From Arthrobacter sp. D5-1 (GTDB lineage Bacteria > Actinomycetota > Actinomycetes > Actinomycetales > Micrococcaceae), in NCBI RefSeq assembly GCF_017357425.1, contig NZ_CP014572.1, forward strand, positions 62,001 through 126,000: DNA of 64,000 nt, given 5' to 3'. Under the pieces are notes generated by a model. The model had not been told where the DNA came from and ran no database searches. It saw only the letters and a list, made by a program, of their open reading frames with translations. Both the position numbers and the translations under genes were made by a program. This document shows positions 1 to 64,000 of the stretch, in pieces. The first letter of the stretch is position 1. Every line of letters begins with the position of its first letter.

Positions 1-123
1 CCTCAAGAGCAGGGCAGGGCGCCCGGCTAAACCGGACTGTTCCTCGGCAGGTGCAAGCCCCTCCCCCTTGGAACAGTCGTTCTTCTTGCTAAACCGAATA
101 CCACCGCCTGAAAGGCATAGAGC

Positions 124-2523
124 ATGACCTCTCCGCAACACGCTGACCTCGCACTCGATTACAGGGATGAGGCGCCGGCGGCTATTGCCGGCCCCGCTGC
201 AGTCGAGTACCAAGTGCCGGGCCTCGACGCAGATGTCGAGGTGCTGATCGACCATTGGGGCATCCCTCATATCTACGCCGACACTCGACTCGACGCTTAC
301 GTGGCCCAAGGCTTTCAAGTGGCTCGCGACCGGCTGTTCCAGATCGACCTCTGGCGCCGCCGCGGTCTTGGGCTGCTGGCCGAGGCGTTCGGCCCGCGCT
401 ATGTCGAGCAGGACCGGGCGACCCGGCTCTTCCTCTACAGGGGTGACATGCGCGCAGAGTGGCTGGCCTACAACACCGAGACCAAAGACATCATCACTGC
501 CTTCACTGCCGGCATCAACGCCTTCGTGGAGTGGGTACTGAAAGAACCAGACCTCCGTTTGCCTCCAGAGTTCGGCCAGCTAGGCTACCTTCCCGCTCTC
601 TGGCAGCCTGAAGACGTAGTGCGCATCAGGACCCATGGGCTCGTCTACAACGTGGAGCAAGAGCTGACGCGCGCCCTGACGCTGCGGGACTTGGGGCAAG
701 CCGCCGAGGAACTCAGAGCTGTGCGCGAACCATCCAACAGCCACGAAACGCCCCCAACAGACCTCTTCGACTTCCTGACAGAGGAGGTCCTGGACGTCTA
801 CCGTCTGGCCTTCGCTCCAGTCGATTTCGGCGCGGGCACCGCATCAGAAATTACAAGCCCCTCAGGATCCAACAACTGGGTCATAGCCCCCTCCCTGTCA
901 GCGTCCGGGCGACCTGTCATGGCAAACGACCCGCACCGGGCCATGACCCTGCCCTCCCTCAGGTACATCGCCCACCTCGAGGCGCCGGGCATGAGCATCA
1001 TCGGTGCAGGGGAACCCAACCTGCCCGGAATCTACATCGGGCACAACGGTCACGTAGCCTTCGGCCTCACGATCTGGCCAGTGGACCAAGAGGACCTGTA
1101 CATCTACGAACTGCACCCGGAAAATGATCAGCTGTACCGTTACAAGGCCGGCTGGGAGCAGTTCGAGGTGATCCAGGAACCGGCCCCGGTTGCCGGAACG
1201 GATGATGCGGTCCACACCCTGGCATACACCCGGCACGGACCCGTCGTGCACATCGACACCACCAACCGCCGTGCGGTCGCCGTCAGGGCAGCCTGGCTGC
1301 AACCGGGCATGGCCCCATACTTGGGGAGCCTCGAGTATCAGTCCGCCAAGGACGCGACCGAACACGGCCGCGCCCTCCGGCGCTGGGGCGTCCCCGGCAC
1401 CAACCAGATTTTCGCTACAAAAGACGGCGACATCGGCTGGCAGGCCAGCGCCATGATACCGCGCCGACCAAACTGGGACGGATCACTCCCCGTTCCAGGC
1501 GATGGCCGCTACGAATGGGACGGCTTCGCTTCCGTCGAGGAACTTCCCTCGGTGCTAAACCCCGACAGCGGCTGGTTCTGCAGCGCCAACGAGAACAACA
1601 TCCCCGACGGCTACGACAGCACCGCGCTTCCAACAACCACGGACTGGTACTCCAACGCCCGCTACGACCGGCTCGCGGCATGGTTCAAAAGCGGAGCGCC
1701 ACTCGACGTCGCCTCCAGCCTCCAGATGCAAAACAATGCTGACAACACACACGGGCGCCTCCTGCTCGACCGGTTCTCAACCATCCCATCACCAACCAAC
1801 GCCGCGGAGTGGACGGAACTTCAGGCCTGGGACGGGACCGAGACCGTCGACTCCCGCGCTGCGCTGCTATTCCAGGTATGGCAGCGAAGGCACCTCCGGC
1901 CGTGGCTGGTCGATCATTGCCTTGACCGGCTGGGAATCACAGCGTCAGCTGCGGAGAAAGCCAGGCACAGGCTGTTGCGCACAGACACTCTCTTTTCAGA
2001 CCTCCGCCCCGACCTGCGCATGCTGGACATGTTCGACACCGACAAGGGCACTGACCTGGCACTGCTGCACGAAGCTGTGAACTCGACCCTGGCCACAGCA
2101 ATCGCCGAGATCGAAGAGCTCCTCGGCCCTGACCGGGAACTTTGGACATGGGGGGCACTCCACCAAACGAGGCTCCGACACCCCGTTCTCTCCCGAAACC
2201 CCACGGTGCCCCGGGAATGGGGACACCTTCCAGCCGTACCACGGGCGGGCAGCGGCGACACGGTCGGGCTGACCGGCTACGATGCTGAATTCAACGCCGT
2301 CATGGGAAGCAGCTTCCGCATCGCTGTCGACGTCGGTCAATGGGACGAAAGCAGGGTCGTAAATTCTCCGGGACAATCAGGCGATCCCCGGTCTCCACAC
2401 TACGCAGACCTGCTTCCGCTCTGGGCAACAGGAGACTCCTTTCCGCTGCTCTACAGCCGCGCCGCCGTCGAATCCGCAGTGTCCCAGCGCATCACGCTCC
2501 GCGCAGGAACGGCAACACAATGA
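124..2523 (+). CDS. Penicillin acylase family amidohydrolase (Ntn hydrolase)
   Basis: 799-residue protein of the penicillin amidase family, which cleave amide bonds such as acyl-amines and N-acyl-homoserine lactones. The SGSNNW motif places the N-terminal nucleophile serine of the beta subunit at about residue 249, so the precursor is expected to self-cleave into a ~250-residue alpha and ~550-residue beta chain. No clear signal peptide is visible, so a cytoplasmic enzyme is likely. The stop codon overlaps the next gene by four bases (ATGA), so the two are probably translationally coupled. Start ATG at 124 is preceded by only a weak AG-rich site. The substrate is not known; the amine-rich context suggests release or turnover of an amine from an amide, which is inference. 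Confidence 0.85.
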   Translation: MTSPQHADLALDYRDEAPAAIAGPAAVEYQVPGLDADVEVLIDHWGIPHIYADTRLDAYVAQGFQVARDRLFQIDLWRRRGLGLLAEAFGPRYVEQDRATRLFLYRGDMRAEWLAYNTETKDIITAFTAGINAFVEWVLKEPDLRLPPEFGQLGYLPALWQPEDVVRIRTHGLVYNVEQELTRALTLRDLGQAAEELRAVREPSNSHETPPTDLFDFLTEEVLDVYRLAFAPVDFGAGTASEITSPSGSNNWVIAPSLSASGRPVMANDPHRAMTLPSLRYIAHLEAPGMSIIGAGEPNLPGIYIGHNGHVAFGLTIWPVDQEDLYIYELHPENDQLYRYKAGWEQFEVIQEPAPVAGTDDAVHTLAYTRHGPVVHIDTTNRRAVAVRAAWLQPGMAPYLGSLEYQSAKDATEHGRALRRWGVPGTNQIFATKDGDIGWQASAMIPRRPNWDGSLPVPGDGRYEWDGFASVEELPSVLNPDSGWFCSANENNIPDGYDSTALPTTTDWYSNARYDRLAAWFKSGAPLDVASSLQMQNNADNTHGRLLLDRFSTIPSPTNAAEWTELQAWDGTETVDSRAALLFQVWQRRHLRPWLVDHCLDRLGITASAAEKARHRLLRTDTLFSDLRPDLRMLDMFDTDKGTDLALLHEAVNSTLATAIAEIEELLGPDRELWTWGALHQTRLRHPVLSRNPTVPREWGHLPAVPRAGSGDTVGLTGYDAEFNAVMGSSFRIAVDVGQWDESRVVNSPGQSGDPRSPHYADLLPLWATGDSFPLLYSRAAVESAVSQRITLRAGTATQ

Positions 2524-3596
2524 CCAGAATGCAACACCGTATTGCGCTGATTCCAGGAGACGGCATCGGCAAAGAAGTCACCCCGGCCGCAACCGCCATT
2601 CTCGACAAGGTGGGACAACGGCATGGAATCTCCTTCGCCTACGACGAACTGGATTGGTCCTGTGAGAGATATGTTCACACCGGTGCAATGATGCCCGAGG
2701 ATGGCATCGAGCAGATCCGGTCCCACGACGCGATCCTCCTCGGAGCTGTCGGGTGGGGCAATGTACCGGACCACGTCTCACTATGGGGGCTGCTGATCCC
2801 CATCCGCCGTGCCTTCGCCCAATACGTCAATCTACGACCGATCGCTGTCATGGAAGGCGTACCAAGCCCGCTAGCTGCGGCGCACCCCGGCACCACAGAG
2901 GGCGGGGTTGATCTGGTGATCGTCCGCGAGAATGCCGAGGGCGAATACTCGCAAATCGGCGGCAGGATGAACGACGGGCTTGCCTCGGAAATGGCGGTGC
3001 AACAATCGGTCTTCACCCGTGCCGGAGTCTCCAGGATCGCCGACTACGCTTTAACTCTCGCGTCGGCCCGCCGGAACCGTGTCACCTCAGCGACAAAATC
3101 CAACGGAATTATTCACACCATGCCCTTTTGGGACGACATCGTAGCTGAACGTGCCCAAGAGCATCCCGGCGTGGAACTTCGAAGCGAACATATCGACGCC
3201 CTTGCCGCGAAGCTTGTCCTACAGCCTGCCGAGTTCGATGTAATCGTCGCATCGAACCTCTTCGGTGACATCCTCTCGGACCTCGCGGCCGCCGTAGCCG
3301 GCTCAATCGGCATTGCCCCCTCAGGGAATATCAATCCCGAGAGGGAACACCCCTCAATGTTCGAACCAGTACACGGCTCGGCCCCGGACATCGCCGGAAA
3401 GGGTGTGGCCAACCCGGTCGGTGCCATCTGGTCCGCCGCCATGATGCTTGATCACCTCGGACATCCTGAAGCTTCCGCAGAAGTCATGGACGCGGTACGC
3501 AACCAGCTCGCTGAAGGCATAGTGCTTACCCGGGACATGGGCGGTACTGCAGGAACCGCGGAATTCATACGGAGCCTTCTTGCAAAGCTGAACTGA
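2520..3596 (+). CDS. Tartrate/D-malate dehydrogenase (isopropylmalate dehydrogenase superfamily)
   Basis: 358-residue NAD-dependent beta-decarboxylating dehydrogenase. It opens with RIALIPGDGIGKEV, has the RENAEGEYSQIGGR substrate-loop segment, the Lys of ATKSNG and the metal-binding DILSDLAAAVAGSIG segment. The REN-EGEYS signature fits the tartrate dehydrogenase/D-malate dehydrogenase branch rather than LeuB. Start ATG at 2520 overlaps the amidase stop by four bases; the longer in-frame upstream reading is out of frame with the amidase and has no role. The gene ends 130 bases before a long inverted repeat. The physiological substrate (tartrate, D-malate or another 2-hydroxy diacid) cannot be fixed from sequence alone. 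Confidence 0.82.
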   Translation: MTRMQHRIALIPGDGIGKEVTPAATAILDKVGQRHGISFAYDELDWSCERYVHTGAMMPEDGIEQIRSHDAILLGAVGWGNVPDHVSLWGLLIPIRRAFAQYVNLRPIAVMEGVPSPLAAAHPGTTEGGVDLVIVRENAEGEYSQIGGRMNDGLASEMAVQQSVFTRAGVSRIADYALTLASARRNRVTSATKSNGIIHTMPFWDDIVAERAQEHPGVELRSEHIDALAAKLVLQPAEFDVIVASNLFGDILSDLAAAVAGSIGIAPSGNINPEREHPSMFEPVHGSAPDIAGKGVANPVGAIWSAAMMLDHLGHPEASAEVMDAVRNQLAEGIVLTRDMGGTAGTAEFIRSLLAKLN

Positions 3597-3726
3597 CCTT
3601 TCCTACCCACGCCCTGATTCGTCTTTCCAGACGGCCAGGTCACGACGCCCGTCTCTTGACGCAGGGCCACACAAACAGCCCACGGTGCCTGCCACAGACG
3701 CGGCGCAACGCCTCCTGAGGACGCTG

Positions 3727-3772
3727 CCGACAAGACCCGCGAAGCTAAAGACGCTTTCGCGGGTCTTGTCGG
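3727..3772. terminator. Perfect 17-bp inverted repeat (terminator-like)
   Basis: Arms at 3727-3743 and 3756-3772 are exact complements around a 12-base loop. It lies between the dehydrogenase and the convergent small gene at 3918. There is no T-run after it on the plus strand, so it may be a bidirectional terminator or a leftover mobile-element end. The rest of 3597-3917 shows no convincing gene. Confidence 0.5.
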
Positions 3773-3917
3773 TGGCGGGCTGGGCGGTGTCCCGCTGCCA
3801 GGTCATTAGGTGGGTGCGGCTTGGGCGTTTCCTTGGAAAAGCCGGTAATACCGTGGCAGGCAAAGCGGGCTGCTGCCAGAGCTTGTTTGTCTCCTGGCAC
3901 CGTCATTCGCAGTCGGG

Positions 3918-4127
3918 CTAATCAGCCGCCCAGACTTCGTAGCCTTCAGAGCGCTCAAACATGGTTCGGGGCATGATCCCTTCACCGAGAATCCACAGTA
4001 TTTCCCCATCGTCGGTTACCGTATCGACGACCCCGGCCCGGAAAAGTTGACCACTCTTGTATATCTCCACGGACTCGCCCTGGACAGCGGTCCAGTCATG
4101 TTGGATGTCATGCTTCACGGTGCTCAA
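3918..4127 (-). CDS. Small hypothetical protein, 69 residues
   Basis: Short acidic protein without cysteines or membrane segments. It reads as a compact beta-rich domain (SVEIYKSGQLFRAGVVDTV, then DGEILWILGEG), similar in feel to small actinobacterial DUF proteins. The start is uncertain: TTG at 4127 or an in-frame GTG at 4118, both behind AAGAAAG. It lies downstream of adenylate kinase on the same strand, separated by about 120 bases. I do not recognise a function. Low hydrophobic bias and normal amino-acid content favour a real gene over a shadow reading. Confidence 0.45.
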   Translation of the reverse strand: MSTVKHDIQHDWTAVQGESVEIYKSGQLFRAGVVDTVTDDGEILWILGEGIMPRTMFERSEGYEVWAAD

Positions 4128-4250
4128 TCTTTCTTGCTTATGTGCCCCTGCGGTACCGGGCCGCCGGTCTTCTGAACCGCCAGCGAATCCGCTGAAGACG
4201 CGGTAGCAGCACGGACAGTCCTCGGTGCTGCGACCGGGGACTGGGGACTG

Positions 4251-4859
4251 CTAACTCTGCCCTGCCACTTGTGTCACGAGCTGTGAAGAAGTGTCGACGG
4301 AGGAAATTTGGGCTGTTATCTGCTCAGTAACCTCATCGATTGCCACGTTTCCGTCGACTGTCAGTAGAACGCCGCGGGCACGGTACAGGTCGATGAGCTG
4401 TTCGGTTTGTTGGTGGTAGAGATCCAGCCGGTGTCGGATCACAGTCTCCGTATCGTCGCTACGGCGTGTTGTTTTTGCGCGCTCGAGCAGACGCGTCACA
4501 AGGTCTGCGTCATCGACGGTCAGCAGGAGCGCAGCGTCCAAAGTCAGGTTGTTGAATGACAGCATGTCATCGAGTTCTGCCACCTGCGTGGTGGTGCGAG
4601 GATATCCGTCGAGTAGGAATCCATCGAGGGCGTCGGGTTGTCTCAATCGCTGGCGCACCATCTGGTTGGTGAGATCATCGGGGACAAGGTCTCCCTTATC
4701 TATGTAGTTTTTGCAGTTCACTCCAAGTGGAGTCAGCTGGGCAATGTTCTGCCGGAATATGTCCCCGGTGGAGATGGCCGGAATCCCAAGCTGCTGAGAA
4801 ATACGTTCAGCTTGCGTGCCTTTTCCTGAGCCGGGAGGCCCAACAATTATCATTCTCAT
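4251..4859 (-). CDS. adk: Adenylate kinase
   Basis: 202 residues with the Walker A loop GPPGSGKGTQ at the N-terminus, the NMP-binding STGDIFR segment, DGFLLDGYPRTTTQ and a short LID (RAKTTRRSDD), typical of the short-LID adenylate kinase group. It converts AMP + ATP to 2 ADP. The protein is somewhat divergent from housekeeping Adk (NCKNYIDKGDLVPDDL), suggesting a second plasmid-borne copy. It lies immediately downstream of acetyl-CoA synthetase on the same strand. That enzyme produces AMP, so AMP recycling during acetate activation is a natural role (inference). Start ATG at 4859 begins at the P-loop with little leader. Confidence 0.9.
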   Translation of the reverse strand: MRMIIVGPPGSGKGTQAERISQQLGIPAISTGDIFRQNIAQLTPLGVNCKNYIDKGDLVPDDLTNQMVRQRLRQPDALDGFLLDGYPRTTTQVAELDDMLSFNNLTLDAALLLTVDDADLVTRLLERAKTTRRSDDTETVIRHRLDLYHQQTEQLIDLYRARGVLLTVDGNVAIDEVTEQITAQISSVDTSSQLVTQVAGQS

Positions 4860-5009
4860 GGTTGCGAAACCCTTCGTTAGACCGGCATGAGGTGGCTGGA
4901 GCTGTTGGACTTCCCGTGGCGTGAATGCATTTGCCCGAGCCGCCGCTAATACTTATGAGGCCCCACGTGGTGATGAATCTTCCCCGCTAATATGCGGGGA
5001 CGGACACCT

Positions 5010-7049
5010 CTATCGCTGCGATACAAAATTGGGTTGCGATTCGTGTGCCTGGTGTCCTGCATGTTCCTCTTGCATCGCTGGTGGCGTTTGAGACCTGTGG
5101 AGGCTTGCCGCGATCTGCTGCATGATCGTGGGGTCGGAGAGGGTGGTGGCGTCGCCCGGATCGCGCCCTTCCGCGACGTCCTTGAGCAGGCGGCGCATGA
5201 TCTTGCCGGAGCGCGTCTTGGGCAGTTCAGGTACCACCAGGATGGCCTTCGGCTTCGCGATGGGCCCGATTTCCTTGCCCACGTGGTTGCGGAGTTCCTG
5301 GACAATGTCGTCACCGGAATCCACTGCGTCCCCGCGGAGGATGACGAACGCGACGACGGCCTGGCCTGTGGTTTCGTCCGCGGCACCAACAACAGCCGCC
5401 TCTGCAACGGCGGGGTGGGAGACCAGGGCGGACTCGATCTCAGTGGTGGAGAGCCGGTGCCCGGAGACGTTCATGACGTCATCCACCCGGCCCAGGAGCC
5501 AGACGTCCCCGTCCTCGTCCTTCTTCGCACCGTCACCGGCGAAGTACATGGTCTCGAACCGGGACCAGTAGGTGTCCTTGAAGCGTTCCGGGTCGCCCCA
5601 GATGCCGCGGAGCATGGCCGGCCAGGGCTCGCGAATCACTAGGAAGCCGCCGTGTCCGTTGGGCACGGATTCGCCCATCTCGTCGACGACGTCCACGGCG
5701 ATGCCCGGCAGCGGGACCTGGGCCGAGCCCGGCTTGGTGGCGGTAACCCCGGGGAGCGGTGCGATCATCTGCGCGCCGGTCTCGGTCTGCCACCACGTGT
5801 CCACGATGGGGGTCTTGTCCCCGCCGATGACCTTCCGGTACCACATCCAGGCCTCGGGGTTGATGGATTCGCCCACAGAGCCAAGGACCCGAAGGGAGGA
5901 CAGATCGTACTTGTCCGGGATCTCCCTGCCCCACTTCATGAACGTCCGGATCGCGGTGGGAGCGGTGTACAGGATGGAGACCTTGTACTTCTCCACGATT
6001 TCCCACCAGCGGCCCTGGTGCGGGGAGTCCGGCGTGCCCTCATACATCACCTGGGTGGCGCCGTTGATGAGCGGCGCATAGGCGACGTAGGAGTGGCCGG
6101 TGACCCATCCGACGTCGGCCGTGCACCAGTAGACGTCCGTCTCAGGGTGCAGGTCGAACACTGCCCGGTGGGTGTAGGCAGTCTGGGTGAGGTACCCGCC
6201 GGTGGTGTGGAGGATGCCCTTGGGCTTGCCGGTGGTGCCGGAGGTGTAAAGGATGAACAGGGGGTGCTCGGAATCGTGGCCCACGGCGGTGTGCTCGGCC
6301 GAGGCGGCCTCGACGGTGTCTGCCCACCAGTGGTCGCGGCCTTCGTGCCAGTCCACGTCCTGTCCGTTGCGCTTGACCACCACGACGTTCTGTACGGTGT
6401 GGCCCTCCTTGGCCAAGGCGTCATCGACGGCGGGCTTCAGGGCGCTCGGCTTGCCGCGCCGGTACGTGCCGTCCGCGGTGACTACCAGCTTGGCCTCGGC
6501 GTCATCGATCCGGGAACGCAGCGCGTCGGCGGAGAAGCCGCCAAACACCACCGAGTGCACGGCTCCGATCCGGGCGCAGGCCAGCAGGGTGATGACGGCC
6601 TCGGGGATCATCGGCAGGTACACCGCAACCCTGTCGCCCTTGGCAACTCCAAGGGATTCGAAGGCGTTGGCCGCCTTCTTCACTTCCTCCGTCAGCTGGG
6701 CGTATGTATACGTGCTGGTGTCCCCGGGCTCACCCTCGAAATGGATGGCCACCCGGTCGCCCAGGCCGTTCTCCACGTGCCGGTCCAGCGCGTTGTACGC
6801 AGCGTTGACCTCACCGCCCACGAACCACTTCGCGAACGGCGGGTTGGACCAGTCCAGCGCCTCATCGAAGTCCTTGCTCCAGGTGAGCAGCTCGCGGGCC
6901 TTCTTAGCCCAGAAAGCCGGCCGGTCGGCGTCGGCCTCGGTGTAGGCTTCAGCGCCTACCACTGCGTTGGCCGCGAATTTTTCTGATGGTGGGAAGCTGA
7001 GTTCCCTCCCGGAGCTGTTGATGGGAGGTGATTCCACGTTGCTTGGCAT
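5010..7049 (-). CDS. acs: Acetyl-CoA synthetase (AMP-forming)
   Basis: 679 residues. It shows the AMP-binding motif [11 protein letters not shown], the acetyl-CoA synthetase segments [14 protein letters not shown] and WWQTETG, and the C-terminal [12 protein letters not shown] containing the catalytic, acetylatable lysine. It activates acetate with ATP and CoA, giving acetyl-CoA, AMP and pyrophosphate. The last ~35 residues (histidine- and glutamine-rich) extend past the usual end. Start ATG at 7049 has AAGGAGAG just upstream. With the amine oxidase, aldehyde dehydrogenase and permease nearby, it completes a route from ethylamine to acetyl-CoA. Confidence 0.97.
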
Positions 7050-7098
7050 GTCTCTCCTTGGGTGTTCAGGTGATAGGAGGTAGGGCTGAAATCAGGTC

Positions 7099-7761
7099 TT
7101 ACAGGCTTGTGGCGGCGAACATCAGTGACATTGTCAGTGCAGCGCCTGCCTCATAGGACCGTTCAAGAATGGTCTGCCGGTGCCAAGAGACCGGGTTCAA
7201 GCCGGGTGCTTTCTTTGCCAGCATCTTGGCCACGAGGCGGACCATGGGCAGAAGCCATGCGAGGACTGCCCCAGCAAAGAGAATGGCCAGGACCTGCGTG
7301 GCTGCATGGGTCCACAGCGGGCTGACGTCGGGGATTGAGGGAACATTCGTGGTCAGCGCGTGGCCATGATGGGGAGCAGGGTGAGCAGGCATGGTTGTGC
7401 GTTCGGCCTGGCCTGCGGAATGAGGAAGTGCGAGCATAAAGACCATTGAGGCGAGCATGGCTGCGTGGTACAGACAGCTTAGGCGCCCGGGACGGCTGTG
7501 GCATACAAGAGCGAACTCGTGCCGCGAAACGGCCTGCAGGAAGAACCAAAAGGAGGCTGTGCCGAACAGCAACAGCTGAGGCAGCAGCGGCAACCGTACG
7601 TCGTGCCAGACCATTCCGAGCATCCCTAGAGCCATGAGGGTATGCAACACATAGTTCAGCCGGGTGACCCATGAGTTGCCCCGGAATGCCTTGGCAAGGC
7701 AAAAAGCTGTGCCGGCTACGAGGATTAGGCTGACCGGAATATTAAGGAAAGGCGCCAGCAC
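7099..7761 (-). CDS. DUF5134 integral membrane protein
   Basis: About 220 residues with six or seven hydrophobic segments (LNIPVSLILVAGTAFCLAKA at the start, MSLMFAATSL at the end) and a histidine-rich loop near residue 125 (PAHPAPHHGHA). Resembles the actinobacterial DUF5134 family, whose function is unknown. The GTG start at 7761 is chosen because AAGGAG lies five bases upstream; the longer reading runs back through the terminator hairpin of the permease. The His-rich loop and the copper amine oxidase nearby make a metal-related role conceivable, but this is speculation. Confidence 0.7.
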   Translation of the reverse strand: MLAPFLNIPVSLILVAGTAFCLAKAFRGNSWVTRLNYVLHTLMALGMLGMVWHDVRLPLLPQLLLFGTASFWFFLQAVSRHEFALVCHSRPGRLSCLYHAAMLASMVFMLALPHSAGQAERTTMPAHPAPHHGHALTTNVPSIPDVSPLWTHAATQVLAILFAGAVLAWLLPMVRLVAKMLAKKAPGLNPVSWHRQTILERSYEAGAALTMSLMFAATSL

Positions 7762-7832
7762 GGGAGTCTCCTTCTTTGGCACGGCAAATGAGGCAAGTTG
7801 GGGTGTTTGTAGACAGAACCAAGGACAGCGAA

Positions 7833-7867
7833 GTGGCCGGCCGCCGGTGAAACCGGCGGCCGGCCAC
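7833..7867 (-). terminator. Strong hairpin after the permease gene
   Basis: Perfect 16-bp GC-rich arms (7833-7848 and 7852-7867) around a 3-base loop, starting seven bases past the permease stop codon. It would end or attenuate transcription between the permease and DUF5134. No long T-run follows. Confidence 0.7.
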
Positions 7868-7873
7868 GTGCCC

Positions 7874-9358
7874 TCAGGCTCTGGAGTCGAGTTCCGCCTC
7901 GGCCTGCTCGATTGCGGCGAATTCTTCCTCCGGCGCCTGTGCAACCAGCCGGTGGCGGCTGTAGAAGGCGAAGTAGGCGATCATGACCGCGTAGGCGGCC
8001 ACAGCGTAGAGAACCACTGACGGGTCGACGACGAATCCTGCGGTCAGGGCAGCAATGGCGAGGACGAGCGCGGTGCCGGACGTGAAGATTCCTCCAGGGG
8101 TACGGTACGGCCGGTCCAGCTTGGGTTCCCGGACCCGAAGGATGATGTGCGAGAGCATCATCAGGATGTAGGAAATCGTGGCTCCGAAGACGGAGATCAG
8201 GATCAGCAGGTCGCCGGATCCGGTCATGGAGAGCACGAAGCCGATGATTCCGGGGACGATCAGTGCCAGAAAGGGAACCTTCCGGCCATTCGTCAGCGAC
8301 AGTACCCGCGGGAGGTAGCCTGCCCGGGATAGGGCGAACGTCTGCCGGGAGTAGGCGAAGGTGATGGCAAAGAAGCTCGATACCAGCCCGACAAGCCCGA
8401 TGACGTTGACGAACCAGCTCAGGGCCGTGGCTCCAGTACCAATCAGGGGCGATTCCAGAGCGTCGATGAGCGGGTTTCCGGATTCCTGGAGGGCAGCTGA
8501 GCCGGCGCCGCCGGGTCCCAGCATCAGGAGTGCTGCAGCCAGGACGGTCAGGATTACCACTCCCCCGATGAGCCCCTTCGGAACATCGCGTACCGGGTTC
8601 CGGGCCTCCTCTGCTGCCAAAGGTACTCCCTCCACTGCAAGGAAAAACCACATCGCATAAGGCAGGGCTGCCCAGATCCCTACGATGCCGAACGGCAGGA
8701 AGGCGCTGGCACCAAAAGCATCTGTCGGCTCAATGTTGAGGAGGTTGCTTGCGTCGAAATACGGGAGCATTCCGACAGTCCATGCGACCAGGCCGATTAC
8801 CGCGACTACCGCGATGCCAAACATGAGCTTCAGGACTTGCTTGACGCCGTACAGGTGGAGTCCGATAAAGGCGGCGTAGAAGACAAAGTAGACGAGCGGA
8901 CCGCTGATGCCGAGCAGCGACTCCAGGTAGGCGCCGATGAACGTGACGACTGCAGCGGGGGCAAGAACAAATTCCAGCAGGATGGCCGTACCGGTGAGGA
9001 ATCCTCCCCATGGACCCATGGCGCGGCGGGCAAAGCCGTAGCCGCCGCCGGCTGTCGGGATGATGGAGGACATTTCTGCCAGAGCGAAACACATGGTGGT
9101 ATACATGATTGCCATCAGTGCAGTGGCGATCACGAGGCCACCCCAGCCTGCCTGGGCCAAGCCGAAGTTCCATCCTGCGTACTGGCCGGCAATGACATAA
9201 CCGACACCGAGTCCGACCAGCAGCACGGGGCCGGCGGTGCCCCGGCGCAACTGCCGGTGTTTCATATAGTCTTCGCTGACGTTCTGGTACTCAACTCCGC
9301 GCGTTGCATGTCGGGTCGCGGGCTGCATTGGGGGTGCTGCCTGGTTTTCTTTTGACAT
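7874..9358 (-). CDS. APC-family amine/amino-acid permease (ethanolamine-permease-like)
   Basis: 494 residues with about twelve hydrophobic segments. After a soluble ~38-residue N-terminus come the APC signature region GLGVGYVIAGQYAGWNFGL and the AEMSSIIPTAGGGYGFARRA loop, which resemble ethanolamine/amine permeases of the amino acid-polyamine-organocation superfamily. It probably imports a short amine or amino acid. It sits between the copper amine oxidase and acetyl-CoA synthetase on the same strand, so ethylamine or a similar amine is the likely substrate (inference). ATG at 9358 follows AGGAGAAC. An acidic C-terminal tail rich in Glu and Ala ends the protein. Confidence 0.9.
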   Translation of the reverse strand: MSKENQAAPPMQPATRHATRGVEYQNVSEDYMKHRQLRRGTAGPVLLVGLGVGYVIAGQYAGWNFGLAQAGWGGLVIATALMAIMYTTMCFALAEMSSIIPTAGGGYGFARRAMGPWGGFLTGTAILLEFVLAPAAVVTFIGAYLESLLGISGPLVYFVFYAAFIGLHLYGVKQVLKLMFGIAVVAVIGLVAWTVGMLPYFDASNLLNIEPTDAFGASAFLPFGIVGIWAALPYAMWFFLAVEGVPLAAEEARNPVRDVPKGLIGGVVILTVLAAALLMLGPGGAGSAALQESGNPLIDALESPLIGTGATALSWFVNVIGLVGLVSSFFAITFAYSRQTFALSRAGYLPRVLSLTNGRKVPFLALIVPGIIGFVLSMTGSGDLLILISVFGATISYILMMLSHIILRVREPKLDRPYRTPGGIFTSGTALVLAIAALTAGFVVDPSVVLYAVAAYAVMIAYFAFYSRHRLVAQAPEEEFAAIEQAEAELDSRA

Positions 9359-9652
9359 CGTTGTTCTCCTGGGTCATCGGCCCAGCATGGCTCGATGGTT
9401 CAGATCACGTCATCGTGAAGTGAGGGGGCGGAGCTTGTTGCCTGGGCCTGGGTGTGGTGCGAAAGGGTGCCAGCGGGCCGGACGTCATCGGGGGCCTGGG
9501 AGAGTGGGGACGCCCTCCCCAGTCCGGTCAGGACGGCGAGCATGGGGGTAGACACCTGGAAAGTGTGAACTGGAGGATTTGCTCTTTGGAATGAGGCCGG
9601 AAGCGCCGTCGCAGGTAGGCGTTCGGCGCTCCCGGGCCTCAATTAACGACTG

Positions 9653-11587
9653 TCAGTCTGTGGAGCAGCAGTGCGAGGAATTGTGTGCTGGTGCGGCGGG
9701 ACGTGGCAGGTCCAGGGTCGGGTTCTGATCGAAGAAGCCGTGTGGCTGAAGGATGAACCCGACGTGCTGGCGCGGCATGACTGGCCAGTCCTCCAGTCGG
9801 ACCACGTGGTGCATGCCGAACGTGTACCAGACCACCAGATCCTGGTCAGCGATATTGCGGTTGGCCGCTGTCCAGGCCGGCAGGCCATCCCCGCCCATGC
9901 TTTGGTTGGGGTATTCGCCTGCGGGGAAACGCTCTGTCCGATCGTACGCGGTGACCCAGAGGTTGTTGCGGGCGAACTGTGCACGCTGGCTCACGAAGGA
10001 GTCCTCATGGGCGGCCAGGGTGATAGCGTCCGTGGGCATGAGCCGGTACGCCACCGGTTCATCGACGAGGTTCCGGCTGTCGTGGTTGACGACCTTCCAG
10101 AAACGGTGCTTGGAACTATCGGCCTTGCGGATGGCTTCCTGTTCTGTCCCCAGAAGCCGGTCCACGGTGTAGAAGCCGCTGAGGGTGGGGTTGTCGGCGG
10201 GGATCTCGGTGTCCACTTCGTAGACGGCGTTCTGCGGGCCGTCGAGTTCAAAGTCCATGCGGACGTTGAAAATGTGCTGGTGGATCGGGGCGTAGAGGCC
10301 GTCATTGTTCAGTGTCTGGCCGTACTTGTTCTTTTGCCCTGCCTTTTGGCCGGCCGTTGAGAGAATGCCGGTGGCCTTGACCAAAAACTCGATGGTGCCA
10401 TCGAGGTACAGGTGCCAGTAGAAGCCGTACTCGTAGTTGGCCACCGTGGCGATAAATGAGATGACCAGCTTGCGGGAGCGGCGGACCTCGGCGGAGTTAT
10501 TCCGGAAGTCGAAGTGCTTCCACATGATGCTGTCGTCTTCTTCGTGCATGCAGACAGCGTTCTTGATGGTCATGGGGTTTCCGTGGCTGTCGGAAACAAT
10601 GCCGTCGAAGTACTGGATTTCTCCCAGGCAGTCGCAGCCAAGTTTCAGCGAGTTCGCCATAACGCCGATGTTGTACTCGCCGGCGTCGAAGGCGTTCTTC
10701 TTGGACTGCACCGGCGAGGGGTCACCGTAGGGAACCACCATTTCAACGAGGGATGCCCTGTTGATGACAGAGCGGTCCCCGCCCTTGTCCCGGAACTTCA
10801 TCTGGTGAAGAACGAGGCCTTCCCTTGGGGTGAAGCCCACCCGGAACGACCAGTTGGCCCACTGGACGTGGTTTCCGGTGACTTTGAATGAAGGGCCCTC
10901 CGGCTGGGAGATCTCTATGGGCTTGATGTCGGTGCGGGCTGGCCCGACGTGCTGGGGAAGATAGTTGCCGGTGGCTTTGGGGACTTCGACGAAGCCGTTG
11001 TCCTCGATCTCCACAACATCTCCTGAGTTGAGGTCGTAGATGATCACGAGGTTCTCTGCGGGGTGGGCATAGGGGTTGTCATCACGGTCGAGCCTGGTGA
11101 AGACGAGGCAGCGCATCAGCCGCCGGCCCTCGGCATCAGTGCCGAAGTACCCTGCAGACCACGGCTCAATACAGACCAGGTCAAGGTCGGTCATGCCGCG
11201 GGCGGCGAGGACCTCAACGACGCGGGGGTCCTTCTTGCAGTTGACTTCGCACTCTTCGAACTCGTCCAGCATGATCGGCGGCTGCATGCCGCGGTCGAGT
11301 TCGGTCCACTGGGCAACGATGTTTGACTCAAGGTCGACCACGGCTTCATAGGCCAGTCCGGTTGCCCGGTTGATGAGCACTGAATCTGCTTCCCGGCCGG
11401 GGATAACACCGCTTCGCAGTGTTTCTTTGGCCGGTTCGCGAAGTTCAACGCTGACGAAGCGGAATGTGTCGGCAGCAGCGGGGCCTTCCTTCAGAGTGGA
11501 CACCGCTTGGGAGATTTCATCCCGGGAAAGCGGATCCAACGGATGGGCTGCCCCGACGACGGTCTGGGTTTCACTGTTCAGGGTCAT
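9653..11587 (-). CDS. Copper-containing primary amine oxidase (TPQ enzyme)
   Basis: 644 residues of the copper amine oxidase family (AGAO/histamine oxidase type). The NYEY motif supplies the tyrosine that becomes topaquinone. The aspartate in KNAFDAGEYNIGV is the expected catalytic base, and HQH plus the later MHHVVRLEDWPVMP histidine are the copper ligands. It oxidises RCH2NH2 to RCHO with release of NH3 and H2O2, so ethylamine would give acetaldehyde. No signal peptide is seen, as usual for arthrobacterial enzymes. ATG at 11587 follows AAGGAGA; the longer reading is unsupported. The gap 9359-9652 after it shows no convincing gene. Confidence 0.95.
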   Translation of the reverse strand: MTLNSETQTVVGAAHPLDPLSRDEISQAVSTLKEGPAAADTFRFVSVELREPAKETLRSGVIPGREADSVLINRATGLAYEAVVDLESNIVAQWTELDRGMQPPIMLDEFEECEVNCKKDPRVVEVLAARGMTDLDLVCIEPWSAGYFGTDAEGRRLMRCLVFTRLDRDDNPYAHPAENLVIIYDLNSGDVVEIEDNGFVEVPKATGNYLPQHVGPARTDIKPIEISQPEGPSFKVTGNHVQWANWSFRVGFTPREGLVLHQMKFRDKGGDRSVINRASLVEMVVPYGDPSPVQSKKNAFDAGEYNIGVMANSLKLGCDCLGEIQYFDGIVSDSHGNPMTIKNAVCMHEEDDSIMWKHFDFRNNSAEVRRSRKLVISFIATVANYEYGFYWHLYLDGTIEFLVKATGILSTAGQKAGQKNKYGQTLNNDGLYAPIHQHIFNVRMDFELDGPQNAVYEVDTEIPADNPTLSGFYTVDRLLGTEQEAIRKADSSKHRFWKVVNHDSRNLVDEPVAYRLMPTDAITLAAHEDSFVSQRAQFARNNLWVTAYDRTERFPAGEYPNQSMGGDGLPAWTAANRNIADQDLVVWYTFGMHHVVRLEDWPVMPRQHVGFILQPHGFFDQNPTLDLPRPAAPAHNSSHCCSTD

Positions 11588-11672
11588 GTCATTCTCCTTG
11601 CTAAATTCCGGACCGATGGTCCGCGGGGTTGGGGGCCGCACGTGTCGTGTCATCCGCTTTCTGTCAGCGGTG

Positions 11673-12098
11673 TCAAACGGGCCAGTCCATGAGGGTTGAG
11701 CGGATGAGGAAACGTACTCCGTCGGGTGATTCCAGGGAAAACCCGCTCCCTCTGCCCTGCACTACGTCAACTGTCAGATGCGTGTGGCTCCAGTAGGCGA
11801 ACTGCTCGCGGGACATCCAAAAGTCCACTGGCTGGGATACTCTGTCACGGTCGCTTTCATCGTCGGCGCCAATGTCGAACTGTCCGAGCAGAACGTCGGC
11901 AGCTCCGGTCCGAAAGTCCCCTGCGGGGTAGCACATGGGTGCCGATCCATCGCAGCAGCCGCCGGATTGGTGGAACATCAGCGGACCATGCCTGGACCAA
12001 AGATCCCTGAGTAGGACGACGGCAGCGGGAGTCAAAGCCACTCTTGAAAAATTCTCGCCGGGCAGCGTAACTGCGGCGTCGAGTCTTGAAATGATCAT
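11673..12098 (-). CDS. DUF779 family protein
   Basis: 141 residues with the hallmark HQSGGCCDGSAPMC cysteine cluster of the DUF779 family, whose genes typically follow AcoD/ExaC-type aldehyde dehydrogenases. Function is unknown; a role in maturing or supporting the aldehyde dehydrogenase has been suggested only by gene neighbourhood. The ATG at 12098 overlaps a short upstream reading by ATGA and has AAAGGA nearby. It lies between the aldehyde dehydrogenase and the amine oxidase on the same strand, so the three are probably one operon. Confidence 0.88.
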   Translation of the reverse strand: MIISRLDAAVTLPGENFSRVALTPAAVVLLRDLWSRHGPLMFHQSGGCCDGSAPMCYPAGDFRTGAADVLLGQFDIGADDESDRDRVSQPVDFWMSREQFAYWSHTHLTVDVVQGRGSGFSLESPDGVRFLIRSTLMDWPV

Positions 12099-12165
12099 GG
12101 GAGTCCTTTCGGGCTGCCATAGCGGGTCCTTCGGGGTTTGAGTTCGCCAGGAAGGGCCTGGATAC

Positions 12166-12261
12166 TCACTTCGCCGCCCTCGGGGAAGTGAACTCCTTGG
12201 GCAGCGGATGTGTGCGTTCCCACTGCATCCGGCGATCGTGGATGAGCTTGACGTTCTTCAC
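12166..12261 (-). CDS. Candidate 31-residue small protein between aldDH and DUF779
   Basis: GTG at 12261 has a strong ribosome site, GGGAGG, nine bases upstream (12271-12276 on the plus strand). The predicted peptide is basic: MKNVKLIHDRRMQWERTHPL followed by 11 residues ending in RAAK. It lies 84 bases after the aldehyde dehydrogenase stop and 68 bases before DUF779. It could be a real small protein or only a translational relay. A second 24-codon reading just after it overlaps the DUF779 start. I know of no family for it. Confidence 0.4.
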   Translation of the reverse strand: MKNVKLIHDRRMQWERTHPLPKEFTSPRAAK

Positions 12262-12344
12262 TTGAACTCACCTCCCTTGGGGAGGGGCTCGAGTGGGATC
12301 CGATGATTTTGTTGTCAGACCCCACTCATGTCCCTGGATGCGGC

Positions 12345-13868
12345 TTAGAAGAAGCCGAGTTTGTTTTCGTTGTAGCTGACCAGGAGGTTTTTGGTCTGCT
12401 GGTAGTGGTCCAGCATCATGGCGTGGTTTTCGCGTCCGATGCCGGAGGACTTGTAGCCGCCGAACGCAGCCCCGGCGGGGTAGGCGTGGTAGTTGTTGAC
12501 CCAGACGCGGCCGGCCTGGATTTCGCGTCCTGCGCGGTAGGCGATGTTGCCGTTGCGGGACCAGACGCCAGCGCCCAGGCCGTAGAGGGTGTCGTTGGCG
12601 ATGCCCATGGCGTCGTTGTAGTCGCTGAAGCGGGCAACGGAGACTACGGGGCCGAAGATTTCTTCCTGGAAGATCCGCATTTTGTTGTGGCCTTCGAAGA
12701 CGGTGGGCTGGACGTAGTAGCCGCCAGCGAGATCACCGGGCAGTTCGGCCCGGCCGCCGCCGGTTAGGACCTTGGCGCCTTCCTGCTTTCCGATGTCGAT
12801 GTAGGAGAGGATCTTTTCCAGCTGGTCGTTGGAGGCCTGGGCGCCGACCTGGGTTGCGGTGTCCAGCGGGTTGCCTTGGATGATCGCATTGGTGCGGGCC
12901 AGGGCATCGGCGATGAAGGATTCGTAGATGTCCTCCTGGACCAAGGCGCGGGACGGGCAGGTGCAGACCTCACCCTGGTTGAAGGCGAAGAGTGTGAAGC
13001 CTTCCAGTGCTTTGTCATAGAACGCGTCGTTGCTTTCGGCCACGTCGTTGAAGAAGATGTTGGGGCTCTTGCCACCGAGTTCCAGGGTTACCGGGATGAG
13101 GTTCTCGCTGGCGTACTGGCTGATCAGCCGACCCGTGGTGGTCTCGCCGGTGAAGGCAATCTTCCGGATGCGGGGGCTCGATGCCAGCGGCTTGCCGGCC
13201 TCGACGCCGAACCCGTTGACCACGTTCAGTACGCCGGCGGGCAGCAGGTCGCCGATGAGTTCCATCAGGACCAGGATGGACGTCGGCGTCTGCTCGGCAG
13301 GCTTGAGGACGACGGCGTTGCCGGCGGCGAGGGCCGGTGCGAGCTTCCAGACGGCCATCAGGATGGGGAAGTTCCAGGGGATGATCTGGCCGACGACGCC
13401 GAGGGGTTCGTGGTAGTGGTAGGCGGTGGTGTCGTCGTCGAGCTGGGAGAGCCGGCCTTCCTGGGCGCGGATGGCGGAGGCGAAGTAGCGGAAGTGGTCC
13501 GCGGCGAGCGGGAGGTCTGCGTTGAGGGTTTCGCGGACGGGCTTGCCGTTGTCCCACGTCTCGGCGACGGCGAGCATTTCCAGGTTCTCGTCGATGCGGT
13601 CCGCGATTTTGTTCAGGATGGCGGCGCGTTCAGCAACCGACGTCTTGCCCCAGGACGGTGCAACCTTGTGCGCAGCGTCAAGGGCCAGCTCGATGTCCTC
13701 GGCCGTGCCGCGGGCCACCTCGCAGAAGGCCTTGCCCGTGACCGGAGTGATGTTCTCGAAGTACTGGCCCTTCACGGGGGCCACCCACTCGCCGCCGATC
13801 CAGTTCTCGTAACGGTCCTTGAACGTGACCTTCGAGCCGTCGGTACCGGGCTGTGCATAAACAGTCAT
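12345..13868 (-). CDS. NAD-dependent aldehyde dehydrogenase (AcoD/ExaC type)
   Basis: 507 residues. It has the NAD-binding [20 protein letters not shown] region, the glutamate motif LELGGKSPN and the active-site cysteine in [12 protein letters not shown], which with EVCTCPSR matches the acetaldehyde dehydrogenase II (AcoD/ExaC) group. It oxidises acetaldehyde to acetate. ATG at 13868 follows AGGAGA. It is the first gene of the minus-strand cluster aldDH - small ORF - DUF779 - amine oxidase - permease - DUF5134 - acs - adk, giving a complete path from ethylamine to acetyl-CoA. Confidence 0.95.
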
Positions 13869-14036
13869 TCTTATTCTCCTGAATTTCTGGAATTCCTCAT
13901 CCTCGAGGAACGTGGGCGGCTATTCGGGCAGACAAATATATTCCAAGACAATTAGGAATAGGGACAGGTACTTCCCTGACGGTCTTCCGAATAACACGTA
14001 TTCGGGCGGTTCTAGCTGCACATCGTAGGAATGTGA

Positions 14037-14318
14037 TTTACCAGTGACCTTGCCCAGAAGCTCAGCGCCGCCAATACCAGCTACCTGAAAAAATTGAGCC
14101 TTATCAGTTTCGATGCCCGGGTCGACATGTACAAAAAAGTTCTGGGGCCGTATTTCGACATTGCCGAACAGCAAAAAGGCGCGCCGGTGGACCGGGATCT
14201 GGTCGCCTATTTCATCACCCACTACTATGCATCCATGGCACTCTACGGGGGTTATGGTAGACCCGAGGCAATAAACCTTTTGCTCAAGAAACTCATCACC
14301 GGCCTCAGCATGGTGTGA
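14037..14318 (+). pseudogene. C-terminal fragment of a TetR-type regulator
   Basis: Open reading after a stop at 14034 gives a helical sequence (LAQKLSAANTSYLKKLSLIS, then YFDIAEQQKG and ITHYYASMALYGGYGRPEAI) like the ligand-binding C-terminal half of TetR-family repressors. The DNA-binding N-terminus is missing, so this is a truncated remnant at the junction with the actinobacterial DNA. Its stop overlaps the end of atzB tail-to-tail by 14 bases, suggesting the two were original neighbours in the donor. The family call is moderately sure; loss of function is very likely. Confidence 0.55.
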
Positions 14319-15777
14319 CACCGGTGCCCCGTCGAAGGGCTGCCACCAAAGGATCGCCGTAAATCACCCGGCGAAACACCCCGTCCGCAGCCCGGGCCAG
14401 CTCCATTTCATCAAGGCCCGGAAATTCACCGTTGCGCCACACCACCTTGCCGTTGATCACGGTCATGTCCACGGGGCCGGAAAAACCCACTTTCGCGGGC
14501 AGGCTCCGTGGATCGTGGTTGGCGCCGATGTATTCGATCCGGTTCAGATCGACGGCAAAGAAATCCGCAGCCCTGCCCACGGCGAGGGCGCCGAGATCAG
14601 GCCGGTTGAGGCAATCCGCACCACCCTGGGTGGCCATGCGCAGAAAGTCATAGGGAGCTGGCACCGGATGCTGGCGCTCACTGGCCTTCAGGCACTGGAG
14701 CAGGTAGGCAAGGCGGATGCACTCGGCGAGGTTCGAGCTGTCGTTGGAGGCGTGGCCATCCACCCCAAAGCCCACCCGCACACCTGCCGCCGCCATGGCG
14801 GGAATGTCGGTGACTTCGGCACCCACCAGAAACACCGGCGCCGGGCAATGGGCAACACCGGTGCCGGTGGCGGCAAGGCGGGCGATGTCCGCTGCGGTGA
14901 ATTCCCAGCCGTGGGCGAGCCACACATCCGGCCCGACAAAGCCCCGGTTTTCGCACCAGTCGAGGCTGCGCTCGCCAAAACGGGCCACCATGGCGGGGGT
15001 TTCCCCCTCCCCCAGATGGGTGTGCAGGCTCACCCCCAGGTGGCGGGCCAGACGGGCAGACTCGACGAAGGTTTCCGGGTAGGCAATCACCGGCGAGCTG
15101 GGCGCCACCACCACCCGCTGCATGGCGAAGGGCCGCGGGTCATGAAAGCGGCTCACCAGGCGTTCGCAATCGGCAAGAAAAGTATCGGTGCTCTCCCGCA
15201 TGGCATCGGGAATGGTGCTGCCCTCCGCCATCGGCAGGGTGATGCAGCCGCGCCCGGCGTGAAAACGCAGCCCCAGCAGGTTAGCGGCATCAAACTGGCG
15301 GTCCACCAGAAAGGGTCCACCCCGGCGGCTGTAGTTGTACTGGTGATCAAACGCGGTGGTGCAGCCGTGCTTGATCAGCTCCGCCATGGACACCACTGTG
15401 CTGTGGTAGATGCAGTCTTCATCCACCAGGGCAAACACCGGGTAGATCTTGCGCAGCCAGGCCAGCACATCAAGCTGGGTCCAGTCGAGGGGGGCAAGAT
15501 TGCGGACAAAGGCCTGAAAAAAATGGTGATGGGTGTTGATCAGCCCCGGATAGGCGGTCAGCCCCCGGCAGTTCACCACCTCAACACCCTGTTCCTGGCC
15601 AACGCCAATTGGGGCCAGAGTTCGGGGCAGATCCGGGCCAAGGCCAATAATCTCCCCGTCTCTCACCAGAATATCGACGCCATTAAGCACCGTGCCCGCG
15701 ACATCCCCGGTGACCAGCTGGTGAAACCCGGTGTAAAGAGTAACGGCAGCTTTTGCAGGTGTGGCGGTGTGGCTCAT
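14305..15777 (-). CDS. atzB: Hydroxyatrazine N-ethylaminohydrolase
   Basis: 490-residue amidohydrolase that I recognise as AtzB: it removes ethylamine from hydroxyatrazine to give N-isopropylammelide. It has the metal-binding NTHHHFF (His83, His85), THLGEGE, AHGWEF and the GVDGHASND aspartate motif. The published Pseudomonas sp. ADP protein is about 481 residues; here ATG at 15777, behind GGGAGA, gives a nine-residue longer N-terminus. The gene lies in proteobacterial-type DNA beside a truncated IS1071 on its upstream side and an orphan TetR tail downstream. Its product ethylamine is the likely substrate of the adjacent amine oxidase cluster. Confidence 0.97.
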   Translation of the reverse strand: MSHTATPAKAAVTLYTGFHQLVTGDVAGTVLNGVDILVRDGEIIGLGPDLPRTLAPIGVGQEQGVEVVNCRGLTAYPGLINTHHHFFQAFVRNLAPLDWTQLDVLAWLRKIYPVFALVDEDCIYHSTVVSMAELIKHGCTTAFDHQYNYSRRGGPFLVDRQFDAANLLGLRFHAGRGCITLPMAEGSTIPDAMRESTDTFLADCERLVSRFHDPRPFAMQRVVVAPSSPVIAYPETFVESARLARHLGVSLHTHLGEGETPAMVARFGERSLDWCENRGFVGPDVWLAHGWEFTAADIARLAATGTGVAHCPAPVFLVGAEVTDIPAMAAAGVRVGFGVDGHASNDSSNLAECIRLAYLLQCLKASERQHPVPAPYDFLRMATQGGADCLNRPDLGALAVGRAADFFAVDLNRIEYIGANHDPRSLPAKVGFSGPVDMTVINGKVVWRNGEFPGLDEMELARAADGVFRRVIYGDPLVAALRRGTGVTPC

Positions 15778-15814
15778 GGTATCTCCCTTTTTCTGGTAAA
15801 CCTGTCTGATGGCA

Positions 15815-15843
15815 TGGTTTCACGAAACACCGGTGTTTGTCAA
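15815..15843 (-). promoter_or_regulatory. Candidate atzB promoter with palindromic operator
   Basis: On the minus strand a perfect -35 TTGACA (15838-15843) is followed, 18 bases later, by AACCAT as a weak -10. The spacer holds the perfect 14-bp palindrome AAACACCGGTGTTT (15825-15838), about 48 bases before the atzB ATG. A palindrome inside the spacer is the classic layout for a TetR-type operator, fitting the TetR remnant at the other end of atzB. Inference from sequence only. Confidence 0.5.
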
Positions 15844-15939
15844 CGTAGTTGTCGTGTAGACCGTGTTTTTATGCAGCCTCGTTCAACTGCATTTCTTGCC
15901 TCTCCGGATTGAGTGTGTTCCCGGTCTGGGCTGGAGATC

Positions 15940-17231
15940 GAAACCTGCCAGATCATTCCCAGACTTGGTGCCACCACTTCAACTGGCAGCTTTCTGGATC
16001 CTTTGAGATATAAAGCTTGCAGCTTGGCAAGGTACTCGATGGCAGGATGCTCGCCGGTGGCCTGCCAGGGCAGCTTTGCAATGGCGACGAGCAACGACCG
16101 CACGGGGCGAATTCCATCAATCAATCCCTCGCGGACCAGGGAGGCCCTGCTCGGTGGTTTGCGTTTCTGGGTTTCGGTGATCAAGGCTTCAAGACGGGCA
16201 CGCAACTCAGCATCTGGCACCGCACCTTGCGCGCTCAAGGCAACAAGTTCGCCGAGCAGCGTTTTGTACATTGCGGCCCAATTGACGGTAGCGGGGACAT
16301 CGGCGGCAGCCTGACGCCACAGATCGGCGATCCGGCGCTGCACCATAAGGATCAACTGGTCTGTGGTGGTGAACAGGCAATACCGAAGAAAGCATGCGAC
16401 CTCCACGGTGCGCGCTGGCTCTTTGATCTTGGCTCCGGCTGAGGGCGGCCTGGAGACAAGTCGGCGCGCGTAGCGGCGCAAGATGAGATCGGGGATGTCT
16501 GCCAGGTGCTTATGAACGTCCAGCGTGTAAAGCAGGTCGATGCGCTCCAGTACCTCGCTGATTTGGCGGGTTGAGTGTTTCGCCGGTGCAGCCCATAGCC
16601 AACTCTGCTGGGTTTGTCCATCTGGGCGCAGCTCTGAAACTGAGGCTCGCCAGCGATCAAGTGTTGCTGGATCAACGCTGGCGGCGATGGCGGTGCCTGT
16701 TTCAACTTCAAGCTGGGCAAGTGCCGCCGCAATCAGTGTCCGAATTGCCCGCTCGTGCACGATCACCAGCTTGTTCTTGTACAGCCATTGACGCGCCCGC
16801 ACGAGTAGCTGATCGCGGTCGGCGCAGCGCGCCACTTCGTCGCGCAGTTCACGTACCAGTGAGCGGCGCTGGTGCTCGCTCATCCACTGGAATCCAAGGA
16901 CCGTGCAGGCTACTTGTTGGTGATCGAATAGCGTGCGCCCGCGTTCATACATGGCTCTCAGCGAGGCGACTTCTGGTGCTGCAATGCCAAGCTCGTTGCC
17001 AAGGTGGCGCCACAAGGCTACTGGAATTACCCGAAAGGCACCGAGCAAACGCCCACTCATGCGCAGGAAACCAATATGGAGCGCCAGACCAAGCTTGTGG
17101 GAATCACCTCGGCGTGCATTGATTGCGTCGCGCTCGGCACCATCGAAGGTGAAAAATGCCTTCATCTCGAAGTCGCTGATATCGCGGGGGAGCCCACGCA
17201 TCCCCAAAAACGTTGTGTGCCAACCCTGCAT
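15940..17231 (-). pseudogene. tnpA: IS1071 transposase TnpA, N-terminal part
   Basis: Starts MQGWHTTFLGMRGLPRDISD, as in IS1071 TnpA, and stays intact for about 430 residues of a protein normally near 970. It then runs into unrelated sequence (after about GMIWQ) and stops at 15840. The DDE catalytic core of Tn3-family transposases lies in the missing C-terminal half, so the product cannot transpose. ATG at 17231 is preferred over the slightly longer reading. Confidence 0.9.
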
Positions 17232-17376
17232 CGTGAACCTCAAAAGTGGGAGGCCACCATACCCGTTTACAAAGCGAACAGGAAAGTCAATGAAATCAAC
17301 GGTCTACCCAGACCACCCCCGCGCCAGTGCTAGCTTTGCGTACCGTCACTTATTGCACTGAAAACGAGGAGACCCC
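15940..17376 (-). mobile_element. Truncated IS1071 (Tn3 family), outer end at 17376
   Basis: The terminal inverted repeat starting GGGGTCTCCTCGTTTTCAG reads on the minus strand from 17376, which is the known IS1071 end. The transposase follows but is cut off near 15940, so the second inverted repeat and about half of tnpA are missing. IS1071 copies commonly flank catabolic genes on proteobacterial plasmids, including atrazine genes. The exact inner breakpoint, somewhere in 15850-15950, is uncertain. Confidence 0.9.
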
Positions 17377-18350
17377 GCCATGGCCAAAATGCGCAAGGTC
17401 ACCACCGTTCGCGGCTACGGTGCCTTTGTCGGCGCCAACCACCTCGAAGTGGAAGAAACCACCGGCACGGGCCAGGAGAAGACGGGCACCAAGAAGGTCA
17501 TCGCCTTCAAGCGCGCCATCATCGCCGCTGGCAGCCAGGCCGTGCGCCTGCCGTTCATGCCCAACGACCCGCGCGTGGTCGATTCCACCGGCGCGCTGGC
17601 GCTCAGCGGCGTGCCCAAACGCATGCTCATCCTGGGTGGCGGCATCATCGGCCTGGAAATGGGCACGGTGTACAGCACCCTGGGCGCACGCCTGGATGTG
17701 GTGGAGATGATGGAAGGCCTGATGCAGGGCGCCGACCGCGACCTCGTCAAGATCTGGCAAAAGATGAACGCCAAGCGCTTCGACAACATCATGTTGAAGA
17801 CGAAAACCGTCGGTGCCGAGGCCACACCTGAAGGCATCAAGGTCACATTCGCGCCAGCGGAAGAGGGCGGCACCGCCCCCGAGCCACAGGTGTACGACCT
17901 GGTGCTGCAGGCCGTGGGCCGCACGCCCAACGGCAAAAAGATCGCTGCTGAAAAGGCTGGCGTGGCCGTCACGGACCGTGGCTTCATCAACGTCGATATC
18001 CAGATGCGCACCAACGTGCCGCACATCTTTGCCATCGGCGACATCGTGGGCCAGCCCATGCTGGCGCACAAGGCGGTGCATGAGGCACACGTGGCGGCAG
18101 AAGTGATTGCCGGTGAACTGCAAGGCAACAAAGAGCTGGCAAGCGCCGCCTTCAACGCCCGCGTGATCCCAAGCGTGGCCTACACCGACCCTGAAGTGGC
18201 TTGGGTGGGCCTGACGGAAGACCAGGCCAAGGCCCAAGGCATCAAGGTCAAGAAGGGCCTGTTCCCCTGGACGGCCTCGGGCCGCGCCATTGCCAACGGC
18301 CGCGACGAAGGCTTCACCAAGCTGCTGTTCGACGACAGCCCCGAAGCAGC
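17377..18350 (+). pseudogene. lpdA: Dihydrolipoamide dehydrogenase fragment
   Basis: Reads as the middle and most of the C-terminal part of an E3 dihydrolipoamide dehydrogenase: the NAD-binding ILGGGIIGLEMG, the second FAD segment FAIGDIVGQPMLAHKA and the dimer interface VAYTDPEVAWVGLTE. The N-terminal FAD fold and the redox-active disulfide are missing, cut off exactly at the IS1071 end. After ...LLFDDSPEA it passes in frame into a transposase fragment. The sequence style is betaproteobacterial. It is a scar of IS1071 insertion, not a working enzyme. Confidence 0.85.
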
Positions 18351-19263
18351 GACCCCTCGAATCTCATCGCCGGGTGTCATCTTTCACGCGGCCACCGGCA
18401 TCGATGCGGCTACCGTGGCCCCAGTGCAGACCACACTGCAAAAACGCATCCTGCGCGCCTTCGTTGCTCGGGGCCTGCTGGAGAACTGTGACGCCAAAGA
18501 CATGCTGGGCTACAAACACAGCGGCTTCTCGGTGGACGCCGGTGTCTGCATCGAAGCCCACGACCGCGCTGCGCTGGAGCGGCTGCTGCGCTATTGCGCG
18601 CGTCCACCGTTTTCCATGGAGCGCCTACGCAAAGAGGGAAGCAAACTGGTGTACCGCTGTGCCAAACAGCGCAGCGAGCCCACCAGTGACAAGCGTGGTG
18701 CCAAGGCAGATGAGCTGCACCTCACACCGCTGGAACTGATCGACCGCATCGCCGCGCTGGTGCCACCGCCACGCACCCACCGGCACCGCTACTTTGGTGT
18801 GCTGGCACCAAACTCGCCGCTGAGAGCGGCGGTAACGGCGCTGGCTCAGCCTGCTGCGTCGCAACCAGCCACGGTGGAGACTGCACAACCTGGCGCGGGC
18901 GTACCTGGGGTGGCGGCGCCGGGCAACGCGGCCACACCCACACCCGAACCTGAAGCACGCCCGAAGCGAGCGGCGCATTACTTGTGGGCGGTGCTGATTG
19001 CCCGCATCTACGAGGCATTTCCGCTGCTGTGCCCCATGTGCGGTGGGCAGATGCGCATCATTGCCTTCATCACCCACAGCGCCGAAATCCGCCACATCCT
19101 GAACCACATCGGGGTGGAGTCTGCCCCCCCGCACATCACCCCGGCACGCGGGCCACCGCTGTGGGAGGGCTGCGACGCGCCGGTGGATGATGGTGCGCAA
19201 GGCGAGCCGGATTGGGATCTGGCAGCTCAACCCGACGAGGTAGACCAGCGCGTCAATTGGTGA
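18351..19263 (+). pseudogene. IS91-family transposase, C-terminal fragment (ISPps1/ISCR-like)
   Basis: About 300 residues typical of the C-terminus of IS91/ISCR-type transposases: LQKRILRAFVARGLLE, the LTPLELIDRIAALVPPPRTH segment and a CPMCGGQMR zinc-ribbon-like pair. The N-terminal HUH nuclease region is absent. It is fused in frame to the dihydrolipoamide dehydrogenase remnant, so the whole 17380-19263 reading of 627 codons is chimeric. IS91-type elements (ISPps1) are known near atz genes in Pseudomonas sp. ADP. The gap 19264-19462 has no gene. Confidence 0.75.
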
Positions 19264-19462
19264 CCCAGTGAAGCGGCGGTATCCATCGCTGCGGGGAAGC
19301 AGCTGCGCGCGCGCCAGGCCCAAATGCATACTGCCTCCCAAGCTCTTGCCATTGAGCGGCAAGCGAGCGCTCAACCTTCCTTGGCCGAACGTGTTTCGAG
19401 GCCCAAAACTCGTGCCATACTTGGCCTCATGCGGTTGAATTTCCTATCCGTCTTATAGTACA

Positions 19463-19963
19463 ATGGTTACAACCATGGCACGAAACGGGACAGAATTTGG
19501 AATTCGGATAAGTGGTTTAGGAACCAGATGGTTTACAGCTCCCGCTGAAATGGTTAAGGGCCTCATTTTCCCAGGGTTTACCGAAGAAGACGCCAATCCG
19601 GACATTGGTGATAGTGCTATCACCGAAACGGCCGGGATAGGAGGATTTGCCATGGCGGCGGCTCCAGCTATTACCCAGTTTGTCGGGGGCTCCGTAGAAG
19701 ATGCTTTTAGCTGTTCTAACCGTATGTATGAGATAACTTTGGACGAGCATAAATTCTTTAATATTCCTCAGTTTAATTTCCGAGGTAGTGCTACCGGGAT
19801 TGACCTCAGAAAAGTTATTGAAGTTGGAATTTTACCGCAAATAAATACAGGGATAGCTCATAAAGAACCTGGGGTAGGGCAAATAGGGGCTGGCCTTGTA
19901 AATCCCCCTAAAGCCTGCTTTAACAAAGCTCTATCGGCTTTTGTCCAAGAATATGTAAAATAG
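19463..19963 (+). pseudogene. DUF1116 (YlbE/AllG-like) C-terminal fragment
   Basis: Low-GC, Firmicutes-like coding DNA. The product (NGTEFGIRISGLGTRWFTAP, then GDSAITETAGIGGFAMAAAP) resembles the C-terminal third of DUF1116 proteins such as YlbE. In enteric bacteria and many Firmicutes these sit beside FdrA, DUF2877 and carbamate kinase and act in oxamate carbamoyl transfer. The N-terminal two thirds are missing, so it is a truncated remnant at the left edge of the AT-rich block. Followed 31 bases later by a carbamate kinase, matching that conserved gene order. Confidence 0.7.
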
Positions 19964-19994
19964 CTGCAAAAATTAAAAATAACGGGGTAGTTAA

Positions 19995-20856
19995 ATGGGA
20001 AAAAGTATTGTCATACCTTGTTGATTTGATAAAAAATGGGTACCACCTCGTGTTAACTCATGGGAACGGCCCACAGGTAGGTAATATTTTAATTAAAAAT
20101 GAACTAAGCAAATCAATTGTACCGGCTATGCCTCTAGATGTTTGTGTTTCTAATACCCAAGGTTCCTTAGGTTATGCCATTCAACAGGAGCTGACAAATG
20201 TATTAGTAAAAGATAAAGCCCAGATACCGGTAGTTACAGTAGTTACAAGGGTCAAGGTAGATATAGCTGATCCTGCCTTTCAAAATCCCACAAAGCCGGT
20301 TGGACCTTTCTACAGTGAAAATGAAGCAAAAAACATTACTGCGGAAAAAGGTTATGTAATGATAGAAGACAGTGGGCGTGGATGGCGGCGGGTAGTTCCC
20401 TCACCCCTTCCATTAGAAATTTTGGAGAAAGAGGCGATCCATTATTTGTTGGAAGGAGGAACAGTAGTTATTGCCGCCGGAGGAGGGGGAATTCCCGTTT
20501 ACCTAGATGACAATGGGAACTATACGGGGGTTGAAGCAGTTATTGACAAAGACTTAGCCGGCCAACAACTAGCCAGGGACGTAGGAGCTGAAACCTTTGT
20601 AATACTTACAGGGGTGAGTCATGTCGCAATTAACTATGGAAAGGAGTCACAAAAGGAACTAGATACGATTACAGTCAGCGAAGGGCGTAGGTATCAACAA
20701 GAGGGCCACTTTCCGCCAGGCAGCATGGGACCAAAAATGGAAGCAGCTTTATTGTTTGTTGAAAACGGAGGCCATAAAGTCGATTATTACCTCTCCGGAA
20801 TAAATTGGACGGGCCTTAAAAGGGGAAGCTGGTACGATTATTATTCCCGAACCTAA
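19995..20856 (+). pseudogene. Carbamate kinase with an N-terminal deletion
   Basis: The true start appears to be ATG at 19995 (MGKSIVI), but the expected ALGGN nucleotide-binding loop and about 25 following residues are absent. The reading then shifts frame near 20010 into YLVDLIKNGYHLVLTHGNGP and continues intact to 20856. Later conserved parts are present: GNGPQVGN, FYSENEA and VIAAGGGGIPVY. An internal deletion of roughly 80-100 bp explains this. The family makes ATP from carbamoyl phosphate; this copy should be inactive. AT-rich codon use matches atzC next door. Confidence 0.8.
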
Positions 20857-20926
20857 AAAGTTAGTTTAAATCTACCAAAAAGAAGGCTCGAAGTTACAAG
20901 TCCTAGTTTAAAAAATGAGGATAAAA

Positions 20927-22150
20927 ATGAGTAAAGATTTTGATTTAATCATTAGAAACGCCTATCTAAGTGAAAAAGACAGTGTATATGATATTGGGAT
21001 TGTTGGTGACAGAATAATCAAAATAGAAGCTAAAATTGAAGGAACCGTAAAAGACGAAATTGATGCAAAGGGTAACCTTGTGTCTCCCGGATTTGTCGAT
21101 GCACATACCCATATGGATAAGTCATTTACGAGCACAGGTGAAAGATTACCGAAGTTTTGGAGCAGACCTTATACAAGGGATGCTGCCATCGATGCTGCCA
21201 TCGAGGATGGCTTGAAATATTATAAAAATGCTACCCACGAAGAAATAAAAAGACATGTGATAGAACATGCTCACATGCAGGTACTCCATGGGACTTTATA
21301 CACCCGGACCCATGTAGATGTAGATTCAGTTGCTAAAACAAAAGCAGTGGAAGCAGTTTTAGAAGCCAAGGAAGAGTTAAAGGATCTTATCGATATACAA
21401 GTCGTAGCCTTTGCACAGAGTGGATTTTTCGTTGATTTGGAATCTGAATCATTGATTAGAAAATCCTTGGATATGGGCTGTGATTTAGTTGGGGGAGTTG
21501 ATCCTGCTACGCGGGAAAATAATGTTGAGGGTTCTTTAGACCTATGCTTTAAATTAGCAAAGGAATACGATGTTGATATCGACTATCACATACATGATAT
21601 TGGAACTGTTGGAGTATATTCGATAAATCGTCTTGCCCAAAAGACAATTGAAAATGGGTATAAGGGTAGAGTAACTACGAGTCATGCCTGGTGTTTTGCA
21701 GATGCTCCGTCCGAATGGCTCGATGAGGCAATCCCATTGTACAAGGATTCGGGTATGAAATTTGTTACCTGTTTTAGTAGTACACCGCCTACTATGCCGG
21801 TGATAAAGCTGCTTGAAGCTGGCATCAATCTTGGCTGTGCTTCGGACAATATCAGAGATTTTTGGGTTCCCTTTGGCAACGGTGATATGGTACAAGGGGC
21901 TCTGATCGAAACTCAGAGATTAGAGTTAAAGACAAACAGAGATTTGGGACTAATTTGGAAAATGATAACGTCAGAGGGTGCTAGAGTTTTAGGAATTGAA
22001 AAGAACTATGGGATAGAAGTTGGTAAAAAGGCCGATCTTGTTGTATTAAATTCGTTGTCACCACAATGGGCAATAATCGACCAAGCAAAAAGACTATGCG
22101 TAATTAAAAATGGACGTATCATTGTGAAGGATGAGGTTATAGTTGCCTAA
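20927..22150 (+). CDS. atzC: N-isopropylammelide isopropylaminohydrolase
   Basis: 407-residue amidohydrolase recognised as AtzC: it converts N-isopropylammelide to cyanuric acid and isopropylamine. Metal-binding motifs DAHTHMDKS (His60, His62), YHIHDIG and the ASDNIRDFW aspartate are present. ATG at 20927 is chosen because GAGGA lies just upstream and the known protein starts MSKDFDLIIRN. The reference protein is 403 residues. The four extra residues match an exact 12-bp tandem duplication at 21179-21202 (residues 85-92). The gene is AT-rich, unlike the plasmid around it, and follows broken DUF1116 and carbamate kinase genes from the same donor. Confidence 0.96.
   Translation: MSKDFDLIIRNAYLSEKDSVYDIGIVGDRIIKIEAKIEGTVKDEIDAKGNLVSPGFVDAHTHMDKSFTSTGERLPKFWSRPYTRDAAIDAAIEDGLKYYKNATHEEIKRHVIEHAHMQVLHGTLYTRTHVDVDSVAKTKAVEAVLEAKEELKDLIDIQVVAFAQSGFFVDLESESLIRKSLDMGCDLVGGVDPATRENNVEGSLDLCFKLAKEYDVDIDYHIHDIGTVGVYSINRLAQKTIENGYKGRVTTSHAWCFADAPSEWLDEAIPLYKDSGMKFVTCFSSTPPTMPVIKLLEAGINLGCASDNIRDFWVPFGNGDMVQGALIETQRLELKTNRDLGLIWKMITSEGARVLGIEKNYGIEVGKKADLVVLNSLSPQWAIIDQAKRLCVIKNGRIIVKDEVIVA
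21179..21202 (+). repeat. Exact 12-bp tandem duplication inside atzC
   Basis: GATGCTGCCATC occurs twice head-to-tail, coding DAAI-DAAI (residues 85-92). It is in frame and adds four residues to a surface-looking stretch after the metal-binding HTH motif. Confidence 0.9.
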
Positions 22151-22175
22151 TAGATGCTTTTTTTGGAGCGGCACC

Positions 22176-23671
22176 CTAAGGATGGTCTGCACGAATCACT
22201 TTTGACCGTGCAGCGCCGCCCGCGGCCGCGCCTCCACCGGCAGATGCCGCCGCTGCGCCCGTGCCGCCACCGGCCGCAGCGGGGGATGCCGCCGCTGCGC
22301 CCGTGCCGCCACCCGCGGCGCTAGAGGCCTGCGCGGCTTGCGGGGCAGACTGACCGCCGCCGTTCGCTCCCGACGGGCCAGTGGAGCCCGTAGAGCCCGG
22401 CGAGCCGGTCGAGCCCGAACCGCCGGATGAGCCGCCGCCGGAACCGGTCGCCAGGCGACCCATCGAGGCCGCGCCTGTGGGGAGGGCGGCGAGAGCGGCC
22501 ACGCCGAGAGCGCCGCCGGCACCGGCCGACATGGCCCCCACGAGAGGGGTCACGAACCGCATCAGGGCGGGCATCGCGAACAGCGCGAGCACCATCAGGA
22601 TCAGGCCCGTGAGAACGGCGATGAAGCCGGTCCCGTCGTCCTGGAACACGTTCGTTCCCGCGAGCTGGAACGCCGCGGCGTAGACGATCGCGGCGGCGGG
22701 CTTGTAGAGGATGAACGCCACGAGCCACCCGACGTTCTTCTTGAACCAGCCCTTACCCATTTCGGTGTTGGTGGCCGCCGCGGACAGCGGGAGGATGCCG
22801 TCAGGATGACGAGCATGCCGCCGCGCGCGATCATCAGCACGATTTGGAAGGCCGTCGCGAGGATCGCGATCAGCCCCAGGATGATGATGAGCAGAGCGCC
22901 GAGGCCACCCGTCGCCGGGTTCGTCGTCAGGGCGAGCAGGGTCGCGATGTTGTTGCCGAAGCACGCCGTATCCGTGCCGACGTCGCAGTTCAGCGCCCCG
23001 TTGAGAATCCACACGGAGAACGAGTCGAACGCCGACACGAGCAGCCCGACGATAGTCACGCCGGCACCCGCCACGACGATCAGAGTCAACAGACTCTTGA
23101 CCGTCTCCTTGCCGGGCTCGGCGCGCTGTTCCCACGCCATCCGAACGCCGCCGATGATGACGGACACGACGGCGGCCGCGCCCATGTACCACCACAGCGA
23201 CGACTGCAGAAACAGCACGGCACCGCCCGCGCCCTGCGGCCCGTTCGGGAGCAGACCAGACACCAGCGCGGTCGCGCCGCTGATGAGGAAGATCGCACCG
23301 AGCACGATCCCCAGTCGGCCCGCGGCCTGGAAGCCCTCACCGCTGCGCATCCGCGTAGCGATGAGAGCACCGAGGAGGATGATCGAGATAGCCGCGAGCA
23401 CGATCGCAATCCAGGTCACCCAGCCGAGCACCTGAATGATGCCGTCAGAGTTCGGAGCGGTCGCACCCGCAGCGATCGACGAGCCACCGCCCGTCCCGGT
23501 CAGGTTCGGCGTGCCGACGTTCACCCAGAGCGTGCCGAGCGAGGCGACAGCCTTCCCGAACGCTTCCATGACGGCATCCGCCATGTTCTGGATGGCATCG
23601 CCGACGACACTGTTTGCCCACTCGCCGGCCTTGCAGCCGAAGTCGAGCGGCGCACATTCACTCGCGGCCAT
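22176..23671 (-). pseudogene. TrbL/VirB6-like conjugation membrane protein, frameshifted (copy 1)
   Basis: Starts MAASECAPLDFGCKAGEWAN at 23671 behind GGAGGGG, with several membrane segments, then a Gly/Ser/Pro/Ala-rich C-terminal tail (GSTGSPGSTGSTGPSG). This layout is typical of polytopic TrbL-type proteins of actinobacterial type IV secretion regions. Near 22800 the frame breaks: MLVILT should run on into GILPLSAAATN, which now lies in another frame, as if one base were missing. It is either a pseudogene or a sequencing error; the second copy lacks this region so cannot decide. The part from 23066 on is duplicated at 34736. Confidence 0.7.
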
Positions 23672-23674
23672 GTT

Positions 23675-24430
23675 CTACCCCTCCGTCCAGCTCACATAAC
23701 CCGAGAGGTCCGGCAACTCAGCGAGGCGTGCAGGCTCAGGGTTCGAGGCGTCGAGCTTCCAGTCCCCGTCCGCCCAGACGAGTTCGAGAACGGCGGAGCC
23801 GTTGACGCTCTGGCCGTTGCTGCTGCCGCGGAACGCGATGTCGACACGAGCGGACTCGCCGTCGTACGCGAGCATGCGAAAGCCGGCGATAGATGCCCGC
23901 ACGTCGGATGGCGCAGCCGCTCCCTGAGCGTTGAGCAGGGTGTCACGGTACGGGCCATCCGTCAGGGCGTACTCGAGAAATGCCTGTCGCTGCTCGGCGG
24001 GTCCGAAACCGATGATCGTCACGTTCGCGGCTGCGAACAGTGCACCCTCAGGCGAGTGCTGGAAGCAGTACGGGTAGCCCTCTGGGGCCGTGTCCCCCGG
24101 CCCCGCCGTGGAAGAGGTCGGGAAGGCGTAGACGTCCTGGAACCGCCATTCGGCGGCGGGAGCTGTCGTCACCGTCCCGGATAGCTCCTCGCCCGCCAGG
24201 CCACAAACGCTCGCGCCGCCCGCGACCCCGGAAGGCTCCGGGGAAGGGGCGGCGCTGCTTGTGGCACTGGACGACGGGTCGGGAGCCGGCGGCGCGGCGT
24301 CGTCGTCTCGGTTCAGGTTGAGAACCGTCAGAACGATGCCCGCCACGATGAGCGCGACCACCACGACCGCCCCGACGATGAAGCCGGGGCGCGTGAACGG
24401 GTTCTGCTGCGTGTCGTCGTCCTCAGCCAT
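23675..24430 (-). CDS. Single-pass membrane protein of the conjugation module (copy 1)
   Basis: 251 residues: a short cytoplasmic N-terminus, one membrane segment (FIVGAVVVVALIVAGIVLTV), then an extracytoplasmic domain after a Pro/Ser/Ala-rich linker. The soluble part ends with a compact fold (VLELVWADGDWKLDASN) like the NTF2-like or VirB8-type domains of actinobacterial conjugation proteins. ATG at 24430 is chosen for GAGAGGAG upstream. Stop and the next gene start are four bases apart, so it is co-transcribed with the TrbL-like gene. Family assignment is tentative. Confidence 0.7.
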   Translation of the reverse strand: MAEDDDTQQNPFTRPGFIVGAVVVVALIVAGIVLTVLNLNRDDDAAPPAPDPSSSATSSAAPSPEPSGVAGGASVCGLAGEELSGTVTTAPAAEWRFQDVYAFPTSSTAGPGDTAPEGYPYCFQHSPEGALFAAANVTIIGFGPAEQRQAFLEYALTDGPYRDTLLNAQGAAAPSDVRASIAGFRMLAYDGESARVDIAFRGSSNGQSVNGSAVLELVWADGDWKLDASNPEPARLAELPDLSGYVSWTEG

Positions 24431-24441
24431 GACGGCTCCTC

Positions 24442-24744
24442 TCAGGCCCCGGCGAGGATGCCGACGAGAGCGGCACCACCACCGATCACGATCGCTCCGG
24501 CCATCGGCCAAAGGATCTTCGGCAGAGCATCGTGACCCTCACCGCGGCGGAAGCTGACGGCGATGAGGATGCCGCCGACGATGATCGCGCCGCCGACGAC
24601 GACGTAGCCGATCCACTTCAGCCAGGACAGGATGATGGTCACGCCTTCGGTGCCCGGAGGCTGTACGGGGTCCGGGTCAGGAATGACGCCGGCGAGGTTC
24701 ACGGCGGTGTCGGCCGCCGCGTGGAACACGTCGATAACGGACAT
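24442..24744 (-). CDS. Small two-helix membrane protein, TrbC/VirB2-like (copy 1)
   Basis: 100 residues with two hydrophobic helices (YVVVGGAIIVGGILIAV and AGAIVIGGGAALVGILAGA) separated by a short basic loop, and an N-terminal stretch that could be a cleaved leader. This is the shape of pilin-like TrbC/VirB2 subunits of type IV secretion systems. ATG at 24744 has AAAGG upstream; the longer reading to 24873 is unlikely. It lies in a tight minus-strand run of four genes with the TrbL-like protein at the end. Confidence 0.7.
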   Translation of the reverse strand: MSVIDVFHAAADTAVNLAGVIPDPDPVQPPGTEGVTIILSWLKWIGYVVVGGAIIVGGILIAVSFRRGEGHDALPKILWPMAGAIVIGGGAALVGILAGA

Positions 24745-24755
24745 GCTGTTGCCTT

Positions 24756-25364
24756 TCAGTTCGAGGTGCCGGCGGCACCGAGGATTGCGGTCAGCTCGTC
24801 GACGAGACGCTGAGCTTCGCGCGGAGAAGATGAGAGAGCCGGCGGCTCTCCCACGCGCCATGCATCGACCCACGGCACCGACCAGGTGCGCGGGACTCCC
24901 CCGCTGACGACCTGCATCAGGTCGCGCAACGAGCGAGGCAGTCGACCAGGTGCGTCAGCCATGACGACCAGGCCCAAGACTTCAACAGACGGGACGAGGC
25001 CCGCGGCCCACTGCCGCATCGCGGCCTGCGCCGCGCGCAACCCGCGAGCGTCTGAGCGGGCGACGAGAACCGTCCGTGCGGGCGTCGTGGAGGCGGTGCG
25101 CGGCCACGAGTGGCCCGCCGCCTGCGAGCCCGGCATCAGCGCCGCCAGCGTGGACTCTCCCGCGCCGCCGTGTGCGCCTACCCACCACAGCGCAGCCGTG
25201 GTGTTGCGGTCGTAGATCGGCAGCTGGTCGACGCGATCCGGTGCGGGGATTCCTCGCTGCGGAGCCACCGGGCCGAACGTGTCGGGCACGGCCGCGATCG
25301 GGGCCGCCTCGGTAGGCGGCGGCGTCGTCGGCCGAGAAAGCCACGGGTTGAGCGGGTCGCTCAT
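24756..25364 (-). CDS. DUF6668-like protein with degenerate P-loop (copy 1)
   Basis: 202 residues. The segment WWVGAHGGAGESTLAALMPG looks like a Walker A loop of a ParA-like fold but has Glu where the lysine should be, so ATP hydrolysis is doubtful. The N-terminus is proline-rich. Proteins of this kind (DUF6668) occur with actinobacterial conjugation genes. ATG at 25364 follows GGGGGG. It is the first gene of the minus-strand transfer operon and faces a divergent plus-strand operon across a 153-base intergenic region. Confidence 0.7.
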   Translation of the reverse strand: MSDPLNPWLSRPTTPPPTEAAPIAAVPDTFGPVAPQRGIPAPDRVDQLPIYDRNTTAALWWVGAHGGAGESTLAALMPGSQAAGHSWPRTASTTPARTVLVARSDARGLRAAQAAMRQWAAGLVPSVEVLGLVVMADAPGRLPRSLRDLMQVVSGGVPRTWSVPWVDAWRVGEPPALSSSPREAQRLVDELTAILGAAGTSN

Positions 25365-25517
25365 GTTGCCCCCCTAGGTACAGTGAGATTCACCCTAATA
25401 AGGGAATCCTACGCCCAAGCGCCCAAACAAGGAAGGGTGAACCCGAATGAACCCGAACCTATACAAACATGCCCTAACCGGTACACTAGGACCGTGGAGC
25501 CAACAGGAGGTCTCACC
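25365..25517. promoter_or_regulatory. Divergent promoter region with repeated motifs (copy 1)
   Basis: Separates the minus-strand transfer operon from the plus-strand HTH operon. Contains an inverted pair TTCACCCT / AGGGTGAA about 35 bases apart and a direct repeat TGAACCCGAA, which could bind the adjacent HTH protein. A possible plus-strand -10 TACACT lies at 25482-25487; no good -35 is visible. The same region recurs at 37035-37187. Confidence 0.4.
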
Positions 25518-25793
25518 GTGAGCAGCGACAGCGGTGCGTGTGACGCGCTCGATCGCCTATTCGAGCAGAGCCCTCCGACCCTCGGCCCCACCGAAGTAGC
25601 AGAACGACTCGGAGTCTCTAACAAGAGCGTGTACACGTGGCTCCGCGAGGGACTGATCCCCGGCTACAAGGTCGGCTCGACGTGGTTCATCATCCGCGAC
25701 GAGCTGAAAGACACCTTGCGCCGGGGTGCGAATGTCCCTCGCGACACCGGCCCGGTCGTCGTCATCAACTCAGAACGGCACGAAGGGGACTGA
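25518..25793 (+). CDS. Helix-turn-helix (excisionase/MerR-like) DNA-binding protein (copy 1)
   Basis: 91 residues with one winged-helix domain of the excisionase type: LGPTEVAERLGVSNKSVYTW followed by LREGLIPGYKVGSTWFI. GTG at 25518 is chosen because AGGAGG lies seven bases upstream; the long in-frame extension upstream is basic shadow sequence across the promoter. The lipoprotein gene starts one base after its stop. It likely regulates this small operon or the divergent transfer operon (inference). Confidence 0.8.
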   Translation: MSSDSGACDALDRLFEQSPPTLGPTEVAERLGVSNKSVYTWLREGLIPGYKVGSTWFIIRDELKDTLRRGANVPRDTGPVVVINSERHEGD

Positions 25794-25794
25794 C

Positions 25795-26334
25795 ATGCGG
25801 AAGATCGGGACGGCGCTACTCATAGTCGTCACCGCGGCGGCCCTGACCGCCTGCACCGGCCAGAACAACGCGCCAGCGCCGACCCCCAGCGCCAGTAGCA
25901 CCGGCCCGATCTATCCCGACCTCGACCAGTTCACCCCCGCCCCCGAAGGCCTCATCGACGAGGACAGCGGAGAGACGCACGGCCCGCGGCCCGTGCCCAC
26001 GTGGGATGACGAATCGCGCGAGAGCGCAACGGCGGCCGCGGTCGCCGTGATGACCGCCTACGCGCGCCCCGATCTTCCGTTCGAGCAGTGGTGGGCCGGC
26101 TTGCAGCCCCTCCTCGACAACAAGGCCACCCAGGACTACGCCTACATGGACCCGGCACGCATCGTCGCGACGAGCGTCACCGGCCCCGCCGTCATCACCG
26201 ACGACACGAGCGCTTACGTCGCGTTCGTCGACGTCCCCACCAACGCCGGCACCTACGGCGTCGTGCTCAGCCGTGCCGACGCTGACTCCCCCTGGCTCGC
26301 GGGGCGCTTCATCCTCCCCGAAGGGGTGAACTGA
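25795..26334 (+). CDS. Putative lipoprotein of the transfer module (copy 1)
   Basis: 179 residues with a lipoprotein signal (MRKIGTALLIVVTAAALTAC), so it should be anchored to the outer face of the membrane through Cys20. A Pro/Ser-rich linker follows and then a small domain without recognised catalytic residues. The stop codon overlaps the start of the next gene (TGATG), indicating coupled translation with a peptidoglycan-acting protein. Role probably in assembly of the transfer apparatus; no specific function is known. Confidence 0.75.
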   Translation: MRKIGTALLIVVTAAALTACTGQNNAPAPTPSASSTGPIYPDLDQFTPAPEGLIDEDSGETHGPRPVPTWDDESRESATAAAVAVMTAYARPDLPFEQWWAGLQPLLDNKATQDYAYMDPARIVATSVTGPAVITDDTSAYVAFVDVPTNAGTYGVVLSRADADSPWLAGRFILPEGVN

Positions 26335-27130
26335 TGGCAGCGCCCAAGGGCAGCGCCGCCTACGCGATCGCGGCGGTGCCGCTCCTCATCGTCGGCTCCC
26401 TGTTCGGGCTCCTCCTCATGGGCGAGGACGAGTGCGGCCCGAGCGCCGGCAACGGCGGATCGAGCGTCTCGATCGACCCCGCATCCGTCCCCGAGACGGA
26501 GATTGCCGGCTACGGCCACGAGCAGCTTGTGAACGCCGCATATGTCATGCAGGCGGGCAAAGACCTCGGCCTGAACGCGCGGGATCAGACCATCGGCGTC
26601 ATGACTGCGATGGGTGAATCCAGCCTCCGGAACATCGACTACGGCGACTGGGAAACCGGCGGGGTCACCAACCCCGACGGCACCCGCACGACGTCGATCG
26701 GCCTGTTCCAGCAGCAGGACGGATGGGGCACCCGCGAGGAGCGGCTGGACCCCTACATCTCGTCGACGAAGTTCTTCAACGCGATGACCACGAAGGTTCC
26801 CGACCGCGAGTCGCTGGAACCGACGATCGTCGCCCACCGCACTCAGGTGAACGCCGACCCGTACCACTACACGAAGTTCTGGGACGGCGCGGTGCAGATC
26901 GTCGAGGGCCTGAGTGGTGTCCGCACCGGCCTCGACTCCGGCGACGGCAGCGCCAGCGGCGGCGCATGCGAGGGCCTGCTTCCCGGCGAAGTCAGCGCCG
27001 AAGGCTGGGCCTCCCCCGGCGCCGGCCCGGTCAGCAGCCCCTACGGCATCCGCGTGCACCCGATCTACGGCACGCAGCGACTCCACGCCGGCACCGACCT
27101 TGCCGGCGGCGGCTGCGACGGCCCGATCTG
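26334..27130 (+). pseudogene. Lysozyme-like/M23 peptidase cell-wall protein, truncated (copy 1)
   Basis: N-terminal membrane segment (IAAVPLLIVGSLFGLLLMG), then a lysozyme-like domain (MTAMGESSLRNIDYG, SIGLFQQQDGWG), then the start of an M23 metallopeptidase domain (SSPYGIRVHPIYGTQRLHAG, continuing TDLA, giving the HxxxD zinc motif). After GGGCDGPI, near 27130, it runs into reversed integrase DNA, so the second zinc motif (HxH) is lost. Intact relatives open the cell wall for conjugation. In-frame readthrough would continue to 27413 with junk sequence. The same truncation exists in the second copy. Confidence 0.8.
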
Positions 27131-27379
27131 CTTCTGGGTGCGTAGGTCCGCCGAGAACTCCTCGACAAGCGCGGGCGTCCAGTTCCACGGGTCTTCGTTG
27201 ACGTGGCTGATGAAGCGCTCGACCATCCGGAGCCGTTGGTCGATGGTCGCGAACTGCAGGTTGCGTGACAGCTGCTGGTTCCGCCAGCCCTCGAGCATCT
27301 TCTGGAGCACCTGCTCGTCGGGCCGGAGGACCGGCACCGACTCGACCAGGCGGACCCGTCCGGAGCCATCAACCTGCAT
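27131..27379 (-). pseudogene. Tyrosine recombinase N-terminal fragment (copy 1)
   Basis: ATG at 27379 follows GGAGGA and gives about 83 residues (QQLSRNLQFATIDQRLRMVE, then FISHVNEDPWNW) of the SAM-like core-binding domain of tyrosine recombinases. The catalytic domain is cut off at the junction with the M23 gene near 27130. This type belongs to integrases of recombinase-triad (RIT/Tn554-like) elements common in actinobacteria. The element end would lie just to the right, at the edge of the duplicated block. 27380-27802 holds no other gene. Confidence 0.7.
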
Positions 27380-27802
27380 CAAATCCTCCCGAGAATCCGG
27401 TTTCATCCAGTGATTCCATGATGCATCTGATGAGACGCCATCTGTGTTTGCGCAGGTCAACGGCGTGTCGCGGTGGCCGCGCAACGCCTGATCGTTCCGC
27501 CGCCACACACGGTTTGACGCCGTTACGACGACGTTCGGTGCTGCGTTTCCGCTGGTCAGAGCTGGGTTAAGTACGGCCAGCGGGGCAGTGAGTCAGCCGC
27601 CCGCGATTGATTCATCCGATGCAATACGCAGACTAGTACCTTACATAAGCATTGTTATCGGCGGTCAATCGGGACGAGTCGAAGCAGATGAGAGAGCCCG
27701 TCCCATGGAGTCGGTGACCCGCGACCTCCCCGTAGCACTCACACACACGCGCCCCCAGATCGCCGAATTCGCGCGGGCCAACAGCAACTACAGTTCGGCG
27801 GC

Positions 27803-28492
27803 ATGGGGCGCGTCCAGGGGCATTACGAGTGGGCGCGCAGGGACACGCCCCCCGTTGCTCGGACCGCCGCCGATCTTCCGCCCGGCCGGCGCGAGACGCT
27901 CGCGTGGCGCCTCAGCGATCGCGATGGCTTCCACCTGGCTCAGGCACTCGACCACCTGGAGGACACCTGTGAGGCGAGCCTGCTGCAGTTCGAGCAATTG
28001 CCGCCGTTTGATCGCGCTGTCGCGGACCGATCCGGCATCTACCATCTCTTCGCTGGCTCACGCGCGGCCTGCCTCGGACGGTTCACCGAGTCACGCTGGT
28101 GCGAGGCGCAAGTCTCGCGATCAGGCGCAGAGCCCGTCTCCAATGTGGCCAATATCCCGCTCGAGCTTCGCTGCGATCGCGCAGCTGGCCGCTGGCCGCC
28201 CCAGATCGACGGCAAAGGGCCGCGCGCAAAGATCCGACGCCGGCTTGTCGAAGAGCTCGGGTGTGGGTGCGCGACGTGTCCGGATCCATGGGCGACCAAG
28301 ATCGATCATGACCACCTGACCGGACTGGTCCGTGGCTACCTATGCGGAGCCTGTAACACGGTGGTCGACCTGTGTCGACACCTGTCGGGCTGCCGATTTG
28401 CCGACTACCTCGCCAACCCTCCGGCCGCGCCTCTCGGCATCGAGTACCCCGGTTGGAGGGCCCAGCTCGCGAGTCCGAGATACGTCGCCCGC
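27803..28492 (+). pseudogene. HNH endonuclease VII-like protein, interrupted by IS21-type element
   Basis: The C-terminal half carries a recombination endonuclease VII signature: CATCPDP, then IDHDHLTGLVRGYLCGACN, with paired cysteines for zinc and the HNH-type histidines. The N-terminal ~120 residues are unrecognised. An IS21-family element starts at 28493, cutting the last part of the gene; reading across the element (removing it with one copy of CGC) would continue in frame as ARYHDSPQPLL. Start ATG at 27803 is approximate. Such nucleases occur in phages and mobile elements. Confidence 0.6.
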
Positions 28493-28682
28493 TGTCGGCG
28501 GCCACGAGAAACTGCCCGGAGACGGCCACGAAGCTGCCCGGTGGCGGACATGAGAACTGCCCACTGACGGTCATGGGATCTGCCCGACACGACGTCGTCT
28601 GCCTCACCGGTTCCCACGGTTGAGGCCCCTCCTCAGGTGCGGTTGGCGTGCTGATGCGCCGTTCGCCCCTGAGGAGGGACAT

Positions 28683-30218
28683 GTGAAGTCTGCCGAGGAG
28701 ATCATGGAAATCTTGGATGCCTACGACCTGACTGGGTCGTTTCGTGATGCCGGTGAGTTGGCCGGCTGTTCGCACCACACGGTGAAGCACTACGTGGACC
28801 GCCGCGCTGCCGGCGGGGAGCTGGACCAGACCGCAGCCCGGCTGCAGTTGATCGATGAGTACCTGCCCAAGGTCGAGGAGTGGGTCGAGCGGTCGTTCGG
28901 GAAGGTCCGTGCCGATGTCGCCCACGAGAAGCTCGTGGCGTTGGGCTACAAGGGTTCGGAACGCACCACACGCCGCGCGGTCGCTAAAGTCAAGGCGTCC
29001 TATCGCTCTGGTCGGGTGCGGGTGCACCGGCCCTGGGTCACCGAGCCGGGGATGTGGCTGCAGTACGACTACGGCGACGGCCCGGTCGTCGACGGCGTCA
29101 AGACGGTGCTGTTCGTGGCGTGGCTGGCGTGGTCGCGGTTCCGGGTCGTGCTGCCGTTGCGTGACAAGACGATGCCGTCCGTGTTCGCCGCGCTGGACGT
29201 CACGTTCCGCCGACTCGGTGGAGTGCCGACCTACGTGCTGACCGACAACGAGAAGACCGTCACGGTCGAGCACATCGCCGGGATCCCGGTCAGGAACCAG
29301 CAGTTGGTCACCTTCGCCGAGCACTACTCGGTCGTGGTGCACACCTGTGTGCCCGCGGATCCGGCGTCCAAGGGCGGCACCGAGGCGTCGGTGAAGATCA
29401 GCAAGGCCGACCTCGTCCCCAAGGACACCAACCTGCGGGAGGAGTACGCGAGTTTCGCTGAGCTCGAGGCGGCCTGCGAGGCGTTCTGCGAGAAGGTCAA
29501 CACCCGTGCCCACCGGACGACGAAGCGGCCGCCGATCGAGATGCTCGCCGAGGAACGAGCTCGGCTGCACCCCGTTCCGGCGCGAGCGCACACGGTCGCG
29601 TTCGGCACCACCCGCATGGTGCCGGCGAACACCCCGATGGTGATGTTCGAGTCCGGCCAGTACTCGGTCCCACACACCCTGCTCGGTGCAACAGTGTGGG
29701 TCCGCACCCACGGGGTCGGTGAGGACGAGTGGGTCGTCATCGTTCATGTCGGCGACGACGGTCCGATCGAGGTCGCCCGCCACCGTCGCGCCACGCCGGG
29801 AACGCCGAAGATCGATGACGGGCACTTCCCGCCCCAGCCGTCCGGCCCGCTGGACCGCCAGCCCCGAGCGAAGAACGCCGCGGAGTCGGAGTTCCTCGAC
29901 CTGGGTGAGGGGGCCCGGCTGTGGTTGGTCGAGGCGGCTGCCGCGGGCACGCCGCGGATGCGGGTCAAGATGACCGAGGCGCTCGCGTTGGCCAAGTTGT
30001 TCGACCCCGTCGAGGTCGACTGGGCACTGGGCCACGCCGCGGTCCATGGCCGGTTCGCCGAGGCCGACCTCTCTTCGATCCTGGACCACCACGCCCGGCA
30101 GCCCGGCACAGGTGAGCATCGTGCCAGCGAGGACTCCTCGCTGACCCAGGGCACCGCCGCGTGGGCACGGCTCGGCCAGCGGTCCACCGCGGACGGCGAC
30201 GGCGAGGTGACCCGATGA
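28683..30218 (+). CDS. istA: IS21-family transposase IstA
   Basis: 511 residues from GTG at 28683, which has GAGGAGG seven bases upstream. Contains an N-terminal helix-turn-helix (LAGCSHHTVKHYV) and a DDE retroviral-integrase core: MWLQYDYGDGPV, YVLTDNEKTV and the glutamate in ASKGGTEASVK. It carries out strand transfer for the element. The stop overlaps the istB start by ATGA, the usual IS21 arrangement. The Pro-rich middle and C-terminal region are normal for the family. Confidence 0.95.
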   Translation: MKSAEEIMEILDAYDLTGSFRDAGELAGCSHHTVKHYVDRRAAGGELDQTAARLQLIDEYLPKVEEWVERSFGKVRADVAHEKLVALGYKGSERTTRRAVAKVKASYRSGRVRVHRPWVTEPGMWLQYDYGDGPVVDGVKTVLFVAWLAWSRFRVVLPLRDKTMPSVFAALDVTFRRLGGVPTYVLTDNEKTVTVEHIAGIPVRNQQLVTFAEHYSVVVHTCVPADPASKGGTEASVKISKADLVPKDTNLREEYASFAELEAACEAFCEKVNTRAHRTTKRPPIEMLAEERARLHPVPARAHTVAFGTTRMVPANTPMVMFESGQYSVPHTLLGATVWVRTHGVGEDEWVVIVHVGDDGPIEVARHRRATPGTPKIDDGHFPPQPSGPLDRQPRAKNAAESEFLDLGEGARLWLVEAAAAGTPRMRVKMTEALALAKLFDPVEVDWALGHAAVHGRFAEADLSSILDHHARQPGTGEHRASEDSSLTQGTAAWARLGQRSTADGDGEVTR

Positions 30219-31000
30219 CGACGAGGAGCCCCATCAGCACCGCGCCGCCGTTGCCGGTCGAGTTGGAGGAGCTGCTGCGCAAGCTGCGGCTGCCGCACAT
30301 CCGTCGCCACGCGCCCGAGGTGGTCGCGACCGCGAAGGCCCAACGCTGGGAGCCCGCCGAGGTCCTCAAGGCCCTGTTCGCTGAGGAGGTCGCCGGCCGG
30401 GAACGCTCCGCCTTGGCCACGAGGCGGGCGGCCGCAGGGTTCCCGACCGGCAAGACGTTCGATGCGTGGCAGCCCGAGATCTCCTCGATCCCGGCCCCGA
30501 CCCAGCAGGCGCTGCGGACCTTGGAGTGGGTCCACCGGCGAGAGAACCTCGTGGTCTGCGGGCCATCCGGGACCGGGAAGACGTTCCTGCTCGAAGCGCT
30601 CGGACAACAAGCCGTCGAGCAGGGACTCAAGGTCGCCTGGTTCACCCTGGAAGACCTCGGCGTCCTGCTGCGCCGGCACCGTGCGGACGACACCGTCACC
30701 AAGGCCATCGCCCGAATCCTGCGGGCCGACCTGGTCATCGTCGATGACATCGGGCTCCTGGCCGTCGCCGCCGACGCCGCCGAAGGCCTCTACCGCCTCG
30801 TCGACGCCGCCTATGAGAAGCGCTCGGTCGCGATCAGCTCGAACCTGCACCCGTCCGGGTTCGACGAGCTCATGCCCAAGACGCTGGCCACCGCCACAGT
30901 CGACCGGCTGCTCCACCACGCCCACGTCTGCCAGACCAGCGGCGACAGCGTGCGCCTGACCCAGGCACTCGCCGGCCAGGGGGTGAGCCCGTTGAGCTGA
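30215..31000 (+). CDS. istB: IS21-family helper ATPase IstB
   Basis: 261 residues of the DnaC-like AAA+ family. Walker A is GPSGTGKTFLLEAL and Walker B is DLVIVDDIGLLA. IstB binds target DNA and recruits and stimulates IstA. ATG at 30215 overlaps the istA stop. The protein looks full length and intact, so the IS21 element may still transpose. Confidence 0.95.
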   Translation: MTTRSPISTAPPLPVELEELLRKLRLPHIRRHAPEVVATAKAQRWEPAEVLKALFAEEVAGRERSALATRRAAAGFPTGKTFDAWQPEISSIPAPTQQALRTLEWVHRRENLVVCGPSGTGKTFLLEALGQQAVEQGLKVAWFTLEDLGVLLRRHRADDTVTKAIARILRADLVIVDDIGLLAVAADAAEGLYRLVDAAYEKRSVAISSNLHPSGFDELMPKTLATATVDRLLHHAHVCQTSGDSVRLTQALAGQGVSPLS

Positions 31001-31332
31001 GCACCCCGGTCGGTGGTGGCCACCGCCCCCTTGGGCAGATCCCGTGGCCACCACCGGGCAGTTCTCGTGGCCGTCAGCGGGCAGGTTTCATGTCCGCCCC
31101 TGGGCAGTTCCTACTGTCCCTTGACACGCTACCACGACTCACCTCAGCCTTTGCTGTCGATTGGGAGTCACGGCAAGCGCAGACCCCATCTGAGAACTTC
31201 GTTCATTGGAGTTAGACTTTCACACAGCGTAAGCCGTGCCGTCCCAAGGTGCGCGGCCGACGACGGATGGCGGGCAACTCCGCCGCCCAAATCACCGGGT
31301 CGGATGGCCCGAGACCGACCGAAAGGGTCAAC

Positions 31333-31725
31333 ATGGAGTCGATGACTCGGCAGAATATCTCGTCTGGGTCTCACCTCGAGAGCCTCCGGGGCTACTCGCG
31401 GGCCGTCTGCAAGGGGCCGTTTGTGTTTGTTGGTGGGATGACCGCAGGGTCGAGTGAGGGAGCCGTTGGCGGCGACGACGTCGTCGCACAGACGCGTGAG
31501 ACTCTTACGCGAGTCGAGTCCGCGCTGAAAGAAGCGGGCGCGTCGATCGCGGACGTGGTCCGGACTCGGATCTTCGTCACGAATATCTCGGACTTCGAGG
31601 CGGTGGCCGCCGTCCATGGTGAGGTGTTCGGGGAGGTACGGCCAGCGAATGCGCTTGTTGAGGTTGGCGCACTGGCTCTTCCCGACCTACTCGTCGAAAT
31701 CGAGGCAGACGCCATCATCGGCTAG
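31333..31725 (+). CDS. RidA/YjgF family protein
   Basis: 130 residues with the RidA-type core: FVFVGGMTAGSSEGAVGGDD, TLTRVESALKEAGASIADVV, and the conserved arginine region VVRTRIFVTNISDFEAVA. Family members hydrolyse reactive enamines/imines or act as deaminases on related compounds. ATG at 31333 follows GAAAGGG. It lies in the trzN cargo segment, convergent with the binding-protein gene, and could help handle imine-like or aromatic amine intermediates, but no direct link to triazine breakdown is known to me. A terminator hairpin follows. Confidence 0.85.
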   Translation: MESMTRQNISSGSHLESLRGYSRAVCKGPFVFVGGMTAGSSEGAVGGDDVVAQTRETLTRVESALKEAGASIADVVRTRIFVTNISDFEAVAAVHGEVFGEVRPANALVEVGALALPDLLVEIEADAIIG

Positions 31726-31825
31726 CCGCCACCGGACCAATGTATGGTCCGTCCGGCTTGCCGGAACCAAACTAGGCATCGGCTCTGCGGTTCGGTGCCT
31801 ACCTTCACAGGCCATACCCACGAAA

Positions 31826-31862
31826 GACCAGCGCCCCAGTCAGATTGTCTGGGGCGCTGGTC
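31826..31862. terminator. Bidirectional terminator hairpin
   Basis: Perfect 14-bp arms (GACCAGCGCCCCAG and its complement) around a 9-base loop, with short T-runs on both strands (GTTT on plus, TTTC on minus). It lies between the convergent RidA and binding-protein genes. Confidence 0.85.
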
Positions 31863-31981
31863 GTTTGAGCGATCGGCTCAGCCGATGGCACGTCCCGCAG
31901 GCAGTTGCGCCTGCCTGCCGTCGTGCGGGCTCCCCAATCCAGAGCGCCTCCTGCAGGAGCCGCCGAGCCGACGGACAGTCC

Positions 31982-32992
31982 TCACGGCGCGATGGTCAGA
32001 TCCACCGACTTCTCGACGTCGATCGGGTGGTCGACGTAGTCGCCGTCCTCAAGAATCTTGGCCGTTTCCTCGTAGTTGTCCATGGGAATCTGGCCCCAGT
32101 TGTCTGGAGGCGTGTCTCCATCCCAGAGGACGTCCTTCATCGCGTCCAGCGCAGAGGTTTCGACTGGTCGGCTGGCGCTGGGCTCCTCTGCGAGGATGGC
32201 GTCAACAGCCTCGTCGGGATGCGCGAAGGCGTAGGTCCACCCCTTCATCGTTGCCTCGACGAAAGCGGTGAGCGCGTCGGGGCTGGACTGGATGGCGCTC
32301 TCGTTGGCGATCAGGCACCCGTGGAGAATGCCGACGTCATAGTCAGAAGGCTTGAAGAAGACAAGGTCCTTGTCTGTGTAACCAGCGTGATAGACCTCCT
32401 GGAGCTGCCCAAACGATGTCATCTCTGCGACGGGGTACTCGTCGTTGAGCCACGGATCCATCGTGAATCCCTGGTAGAACGTCTTAACATCGCTGGGGTC
32501 GACGCCCATCGCTGTGAGGAGGGCGTCGGCCTGGAACTCGTCGTCTGCGAAGATTCCTACCTTCTGCCCGACAAGGTCATCAGGTGAGTTGATTCCGCTG
32601 CTCTTCTTGGCCACGAGCCAGAATCCGGACTTCTGATCGAACTCCGCGATGCCCTTGATCGGGATGCCCTTGTCACGCGACAGGAAGAGGGTGCTGACGC
32701 GGTCGACGGTGAGGTCGGCCTGACCGCTGGTCAGTTGCTGAACGTTGTTGACGTTCGGCCCGCCGTAGAGAAGGTCTACATCCAGGTTTGCGTCCTCGTA
32801 GAAGCCCTGCTCCTTAGCCATCATGTATCCAGCGAACTGTGCGTTCGCCACCCAGCTCAGCTGCATCCGTAGCCTCGTCGGCGCGCCGTTTGATGTGGTG
32901 GTGCCGCCTTCGCTGTCCTTGCCGCATCCCGCGATGGAGGCAATGATCAGGAGTGCGACCGCGAGCGCGGCTGAAACCCGTCGAACTGCCAT
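31982..32992 (-). CDS. ABC transporter substrate-binding lipoprotein (NMT1/THI5-like)
   Basis: 336 residues with a lipoprotein signal (LAVALLIIASIAGCGKDS). The mature part shows the NMT1/THI5-like fold: LSWVANAQFAGYMMAKEQGF, GGPNVNNVQQLTSGQADLTV and LVGQKVGIFADDEFQADALL. Relatives deliver pyrimidines, thiamine precursors, taurine or aromatic sulfonates to ABC importers. ATG at 32992 is chosen for GAAAGGA upstream. It lies directly downstream of trzN on the same strand, so uptake of a triazine or pyrimidine-like compound is a reasonable inference. No intact permease is present in the window. Confidence 0.85.
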   Translation of the reverse strand: MAVRRVSAALAVALLIIASIAGCGKDSEGGTTTSNGAPTRLRMQLSWVANAQFAGYMMAKEQGFYEDANLDVDLLYGGPNVNNVQQLTSGQADLTVDRVSTLFLSRDKGIPIKGIAEFDQKSGFWLVAKKSSGINSPDDLVGQKVGIFADDEFQADALLTAMGVDPSDVKTFYQGFTMDPWLNDEYPVAEMTSFGQLQEVYHAGYTDKDLVFFKPSDYDVGILHGCLIANESAIQSSPDALTAFVEATMKGWTYAFAHPDEAVDAILAEEPSASRPVETSALDAMKDVLWDGDTPPDNWGQIPMDNYEETAKILEDGDYVDHPIDVEKSVDLTIAP

Positions 32993-33152
32993 CGATATCG
33001 ATCCTTTCAAGTGGGAAATCCGTATCAATTCGCCCGAGCGGGCATCGACGGCGAGCAAGAGCGTCGATGACGTGCGTGTGGCAAGGAACTTGGGAGCACA
33101 GATGCTCGGCGTCCAGTACCGCCGTGACCCCTACTGCAGGGGGCGCAGGGCA

Positions 33153-34535
33153 CTACAAGTTCTTGGGAATGAGTGCTGTCGTATTCGCGACGATGCGTTC
33201 GAGATCTGCCAGAACGGGTCGTTCGTTCTCGACGAGCACCTGACCATTCACGACCACCAGGCTTGCCCGGTCTGAAAGACCAGTCATGATCAGGCCGATC
33301 GCCGGGTCGTGCACACCAACCCGGTCGACTCCATCGAGGCGCCAACAGGCGATGTCCGCAGCACGACCCTCCTCGAGGACGCCCAGGTCGGGCCTGCCGA
33401 GGCACTCCGCTGATCCCCTGGTTGCCATTCGGAGCAGCTCGCGTGCCGACAGCCACTTCTCGGGCTCGTTGGGGTCAGCGGGGCGGTGCGCCAGCGCAGC
33501 CAGGCGCAGATCGCCAAGCAGGTTCCCGCCATCGTTGCTGGCGGACCCGGTCGTTCCAAACCCAACCGTGATTCCGGCGTCGAGGTATTCCCGGATAGGC
33601 GCGAGTCCCCAGCCCAACCGAAGGTCCGGCGCAATGAGATGCGCGATCGCGACGCCTGCGTCGGCGAACTCGGGGATCTCCTCCCGTGGAGGTACCACAG
33701 CGTGAGCCAGCCATACTCGGTCGCTGGCCCAGCCGTGCTTCTCAAGGAAACGCCACGGCGTCATACCGTAGAGGTGGTCGCTCATTCCCGCGTCGAGCGG
33801 TTCGTAGAAGTGGGTGTGGAGGCGCACGTCGTAGTCCGCCGCCATCTGTGCGAACGCTTCGAAGAGTTCGGGCTTGTCGTAGGGGACGCCGCAGGGTCCA
33901 AGAGCGATTCGAACCATTCCAAACGGTTCCGGCTCGTGGTACTGGTCGATGAGACCCAGACAGTGCTGGACGACTCTGTCGACGGGCTCGACGAACAGGT
34001 CGTCGCAGAAGCCACCTTCGCTCTTGCCGAGCGTCATCGATGACCTTGCCGCATGGAACCGGATCCCGAGGTCGGTGGCGGCCTCGATGGTTGCGTCGAT
34101 ATAGCTATCGACATAGCTATCGGCCGTGGCACCGGGGAAGAATGGGTGCTGGTCGGCGACCGTGGTGATGCCACCGAGGAGCGACTGGAGGAGGACGGCG
34201 CGCGCAACCTCCCGGATGACATCTGGACCGAACTTCCCGTCGCGCCACCATCCTGTGCTTCTGGTCAGGACGCCTTCGAGCCAACTGGCCATCGTGACCC
34301 GCTCGAGTTGGGGAATCGCCCGCATTGCGCCTTCGAACAGGTGCTGGTGCGAGTTGATGAGACCTGGCAGCGCAATCATTCCACGCCCGTCGATTGTCCG
34401 TGAAACGCTGCGATCCGACAGGTCCTTTCCGACGGCGACGATCTTCGGCCCGTCGATCAGAATGTCGGCGTCTTCCAACTCGCGTTCTTGATCGTCGAAA
34501 GTGATGACACGTGTCAGTCCGCGGATCAGGATCAT
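33153..34535 (-). CDS. trzN: Triazine hydrolase (atrazine chlorohydrolase)
   Basis: 460-residue amidohydrolase recognised as TrzN, which hydrolyses atrazine and other s-triazines (chloride, methylthio, methoxy leaving groups) to the hydroxy form using zinc. Zinc ligands lie in NSHQH (His63, His65), LHTHFYE and AHAVVPP; the GFGTTGSASND stretch has the threonine found where related enzymes have aspartate. ATG at 34535 follows GAAGGAGAG. Known TrzN is about 456 residues; the four extra fit a 12-bp near-perfect tandem duplication (residues 138-145). The frame is also open upstream into an ABC ATPase stub. It starts the pathway continued by AtzB and AtzC. Confidence 0.97.
   Translation of the reverse strand: MILIRGLTRVITFDDQERELEDADILIDGPKIVAVGKDLSDRSVSRTIDGRGMIALPGLINSHQHLFEGAMRAIPQLERVTMASWLEGVLTRSTGWWRDGKFGPDVIREVARAVLLQSLLGGITTVADQHPFFPGATADSYVDSYIDATIEAATDLGIRFHAARSSMTLGKSEGGFCDDLFVEPVDRVVQHCLGLIDQYHEPEPFGMVRIALGPCGVPYDKPELFEAFAQMAADYDVRLHTHFYEPLDAGMSDHLYGMTPWRFLEKHGWASDRVWLAHAVVPPREEIPEFADAGVAIAHLIAPDLRLGWGLAPIREYLDAGITVGFGTTGSASNDGGNLLGDLRLAALAHRPADPNEPEKWLSARELLRMATRGSAECLGRPDLGVLEEGRAADIACWRLDGVDRVGVHDPAIGLIMTGLSDRASLVVVNGQVLVENERPVLADLERIVANTTALIPKNL
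34098..34121 (-). repeat. 12-bp tandem duplication inside trzN (11/12 identical)
   Basis: On the coding strand GATAGCTATGTC is followed by GATAGCTATATC, coding DSYV-DSYI (residues 138-145). It keeps the frame and adds four residues. Confidence 0.88.
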
Positions 34536-34652
34536 TCTCTCTCCTTCGTGCAGGGCTCTTACGCCCGGGTACGACTTGCTGACGGCGTCGACCTCGAGCA
34601 ACGGCGCGTGGCGGTCTTCGGTCCGTCCTAGGTCCGGTGCTACTTGCGTCAT
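34536..34652 (-). pseudogene. ABC transporter ATPase N-terminal stub fused in frame to trzN
   Basis: ATG at 34652 behind GAGGGAAC starts a reading MTQVAPDLGRTEDRHAPLLE, continuing VDAVSKSYPGVRAL. That is the beginning of a sugar-type ABC ATPase (normally followed by the Walker A region), but it breaks off after about 35 residues and runs directly, without a stop, into the trzN start. It marks the place where trzN was inserted or recombined. It may supply the promoter and could make an N-terminally extended TrzN. Confidence 0.65.
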
Positions 34653-34735
34653 GTTCCCTCGCGGAGGTCTTGTGTGCGGTGCGTCACCCCACTGAGCGAT
34701 GGACCCTAGACGACATCCGAAGTTGGATGCAATAT

Positions 34736-35341
34736 ACCCGCCACGACGATCAGAGTCAACAGACTCTTGACCGTCTCCTTGCCGGGCTCGGCGCGCTGTT
34801 CCCACGCCATCCGAACGCCGCCGATGATGACGGACACGACGGCGGCCGCGCCCATGTACCACCACAGCGACGACTGCAGAAACAGCACGGCACCGCCCGC
34901 GCCCTGCGGCCCGTTCGGGAGCAGACCAGACACCAGCGCGGTCGCGCCGCTGATGAGGAAGATCGCACCGAGCACGATCCCCAGTCGGCCCGCGGCCTGG
35001 AAGCCCTCACCGCTGCGCATCCGCGTAGCGATGAGAGCACCGAGGAGGATGATCGAGATAGCCGCGAGCACGATCGCAATCCAGGTCACCCAGCCGAGCA
35101 CCTGAATGATGCCGTCAGAGTTCGGAGCGGTCGCACCCGCAGCGATCGACGAGCCACCGCCCGTCCCGGTCAGGTTCGGCGTGCCGACGTTCACCCAGAG
35201 CGTGCCGAGCGAGGCGACAGCCTTCCCGAACGCTTCCATGACGGCATCCGCCATGTTCTGGATGGCATCGCCGACGACACTGTTTGCCCACTCGCCGGCC
35301 TTGCAGCCGAAGTCGAGCGGCGCACATTCACTCGCGGCCAT
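34736..35341 (-). pseudogene. TrbL-like protein, N-terminal part only (copy 2)
   Basis: Same first ~200 residues as copy 1, with membrane segments such as WVTWIAIVLAAISIILLGAL. The gene is cut at the left edge of the duplicated block and reads ten foreign codons to a stop at 34706. Without the C-terminal half it should not work in transfer. Confidence 0.75.
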
Positions 35342-35344
35342 GTT

Positions 35345-36100
35345 CTACCCCTCCGTCCAGCTCACATAACCCGAGAGGTCCGGCAACTCAGCGAGGCGTG
35401 CAGGCTCAGGGTTCGAGGCGTCGAGCTTCCAGTCCCCGTCCGCCCAGACGAGTTCGAGAACGGCGGAGCCGTTGACGCTCTGGCCGTTGCTGCTGCCGCG
35501 GAACGCGATGTCGACACGAGCGGACTCGCCGTCGTACGCGAGCATGCGAAAGCCGGCGATAGATGCCCGCACGTCGGATGGCGCAGCCGCTCCCTGAGCG
35601 TTGAGCAGGGTGTCACGGTACGGGCCATCCGTCAGGGCGTACTCGAGAAATGCCTGTCGCTGCTCGGCGGGTCCGAAACCGATGATCGTCACGTTCGCGG
35701 CTGCGAACAGTGCACCCTCAGGCGAGTGCTGGAAGCAGTACGGGTAGCCCTCTGGGGCCGTGTCCCCCGGCCCCGCCGTGGAAGAGGTCGGGAAGGCGTA
35801 GACGTCCTGGAACCGCCATTCGGCGGCGGGAGCTGTCGTCACCGTCCCGGATAGCTCCTCGCCCGCCAGGCCACAAACGCTCGCGCCGCCCGCGACCCCG
35901 GAAGGCTCCGGGGAAGGGGCGGCGCTGCTTGTGGCACTGGACGACGGGTCGGGAGCCGGCGGCGCGGCGTCGTCGTCTCGGTTCAGGTTGAGAACCGTCA
36001 GAACGATGCCCGCCACGATGAGCGCGACCACCACGACCGCCCCGACGATGAAGCCGGGGCGCGTGAACGGGTTCTGCTGCGTGTCGTCGTCCTCAGCCAT
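35345..36100 (-). CDS. Single-pass membrane protein of the conjugation module (copy 2)
   Basis: Identical in protein sequence to the gene at 23675: N-terminal anchor, Pro/Ser/Ala linker and an extracytoplasmic domain of about 150 residues. ATG at 36100 with GAGAGGAG upstream. Being a perfect second copy, it shows the duplication is recent or kept identical by gene conversion. Confidence 0.7.
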   Translation of the reverse strand: MAEDDDTQQNPFTRPGFIVGAVVVVALIVAGIVLTVLNLNRDDDAAPPAPDPSSSATSSAAPSPEPSGVAGGASVCGLAGEELSGTVTTAPAAEWRFQDVYAFPTSSTAGPGDTAPEGYPYCFQHSPEGALFAAANVTIIGFGPAEQRQAFLEYALTDGPYRDTLLNAQGAAAPSDVRASIAGFRMLAYDGESARVDIAFRGSSNGQSVNGSAVLELVWADGDWKLDASNPEPARLAELPDLSGYVSWTEG

Positions 36101-36111
36101 GACGGCTCCTC

Positions 36112-36414
36112 TCAGGCCCCGGCGAGGATGCCGACGAGAGCGGCACCACCACCGATCACGATCGCTCCGGCCATCGGCCAAAGGATCTTCGGCAGAGCAT
36201 CGTGACCCTCACCGCGGCGGAAGCTGACGGCGATGAGGATGCCGCCGACGATGATCGCGCCGCCGACGACGACGTAGCCGATCCACTTCAGCCAGGACAG
36301 GATGATGGTCACGCCTTCGGTGCCCGGAGGCTGTACGGGGTCCGGGTCAGGAATGACGCCGGCGAGGTTCACGGCGGTGTCGGCCGCCGCGTGGAACACG
36401 TCGATAACGGACAT
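36112..36414 (-). CDS. TrbC/VirB2-like small membrane protein (copy 2)
   Basis: Identical to the 100-residue two-helix protein at 24442. Same ATG context (AAAGG upstream of 36414) and same position in a four-gene minus-strand run. Confidence 0.7.
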   Translation of the reverse strand: MSVIDVFHAAADTAVNLAGVIPDPDPVQPPGTEGVTIILSWLKWIGYVVVGGAIIVGGILIAVSFRRGEGHDALPKILWPMAGAIVIGGGAALVGILAGA

Positions 36415-36425
36415 GCTGTTGCCTT

Positions 36426-37034
36426 TCAGTTCGAGGTGCCGGCGGCACCGAGGATTGCGGTCAGCTCGTCGACGAGACGCTGAGCTTCGCGCGGAGAAGA
36501 TGAGAGAGCCGGCGGCTCTCCCACGCGCCATGCATCGACCCACGGCACCGACCAGGTGCGCGGGACTCCCCCGCTGACGACCTGCATCAGGTCGCGCAAC
36601 GAGCGAGGCAGTCGACCAGGTGCGTCAGCCATGACGACCAGGCCCAAGACTTCAACAGACGGGACGAGGCCCGCGGCCCACTGCCGCATCGCGGCCTGCG
36701 CCGCGCGCAACCCGCGAGCGTCTGAGCGGGCGACGAGAACCGTCCGTGCGGGCGTCGTGGAGGCGGTGCGCGGCCACGAGTGGCCCGCCGCCTGCGAGCC
36801 CGGCATCAGCGCCGCCAGCGTGGACTCTCCCGCGCCGCCGTGTGCGCCTACCCACCACAGCGCAGCCGTGGTGTTGCGGTCGTAGATCGGCAGCTGGTCG
36901 ACGCGATCCGGTGCGGGGATTCCTCGCTGCGGAGCCACCGGGCCGAACGTGTCGGGCACGGCCGCGATCGGGGCCGCCTCGGTAGGCGGCGGCGTCGTCG
37001 GCCGAGAAAGCCACGGGTTGAGCGGGTCGCTCAT
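36426..37034 (-). CDS. DUF6668-like protein with degenerate P-loop (copy 2)
   Basis: Identical to the 202-residue protein at 24756, including the altered loop GAHGGAGEST. ATG at 37034 follows GGGGGG. The promoter region upstream (37035-37187) is also a copy. Confidence 0.7.
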   Translation of the reverse strand: MSDPLNPWLSRPTTPPPTEAAPIAAVPDTFGPVAPQRGIPAPDRVDQLPIYDRNTTAALWWVGAHGGAGESTLAALMPGSQAAGHSWPRTASTTPARTVLVARSDARGLRAAQAAMRQWAAGLVPSVEVLGLVVMADAPGRLPRSLRDLMQVVSGGVPRTWSVPWVDAWRVGEPPALSSSPREAQRLVDELTAILGAAGTSN

Positions 37035-37187
37035 GTTGCCCCCCTAGGTACAGTGAGATTCACCCTAATAAGGGAATCCTACGCCCAAGCGCCCAAACAA
37101 GGAAGGGTGAACCCGAATGAACCCGAACCTATACAAACATGCCCTAACCGGTACACTAGGACCGTGGAGCCAACAGGAGGTCTCACC

Positions 37188-37463
37188 GTGAGCAGCGACA
37201 GCGGTGCGTGTGACGCGCTCGATCGCCTATTCGAGCAGAGCCCTCCGACCCTCGGCCCCACCGAAGTAGCAGAACGACTCGGAGTCTCTAACAAGAGCGT
37301 GTACACGTGGCTCCGCGAGGGACTGATCCCCGGCTACAAGGTCGGCTCGACGTGGTTCATCATCCGCGACGAGCTGAAAGACACCTTGCGCCGGGGTGCG
37401 AATGTCCCTCGCGACACCGGCCCGGTCGTCGTCATCAACTCAGAACGGCACGAAGGGGACTGA
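37188..37463 (+). CDS. Excisionase/MerR-like HTH protein (copy 2)
   Basis: Identical to the 91-residue HTH protein at 25518; GTG start at 37188 with AGGAGG upstream. Two identical copies of a regulator could raise its dosage if both are expressed. Confidence 0.8.
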   Translation: MSSDSGACDALDRLFEQSPPTLGPTEVAERLGVSNKSVYTWLREGLIPGYKVGSTWFIIRDELKDTLRRGANVPRDTGPVVVINSERHEGD

Positions 37464-37464
37464 C

Positions 37465-38004
37465 ATGCGGAAGATCGGGACGGCGCTACTCATAGTCGTC
37501 ACCGCGGCGGCCCTGACCGCCTGCACCGGCCAGAACAACGCGCCAGCGCCGACCCCCAGCGCCAGTAGCACCGGCCCGATCTATCCCGACCTCGACCAGT
37601 TCACCCCCGCCCCCGAAGGCCTCATCGACGAGGACAGCGGAGAGACGCACGGCCCGCGGCCCGTGCCCACGTGGGATGACGAATCGCGCGAGAGCGCAAC
37701 GGCGGCCGCGGTCGCCGTGATGACCGCCTACGCGCGCCCCGATCTTCCGTTCGAGCAGTGGTGGGCCGGCTTGCAGCCCCTCCTCGACAACAAGGCCACC
37801 CAGGACTACGCCTACATGGACCCGGCACGCATCGTCGCGACGAGCGTCACCGGCCCCGCCGTCATCACCGACGACACGAGCGCTTACGTCGCGTTCGTCG
37901 ACGTCCCCACCAACGCCGGCACCTACGGCGTCGTGCTCAGCCGTGCCGACGCTGACTCCCCCTGGCTCGCGGGGCGCTTCATCCTCCCCGAAGGGGTGAA
38001 CTGA
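37465..38004 (+). CDS. Putative lipoprotein of the transfer module (copy 2)
   Basis: Identical to the lipoprotein at 25795 (signal ending LTAC). Coupled by TGATG overlap to the downstream cell-wall protein gene. Confidence 0.75.
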   Translation: MRKIGTALLIVVTAAALTACTGQNNAPAPTPSASSTGPIYPDLDQFTPAPEGLIDEDSGETHGPRPVPTWDDESRESATAAAVAVMTAYARPDLPFEQWWAGLQPLLDNKATQDYAYMDPARIVATSVTGPAVITDDTSAYVAFVDVPTNAGTYGVVLSRADADSPWLAGRFILPEGVN

Positions 38005-38800
38005 TGGCAGCGCCCAAGGGCAGCGCCGCCTACGCGATCGCGGCGGTGCCGCTCCTCATCGTCGGCTCCCTGTTCGGGCTCCTCCTCATGGGCGAGGACG
38101 AGTGCGGCCCGAGCGCCGGCAACGGCGGATCGAGCGTCTCGATCGACCCCGCATCCGTCCCCGAGACGGAGATTGCCGGCTACGGCCACGAGCAGCTTGT
38201 GAACGCCGCATATGTCATGCAGGCGGGCAAAGACCTCGGCCTGAACGCGCGGGATCAGACCATCGGCGTCATGACTGCGATGGGTGAATCCAGCCTCCGG
38301 AACATCGACTACGGCGACTGGGAAACCGGCGGGGTCACCAACCCCGACGGCACCCGCACGACGTCGATCGGCCTGTTCCAGCAGCAGGACGGATGGGGCA
38401 CCCGCGAGGAGCGGCTGGACCCCTACATCTCGTCGACGAAGTTCTTCAACGCGATGACCACGAAGGTTCCCGACCGCGAGTCGCTGGAACCGACGATCGT
38501 CGCCCACCGCACTCAGGTGAACGCCGACCCGTACCACTACACGAAGTTCTGGGACGGCGCGGTGCAGATCGTCGAGGGCCTGAGTGGTGTCCGCACCGGC
38601 CTCGACTCCGGCGACGGCAGCGCCAGCGGCGGCGCATGCGAGGGCCTGCTTCCCGGCGAAGTCAGCGCCGAAGGCTGGGCCTCCCCCGGCGCCGGCCCGG
38701 TCAGCAGCCCCTACGGCATCCGCGTGCACCCGATCTACGGCACGCAGCGACTCCACGCCGGCACCGACCTTGCCGGCGGCGGCTGCGACGGCCCGATCTG
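38004..38800 (+). pseudogene. Lysozyme-like/M23 cell-wall protein, truncated (copy 2)
   Basis: Identical to copy 1 at 26334, with the same truncation after GGGCDGPI. Since both copies share the break, the integrase fusion happened before the block was duplicated. Confidence 0.8.
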
Positions 38801-39049
38801 CTTCTGGGTGCGTAGGTCCGCCGAGAACTCCTCGACAAGCGCGGGCGTCCAGTTCCACGGGTCTTCGTTGACGTGGCTGATGAAGCGCTCGACCATCCGG
38901 AGCCGTTGGTCGATGGTCGCGAACTGCAGGTTGCGTGACAGCTGCTGGTTCCGCCAGCCCTCGAGCATCTTCTGGAGCACCTGCTCGTCGGGCCGGAGGA
39001 CCGGCACCGACTCGACCAGGCGGACCCGTCCGGAGCCATCAACCTGCAT
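38801..39049 (-). pseudogene. Tyrosine recombinase N-terminal fragment (copy 2)
   Basis: Same ~83-residue SAM-like integrase N-terminus as copy 1; ATG at 39049 follows GGAGGA. Only 260 bases separate its start from the right edge of the block, as expected when a recombinase gene sits at the end of its own element. Confidence 0.7.
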
Positions 39050-39307
39050 CAAATCCTCCCGAGAATCCGGTTTCATCCAGTGATTCCATGATGCATCTGA
39101 TGAGACGCCATCTGTGTTTGCGCAGGTCAACGGCGTGTCGCGGTGGCCGCGCAACGCCTGATCGTTCCGCCGCCACACACGGTTTGACGCCGTTACGACG
39201 ACGTTCGGTGCTGCGTTTCCGCTGGTCAGAGCTGGGTTAAGTACGGCCAGCGGGGCAGTGAGTCAGCCGCCCGCGATTGATTCATCCGATGCAATACGCA
39301 GACTAGT

Positions 39308-39377
39308 AGTTGACATAATATTTATTATCGGCCTCTGAACAACGGGAGCAGAAGTAGCTGCGGGAAGCTCCCGTCCA
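39308..39377. repeat. Dispersed recombination-site-like repeat A
   Basis: Starts GTTGACATAATATTTATTAT and continues CGGC..., then GGGAGCAGAAGTAGCTGC. About three quarters of positions match 52209-52277 at the same spacing, and the right edge of the duplicated block falls exactly at its start. Possible target or end of a tyrosine-recombinase element. Confidence 0.5.
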
Positions 39378-39450
39378 CGGACGAAGCCGACGCAATCGCA
39401 AGTAACAACCGTCAGGGCTCGTGACCGGTCGCGATGCCTTTTTTAGGGTG

Positions 39451-40542
39451 TCAGGGGTTTATGGAGAGGAAGATAAAGGCGGCGAAGAGGATCAGATGTA
39501 TGGTGCCTTGGAGTCTTGTGGCGCGGCCTGGTGCCACTGTCAGTGCCCCCACGATGATGGTGAGGGCAAGCAGAACCATTTGTGTCGGTTCGAGCCCGAG
39601 TGTGAGGGGTCCTTCCAACCAGATCATTGCCACGGCGATCGCCGGGATGGTCAGACCGATGCTGGCGATCGCCGAACCGTAGCCGAGGTTGAGGCTAATC
39701 TGCATTCGGTCCCGCAGCGCAGCGCGGGTGGCGGCCAGCCCCTCGGGCAGCAGCACCAGCAGGGCAATGACCACCCCGACGAATGATTGGGGGATGCCGG
39801 CCGCCGACACTGCAGCTTCGATCACCGGTGAGATTGTCTTGGCGAGGCCAACAACCGCCACCAGTGCTGCGACGAGCAGGATGAGGCTTGTCAGGGCCGA
39901 CCGTTTTGACGGGGGCGTTGCATGTTCCTGGTCGGGGGGCGCTCCTGGGACAGTGGTCACGGGAAGGAAGAAATCGCGGTGGCGCACTGTCTGTGTCATC
40001 ACGAATGACGCGTAGAGAACCAGTGAGGCGACGGCGGCGAAACCGAGTTGCGCGGCCGAAAATGTCGGACCGGGCTGGGCGGTAGTGAATGCGGGAAGCA
40101 CCAGGGTCATCGTTGATAACGTCGCGACGACCGCCAATGCTGCGCCGGTGCCTTCGGGATTGAACCGGGCCAACCCGTGCCGCAGCGCCCCAACCAGAAG
40201 TGACAAACCTACAATGCCGTTGACGGTAATCATCACGGCTGCGAAAACTGTGTCCCTCGCAAGCGAACGGCTTTCCGGTCCACCCGAGAGCATCAGGGTA
40301 AGGATCAGTGCGACCTCGATAACCGTCACCGCAACGGCCAGAATCAGGGACCCGAAAGGTTCCCCCACGCGGTGTGCGATGACTTCAGCATGATGAACAG
40401 CGGAAAGGACCGCTCCGATCAACACCACCGCCACAGCCACGACAAGCAACGGAGCCAATGCCTGTCCCCAGGTCAACAGAAGCAGAATGCATGCAAGGAT
40501 CGGAACCGCTACGAACCATTTATCCAGCAGGAAACGGACCAA
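39451..40542 (-). CDS. chaA: Calcium/proton antiporter of the ChaA/CaCA family
   Basis: 363 residues, about eleven membrane segments. The two antiparallel alpha repeats of the cation/Ca2+ exchanger family are visible: GEPFGSLILAVAVTVIEVAL and later GVVIALLVLLPEGLAATRAA, each with the acidic residue that binds the cation. It exchanges Ca2+ or Na+/K+ for protons across the membrane. The start is TTG at 40542, supported by a strong GGAGGAGG six bases upstream. It is the first gene to the right of the duplicated block and opens an ion-transport region. The 208-base leader 40543-40750 holds no gene. Confidence 0.9.
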   Translation of the reverse strand: MVRFLLDKWFVAVPILACILLLLTWGQALAPLLVVAVAVVLIGAVLSAVHHAEVIAHRVGEPFGSLILAVAVTVIEVALILTLMLSGGPESRSLARDTVFAAVMITVNGIVGLSLLVGALRHGLARFNPEGTGAALAVVATLSTMTLVLPAFTTAQPGPTFSAAQLGFAAVASLVLYASFVMTQTVRHRDFFLPVTTVPGAPPDQEHATPPSKRSALTSLILLVAALVAVVGLAKTISPVIEAAVSAAGIPQSFVGVVIALLVLLPEGLAATRAALRDRMQISLNLGYGSAIASIGLTIPAIAVAMIWLEGPLTLGLEPTQMVLLALTIIVGALTVAPGRATRLQGTIHLILFAAFIFLSINP

Positions 40543-40750
40543 GGGTTCCTCCTCCAGTTATCAGCCCGGCGGACTACGGATGAGCGTAATGGTCGGTTAT
40601 CAGAGCGGTCCGCCAATCGCGACAAGCTAGTCTCCCACTTCGGCCTCCTCAGCGGTGACGGCGGCGATCGCGGAAGTTATCGTCCTAAGTGTAGGGGCGG
40701 CAGGCTGAGCCGGTCATCGAGGCTCTGGGTTTTGTCGGTGACAACGGCTG

Positions 40751-40999
40751 TCAGGTATCCGAAGCGGCGACTGCTCCGACGATCAGTAGGACACCAAAAG
40801 CCGTTCCGGCTAATCCAGTCATTCCGGCCCACTTGCGGGTCTTAGCTGTCCGAGCGCCCTCCTGCGCGTCTTCCGTCTGCCCGGGCATTTGCATTCCGCG
40901 CTGGCTCTTGGTAGCTGCGAAGGCCCAAACGACAAGCAGGGCAACCCCGATGTTAATGATCAACACACCGATGAGTACGATGCCAAGCGCCGGTTCCAC
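40751..40999 (-). CDS. Small two-helix membrane protein
   Basis: About 82 residues with two membrane segments (GIVLIGVLIINIGVALLVVW and LAGTAFGVLLIVGAVAASD) joined by a charged loop containing a run MQMPGQTEDAQEGARTAKTR. GTG at 40999 has AGGAGA five bases upstream and is preferred over GTG at 41026. Function unknown. It lies between ChaA and TerC on the same strand, but large gaps on both sides argue against one operon. Confidence 0.65.
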   Translation of the reverse strand: MEPALGIVLIGVLIINIGVALLVVWAFAATKSQRGMQMPGQTEDAQEGARTAKTRKWAGMTGLAGTAFGVLLIVGAVAASDT

Positions 41000-41084
41000 G
41001 CGTTCTCCTATCTTGCGCAACGCCACTCCCGTATGAATCTGAGGCCACAGCGGAACGCTGACTTCACAGTTGCTTGGTGGTAAT

Positions 41085-42155
41085 TCATTTTGAGATGTTT
41101 GCAGTGAACGTCTTATCGGGATCCTCGTCCCGGTCGTGCGGGCCAGCGGTGGTCACCGGTTCGCCGTGCATCTGTCTGCGGTCTTCCTTGTTCTCGTTGC
41201 CTCGGGTCTTGAGCAGACTCGCGGCGGTCGCTACGACGATGGTGGCGGTGATGAAGAGCAGCGAGAGCCAGATGGGGATCTCCGGCACCCACAGGAGCGG
41301 TTGCCCGTCGTTGATGAAGGGGAGCTCGTTGACGTGCAGGGCGTGGAAGACGAGCTTCACGCCGATGAAGGCGAGGATAACGGCCAGCCCCTGGGCGAGG
41401 TAGACCAGACGCTCGAGCAGGCCTCCGATGAGGAAGAACAACTGACGCAGACCCATCAGCGCGAACGCGTTGGCGGTGAAGACGATGTAGGCCTCGTTGG
41501 TCAGGCCGTAGATCGCAGGGATTGAGTCGACGGCGAAGATGAGGTCCACGAAACCGATCGCAATGATTGTGAGCAGCATCGGCGTGATGAAACGCTTCCC
41601 GCCCTGCATGACGGTGAGCTTGTCCTGGTGATACTCGTCAGTGACGGGCAGGACCCGGCGGACAAGTGTCATGAACTTACCGTCAGCGGGGTTGGACTCG
41701 TGGCTGCTGAAGGCTTGCCGGTAGGCCAGGACGAGGAGGAGGGCGCCGAAGATGTAGAAGACCCAGGAGAAGTTTTCGATCAGGGCCGCTCCGACGGCGA
41801 TGAACCCGCCGCGCAGGATCAGTGCGATGATGATCCCGATCATCAGGACCTTCTGCTGGTACTTCTTCGGTACTGCGAATCCGGCCATTACGATGAGGAA
41901 GACGAACAGGTTGTCGATCGACAGTGCCTTCTCGGTGAGGTAGCCGGCGAAGTACTCGCCGCCGAACGTCCATCCCGAGACCGTGCCGATCCCCACCCCG
42001 AACAGTAGTGCGAGGCCGATGTAGAACGCGGACCAGCGGGCCGATTCTGCGATGGACGGCTCGTGGGGTTTACGGACGTGGGCGAAGAACTCGTAGACGA
42101 AGAACAGGATCGTCACGGCAATCGTGATGAGCCAGATCATAGGTGTGACCTGCAT
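41085..42155 (-). CDS. TerC family membrane protein (Alx/MneA-like manganese exporter)
   Basis: 356 residues, about nine membrane segments. Conserved TerC acidic motifs are present: TEKALSIDNLFVFLIVM and GFVDLIFAVDSIPAIYGLT. TerC proteins of this type export Mn2+ and support metal loading of secreted proteins. ATG at 42155, with GGGAG eight bases upstream, is chosen. The TTG at 42197 that would give a longer protein lies inside the riboswitch that precedes the gene. Control by that riboswitch implies induction by manganese. Confidence 0.92.
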   Translation of the reverse strand: MQVTPMIWLITIAVTILFFVYEFFAHVRKPHEPSIAESARWSAFYIGLALLFGVGIGTVSGWTFGGEYFAGYLTEKALSIDNLFVFLIVMAGFAVPKKYQQKVLMIGIIIALILRGGFIAVGAALIENFSWVFYIFGALLLVLAYRQAFSSHESNPADGKFMTLVRRVLPVTDEYHQDKLTVMQGGKRFITPMLLTIIAIGFVDLIFAVDSIPAIYGLTNEAYIVFTANAFALMGLRQLFFLIGGLLERLVYLAQGLAVILAFIGVKLVFHALHVNELPFINDGQPLLWVPEIPIWLSLLFITATIVVATAASLLKTRGNENKEDRRQMHGEPVTTAGPHDRDEDPDKTFTANISK

Positions 42156-42195
42156 AAGGGGGGCTCCCAAGGGGTAGGCGTTGAACAAGAACGCC

Positions 42196-42292
42196 AAGGT
42201 CTCCTCCGCCCGGATGACACCGGAACTGTCGGCCCGAGATGCTTCAGTGCATCCGTATTGACGGGCCGATCACAGACGGGAGTACTCCCCTT
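42196..42292 (-). ncRNA. yybP-ykoY manganese riboswitch
   Basis: Read on the minus strand, it has the conserved 5' part AAGGGGAGTAC, the central CCGTCAATACGG and the closing GGCGGAGGAGACCTT, whose CCTT pairs with the initial AAGG to make P1. This is the Mn2+-sensing yybP-ykoY class, usual ahead of TerC and P-type ATPase genes. It ends 40 bases before the TerC start. Confidence 0.88.
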
Positions 42293-42457
42293 GATAGGAA
42301 AATCATAGCCGGACCAAAACCGTCGTCCAAACCCACAGATCATGCCGCCGGTAGCACCCGGGACTGCTCCGGTCTTCCTTAGCTCGGGTCTTGGGCGCGA
42401 AGACGCGAAAACACAAACCCCATGAACTTTGCCGTGCATATTGGTTAAGCTGGCCGG

Positions 42458-43360
42458 ATGGAACTGGCATTCGAGCTGACACCCGATTTGGCCATTGCGT
42501 TTGTGACCCTGTTCATCCTGGAGATCGTCCTGGGCGTGGACAACGTCATCTTCATCTCCATCCTGGCGAGCAAGCTTCCGGTGGAGCAGCAGGCCAAGGC
42601 CCGCAACCTCGGGTTGACGCTCGGCATGCTGATGCGGGTCGTCCTGTTGTTCGCAGCCTCCTGGATCATCTCCCTCACCGAGGATCTCTTCGAACTCTTC
42701 GGGATGGGGTTTTCCGGACGGGATCTGATCCTGCTGTTCGGCGGTTTGTTCCTGGTCTATAAAGCGGTACGGGAGATCCACGAGAAGCTCGAGGGTACCG
42801 AATCCCATGGCATGGGTGGGGCGAAGGCCGCCACGTTCGGTGCCGTGCTGGGGCAGATCATTATCCTGGACATGGTCTTCTCCTTTGACTCGGTGATCAC
42901 CGCCGTCGGGATGGTGGACAATCTGCTGGTCATCATCGTCGCGGTGTTGTCCTCCTTTACCATCATGCTCTTCTCCGCGAAGTACATCTTCGCCTTCGTC
43001 AACCGGCATCCCACCGTGAAGATGCTCGCGCTGGCCTTCCTGGTGCTGATCGGGGTGTTCCTGATCGCCGACGGGTTCGAGGTCAAGATCGACAAGGCGC
43101 TCATCTACGGCCCGATGGCGTTCGCCATCGCCGTGGAAGCACTGAACCTGGCAGCCAAGCGGCGGCAGGAAAAACGCATGGGCAAGCCCATCGACCCTGT
43201 CCATCTGCGCCACGCCTACACAAAAGCAGATGACCGCGCCGCCATCGCCGCCGCAACAGCCCGCGGGCCCGAAGCCGGCGACGTCCACCTGTCCCGCAAA
43301 CCGGTCACCGGCCGCATCATCGACGAGGACGGACACCAGGAACCTGCCGGGCTGGGATGA
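42458..43360 (+). CDS. TerC family membrane protein (YoaE/YkoY-like)
   Basis: 300 residues. Seven or so membrane segments with the TerC signatures EIVLGVDNVIFISILASKLP and IIILDMVFSFDSVITAVGMV, characteristic of the YoaE/YgdQ/YkoY branch, and a soluble C-terminal tail of about 70 residues. Likely exports manganese or another divalent metal. Divergent from the riboswitch-controlled TerC gene; no second riboswitch is visible in its own ~150-base leader. ATG at 42458 sits after GGCCGG, a weak ribosome site. Confidence 0.88.
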   Translation: MELAFELTPDLAIAFVTLFILEIVLGVDNVIFISILASKLPVEQQAKARNLGLTLGMLMRVVLLFAASWIISLTEDLFELFGMGFSGRDLILLFGGLFLVYKAVREIHEKLEGTESHGMGGAKAATFGAVLGQIIILDMVFSFDSVITAVGMVDNLLVIIVAVLSSFTIMLFSAKYIFAFVNRHPTVKMLALAFLVLIGVFLIADGFEVKIDKALIYGPMAFAIAVEALNLAAKRRQEKRMGKPIDPVHLRHAYTKADDRAAIAAATARGPEAGDVHLSRKPVTGRIIDEDGHQEPAGLG

Positions 43361-43788
43361 CCCGATGGGGCCATCTGACCGGCCGGTTAGGCTGATCAGC
43401 TGGACTCGGCAGACAAGCTCAGCCCTGACCGGACGGCGTTCCATCCGTACGGAAGTGACCGCAGAATTGGTCGTTTCTGAGAGCTCGCAAGGCATCAAGT
43501 TCAGATCGTGACTTTTCCCTACCCATTGGGGTTGTTTGATGCGTACTGCCACCGCCCGCCCGGCAGGAAAAACTCGCGGGCAAGGGGGAACTCAGGCGCT
43601 GGCATTTTTTGAGGTGACGCCATCTGCTGGCAGAATTGATGGTGTCCACGGCGGCAGGCCGCGGACATTTTCTGTATCTGGATCCCTTGAGAGGAACCGA
43701 TGTCTACTCCCGGTGACAGTCCGGGGCACAGTCCGTGCCCCCCGTTGATGCGTGAGAGCGCCTTGAACAGCAACGGGGGGTGTGGCAA
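43361..43788 (+). other. Gene-free leader ahead of the CNNM gene pair
   Basis: About 430 bases without a convincing gene. It contains several GC-rich inverted repeats (for example around 43640-43665 and 43710-43745) that could form a structured leader for the downstream transporters. I compared it by eye with the Mg2+ M-box pattern and did not find a convincing match. Confidence 0.3.
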
Positions 43789-45135
43789 GTGGAAGTAGCC
43801 TCAATCCTCGTCGGCCTATTACTGATCGTCGGCTGCGGTTTGTTTGTCGCCGCAGAATTCTCGCTGATCACCGTTAACCGGAACACGGTCAGGGAAGCCG
43901 CCGATTCCGGCGACAAGAAGTCCGTGGGCGTGCTCAAGGCGATGAACACGCTCTCGACCCAGTTATCGGGTGCCCAGCTGGGAATCACACTTACAAACCT
44001 CGGCATCGGTTTTCTGGCCGAGCCCGCAATTGCCGCCCTCATCGTCGGTCCGCTGATGGACGCCGGCCTCGCGGCCCCGGTGGCACGCTCTGCCTCGGTG
44101 GTCCTCGCCCTGATCCTGGCAACACTGCTGACCATGGTCTTCGGCGAACTCGTACCGAAAAACCTGGCCATCGCAAAGCCCTTGGCGACCGCGCGGGCCA
44201 CCGCCGGCTTCCAGCGGGGCTTCAGTACCGCGACGGGACCGCTGCTGCGCTTTTTCAACGGCACCGCGAACAAGCTGGTCCGCGCCCTCGGCATCGAACC
44301 TCAGGAAGAACTCGCTTCGGCGCGCTCCCCCGAGGAACTCGCCTTCCTCGTGCGGCACTCGGCCCGGCAGGGCATCCTCCCCGAGGAGACCGCCGACCTG
44401 GTCCAGCGGTCATTCGCCTTCGGGTCCCGCCGCGCTCACGATGCCATGACACCGCGCACCCGGATGGTCACGCTGGCGCCGGAGCAAAGCGTCCAGGAAA
44501 TGCTGCAGACCGCCGCCGAAACCGGACATTCACGGTTCCCGGTGATGAAGTCCGGCTCCCATGAGGTGCTGGGCATCGTGCACGTCCGACGGGGACTGGC
44601 AGTGGCCTTTTCCGACCGCGAGCAGACAGCTCTCGCCGATGTCATGGACAAACCCACCCTCATACCCGACACCGTCGAGCTCGATGACCTGATGGACACG
44701 CTTCGAGCCGGCGGGCTGCAGATGGCGGTCCTGATCGATGAAACAGGCGACATCGCCGGGCTGATCACCCTCGAGGACCTCGTCGAGGAACTGGTCGGCG
44801 AGGTCGTGGACGAACACGACCCTCAGGACGGCACGAGCGAACGGCTACCCTTCGGTCTCTGGCGTCTCGACGGCGCGCTGCGCCCCGACGAGGCGACAGC
44901 GATCCTGGGCCACACGGTGCCCGAGGGGACGGAGTACGACACTCTGGCCGGCCTGGTCACGCTTGAGCTGGGGCATATCGCCCGGCCCGGCGATGCCATT
45001 CAGATCGCCACGGAGCAGTCCCACGGCCACCCGGCGGCAACCGTTGAACTGCGCGTGGAGGAAATGGACGGGGCACGCATCGCCAAAATCCTGGCCACCG
45101 CCAGCCCCCGCAACGACGAAACAGAGGAACGCTAG
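43789..45135 (+). CDS. CNNM/CorC-type transporter with CBS pair (DUF21), first of two
   Basis: About 448 residues. N-terminal DUF21/CNNM membrane domain (LLLIVGCGLFVAAEFSLITV, AQLGITLTNLGIGFLAEPAI), then two CBS domains (DAMTPRTRMVTL; VLIDETGDIAGLITLEDLVE) and a C-terminal CorC_HlyC domain (RLPFGLWRLDGALRPDEA). The family exports magnesium or related divalent cations. GTG at 43789 is used because a GGGGGG ribosome site lies eight bases upstream; GTG at 43780 is the alternative. The stop overlaps the next, paralogous gene. Confidence 0.88.
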   Translation: MEVASILVGLLLIVGCGLFVAAEFSLITVNRNTVREAADSGDKKSVGVLKAMNTLSTQLSGAQLGITLTNLGIGFLAEPAIAALIVGPLMDAGLAAPVARSASVVLALILATLLTMVFGELVPKNLAIAKPLATARATAGFQRGFSTATGPLLRFFNGTANKLVRALGIEPQEELASARSPEELAFLVRHSARQGILPEETADLVQRSFAFGSRRAHDAMTPRTRMVTLAPEQSVQEMLQTAAETGHSRFPVMKSGSHEVLGIVHVRRGLAVAFSDREQTALADVMDKPTLIPDTVELDDLMDTLRAGGLQMAVLIDETGDIAGLITLEDLVEELVGEVVDEHDPQDGTSERLPFGLWRLDGALRPDEATAILGHTVPEGTEYDTLAGLVTLELGHIARPGDAIQIATEQSHGHPAATVELRVEEMDGARIAKILATASPRNDETEER

Positions 45136-46193
45136 TGGATACCGCCGGGATTATTCTGACCATCGTCCTGCTCGCCGCGAACTTCTTCTTCGTCGGGGCC
45201 GAGTTTTCCCTCATCGCCGCGCGGCGAAGCATCATCGAACCGTTGGCCCAACAGGGCGGGCGGTCCGCCCGGATCACCCTGTGGGCCATCGAAAACGTTT
45301 CTCTGATGATGGCCGGCGCCCAGCTCGGAATCACCGTCTGTTCCCTCGCCCTGGGCTACGTCACCAAACCCATGGTCGTCTACGCCCTGGAGGGGCCCTT
45401 CGAAGCATGGGGCGTCCCGGATGGCTGGATCGACCCGATCGCGTACGCCGTCGCCCTGTCCGTGGTGACCTACCTGCATGTCGTGCTCGGCGAGATGGTG
45501 CCGAAGAACATCGCCCTGGCCGGCCCGGAACGAATGGCTCTGGTCCTCGGACCGGTCCTGGTCGTCGTCGTGCGCATCCTGCAGCCGCTCCTGTGGCTGA
45601 TGAACTCCATGGGTAACGGGATTCTGCGCCTGTTCAAGGTCGAACCGAAGAACGAAGTGGCCAGCGCCTTCACACGGGACGAAGTAGCGGGCCTGGTCGA
45701 GGAATCCCGCGAAGGCGGCCTGCTGGACAAACAGGACGAACGCCTCCTCCTCGGAGCCCTCACCTTCGAGGAACGCTCCGTGGAAAGTATCGTGATTCCC
45801 CTGGATAAGGTCACCACGCTGCCGCACGGGTGCACCCCGGACCAGATCGAACAGATTGCCGCCAACGGCTTCTCCCGTTTCCCCGTCCAGGCACTGACCG
45901 GTGAACTCACAGGCTACGTGCATGTCAAGGACCTCCTCGGCCTGGGCGCCGCGGACCGCAATCATCCACTGCCGACACACCGCATCCGGGATCTGCCCCG
46001 CGTGCATCTGGACGACGGCCTCCGCGTCTCCCTGCGCCGCATGCAGCGCGAAGGAGCCCACCTGGCCCTCGCCACCGACGAGGGCGGGAGACCCTACGGC
46101 ATCGTCACCCTGGAGGACATGCTCGAGGAACTCGTGGGCCAGATCCGCGACAACAGCCGGGCATCCAGGACCGCCGCGCCCAGAACGGCTTAG
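45135..46193 (+). CDS. CNNM/CorC-type transporter, second of two
   Basis: 352 residues: DUF21 membrane domain (LLAANFFFVGAEFSLIAARR, MMAGAQLGITVCSLALGYVT, GEMVPKNIALAGPERMALVL) and a CBS pair ending EGGRPYGIVTLEDMLEEL. Compared with its upstream partner it lacks the C-terminal CorC_HlyC domain. GTG at 45135 overlaps the previous stop by one base. Adjacent CNNM pairs of a long and a short form are common in actinobacteria and may form heterodimers (inference). Confidence 0.88.
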   Translation: MDTAGIILTIVLLAANFFFVGAEFSLIAARRSIIEPLAQQGGRSARITLWAIENVSLMMAGAQLGITVCSLALGYVTKPMVVYALEGPFEAWGVPDGWIDPIAYAVALSVVTYLHVVLGEMVPKNIALAGPERMALVLGPVLVVVVRILQPLLWLMNSMGNGILRLFKVEPKNEVASAFTRDEVAGLVEESREGGLLDKQDERLLLGALTFEERSVESIVIPLDKVTTLPHGCTPDQIEQIAANGFSRFPVQALTGELTGYVHVKDLLGLGAADRNHPLPTHRIRDLPRVHLDDGLRVSLRRMQREGAHLALATDEGGRPYGIVTLEDMLEELVGQIRDNSRASRTAAPRTA

Positions 46194-46203
46194 GAAAGCC
46201 ACG

Positions 46204-46291
46204 CTGACGCGGGACCAAAGCTATATCCACCCGCGTCAGCCTGCCCCCGGCGAAGGCTACAAAAAACAGGCACCCTGCCACCGGCAGGGTG
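46204..46291. terminator. Two hairpins downstream of the CNNM pair
   Basis: First hairpin: CTGACGCGGG at 46204-46213 with its complement at 46230-46239. Second: CACCCTGCC at 46271-46279 with its complement at 46283-46291 around a three-base loop. Neither is followed by a T-run; together they probably end the CNNM operon before dedA. Confidence 0.5.
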
Positions 46292-46387
46292 GCACGTCCT
46301 GAGCCGCAACCCCGCGCCGCCGCGGCGGCCGGCCCTCCCCGGCGAAAATCCGCCCTATAACTGCCCGCTGAGGCAGATTGGAGACCA

Positions 46388-47068
46388 ATGATGACAACCG
46401 TCGTTTTGCCTTTTTCTGTGCCCGAACACTCATCTGCAGCAGCAGGTCTGACTGGCGTCTCCCAATGGGCTGTGGAGCTGATGGAGGGAATCGGCGCGCC
46501 CGGTGCCGGACTGATCGTGGCACTGGAGAACCTTTTCCCGCCGCTGCCCAGCGAGATCATTCTCCCGCTGGCCGGCTTCACAGCCAGCCGGGGTAGCTTC
46601 AGCCTGGTCGAGGCGCTGCTATGGACCACCATCGGCTCAGTGCTCGGAGCATGGCTGCTCTACGGGATAGGCGCCCTCTTAGGCCGGGACCGGATGCGGG
46701 CCATCGCGCGCAGACTGCCCCTGGTGGATGTCGAAGATGTGGACAAAGCCGAAAACTGGTTCCACCGCTACGGGTACCGTGCGGTTTTTTTCGGCCGAAT
46801 GGTCCCCTTGTTCCGGTCCCTGATCTCCATTCCGGCAGGGATCGGGCGGATGAGCGTGTGGAAATTCCTGCTGCTGACGCTCGGGGGAAGTTTGATCTGG
46901 AATACGGTATTTGTCCTCGCGGGTTTCTACCTGGGCGAGAACTGGCATCTGGTCGAGCAGTACGCCGGAATCCTTCAAAAAGCCGTGATCGCCGGCCTCG
47001 CCCTAGCCATCGTCTGGTGGGTGGCCGCGAAGATGACTAAGCGACGCGAGAAAGCCGACGCTACCTGA
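46388..47068 (+). CDS. DedA/VTT family membrane protein
   Basis: 226 residues with the DedA/VTT (SNARE-associated) signature ENLFPPLPSEIILPLAGFTA, the FFGRMVPLFRSLISIPAG re-entrant motif and four to five membrane segments. Members flip phospholipids such as phosphatidylethanolamine or undecaprenyl phosphate and affect membrane potential and metal sensitivity. A short basic C-terminus ends the protein. The ATG at 46388 (or 46391) follows GGAGACCA. A terminator-like hairpin lies about 125 bases downstream. Confidence 0.9.
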   Translation: MMTTVVLPFSVPEHSSAAAGLTGVSQWAVELMEGIGAPGAGLIVALENLFPPLPSEIILPLAGFTASRGSFSLVEALLWTTIGSVLGAWLLYGIGALLGRDRMRAIARRLPLVDVEDVDKAENWFHRYGYRAVFFGRMVPLFRSLISIPAGIGRMSVWKFLLLTLGGSLIWNTVFVLAGFYLGENWHLVEQYAGILQKAVIAGLALAIVWWVAAKMTKRREKADAT

Positions 47069-47193
47069 GTGAAGCCACCGGACGTCTTCTGGAATCCTGT
47101 CACGGGGCGGACGACCCTTCAGGACTTCATCTATCGCAGGAATTCACCATGTGTTCGGGCGGGGCCTCAACCCTGCCGAGGCCTGAAATTGGC

Positions 47194-47228
47194 GAAGCTC
47201 CAGTCAAATAGCGGTTGACCGGAGCTTC
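47194..47228. terminator. Hairpin after dedA
   Basis: Arms 47194-47207 and 47215-47228 pair over 14 bases with one mismatch (GAAGCTCC.GTCAA and complement), loop of seven bases. No T-run follows. Confidence 0.5.
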
Positions 47229-47268
47229 GGTCCATTATGTGCCGGTAAACCTGAGGATTACCTGTGAG

Positions 47269-47312
47269 GCTGGAGAGGGAATCTCGATTATCACCGTCTA
47301 AGAAAACCGTTG
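47269..47312. repeat. Dispersed recombination-site-like repeat C (diverged)
   Basis: Contains GGAATCTCGATTATC, then TCTAAGAAAACC and GCAG, matching most conserved positions of the repeats at 39308 and 52209 at the same spacing. Lies just before the convergent gene ending at 47337. Confidence 0.35.
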
Positions 47313-47336
47313 CAGACGGTGGGTATTTCCGGGGTT

Positions 47337-48044
47337 TCAGCGCACGTAGGGCGGGACGGAGGCGTCGTTGAAGGGCTCGAACCAGTCCTCGACTTTCATC
47401 GGTGCAAGGCCCAGCTGCATGTTCAGCTCGATGTCGCCTTCGAAGCCGTCCATGGCGTTCTGGTAGAGCATTTCGCTGTCTATGTCTTCGAGCATGTTTT
47501 GTTCCAGCATGCCCCGCCAGTCGCCCGGAAGGTCCAGGTCGTACAGGTCCTGAATGACTTCGACTTGGTCAAAAAGGCAGCGGAGCGCCAGTTCCTGGGC
47601 CACGCAGGACGGGTGGGTCCATCCCCGGATCAGTGCCCCGGTCATGTCCACGGCGATGACGAGGAACTGTTGGGTGAACCGGACGTCGTATTTATCGGCG
47701 TGCCGGGGTGGAAGTCCGGACAGGACGAAGGTGGTGGCGATGTCCTGGCGGTCGATCCGGTCGAGCTTCAGCAGGCCGTTGAGATCCTCGAAGAGCTGGT
47801 CTATTAGGACGGCCGATGCCTCCCAGAGGGATCCGGCCAGGAGCGTTGCCTGGAACAGGCTCTGGTCGCGCTGCTCCGGCGTGATTGAACTTATCCATTC
47901 GAGGTCCTCAGCGTCCAGTCGGTTCCGTTGGTCCTCTGTCAGGTCCTCCAGCCGGGGTTCGAAACCCAGCTGCTCTAGGCTTAGGCCGGTCAGGTCCTCG
48001 CCGACGTGGAGCGCGTGCTCGATGTAGTTCTCGTCCCCGGTCAT
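47337..48044 (-). CDS. Hypothetical acidic protein, 235 residues
   Basis: Soluble, acidic, largely helical protein with no recognised motif; representative segments are LTEDQRNRLDAEDLEWISSI and RGWTHPSCVAQELALRCLFD. ATG at 48044 is chosen over the longer reading to 48149, since the extra residues are Gly/Pro-rich leader DNA, but its ribosome site is weak. Divergent from the AAA+ ATPase gene at 48161, so the two may share a control region. I do not know a function. Confidence 0.6.
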   Translation of the reverse strand: MTGDENYIEHALHVGEDLTGLSLEQLGFEPRLEDLTEDQRNRLDAEDLEWISSITPEQRDQSLFQATLLAGSLWEASAVLIDQLFEDLNGLLKLDRIDRQDIATTFVLSGLPPRHADKYDVRFTQQFLVIAVDMTGALIRGWTHPSCVAQELALRCLFDQVEVIQDLYDLDLPGDWRGMLEQNMLEDIDSEMLYQNAMDGFEGDIELNMQLGLAPMKVEDWFEPFNDASVPPYVR

Positions 48045-48160
48045 GGCCCCGATGCTACCGCCTCCCCCGGGCCCGTCTTGCTTCAGGTCGAGGGGGCGGT
48101 CTATGGTGGCAGGAGTTTCACCACTTTCACCGGTTTCACCTAGTTTCACCCGAGGAGGGT

Positions 48161-49249
48161 ATGGTGCAGAATCCCTTCAAGCCGACGGCCGGAGCGACGC
48201 CTCCTGAGCTGGTCGGACGGGCCGGGCTGCTGGACGATTTCGAGTATGGCCTGCAGCAGGGTTCCGGAGCCCCTGGGCTCTTGACTATCATCACCGGCTC
48301 CCGGGGCATCGGCAAGACGGTCATGTTGAGCGAAGCCGAAGGTATCGCCCGGAATCACGGGTGGGCTGTGATTTCCCGGACGGCCACGCCGGGCTTCCTC
48401 GCCGGGGTTGGTGATGACATGCTCCGCCTCCTTGATGAACTCGGGGACGGGCCTCCGTCCCGGAAGATCACCGCTTTTTCAGCGGCAGGGTTCGGACTGA
48501 CGACCCAGCTTCCGCCGGAACGTGCCGTGGACTGGCGCCGGACCGGGAACGACCTGCTGCGCCTGCTGGACGCGAAAGGCACAGGACTCGTCATCACCAT
48601 CGATGAGATCCATGCCGTCGACAGGGCGGAGATCGCCCAGCTGGCCGCCGACGTCCAGCACTTCATCCGCGACGGGCTGCCCATCGGCCTGATCTTCGCC
48701 GGCCTGCCATCAGCCGTGTCGGACCTTCTCAATGAAGGCGTTGCCACCTTCCTGCGTCGGGCCGACAGGATCAATCTTCATGAGGCAGCTATCGCCGAAG
48801 TCACCGCCTCGTACAGCGAGCTCTTCAGCCAGGGAGGCATCAGCATCTCCCCCGACCTCATCAACCAGGCCGCCGAAGCAACCGAAGGGTATCCCTTCCT
48901 GATCCAACTGGTGGGCTACTATCTCTGGCTGGAAGCCGACAGGGCAGGATGGAAACTCGACGTGACCAACGTTCAGCGTGGAATCGCTGCCGCCCAACGA
49001 CGAAACACCTTAGTAGTCGTCGAGTCGGCACTGTCGGACATCTCAGACAAAGACCGCGAGTTCCTGAACGCAATGGCCGGCCAGGACGGCCCCTCTGCCG
49101 CCGGTCAAATCGGCGCCATCCTCAAAGCCAAACCCAACGTCGTGTCCAAATACCGCAACAGGCTCATCGCCGCGGGCCTGATTGAGTCTGCCGGCTACGG
49201 CAAAGTGGACTTCGCAATCCCCGGGCTCCGCCAATACCTCCGCGAGTAG
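48161..49249 (+). CDS. AAA+ ATPase (Orc1/Cdc6-like, AAA_16)
   Basis: 362 residues. Walker A is ITGSRGIGKTVML, Walker B is GLVITIDEIHAV, and a sensor region IGLIFAGLPSAVSD follows. The C-terminal ~90 residues (DREFLNAMAGQDGPSAAGQI, NVVSKYRNRLIAAGLIESAG) look like a winged helix, as in Orc1/Cdc6-type ATPases. ATG at 48161 follows GAGGAGGG. Such stand-alone ATPases occur in actinobacteria on plasmids and islands, sometimes with defence genes. Actual role unknown. Confidence 0.8.
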   Translation: MVQNPFKPTAGATPPELVGRAGLLDDFEYGLQQGSGAPGLLTIITGSRGIGKTVMLSEAEGIARNHGWAVISRTATPGFLAGVGDDMLRLLDELGDGPPSRKITAFSAAGFGLTTQLPPERAVDWRRTGNDLLRLLDAKGTGLVITIDEIHAVDRAEIAQLAADVQHFIRDGLPIGLIFAGLPSAVSDLLNEGVATFLRRADRINLHEAAIAEVTASYSELFSQGGISISPDLINQAAEATEGYPFLIQLVGYYLWLEADRAGWKLDVTNVQRGIAAAQRRNTLVVVESALSDISDKDREFLNAMAGQDGPSAAGQIGAILKAKPNVVSKYRNRLIAAGLIESAGYGKVDFAIPGLRQYLRE

Positions 49250-49309
49250 ATTGACAGAAGGGTGGATCTACGTATAGACGCTGTGGCCCTCACGTCGTAA
49301 CCTCCAGAC

Positions 49310-49903
49310 ATGAGTTACCGGCTGTCTTCGCTCCTAAACGTAAGTCCTGTCGATGGACGTTATGTTTTCCTCCTGGTCGAATGGAATGACTTCGCCCATG
49401 GAGTCAAGGAAGAGCTGCACCGCCAAGCGGACGCTTTTGGACAGGCCATGCGTACCAACGGGGTATTTATCAGGGCATTCGAACGATCGACTGACGCCGT
49501 CGTTGAAGAAGTGATGGATAAGCAATGGCCAGCCGAAATTGCCGAGAGGTTCATGACGGACCAGGAGCCCATCATCCTGATATTCGACCGGGACTGGGCG
49601 GATTTTGATCCTAGGGAACATCCTTATGGAATCATTTGGGTTTCCGACTTCCAGGATGACCCAGCTGCTGTACGTCCGTTGCTTTCCGAGCTAGCAATGC
49701 GAACTGCCAGGGGGGATGACATAATCGCTTACCTACAGGAGGTCGCCGAGAAGGAACGACGCACAAGCGCCCTTGATGTTGTGGAGCGCGGCACAGGGTT
49801 GCTTGCCCGAATCGCCAGTTACGTAGAAATAAAGCCGGAAATCTTTGGCGTAGCGGTGGACCTAAAAGCCATCTTGCGGGACATGGCGGAGCGAAAGACA
49901 TAG
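49310..49903 (+). CDS. Hypothetical protein, 197 residues
   Basis: Soluble protein with mixed alpha/beta character: SPVDGRYVFLLVEWNDFAHG near the start, PIILIFDRDWADFDPREHPY in the middle and a helical C-terminus (VDLKAILRDMAERKT). No known motif. It begins 60 bases after the AAA+ ATPase on the same strand and its codon use is slightly less GC-rich. A functional partnership with the ATPase is possible but unsupported. Confidence 0.6.
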   Translation: MSYRLSSLLNVSPVDGRYVFLLVEWNDFAHGVKEELHRQADAFGQAMRTNGVFIRAFERSTDAVVEEVMDKQWPAEIAERFMTDQEPIILIFDRDWADFDPREHPYGIIWVSDFQDDPAAVRPLLSELAMRTARGDDIIAYLQEVAEKERRTSALDVVERGTGLLARIASYVEIKPEIFGVAVDLKAILRDMAERKT

Positions 49904-50254
49904 CGCAGAGCCTGCGGTTGGCCCCGGGTCATCAGGGATCCCGGACCGTCAAGAGGGGCTGACTCTAGACGTGCTGAAACCGTGAACCGGCCCCACGCCC
50001 GGCAAGTACTCTCGGGCGAAGTCACATGGAGCTCCCCAACAAGGACAGAGAGCACTCGCCGCTGCACATCCTCCGACAAATACATACTTCCAGCAACAAA
50101 CCACGACCAAGCCACGGTGTTGGCAAGGCTATGAAGCCCTCCGGTTTTGGCGGTCAAGAGAAGCGTTGAACAGATCACTGCTACGCGGAAGGGGCACCAA
50201 GATGGGAACACGTCTGCCGCGATCATGCCCATCCTGCCCGTCGATTGGCGCGGT
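49904..50254. other. Gene-free stretch
   Basis: About 350 bases between convergent genes (hypothetical at 49310 and serine hydrolase). I see no convincing coding region, hairpin with T-run or RNA gene. Confidence 0.4.
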
Positions 50255-51430
50255 TTATGGGCAGAGCCGGTCCAGGGTCTCTTGGAGGGCAGAGACCATT
50301 TGGTCATCCCATAGGTTGAACTTGTCATCCGTTCTCGGATCCTCAACGGGTGCGGGCATCGGAGGTGGTATCAGGGTCATCGTGGCCTGGTACTGGCCAT
50401 CGGTGCTCGCGACTGACGCGGTGCGGTAGGTCCAGAACCCGCCAGTACCGCCGAACCGGTGCTTATCGTCGCAGTCCTGGTTCCACTTCCAGAGCCCGAG
50501 ACCGTACAGCGGGAAGGCCTCGGTCTTGGTCATTTCCCGGAGTGAGTCTTTGGACAACAGGTCCCCGCGAAACAATGCTGCGTAGAAGTCGTTGATATCG
50601 GACATGGTGGAAATTGCTCCGTAAGCAGGCGATCCTAGAACACCCGGTGATTCAGTGACATCAAGGCGTTCTCCGCCGTAGGTGATGTAGCCCCGGATCA
50701 CTCCGGGTTCAGCAGCTGCAGCCTGATCTAGGGCTGTATCCTCCAGTTTCAGCGGATCAATAACGTCCTCGCGCAGCACCTCGGTAAACGGGCGGCCCCG
50801 CAACTTCTCCACGAGCTGCCCCAAGGCCATATAACCGGAATCGGAATAGCGGAAAGAGCCTACGTCCCGAGCCTCCCACGGCAGTTGCGCCGTAAGTTCC
50901 AGGGCCCGTTGTGTAGTGATGTCTTCTGCAATAACACTCGGGACGTCGGCGTCGGTTTTCTCGGTGGCGTCCCGGAAGGTGCGCATGCCCGAGGTGTGTC
51001 CCAGAAGCTGCCGGACGGTGATGGGGCCGGGTGGTTTGAGGACATTGGTGAAGCTGTCCAGGATGCCGTTCACCGGATCGTCCAGACCGATGAGGCCGTC
51101 TTCCACCAGCTTCATGACCGAGACGGCTGTCATTGACTTGGTGATACTCGCGATGAACACCTGGTCGTCCGGCGTCGTCGCTTCCTTCGACTCCAGGTTC
51201 CGGACGCCATATGCCCGGGACCACGTTCCTCCCGGCCACCTGACTTCCGCCACCACTGCAACAGAGCCCTGGTCCACAAAAGCGCGCATGGTGTTATCGA
51301 TAGATCTGGTCGGCGGAGGCGCGGTGCCAAAGGAGGCCGGCGCGGGTACGGGTTCGGAGTAAGTGCACGCACCCAGTGCCAGCGCAGTTGTGGCCACTGC
51401 GCTAAGAAAAGGAATGAAGGACGTTTTCAT
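50255..51430 (-). CDS. Serine hydrolase lipoprotein (class C beta-lactamase / D,D-peptidase family)
   Basis: 391 residues with a lipoprotein signal (ATTALALGAC, Cys22). The catalytic SxxK is SITK (Ser95, Lys98) and the YxN-like motif is YSDSGY, with Asp where Asn is usual. The third HxG-type motif appears as FGGTGGFW, lacking the histidine. Relatives include D-Ala-D-Ala carboxypeptidases, esterases and class C beta-lactamases; the altered motifs make a true beta-lactamase less likely. ATG at 51430 is the natural start before the signal peptide. Confidence 0.85.
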   Translation of the reverse strand: MKTSFIPFLSAVATTALALGACTYSEPVPAPASFGTAPPPTRSIDNTMRAFVDQGSVAVVAEVRWPGGTWSRAYGVRNLESKEATTPDDQVFIASITKSMTAVSVMKLVEDGLIGLDDPVNGILDSFTNVLKPPGPITVRQLLGHTSGMRTFRDATEKTDADVPSVIAEDITTQRALELTAQLPWEARDVGSFRYSDSGYMALGQLVEKLRGRPFTEVLREDVIDPLKLEDTALDQAAAAEPGVIRGYITYGGERLDVTESPGVLGSPAYGAISTMSDINDFYAALFRGDLLSKDSLREMTKTEAFPLYGLGLWKWNQDCDDKHRFGGTGGFWTYRTASVASTDGQYQATMTLIPPPMPAPVEDPRTDDKFNLWDDQMVSALQETLDRLCP

Positions 51431-51601
51431 GACGCCGCCTGATAAATGAAAGGGCTGAAGGGGGCGGGCCGCACACTACGCCGCTCCCGGTCAAGGGCTC
51501 CCCGGCGCATTAGTCCCAGCGCTTCAAGTTTAAGTACTGTGCCCTTGCCCGGTCGAGTGCCATTCCTGGGCTGTCTCCAGAGGAAGGCGAAGACGGCAGG
51601 C

Positions 51602-51760
51602 TTACCACCACTTCGTCAGCGCCCAGCCATTTTGTGCGCCGTTTCCGCCGTCGCCATCCTTACCGCAGCGCAAGCAACGCTTATACAAACCTCCATCCTC
51701 GGCATGTTCAACGTGCCAATGATGCCGGAGATTCAGCTTGCACAGCAGAGCCTGGATCAT
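51602..51760 (-). CDS. Small zinc-ribbon-like protein, 52 residues
   Basis: MIQALLCKLNLRHHWHVEHA followed by EDGGLYKRCLRCGKDGDG: a pattern of Cys, clustered His and CxxC seen in many very small actinobacterial proteins. ATG at 51760 follows GGAG by seven bases. Likely binds zinc; role unknown. The C-terminus ends NGWALTKWW. Overlapping longer readings on either strand look like shadows. Confidence 0.5.
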   Translation of the reverse strand: MIQALLCKLNLRHHWHVEHAEDGGLYKRCLRCGKDGDGGNGAQNGWALTKWW

Positions 51761-52744
51761 GGCCAACTCCGATCCGAATCGCAGCGCTCTAAAGTTCAAT
51801 ACTGGCCTTTAGACCGCCGCAATAGAAGACGAAATTAGTGGCCAGGCTAACGGGCAACCGGCTGCGCGTCTCCTGCCCAGAAACCACTGAAGAGGCAGTC
51901 CCGATCGTCTGAGTTAGGCAGCTTTCAAAAGCCTTCTGCCAACTCAACACAAACTCCACTAACCCGAGAGGGACCTCGGCTGTCCCCGGCCTGTTCAACC
52001 ATAAATGAAGACGAGGGACCCTACGAGCACATGGTCTGCCCGCCCACAGCCAGGGACGCTTGTCATAGGATATCCAACGCTACTGCTGCGAGGGAGCCAC
52101 TCTAACGGCCCCCAATCCCAGCCGTGGATAACCCGAATTGACTCCACCCATAGACGGATCAAAGGCGCCATCAGTTAGTCACGTGATCGTCAACCTGCCC
52201 TGAAGGCAGGTTGACGGAATCTCCATTATCGGCTCTTAAATAACTGGAGCAGAAGTAGCTGCAAAAACTCCCGTGCATGAACGCGGAACAGGCCTTGCCG
52301 TAGGTTGGTGGCTGATCCCAGCTGGCATCGGGCTCCGCCACGTGGGCTCGCTCTTGGTCTCAGGAATCTATGGAGTCAGCCCCCATCTCTCGACCCGCAA
52401 GCTGGTCGGTCTACCTCTGAGACCCGACCCTGTGTGGCTGGTATAGCAGCACACAGCTGCGTTCGAGCATCCGGGCCAACCTCAGCTCTGCTACAGCGGC
52501 CTCGGAATGCCGTTTACCGCCCGTTTGCTTGAGGGCCCCTGAAATCTTCACTTCTGATCCTCAAGATTGGTCATGACTTTTCCCAAGGATGAAGGCAATT
52601 TTGAGCTGCCCCCGAAGGATGTCCTCGATGGCGCCTGACCAGCGTGCTGAACGAAGTGCCCGCCCCGTATAGAGTCGGTGCGCCCGGTGCAACATGGGCT
52701 AGGGTCAATAGGTTGGGGACCGCAACTTACGTGGCAAGGATCCT
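51761..52744. other. Gene-poor stretch with one dispersed repeat
   Basis: Nearly 1 kb without a convincing gene. Holds a 9-bp hairpin (CAACCTGCC / GGCAGGTTG, about 52192-52214) directly before the recombination-site-like repeat at 52209-52277. Short open readings here (for example 52305-52532) lack ribosome sites and sensible composition. Confidence 0.4.
52209..52277. repeat. Dispersed recombination-site-like repeat B
   Basis: GTTGACGGAATCTCCATTAT followed by CGGC and later GGAGCAGAAGTAGCTGC. Same layout as the repeat at 39308, where the duplicated plasmid block ends. Confidence 0.5.
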
Positions 52745-53128
52745 ATGGGCAGTATTGAGATCACGGACAAAGGCACTCTTGAACTCGCACATGGATTTTT
52801 GCGCTTGCGCTGGAGCGCAGGTCAGACCATTGGAGTGGATGAGGCTCACTGTGCTGCCGCGGCAGTAGACGCGCTCGGCCAGGGAGGTAGCCTTCCGATG
52901 CTCATACACGTTGAAAAAGTGAGCTTCACACGGGAAGCCCGCAAAGTATTTCCGACGCCGGGAAGCGTTTCACGCATTGCGCTCCTGGGTTCGTCTCCGG
53001 TGGATTATGCCATTGCCCTCTTCCTACTGAGGGTAAGCCCGCTGCCTTGCCCGGTCGCGTACTTCACCTCCTCAAGGAAGGCCATGACCTGGCTTCGCCG
53101 GGACATGGATCTGACCGCGGGCGGGTAA
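52745..53128 (+). CDS. STAS/SEC14-like single-domain protein, paralogue 1
   Basis: 127 residues, one domain: a beta hairpin (LELAHGFLRLRWSAGQTIGV), helix, PMLIHVEKVSFTREARKVF and SVSRIALLGSSPVDYAIALF, ending KAMTWLRRDMD. This pattern matches small actinobacterial STAS/SEC14-like proteins (DUF7793 type). ATG at 52745 follows AAGGATCC. A diverged paralogue lies at 53383 on the opposite strand, convergent with it. Function unknown; possible ligand- or regulator-binding role. Confidence 0.6.
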   Translation: MGSIEITDKGTLELAHGFLRLRWSAGQTIGVDEAHCAAAAVDALGQGGSLPMLIHVEKVSFTREARKVFPTPGSVSRIALLGSSPVDYAIALFLLRVSPLPCPVAYFTSSRKAMTWLRRDMDLTAGG

Positions 53129-53382
53129 GTGCCCACCAGACACGCGTCTCAGGTGGCAGTATCTGTCGAGAAGAGCTCTTTCGTGGCGACGATGCACAGG
53201 AAAAACCCTCGCAGAAGCAAGGACTTAGCGGGAATTAGAGAACAACGAATGGTCGATCTCTGCCTTGACCTTCTGGCCTCGTTATGCTCTTGCGGCCGCC
53301 GAAGGGGTCCGAGACGGCACTGGCGTTCCATCCGCGCTTGATGTTTTTGGTATGCACCCGGATGACGGTTTAGATTCTCTCC

Positions 53383-53763
53383 TCAAGTTTCTTCGGGGGT
53401 CTTGAGCCATGTGAGGGCCTCATGCATCGAGCCAAACATCCGTGTGGGGCACGGCAGGGTGTGCCGGGCCTGGTAGTAGCTCATGAAGATATGATCCAGC
53501 GGTGAGGTTCCAAGGATGGCGACACGGGTGAGCGGCCATGGGCCGGCAAAGACGCTCATGGCCCTAAGGTCCACCCACTGGACTTCGGGGCTTTCAAGCA
53601 GGAGCGGATGCTCGCGCCCGTTGCAGAGCCTGTTGATGTTTTGCATCGCCTCAAGGGCATGCCTCTCCAGAATCACTGCTCCGGTGCTCCAGCGCAGGAA
53701 CACGACGCCGTCTCTGAGTTCGATGTGGGCTGTCGGGGCGACGGGCGGTGGAGGAGACATCAT
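53383..53763 (-). CDS. STAS/SEC14-like single-domain protein, paralogue 2
   Basis: 126 residues aligning with the neighbour at 52745: IELRDGVVFLRWSTGAVILE, HPLLLESPEVQWVDLRAMSV, LTRVAILGTSPLDHIFMSYY and the end EALTWLKTPEE. ATG at 53763 follows GGAAGGAC. The two genes point towards each other across about 250 bases with no other gene. A tandem origin followed by inversion is plausible. Confidence 0.6.
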   Translation of the reverse strand: MMSPPPPVAPTAHIELRDGVVFLRWSTGAVILERHALEAMQNINRLCNGREHPLLLESPEVQWVDLRAMSVFAGPWPLTRVAILGTSPLDHIFMSYYQARHTLPCPTRMFGSMHEALTWLKTPEET

Positions 53764-54139
53764 GTCCTTCCCTGCCAGTTGCACATCTGGGCTCCTGCGA
53801 AGGGGCGCTATCTGGGTGCTGGAGCGTCGACACGATCCGTTCGGGGCCTGACCATGCATCGTACCCTGATTGGCCGATGTGCAAACACGCTGGATGGCCA
53901 AGCCATTGAAGGGATCACTGCCCAGAGCGGACAGCGGAAGGTGCGCTCCCTGGACACGGACGGATTCAGCCGGCCTTCCTGTCGGAGAGAGGAAAGCCGT
54001 TCACCCGGCCTCGGGCGTTGCCGTCCCACCAATGCCGGAGGTAGATGCGCGGCGTCCCCTTGGGGGCGGGTAACAGCACACTTCACGAGGACCTGAGGTC
54101 AACGGTGCTGGTCGATGTGAAAGTACTGCCTGACAGCGC

Positions 54140-54176
54140 ATGGCCCGCCCTCCGAAAAATGGAGGCCGGGCCATGG
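54140..54176. terminator. Strong hairpin after the DUF4383/DUF2382 remnant
   Basis: CATGGCCCGCCCTCC pairs with GGAGGCCGGGCCATG (one mismatch) around a seven-base A-rich loop. It would terminate the minus-strand marR unit. Confidence 0.6.
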
Positions 54177-54222
54177 GCGGTTAGGTGCACTGTCCCGGAG
54201 GCGCTCCGGAACCGGGCTGTAG

Positions 54223-54502
54223 TTATCGGTTGGTGCGGCCGTCGTCGTCGAGTTCGATGTTTTCCTTGCGGATTTCTTCGTTGACGGTGACGTTTTCGGT
54301 TACGGTGTCCTTGTCGAGGCGGACGTGTTCGACGGGGGACGGTTTCCTTCTGCACGCCCCGGTGGCCGGCGAAGGAAAGCGCTTGGTAGTTGCTGGTGAT
54401 GCCGGGGATGAAACCGAGGACTCCGGCCAGCAGGAAGACGGCCCCTACTGCCTGGGCTGCTCGTTGGAGGGAGGTTTTGGGTCCGGAAGTCCGGTTCGTC
54501 AT
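54223..54502 (-). pseudogene. Chimeric remnant: DUF4383 N-terminus joined to DUF2382 C-terminus
   Basis: ATG at 54502 overlaps the marR stop (ATGA) and starts a DUF4383 membrane protein (AVGAVFLLAGVLGFIPGITS, NYQALSFAGH). After about 46 residues it switches to VQKETVP, which in another frame continues VEHVRLDKDTVTENVTVNEE, the end of a DUF2382 (YsnF/AvaK) stress domain, stopping at 54223. One extra C in a C5 run shifts the frame. So two stress-type genes have been joined by a deletion and then frameshifted; a working product is unlikely unless the C-run is a sequencing error. Confidence 0.65.
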
Positions 54503-55050
54503 CGCCACGTATCTGCTCCTTTTTCAACGTGAAGTACCTGGGTTGGATCCTGCGTGTTGGTCGAATTTGAGGATGTTGCTGACCGGCGCTGTCTGGGTCC
54601 GTGCGGGACAAAACCGCTGGGCTCGGTGTTCCTGAGGTGGCGGATGTGTTGCTCCAGCTGGTGGCGGAACAGTGCTTCGTCTTCGGCTTCGGTTTGTTCC
54701 CCTTCGCGGACGAGGGCCTCAGCTGCTGAGAGGACGTTGCGCCCCTTTCCGGTGAGGCGGATGTCGGCGCTCCTGCCGTCCCTGGCCGGCTCTTTGATCA
54801 GCAGCCCCAGGCTTTGCAGGCGCCGCACGACCTTGCCCAGGCTTTGCCTGCTCACGCAGAGGATAGCGGCGAGATCGGCGGCGGTGGTGGGCTCCAGCTC
54901 GGCCGCGGTCTCCAGTGCGTCCAGTGATCCTGTAGTCAGCCCGAGCCGGGCAAGCCGACGGTTGAGCCGCCGCTCATTGAGCCGGGCAGCGACGCTGACG
55001 AGCCGGTATGTGGCCCACTGGTCAGGAAACGGGCCGGGTCGGGCCTTCAT
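54499..55050 (-). CDS. MarR-family transcriptional regulator
   Basis: 183 residues. Winged-helix core of the MarR type: LGLTTGSLDALETAAELEPT, TAADLAAILCVSRQSLGKVV, RRLQSLGLLIKEPARDGRSA. ATG at 55050 is chosen; the ~70 residues of longer reading are Pro/Arg/Ser-rich shadow sequence. The C-terminus beyond about residue 145 is unusual (HGPRQRRSATSSNSTNTQDP) and reads across decayed DNA, so the original end may be lost. The overlapping downstream start suggests co-expression with the DUF4383 remnant. Confidence 0.75.
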   Translation of the reverse strand: MKARPGPFPDQWATYRLVSVAARLNERRLNRRLARLGLTTGSLDALETAAELEPTTAADLAAILCVSRQSLGKVVRRLQSLGLLIKEPARDGRSADIRLTGKGRNVLSAAEALVREGEQTEAEDEALFRHQLEQHIRHLRNTEPSGFVPHGPRQRRSATSSNSTNTQDPTQVLHVEKGADTWR

Positions 55051-55141
55051 GTGCCGCGGCCCGCCCACAAGTGGTTGCTGGTCCGGGTCCGAAGCCCGCC
55101 CCGCCGAGTCGCGGGGCGGCTGCGTACCCTGTCCCGGGCGC

Positions 55142-55525
55142 TCACGTGCTTTGGACGGTGTCCTTGGCCTCTGCCGCGCGGTCTTTGACGTCCGTGACGG
55201 CGCCCTGGCTTTCGGCCTTGACGTTCTGGGCACCCTCGGCGGCGGTGGTTTTGACGTTGTCAATGGCTTCCTGGGCCGGTTCCTTCAAATCCTGAACCAT
55301 GTCCTTGGCCGCGTAAGTGACCTGGGTGGCGAGGGGTTCGGCGGCGGTTTTGAGCTGCCGCGCTGCCTCGCGTTCCTTGGTGCTGGCGGGGATCAGGGAG
55401 GAGAGCAGCATTCCGGCGCCGAAAGCGATCAGGCCCGCGGCCATCGGGTTGCCCTGGGCCTTGGCCTTCACCTGGGACGGGGCGGCGGAAATCGCGTCAC
55501 CGGCATCGGAGAGCTTGGCTGTGAC
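55142..55525 (-). pseudogene. DUF3618-like membrane/apolipophorin-type protein, N-terminus missing
   Basis: Clear C-terminal part of an actinobacterial stress protein: AGDAISAAPSQVKAKAQGNP, a membrane segment GLIAFGAGMLLSSLIP and repeated amphipathic helices with Ala/Glu/Lys (DMVQDLKEPAQEAIDNVKTT). The sequence upstream of about 55525 is unrelated, so the start and first ~70 residues are lost. It abuts the CorA remnant on the other strand. Confidence 0.65.
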
Positions 55526-55559
55526 AGATAATCGTCGTCTCTGGAGTTGCCAACTCGAC

Positions 55560-56191
55560 CCAGCACCGAAAAATGCAGACCAGGAGCGACACGTGTAACC
55601 GGACACTGCTGGGTTTTGGCCCTGAAGCGGTCCTCTACGCCATCCTGGTCGCCGTTGTCGACGGTTATGCACCGGAGGTTTCGGGGCTGGACAATGATAT
55701 CGATGAGATCGAAACGGAGGTCTTCAGTGGTGTCCCTGCCGTGTGTCCTGACGTATCTATGAACCGTCCCGCGAAGTCATCCAGTTCCAACGCTCCGCCC
55801 GCCCCCTGACCGGCATCCTCGCAGCCTTGGCGGGTGGGTTCACCAAATACGGTGTCCCCGATGACCTGTGCAGCAATACCTTCGGGACGTCGCTGACCAC
55901 ACAGCCCAGGTCAATGAACGGATCGACGGGTTCCGTCACTTGCTCCGGGACATCCTCACCGTCAACGCCACCCTCGTCGCCCAGCGCCAGAACCAGGCGA
56001 TGAAGCACCTTGCCCAGTCCAGCCACGCCCAGAACGAGGAAATCAAAAAGATCTCAGCCTGGCGCCGATCCTGTTCGCACCACCACTGGTGGGCACCGTG
56101 TATGGCATGAACTTCGATTACATCCCGGAACTCCAATGGGAGTACGGCTATCCGTTCGCCCTGCTGTTGATGGCCGCGGTCAGCATCGTGG
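55560..56191 (+). pseudogene. corA: CorA magnesium/cobalt channel, multiple frameshifts
   Basis: Pieces in three frames line up with one CorA protein in order: VDGYAPEVSGLDNDIDEIET; REVIQFQRSARPLTGILAAL; QQYLRDVADHTAQVNERIDG and NATLVAQRQNQAMKHL; then APILFAPPLVGTVYGMNFDY with the GMN selectivity motif. At least three frame changes (near 55740, 55866 and 56060) separate them. The 5' end is lost near 55560 and an IS3-family element cuts the last few residues at 56192. Non-functional. Confidence 0.8.
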
Positions 56192-56268
56192 TTGGGTCCC
56201 CAGGTAGAAGTCCAGTGTTTGTGTGAGTTTCGTGTCCGAGAATGGACACAGGAGGAAATTCACGAATT

Positions 56269-56547
56269 ATGGTACGCAGACACACCCCCGAGCAGGTCAT
56301 CACCAAGGTCCGGCAGGGCCAGAAAATGCTCAATGACGGCCGCCCGATGGTCGATGTCATCAAAGAGCTCCAGGTCACCGAGGCGACCTGGTATCGCTGG
56401 CTGAACCAGTACGGGTCCGAGAAGAACGCCGAGGCATCCAAGCGGACCAAGGAACTGGAGAAGGAGAACGCCCGGCTCAAGCGGCTGCTGGCGGAGAAGG
56501 AACTGGCCATCGACATCCTCAATGAGGTGGCCAAGGGAAAATTCTGA
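56269..56547 (+). CDS. IS3-family OrfA
   Basis: 92 residues: helix-turn-helix (TPEQVITKVRQGQKMLNDGR, LQVTEATWYRWLNQYG) followed by a leucine-zipper-like helix (KRTKELEKENARLKRLLAEK). Provides DNA binding for the fused OrfAB transposase. The ATG at 56269 is used; an in-frame ATG at 56242 is also possible. Ends at 56547 in ...AKGKF, right at the frameshift region. Confidence 0.9.
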   Translation: MVRRHTPEQVITKVRQGQKMLNDGRPMVDVIKELQVTEATWYRWLNQYGSEKNAEASKRTKELEKENARLKRLLAEKELAIDILNEVAKGKF

Positions 56548-57416
56548 GCCCCGAACCCCGTCGCCGTGCTGTGGGCATGGCGGTGAAGAAGTTCGGGGCG
56601 TCCGAACGCTTCGCGTGCGCGCTTCTGGGGCAGAACCGGTCGGCGTTCCGCAAGAAGAAGCCCGAGCTGGGCTTCGAGGAAGCCCAGCTCCGCGCAGCCC
56701 TGCGCGCCGTCGCCGGGCAGCACCCGGCGTGGGGCTGGCGGAAGGTGCGCTGGCATCTGCTGGCCCAGCCCGAGTGGGACGGCGTGGCACTGAACAGGAA
56801 GCGGGTGCGACGGCTCTGGCGCGACGAAGGCCTGGTCTGTAAGCCCGGGGCGCGGAAGAAGCGCCGGACAGGGCCCGGCGCCGGGGAACAGAAGCGCCTC
56901 ACTGCCAAGTACCCGATGCACGTGGTCAGCTTCGATTTCCAGTCCGATGTGACCTCCTGCGGCCGGCACATCCGCTTCTTCAACGTCGTCGACGAATACA
57001 CCCGCACCGCGCTGGCGATCATCCCGCGCCGGTCCTTCAAAGCCATCGACGTGGTCGCGGTGCTGGAGGACATCATCGCCGAAATCGGCACCGCCCCGAC
57101 CTACGTCCGCTGCGACAACGGACCGAAATTCACCGCTGCCGCCCTCATCGAGTGGTGCAACACCGCCGGGGTCGACACCGCCTTCATCGACCCGGGCTCA
57201 CCATGGCAGAACGGCTTCATAGAGTCCTTCAACGCCCAATTCAGAAGGGAACAACTCGCCGGAGAAATCATGGACACCATGGCCGAAGCGAAGTACTTGG
57301 CCGAGGAATGGAAAGCTATCTACCGTCATGAATGGCCCCACGGATCCCTGAACGGCATGACGCCGAAACGCTACTGGGAAAACTGGACGCAAGAAAACCA
57401 ATTAGCTATCGCATAA
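56526..57416 (+). CDS. IS3-family OrfB transposase
   Basis: About 296 residues in the -1 frame relative to OrfA, open from 56526; slippage on the A-run in GGGAAAATTC would make the OrfAB fusion. The first ATG for free OrfB is at 56577, GTG at 56571. DDE catalytic residues lie in HVVSFDFQSDVTS, TYVRCDNGPKFTA and WQNGFIESFNAQFR. It looks intact. Confidence 0.92.
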   Translation, partial: GGQGKILSPEPRRRAVGMAVKKFGASERFACALLGQNRSAFRKKKPELGFEEAQLRAALRAVAGQHPAWGWRKVRWHLLAQPEWDGVALNRKRVRRLWRDEGLVCKPGARKKRRTGPGAGEQKRLTAKYPMHVVSFDFQSDVTSCGRHIRFFNVVDEYTRTALAIIPRRSFKAIDVVAVLEDIIAEIGTAPTYVRCDNGPKFTAAALIEWCNTAGVDTAFIDPGSPWQNGFIESFNAQFRREQLAGEIMDTMAEAKYLAEEWKAIYRHEWPHGSLNGMTPKRYWENWTQENQLAIA

Positions 57417-57635
57417 GCGCTGGACTCCTAACGGGGGCCCAATCAATCGGACTCCACCGGATCTTTAGGAACCGCGACTGGATCTAACCGACTAAGAAAC
57501 CGGCGCTCCGCGCAGCGGCGGGGAAGGTTCCGGCCCGTTGCGATGCCGGCAGCGCTCGGGTGGAAATGTCCGGACCTACTGACCGTAGTGTCCTTCCCGG
57601 CCCTACACTGAGCGGAGACTGAGCAGCCGGGGGGC

Positions 57636-57800
57636 TTGATGGAACGCCAGCATATCTGCCTGGTTATCGAAGATAACGACGACATCCGGAGTGATCCGCG
57701 CCGTCAGCTCTGCTGCAGCGGGCATCTTCGCTGCCACCGCTATTCCCACCTTGTCCCTGATCGCCCCGGAACCTCCAGATACACAGGCACTCTCTTGAAC
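57636..57800 (+). pseudogene. Response-regulator receiver remnant
   Basis: Begins MERQHICLVIEDNDDIR, the first strand and acidic pocket of a receiver domain. It then loses frame; a shifted frame gives AVSSAAAGIFAATAIPTLSL, like the next strand and helix. The rest of 57443-58162 has only scrambled coding scraps. It may be an old paralogue of the intact receiver at 58163. Confidence 0.5.
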
Positions 57801-58162
57801 CAACACGGGCGCGGACAATATGGGACGGGCGCAGCAGGCGCCGGGAGCAGGCCGCTTTGCTGCATCGTGGACTGTCACCGGAACAGGGGCTGGCCCTCGG
57901 CCTCCCCCGGGCCAAGAGCCAGACCGAACGGTGGTTCCCCCCAGCACGCCTCAAACACCGCCATGTTCATAGTCGAACAAGGGATTGCCTTAGGCAAGGG
58001 ACCACCGGGCTGTCGCCACGGCTTCACCACGTTGGCTCAAATGCTGGACCCTCACAAAATCCCATCGGGTGCGATTATTGCCGGGCAGTTGGTCGGCACG
58101 GCCGATGAGGGGCGCAAGTAGTCCGGTCCCGGAAAGAGCACCAGTTGGAGAGAGGAAGCAGG

Positions 58163-58552
58163 GTGGGCAGGCCTAGCGTTGTGGTGCTCATAGAAGATGA
58201 TGCCGATATCCGTAATCTACTCACGGGCATGCTCGTACAGGCCGGGTACCTGGTCCATGCCGCGGCGACCGGGAGCGGCGGGATCGATCTCGTGTCCGAC
58301 GCTGGCCCCGACCTTGTTATTCTCGACCTTGGGCTGCCCGATCTTGACGGACTCGAGGTCTTGAGCCGCATCCGGCCAATAACCGCCAGTCCCATCCTTA
58401 TCCTCAGCGGGCGCACGGGAAGCACGGCGCAACTCACTGCTTTGTCGCTGGGGGCTGACGGCTATGTGACTAAGCCTTTCCGTCCCAAAGATCTGCTGGC
58501 GAGGATAAGCGCCGTGATGACCCGGCCCAGGATCGGCGACACCCACAGTTAG
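58163..58552 (+). CDS. Single-domain response regulator (CheY-like receiver)
   Basis: 129 residues, one receiver domain: VVVLIEDDADIRNLLTGMLV (acidic pair), phospho-acceptor Asp in DLVILDLGLPDLDG, the Ser of ILILSGRTG and the Lys of VTKPFRPKDL. There is no DNA-binding or enzyme output domain, and no histidine kinase nearby. GTG at 58163 is chosen for GAGAGGAA upstream; TTG at 58145 is the alternative. A decayed receiver start just upstream suggests a former cluster. Confidence 0.85.
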   Translation: MGRPSVVVLIEDDADIRNLLTGMLVQAGYLVHAAATGSGGIDLVSDAGPDLVILDLGLPDLDGLEVLSRIRPITASPILILSGRTGSTAQLTALSLGADGYVTKPFRPKDLLARISAVMTRPRIGDTHS

Positions 58553-58555
58553 TAC

Positions 58556-61500
58556 CTATTTGATGGTGAGGACGAGTTTGGGTGCGACGGTGCTGCCGGC
58601 TTCCTTGGAGTTGAGGTCCACGCCGTCGGTGCTGCTGGAGTCCATACCCAGTGAGAGCTGTTGGCCGAGCTCCCCGGCCAGGGCGCTGGTGGTCAGTGGG
58701 ACGTTGTAGTTGGTGTTGGTCGTGGTCGGGCCGAGCGTGCCGATGATGGCCCCGAGCACCGGCCGGTTGGTGTAGGTGATTCCGCCTTCGGTCCAGCTGT
58801 CATCTGCGACCAGCTTGACGTTCTGCTTCCCCGTTGACCCGCTTCCGGCGCTGCGCAGCTGCAGCGTCGCACTTTCGACCGTCCTGCCCGCATACGCTGA
58901 CAGGTCGAACTTCAAGTACGAGATCTCCACCGTGTTGGCATCCACACCCAGGACGGTCCTCGTGCCATAGTTGGTCCCCGTCGTCGTCGACCCGCCCGAG
59001 ACGAAGCTGTCAGCGGTGGCCGTAAGCGTTACGGTTTGGGAGGTGCCGGTGCCGGCGGAGGCGGTGGTGAACGTCCAGGTCTTGTCCGAGGCCAACGCGT
59101 TGCCGGCAGCATCCTTCACCCCGCCGGCACCGCCCTTGATCGTGGCCGTGTACGTCGTGCCAGCAGCCAGATCCGTGCCCGGGTTCAACGTCGCCACCTT
59201 GTCCGTGCCGTTGTAGGTCACAGCGGCCGGCACCGTCGTGGTCCCCGTCGTCAACGTGAAGGTGGCCGGGGTGATCGTCGAGGCATTCATCGCCTCCGAG
59301 AACGACCCCGTCACATCCGTGCCCACCGCCACACCGGTAGCCCCGGCAGCCGGTGACGTGGCCGTCACCGTCGGAGCAGCCGTATCACCCGGCGGTGGCG
59401 GCGGTGGGGCCGTACCACCCCCACCGCCACTGCTGATGGTGAGGACGAGTTTGGGTGCGACGGTGCTGCCGGCTTCCTTGGAGTTGAGGTCCACGCCGTC
59501 GGTGCTGCTGGAGTCCATACCCAGTGAGAGCTGTTGGCCGAGCTCCCCGGCCAGGGCGCTGGTGGTCAGTGGGACGTTGTAGTTGGTGTTGGTCGTGGTC
59601 GGGCCGAGCGTGCCGATGATGGCCCCGAGCACCGGCCGGTTGGTGTAGGTGATTCCGCCTTCGGTCCAGCTGTCATCTGCGACCAGCTTGACGTTCTGCT
59701 TCCCCGTTGACCCGCTTCCGGCGCTGCGCAGCTGCAGCGTCGCACTTTCGACCGTCCTGCCCGCATACGCTGACAGGTCGAACTTCAAGTACGAGATCTC
59801 CACCGTGTTGGCATCCACACCCAGGACGGTCCTCGTGCCATAGTTGGTCCCCGTCGTCGTCGACCCGCCCGAGACGAAGCTGTCAGCGGTGGCCGTAAGC
59901 GTTACGGTTTGGGAGGTGCCGGTGCCGGCGGAGGCGGTGGTGAACGTCCAGGTCTTGTCCGAGGCCAACGCGTTGCCGGCAGCATCCTTCACCCCGCCGG
60001 CACCGCCCTTGATCGTGGCCGTGTACGTCGTGCCAGCAGCCAGATCCGTGCCCGGGTTCAACGTCGCCACCTTGTCCGTGCCGTTGTAGGTCACAGCGGC
60101 CGGCACCGTCGTGGTCCCCGTCGTCAACGTGAAGGTGGCCGGGGTGATCGTCGAGGCATTCATCGCCTCCGAGAACGACCCCGTCACATCCGTGCCCACC
60201 GCCACACCGGTAGCCCCGGCAGCCGGTGACGTGGCCGTCACCGTCGGAGCAGCCGTATCACCCGGCGGTGGCGGCGGTGGGGCCGTTCCGAGCGGCCGGT
60301 CCGAGTACCAGTAGCGCGAAGTGCTCTTGTTGGAGGCCATGACCACAACGCCCGTGGTGGCGTTGACGCTCTGTTTGGTGGTGGTGACATTGTTCATGCC
60401 GGCCGATGCGCCGTCCTGGATCACCGGCGTTCCGCGGCCGCTGCCGAAGACAGGGTTGTCCATGGACGCGGTCTTCTCGTAGATACTGCCGGGCATGCCC
60501 GAATACGCGCAGCCTGATACGGAGGTCGACGGCGCCGTGTAGAACGCCCTCACCTGGTTGTTGGCCGTATCGAGCAGGATTTGCGGCCGGGAAACGCAGT
60601 CAGCAATGGTTGCGATGGGGGACTTCGTGAATGCACCTGTTCCGGGTTTGAAGACCAGCAGCTGCAGCTGGGGCAGCGTCTTATCCGAGGAGGTTTCATC
60701 GAGGCTGGTCTTGACCGCGGCGTAGACGCGTCCTGCCGAATCAGCCAGGAGTGCTTTGAGGTTCAAATGGTCATCTGCCTGGCCTTTGCCCTGGACGGCG
60801 GGCTGGACCTTCCATGAGGATGCTGCAGTGGGGGAAGTCCCGTCGGTGCGGGTGGCCCAATACACGGTTCCCGCTGATTGGTCGCTCCACATCACGCCGA
60901 TCTTCTTGCTGCCATAGGCAACAACGGCCGAGATGTCATCCGGGGCGGGGTTCGGGTCTGCAACAGGCAGGACGAACGGGGTCCCCCAGCTGGTCCCGCC
61001 CGGGGCGGAGGAGTTCACGTACACGCTGCTGGTGTAACCACTGGTTGAACTCCCGGACACCTGAGTCCAGGTCGCCCATACAGCACCGGTGGTGTCCTTG
61101 TCGATGGTCAGAGACTCGCTGCTGTTGTTGTTGATGTTTGCGGGGAAGCCCGTGTCGAGCGTGTACTTGCCGGCGGCGTAGCTGTACCTGTACAGCTTGG
61201 CCGGCTGGCCCGAAAGCGAAGGTTTTGGGCTGCTTGAGGACACCGTCACCACATGGGAAGCGATGTACAGCTTGTTCCCGTCCCACAACGTATCCGCCGA
61301 GGCAGTGCTGCGGGTATCGTTCGTAACCCCGGTGCTCACCCAAGCCTTGGTAGCCCGATCCAGCCGGTAGATCTGCCAACCGGTCCCGGTGGTCCACATA
61401 TCCGCCCACCACGACCCGTCATTCCACCACAGCTTGCTCTGTGGCTTATCAGCGGTAGGGGGGTTAGCCAGACCGGAGTAGCTGATGCTCTGGTACCCGT

Positions 61501-61612
61501 AATTCTCTGCGGCCTGGGCACTGCTAACTACTGCGATCAGGCTGACAAAAAGGGCAACTGTCAAGGCCAAAGCCTGGGCGATCAAAGCCATAGGCGCTTT
61601 AGCTCTTGGCAT
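58556..61612 (-). CDS. Secreted multidomain protein with two Ig-like/DNRLRE modules
   Basis: About 1018 residues. Signal peptide (LALTVALFVSLIAVVSSAQA) then a ~400-residue Trp/Ser/Thr-rich domain that looks like a beta-propeller (SKLWWNDGSWWADMWTTGTG, AVWATWTQVSGS). Then two identical 291-residue modules, each a bacterial Ig-like domain (PTVTATSPAAGATGVAVGTD) plus a DNRLRE adhesion domain (LTATADSFVSGGSTTTGTNY; SYLKFDLSAY). Proline runs link them. ATG at 61612 follows GGAG. No sortase motif is seen. Probably an extracellular carbohydrate- or surface-binding protein. Confidence 0.85.
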   Translation of the reverse strand: MPRAKAPMALIAQALALTVALFVSLIAVVSSAQAAENYGYQSISYSGLANPPTADKPQSKLWWNDGSWWADMWTTGTGWQIYRLDRATKAWVSTGVTNDTRSTASADTLWDGNKLYIASHVVTVSSSSPKPSLSGQPAKLYRYSYAAGKYTLDTGFPANINNNSSESLTIDKDTTGAVWATWTQVSGSSTSGYTSSVYVNSSAPGGTSWGTPFVLPVADPNPAPDDISAVVAYGSKKIGVMWSDQSAGTVYWATRTDGTSPTAASSWKVQPAVQGKGQADDHLNLKALLADSAGRVYAAVKTSLDETSSDKTLPQLQLLVFKPGTGAFTKSPIATIADCVSRPQILLDTANNQVRAFYTAPSTSVSGCAYSGMPGSIYEKTASMDNPVFGSGRGTPVIQDGASAGMNNVTTTKQSVNATTGVVVMASNKSTSRYWYSDRPLGTAPPPPPPGDTAAPTVTATSPAAGATGVAVGTDVTGSFSEAMNASTITPATFTLTTGTTTVPAAVTYNGTDKVATLNPGTDLAAGTTYTATIKGGAGGVKDAAGNALASDKTWTFTTASAGTGTSQTVTLTATADSFVSGGSTTTGTNYGTRTVLGVDANTVEISYLKFDLSAYAGRTVESATLQLRSAGSGSTGKQNVKLVADDSWTEGGITYTNRPVLGAIIGTLGPTTTNTNYNVPLTTSALAGELGQQLSLGMDSSSTDGVDLNSKEAGSTVAPKLVLTISSGGGGGTAPPPPPPGDTAAPTVTATSPAAGATGVAVGTDVTGSFSEAMNASTITPATFTLTTGTTTVPAAVTYNGTDKVATLNPGTDLAAGTTYTATIKGGAGGVKDAAGNALASDKTWTFTTASAGTGTSQTVTLTATADSFVSGGSTTTGTNYGTRTVLGVDANTVEISYLKFDLSAYAGRTVESATLQLRSAGSGSTGKQNVKLVADDSWTEGGITYTNRPVLGAIIGTLGPTTTNTNYNVPLTTSALAGELGQQLSLGMDSSSTDGVDLNSKEAGSTVAPKLVLTIK
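58562..60289 (-). repeat. Two 873-bp tandem repeats, apparently identical
   Basis: Unit starts at 58562 and 59435, offset 873 bases (291 codons); the second unit is complete to 60289 except for an 18-base linker. All lines compared match exactly. It keeps the frame and duplicates one Ig-like plus DNRLRE module. Confidence 0.95.
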
Positions 61613-62207
61613 CTCCGGAGTCCTTGCTGAAGAAACATGCACTGGCGGCACCCCAACTGTGCCGGACGGTCATTGTTGACCGTCAAGATGAGGACAAGGT
61701 AGTCCTTGCTTCTTGCCGGGGGCAATGGGGTTTTCGGGGCGAAGAGTCAATAGGGAGTTGAGGGCTTCCTTGCTACTCTGAACCTGCGGAGAAAAGCTAG
61801 TTTTGGGGTCTGCTGCTCCGGTGCTGGTCACACCGTCTCCTGGCTCATTTAGCTTCCGAATGACCGGGCAAAGCGCTCGTAATCCAGCATCCAAAGAAGG
61901 CGCCTGACAACGAAGTGCAGCTAGGCGGACCGCAAAAAAGAGGGGGACTTGGTCATTGACCGGTCTCAACGGTCAGAGGATACTAAAACTTAGCTTGCTG
62001 GGCTGGGACACTGGCTTGATCTAAATCAGGGCCCTTAATCGAGTGCCTGTTTATTTCATTCAGAATTCAAATGACGTCGTTTTACGCGCTGCGGCACCGA
62101 TCGCTCATCGTCTGTAATCGTCGTCACCGAGACGGCTGAATTTGGCCGGCCGGGTCCGACCTCGATGCGAGCCACGAATGTGCCAGGGGCTCGCTTTAGG
62201 AATGCGC
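61613..62207. other. Divergent intergenic region of two secreted-protein genes
   Basis: About 600 bases of lower GC between the two DNRLRE genes. Must hold both promoters; TTGACGGTCAA near 61676-61686 could be a -35 or operator for the minus gene, but no convincing -10 is seen. Short open readings here look spurious. Confidence 0.4.
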
Positions 62208-64000
62208 ATGCTCCGTCACTCCCGACTTTTTCTTGTGACGCTGCTCGCATTGGTGACTATTGGTGCATTGGCTTTGATCACTCTCGGACTTAATACGGCA
62301 GTCGCCGCCCCCACGACTGTCACACTCAACCCGGTAGCTGACACCTATGTTTACGCCAAGTCGCCTAACAGCAACTATGGCCGCGCAACATCTTTAACGG
62401 TTACACAGAGCACCTACCGGGCGTTGGTGCGGTTCGACGTTTCGCTCCCGGCGGGCAGCACCATCACCAACGTGAGCCTCCGGCTCTATTCGAATACCTC
62501 GGTGAGCGGGAGCCTGATCGTGCACCCGGCCAGTAACGACTGGGGTGAGACGACCGTGACATCAGCAAACCAGCCCCCCTGGCAGACAGCTGAACTGGGC
62601 AGGACGGGCGTGCTGCGCTCTAAGCAATACGCAAGTGCGACCTTGCTGACGGGCGCCGTCAGCAGTTCTGGCAGCGTTAGTTTCGGGCTCAACACAACTT
62701 CAGGGGTTAAGGCAAGCTTGGCCTCTCGGGAGGCGACGCAGCGGCCCCAGCTTGTCATAACCTACGATCCGCCAGCCGCCCCCACGCCGACCCCTACGGA
62801 GACAGCGACGCCTACGCCAACTCCCACGCCCACGGAGACAGCAACGCCCACGCCAACCCCGACACCGACGCCGCCGCCATCAGACGCCAACGCGCCCAAG
62901 AATGTTCGTCTTGATCCTGGTTACACCACGGATCTTCAGCACAGTGCCCGGTTCCTCTGGGATGCGGTGCCGAACTCCACAAAGTACCGCCATTACCTCA
63001 ACGATGCGCCCATCGCCAATGAAGATGACACCAGTACCAGCGAAACGGTCGAGAACCTCCAGCCAGGAACGGCATACACGTTTACCGTCGGCGCCTTCGT
63101 CGGCGGCGTAGAGTACAAGTCCGCCCCCTTCAGCTTCACCACAGCCGGAACAACACCAACCCCGACACCGACGCCGCCGCCATCAGACGCCAACGCGCCC
63201 AAGAATGTTCGTCTTGATCCTGGTTACACCACGGATCTTCAGCACAGTGCCCGGTTCCTCTGGGATGCGGTGCCGAACTCCACAAAGTACCGCCATTACC
63301 TCAACGATGCGCCCATCGCCAATGAAGATGACACCAGTACCAGCGAAACGGTCGAGAACCTCCAGCCAGGAACGGCATACACGTTTACCGTCGGCGCCTT
63401 CGTCGGCGGCGTAGAGTACAAGTCCGCCCCCTTCAGCTTCACCACAGCCGGAACAACACCAACCCCGACACCGACAGAGCCTGTTGTGCTGCCGGCCCTC
63501 GAAACTGAGAGTTTCTCAGGCTCGGGGGACATTGCAGATGACTCCGCCATTTGGGTTGACCAGACAAATCCCGCCAATAGCGTAGTGATTGCTGACAAGA
63601 AGTCGTCCTCAGGCGGCGGCATTGGCGTGTTCGGAATGGATGGAAAACTCATCCAGTTCCGTGGCGACGGAATGATTGGCAACGTCGATATCAGAACCGG
63701 ATTCCCACTGGCTGGACAATCGACCGTGCTGGTCGGGGCAAATAACCGCACGAACAATACGATCGCGCTTTACACGCTAAATACCGCAACCAGAAACCTC
63801 ACATCGGTCGTCGCCCGGAGCATTGCAACCTTTTCACCAAACTACGGTTTCTGCCTCTACCGCAGCAGTGCCACCGGCAAGTTTTATGCTTTCATCACAC
63901 CCTATGTCTCAGGCAACATCCAACAGTTCGAACTTTTCGATAATGGAGCTGGCATGGTCGACGCCACCCTTGTCAGGACCTTGCCCATCAGCAGCATCAC
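62208..64000 (+). CDS. Secreted DNRLRE - FN3 - phytase-like protein (partial, runs off window)
   Basis: Open from ATG 62208 (TAGGA six bases upstream) past 64000. Order: signal peptide (LFLVTLLALVTIGALALITL ending AVAA); DNRLRE domain (TLNPVADTYVYAKSPNSNYG, RALVRFDVSLP); Thr/Pro linker (repeats of PTPT and PTET); two identical 101-residue fibronectin III repeats; then SGSGDIADDSAIWVDQTNPA and VIADKKSSSGGGIGVFGMDG, which match the start of a beta-propeller phytase. Likely an extracellular phosphate-scavenging or surface enzyme. The C-terminal part of the propeller is not visible. Confidence 0.8.
   Translation, partial: MLRHSRLFLVTLLALVTIGALALITLGLNTAVAAPTTVTLNPVADTYVYAKSPNSNYGRATSLTVTQSTYRALVRFDVSLPAGSTITNVSLRLYSNTSVSGSLIVHPASNDWGETTVTSANQPPWQTAELGRTGVLRSKQYASATLLTGAVSSSGSVSFGLNTTSGVKASLASREATQRPQLVITYDPPAAPTPTPTETATPTPTPTPTETATPTPTPTPTPPPSDANAPKNVRLDPGYTTDLQHSARFLWDAVPNSTKYRHYLNDAPIANEDDTSTSETVENLQPGTAYTFTVGAFVGGVEYKSAPFSFTTAGTTPTPTPTPPPSDANAPKNVRLDPGYTTDLQHSARFLWDAVPNSTKYRHYLNDAPIANEDDTSTSETVENLQPGTAYTFTVGAFVGGVEYKSAPFSFTTAGTTPTPTPTEPVVLPALETESFSGSGDIADDSAIWVDQTNPANSVVIADKKSSSGGGIGVFGMDGKLIQFRGDGMIGNVDIRTGFPLAGQSTVLVGANNRTNNTIALYTLNTATRNLTSVVARSIATFSPNYGFCLYRSSATGKFYAFITPYVSGNIQQFELFDNGAGMVDATLVRTLPISSI
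62860..63475 (+). repeat. Two 303-bp tandem repeats coding fibronectin III domains
   Basis: Offset 303 bases (for example 62902 and 63205 start the same 70-codon stretch); identical where compared. Each unit codes one FN3 domain plus a short Thr/Pro linker. Confidence 0.92.

Follow-up and report, generated by a model that had tools for sequence, protein, structure and literature searches.

The closest described relatives of the locus analyzed here are the atrazine-degrading enzymes of Pseudomonas sp. ADP and Paenarthrobacter aurescens TC1. AtzC of Pseudomonas sp. ADP (403 amino acids; WP_011117177.1; structures 2qt3 and 4cqb) has a single D-A-A-I unit in a segment that, in the part of the structural report available to us, lines the active site: Tyr82, Arg84, and Ile88 belong to it, and residues 79 to 97 shift by up to 4.3 Å between crystal structures (PMC4577212). 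AtzC of P. aurescens TC1 (ABM10519.1; WP_011776997.1 in other records) has 407 amino acids. In chemostats, according to the excerpt consulted, >99% of the atrazine was converted by strain TC1 into cyanuric acid, and proteomics provided a measurement of its AtzC (AAur_pTC10212) (PMC6776027). The same strain is the source of the characterized triazine hydrolase TrzN (456 amino acids; 3ls9), a Zn enzyme with an amidohydrolase fold. A 2004 paper on the TC1 genes is said to have reported their function in Escherichia coli.

We analyzed 64,000 nucleotides of Arthrobacter sp. D5-1 (NZ_CP014572.1, positions 62,001 to 126,000; hereafter, the window), which contain atzC, atzB, and trzN (Table 1). Read from its ATG at position 20927, atzC encodes 407 amino acids, and the mechanically called open reading frame starts 4 codons earlier (411 amino acids). 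The 12-bp unit GATGCTGCCATC occurs twice head to tail within the gene, giving D85-A-A-I-D-A-A-I92, and nowhere else in the window (mean of 0.00 in 100 shuffled sequences). Tandem Repeats Finder placed the repeat at 21179-21204 (period, 12; match, 100%). Once units of smaller period were excluded, an 800-kb sample of this chromosome contained no exact 12-bp tandem pair. A preliminary description of this DNA had proposed an exact in-frame 12-bp duplication in atzC and a length of 407 rather than 403 residues; the repeat count, Tandem Repeats Finder, and the translation confirmed the former, and the alignment with Pseudomonas ADP AtzC (2qt3), which has four residues fewer at this site, agreed with the latter. 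The atzC duplication is real.

Table 1. Coordinates of the features discussed in the text (window numbering)
Feature	Position	Strand	Remarks
atzB, third gene of the same pathway	14305..15777	-	Identical to TC1; no duplication
Carbamate-kinase-like gene (arcC) remnant, upstream of atzC	20008..20856	+	Broken in the window
Shine-Dalgarno region of atzC	20910..20926	+	T at 20916 in the 407 haplotype; G in pADP-1
atzC, N-isopropylammelide isopropylaminohydrolase, 407-amino-acid form	20927..22150	+	Translation; 403-amino-acid AtzC structures match over the full length; Pfam Amidohydro_3 and Amidohydro_1
atzC 12-bp unit, copy 1 (D85-A86-A87-I88)	21179..21190	+	
atzC 12-bp unit, copy 2 (D89-A90-A91-I92)	21191..21202	+	
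Inverted repeat GCCATC-GAG-GATGGC at the 3' end of the 12-bp unit	21197..21211	+	Also in the single-unit allele; proposed slippage hairpin (putative role)
trzN, triazine hydrolase, 460-amino-acid form	33153..34535	-	Translation; TrzN structures match over the full length
trzN near-exact 12-bp tandem pair (D139-S-Y-V142, D143-S-Y-I146)	34098..34121	-	Absent from TC1 trzN

Outside the insertion, residues 1 to 407 of the window's AtzC are identical to residues 1 to 403 of 2qt3, and the coding DNA is likewise the same as that of Pseudomonas sp. ADP. The zinc ligands (His60, His62, His217, and Asp303 in ADP numbering) and the catalytic His249 are present as H60, H62, H221, D307, and H253 (407 numbering); among 43 sequences, H60, H221, and H253 were invariant, and H62 and D307 were nearly so. 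The 407-residue form is predicted to adopt the fold of the solved AtzC. The insertion, i.e., the duplicated D85 to I88, lies inside the mobile loop-helix (79-97), the native spacing of which is not kept. An AlphaFold2 model of the 407-residue form, although such models judge insertions of four residues poorly, had a mean pLDDT of 95.6, with a helix at 84-101 and a block at 81-90 scoring 72. Because every residue of the 4cqb crystal structure aligned to this model (402/402; 0.6 Å), the insertion is predicted to be absorbed locally.

Homologs of AtzC provided a second view of this segment. Of the 1,039 relatives found, 120 were listed and 55 aligned; one fragment stopped short of the site, leaving 54. 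At least four extra residues were present just upstream in the same loop in 15 of these 54. Given these longer loops, the active-site segment appears to vary in length by nature, so the insertion may have no effect, and native loop-helix spacing would not be a defining feature of the AtzC family. Since the TC1 gene is the duplicated form, the chemostat data in the excerpt cited above show a working pathway with the 407-residue allele in TC1, as evidence at the level of the strain and not as a measurement of the enzyme itself; the 407-residue AtzC as such is probably active. A literature search with most subscription journals outside its coverage retrieved no paper linking atzC with a 12-bp duplication, and a broader search returned unrelated papers, with no atzC among the matches listed.

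Near-identical atzC genes were found in eight plasmid records, and all eight coding sequences equaled that of the window apart from the 12 bp. Five have two units (P. aurescens TC1 pTC1, Paenarthrobacter ureafaciens AT and DnL1-1, Paenarthrobacter sp. AT5, and Agrobacterium leguminum AT13), and three have one (Pseudomonas ADP pADP-1, Pseudomonas EGD-AKN5, and Aminobacter SR38). All four Paenarthrobacter plasmid records examined are of the two-unit type. The same 12 bp is also present in one further genome (G005), the coordinates of which suggest TC1 again. The 407-residue protein has its own RefSeq entry (WP_011776997.1), and the atzC DNA of TC1 is identical to that of the window, duplication included. 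The 407-residue allele is therefore already deposited and known as a sequence, and it is not private to Arthrobacter sp. D5-1. This overturns the implication of the preliminary description that the duplication is a peculiarity of this strain (5/8 plasmid records carry it, that of pTC1 among them). The same account held that an eight-residue form in reference AtzC would speak against it; such a form exists in the TC1-type reference and not in the ADP reference. Its reading of the atzC and trzN duplications as a whole was partly supported.

Genome collections, the scans of which may omit the window's own record, were searched for further hosts of the alleles. At strict E-value limits, AtzC and TrzN were each detected in 2 of 206 genomes of the genus (the window's own and G005). 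Again at strict limits, TrzN among 394 genomes of the class and AtzC among 396 genomes of the phylum were detected only in the own genome. One scan of genome contigs gave five loci at 32 to 35% identity and no near copy, and the plasmid collection, to which the same caveat on the own record applies, gave a single near match for trzN (TC1). The phage collection contained no match to atzC, and phage carriage of the gene was dropped as a candidate.

The shared records bear on two alternative accounts of the atzC duplication. An assembly or database artefact, in which the records might share one error through copied annotation, is scarcely credible; the same 12 bp is shared by five other public records (separate plasmid entries, with hosts and places that differ) and by the G005 genome, and on the strength of these five records the artefact was dropped for atzC. 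As for direction, slippage can shorten a 12-bp tandem as well as lengthen it, so that the 407-residue form might be ancestral and the ADP type might have lost one unit. The relatives make this very improbable: 53 of the 54 covering the site lack the four residues, including the nearest other relative (P0006; 85% identity), and an ancestral 407-residue form was dropped on this alignment. The sole exception represents a cluster of 27 sequences and is itself a 407-residue protein, with A87S. Because 53/54 relatives are without the four residues, we take the duplicated form of atzC to be derived.

The flanking sequence points the same way. Over 20015-22210, three single bases besides the 12 bp separate the 407 haplotype from pADP-1 (20801, 20883, and 20916), all upstream of the atzC start and one of them in the Shine-Dalgarno region. 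The T at 20801 is an early stop in the carbamate-kinase-like gene (297 versus 319 residues). The T at 20916 changes AAGGAGGA to AATGAGGA and creates an in-frame ATG 4 codons upstream of atzC. The changes at 20801 and 20916 fit a haplotype that is probably derived. Because base 20916 alters the Shine-Dalgarno region on the haplotype that carries the insertion, any change in expression of the 407 haplotype would be confounded with the effect of the insertion. Relative to TC1, the window's carbamate-kinase-like gene lacks 86 bp (at about 20015/20016) and has gained 1 bp at 20776, an insertion that is the window's own. Further upstream (17380-19263), one open frame fuses a pyridine nucleotide-disulphide oxidoreductase part (Pyr_redox_2) to an IS91-type transposase part (Y2_Tnp).

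The two copies of the atzC unit are adjacent and exact, and a single-copy sister allele that is otherwise identical exists, as for a duplication born by slippage. In the single-unit gene, the unit is overlapped by a hairpin with a 6-bp stem. Of the 1,173 40-base windows of that gene, 2 on the plus strand and 1 on the minus strand fold as well as the best one over the unit, itself counted. The corresponding numbers are 8 and 6 of 1,189 for 24-base windows and 18 and 13 of 1,183 for 30-base windows; at these two lengths, the hairpin is strong and not the strongest. The 2-base homology (GA) at both unit ends is ordinary, as 80 of the 824 12-bp duplications conceivable in atzC match it. Rfam at its gathering threshold gave no match in 20000-23000 around atzC, and an RNA element there was dropped as a candidate.

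We propose the following course of events. One 12-bp slippage event in the 403-residue allele would have duplicated GATGCTGCCATC without shifting the frame; the nascent strand probably paired one unit out of register at the GCCATC-GAG-GATGGC hairpin, with the GA homology at the unit ends. The product would gain a further turn of helix (D-A-A-I) where the mobile loop-helix over the AtzC active site begins. The enzyme would have remained functional, and the 407-residue allele then spread on plasmids together with its neighborhood, mostly in Paenarthrobacter. The duplication, its derived state, its spread, its being the sole difference within the gene, and its location in the active-site segment are established by the observations above. 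We consider it highly probable that slippage, a mechanism that we infer, gave rise to a 407-residue allele that still functions and was spread by plasmids. The trzN duplication arose separately and later, as a second event of this type, and slippage is the likely origin of both.

TrzN of the window matches the characterized TC1 protein in sequence and fold and is the same enzyme (452 of 453 residues of 3ls9 align to the model at 0.9 Å). It differs from TC1 TrzN by four extra residues and five substitutions (Y67F, A94T, E117Q, L131P, and M303L; TC1 numbering), with zero silent changes in the gene. The extra residues come from GATAGCTATGTC followed by GATAGCTATATC (34121 down to 34098), which agree at 11 of 12 bases, where TC1 has a single unit. 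The preliminary claim that trzN carries the same kind of change, an in-frame 12-bp duplication adding four residues, holds for a near-exact pair. The insertion was absent from all 50 aligned relatives (of 120 listed), 4 of which have other extra loop residues; the duplication was seen only in this window, and the pair rests on a single assembly. Because TC1 has the atzC duplication and lacks that of trzN, the two are separate events of different age, trzN's the later. The cluster representative P0125 has Y67F and E117Q without the duplication, which suggests that trzN changed stepwise. The 4l9x chain, whose title reads 'modified for maximum expression in E.coli', also has L131P, and the 5hmd chain has both the L131P and the M303L residues; a literature search for TrzN 'L131P', with most subscription journals outside its coverage, found no paper.

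Longer repeats are also present in the window. The trzN gene is flanked by two direct repeats of 4,597 bp (23066-27662 and 34736-39332; 99.85% identical) that lie 11,670 bp apart, and plasmid pADNL1 (locus L021) has this repeated stretch once, matching both copies. By recombining, the two copies could cause loss or amplification of trzN. An exact 853-bp direct repeat (58561-59413 and 59434-60286) lies inside a 1,031-amino-acid open frame, and a tandem pair of about 303 bp occupies 62850-63475.

Why two enzymes of one pathway should both carry a 12-bp duplication can be explained by mutation or by selection, both of which the preliminary description had raised. Under a mutational bias without selection, short quasi-palindromic units would be prone to 12-bp tandem slippage, an explanation that is possible but falls somewhat short of even chances. 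Both units have 4-base inverted ends (GATG/CATC in atzC and GATA/TATC in trzN). Among all conceivable 12-bp duplications, such ends would arise in 7 of 824 for atzC and in 10 of 966 for trzN. The 864 kb surveyed in this genome contain 15 period-12 pairs (≤1 mismatch), 13 of them in the 800 kb of chromosome and 2 in the window; of these, only the atzC and trzN pairs have 4-base ends, and one of the 13 chromosomal pairs has a 3-base inverted end. However, this feature was picked after both cases were known, the chromosomal pairs are possibly old, and inverted ends of at least 4 bases are found at other periods (period 18, 1/4 with ≤1 mismatch and 3/7 with ≤2; period 21, 1/2; period 9, 0/28). Nor is the trzN site a strong hairpin: 291 and 114 of 1,332 40-base windows fold as well, and this candidate was dropped. 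The suggestion of a shared mutational mechanism thus gained the terminal inverted repeats on both units and was weakened by a trzN site that is unexceptional as a hairpin. The palindrome bias is a lead, with support that is modest, post hoc, and partly contrary.

Selection of both duplications, refitting active-site-proximal helices of young herbicide-degrading enzymes (e.g., for easier product release in AtzC and for apoenzyme stability or folding in TrzN), seems unlikely to us. It would accord with the position of the AtzC insertion in the segment above Trp309; in the part of the structural report at hand, product departure was suggested to limit ammelide hydrolysis, and Trp309Ala nearly doubled that rate (PMC4577212). 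TrzN combines five amino acid changes and a duplication with no silent change, 5 of 6 trzN events fall within about 215 of 1,371 nucleotides (P of about 0.013, post hoc), and L131P is shared with the expression-modified 4l9x chain and L303 with 5hmd. Against this, 5/5 amino acid changes have a P value of 0.17 under neutrality (6/6 and 0.12 if the change inside the trzN duplicate is counted), atzB is unchanged relative to TC1, TrzN loop length also varies in 4/50 relatives, and the atzC allele may merely have ridden a successful plasmid. Positive selection on trzN, as judged from amino acid versus silent changes, was accordingly dropped (P = 0.17), and the parallel adaptation put forward earlier was not borne out, the excess of amino acid changes not being significant. 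The parallel between atzC and trzN holds as a description; parallel adaptation is unproven. That two successive enzymes of a pathway some decades old were both refitted by palindrome-primed 12-bp slippage adding a helical turn by the active site, AtzC first, in the allele now prevalent among Paenarthrobacter records, and then TrzN in this lineage, together with L131P, is a combination to which we give quite a low probability. If true, small tandem duplications would routinely form a second stage when new catabolic enzymes adapt.

Regardless of the cause, atzC offers a clean natural experiment: two widespread alleles that are one 4-residue insertion apart inside the gene, in a segment lining the active site. 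The newer trzN insertion, together with L131P, opens to experiment the question of whether a new enzyme settles in more readily with a short tandem duplication. A comparable situation is found in the KPC beta-lactamases, enzymes under recent strong selection in which, in the portion of the report consulted, in-frame indels and duplications affect loops close to the active site (PMC13321812). In the same portion, the loop changes of KPC are tied to an altered resistance phenotype (PMC13321812), which sets them apart from the AtzC and TrzN insertions.
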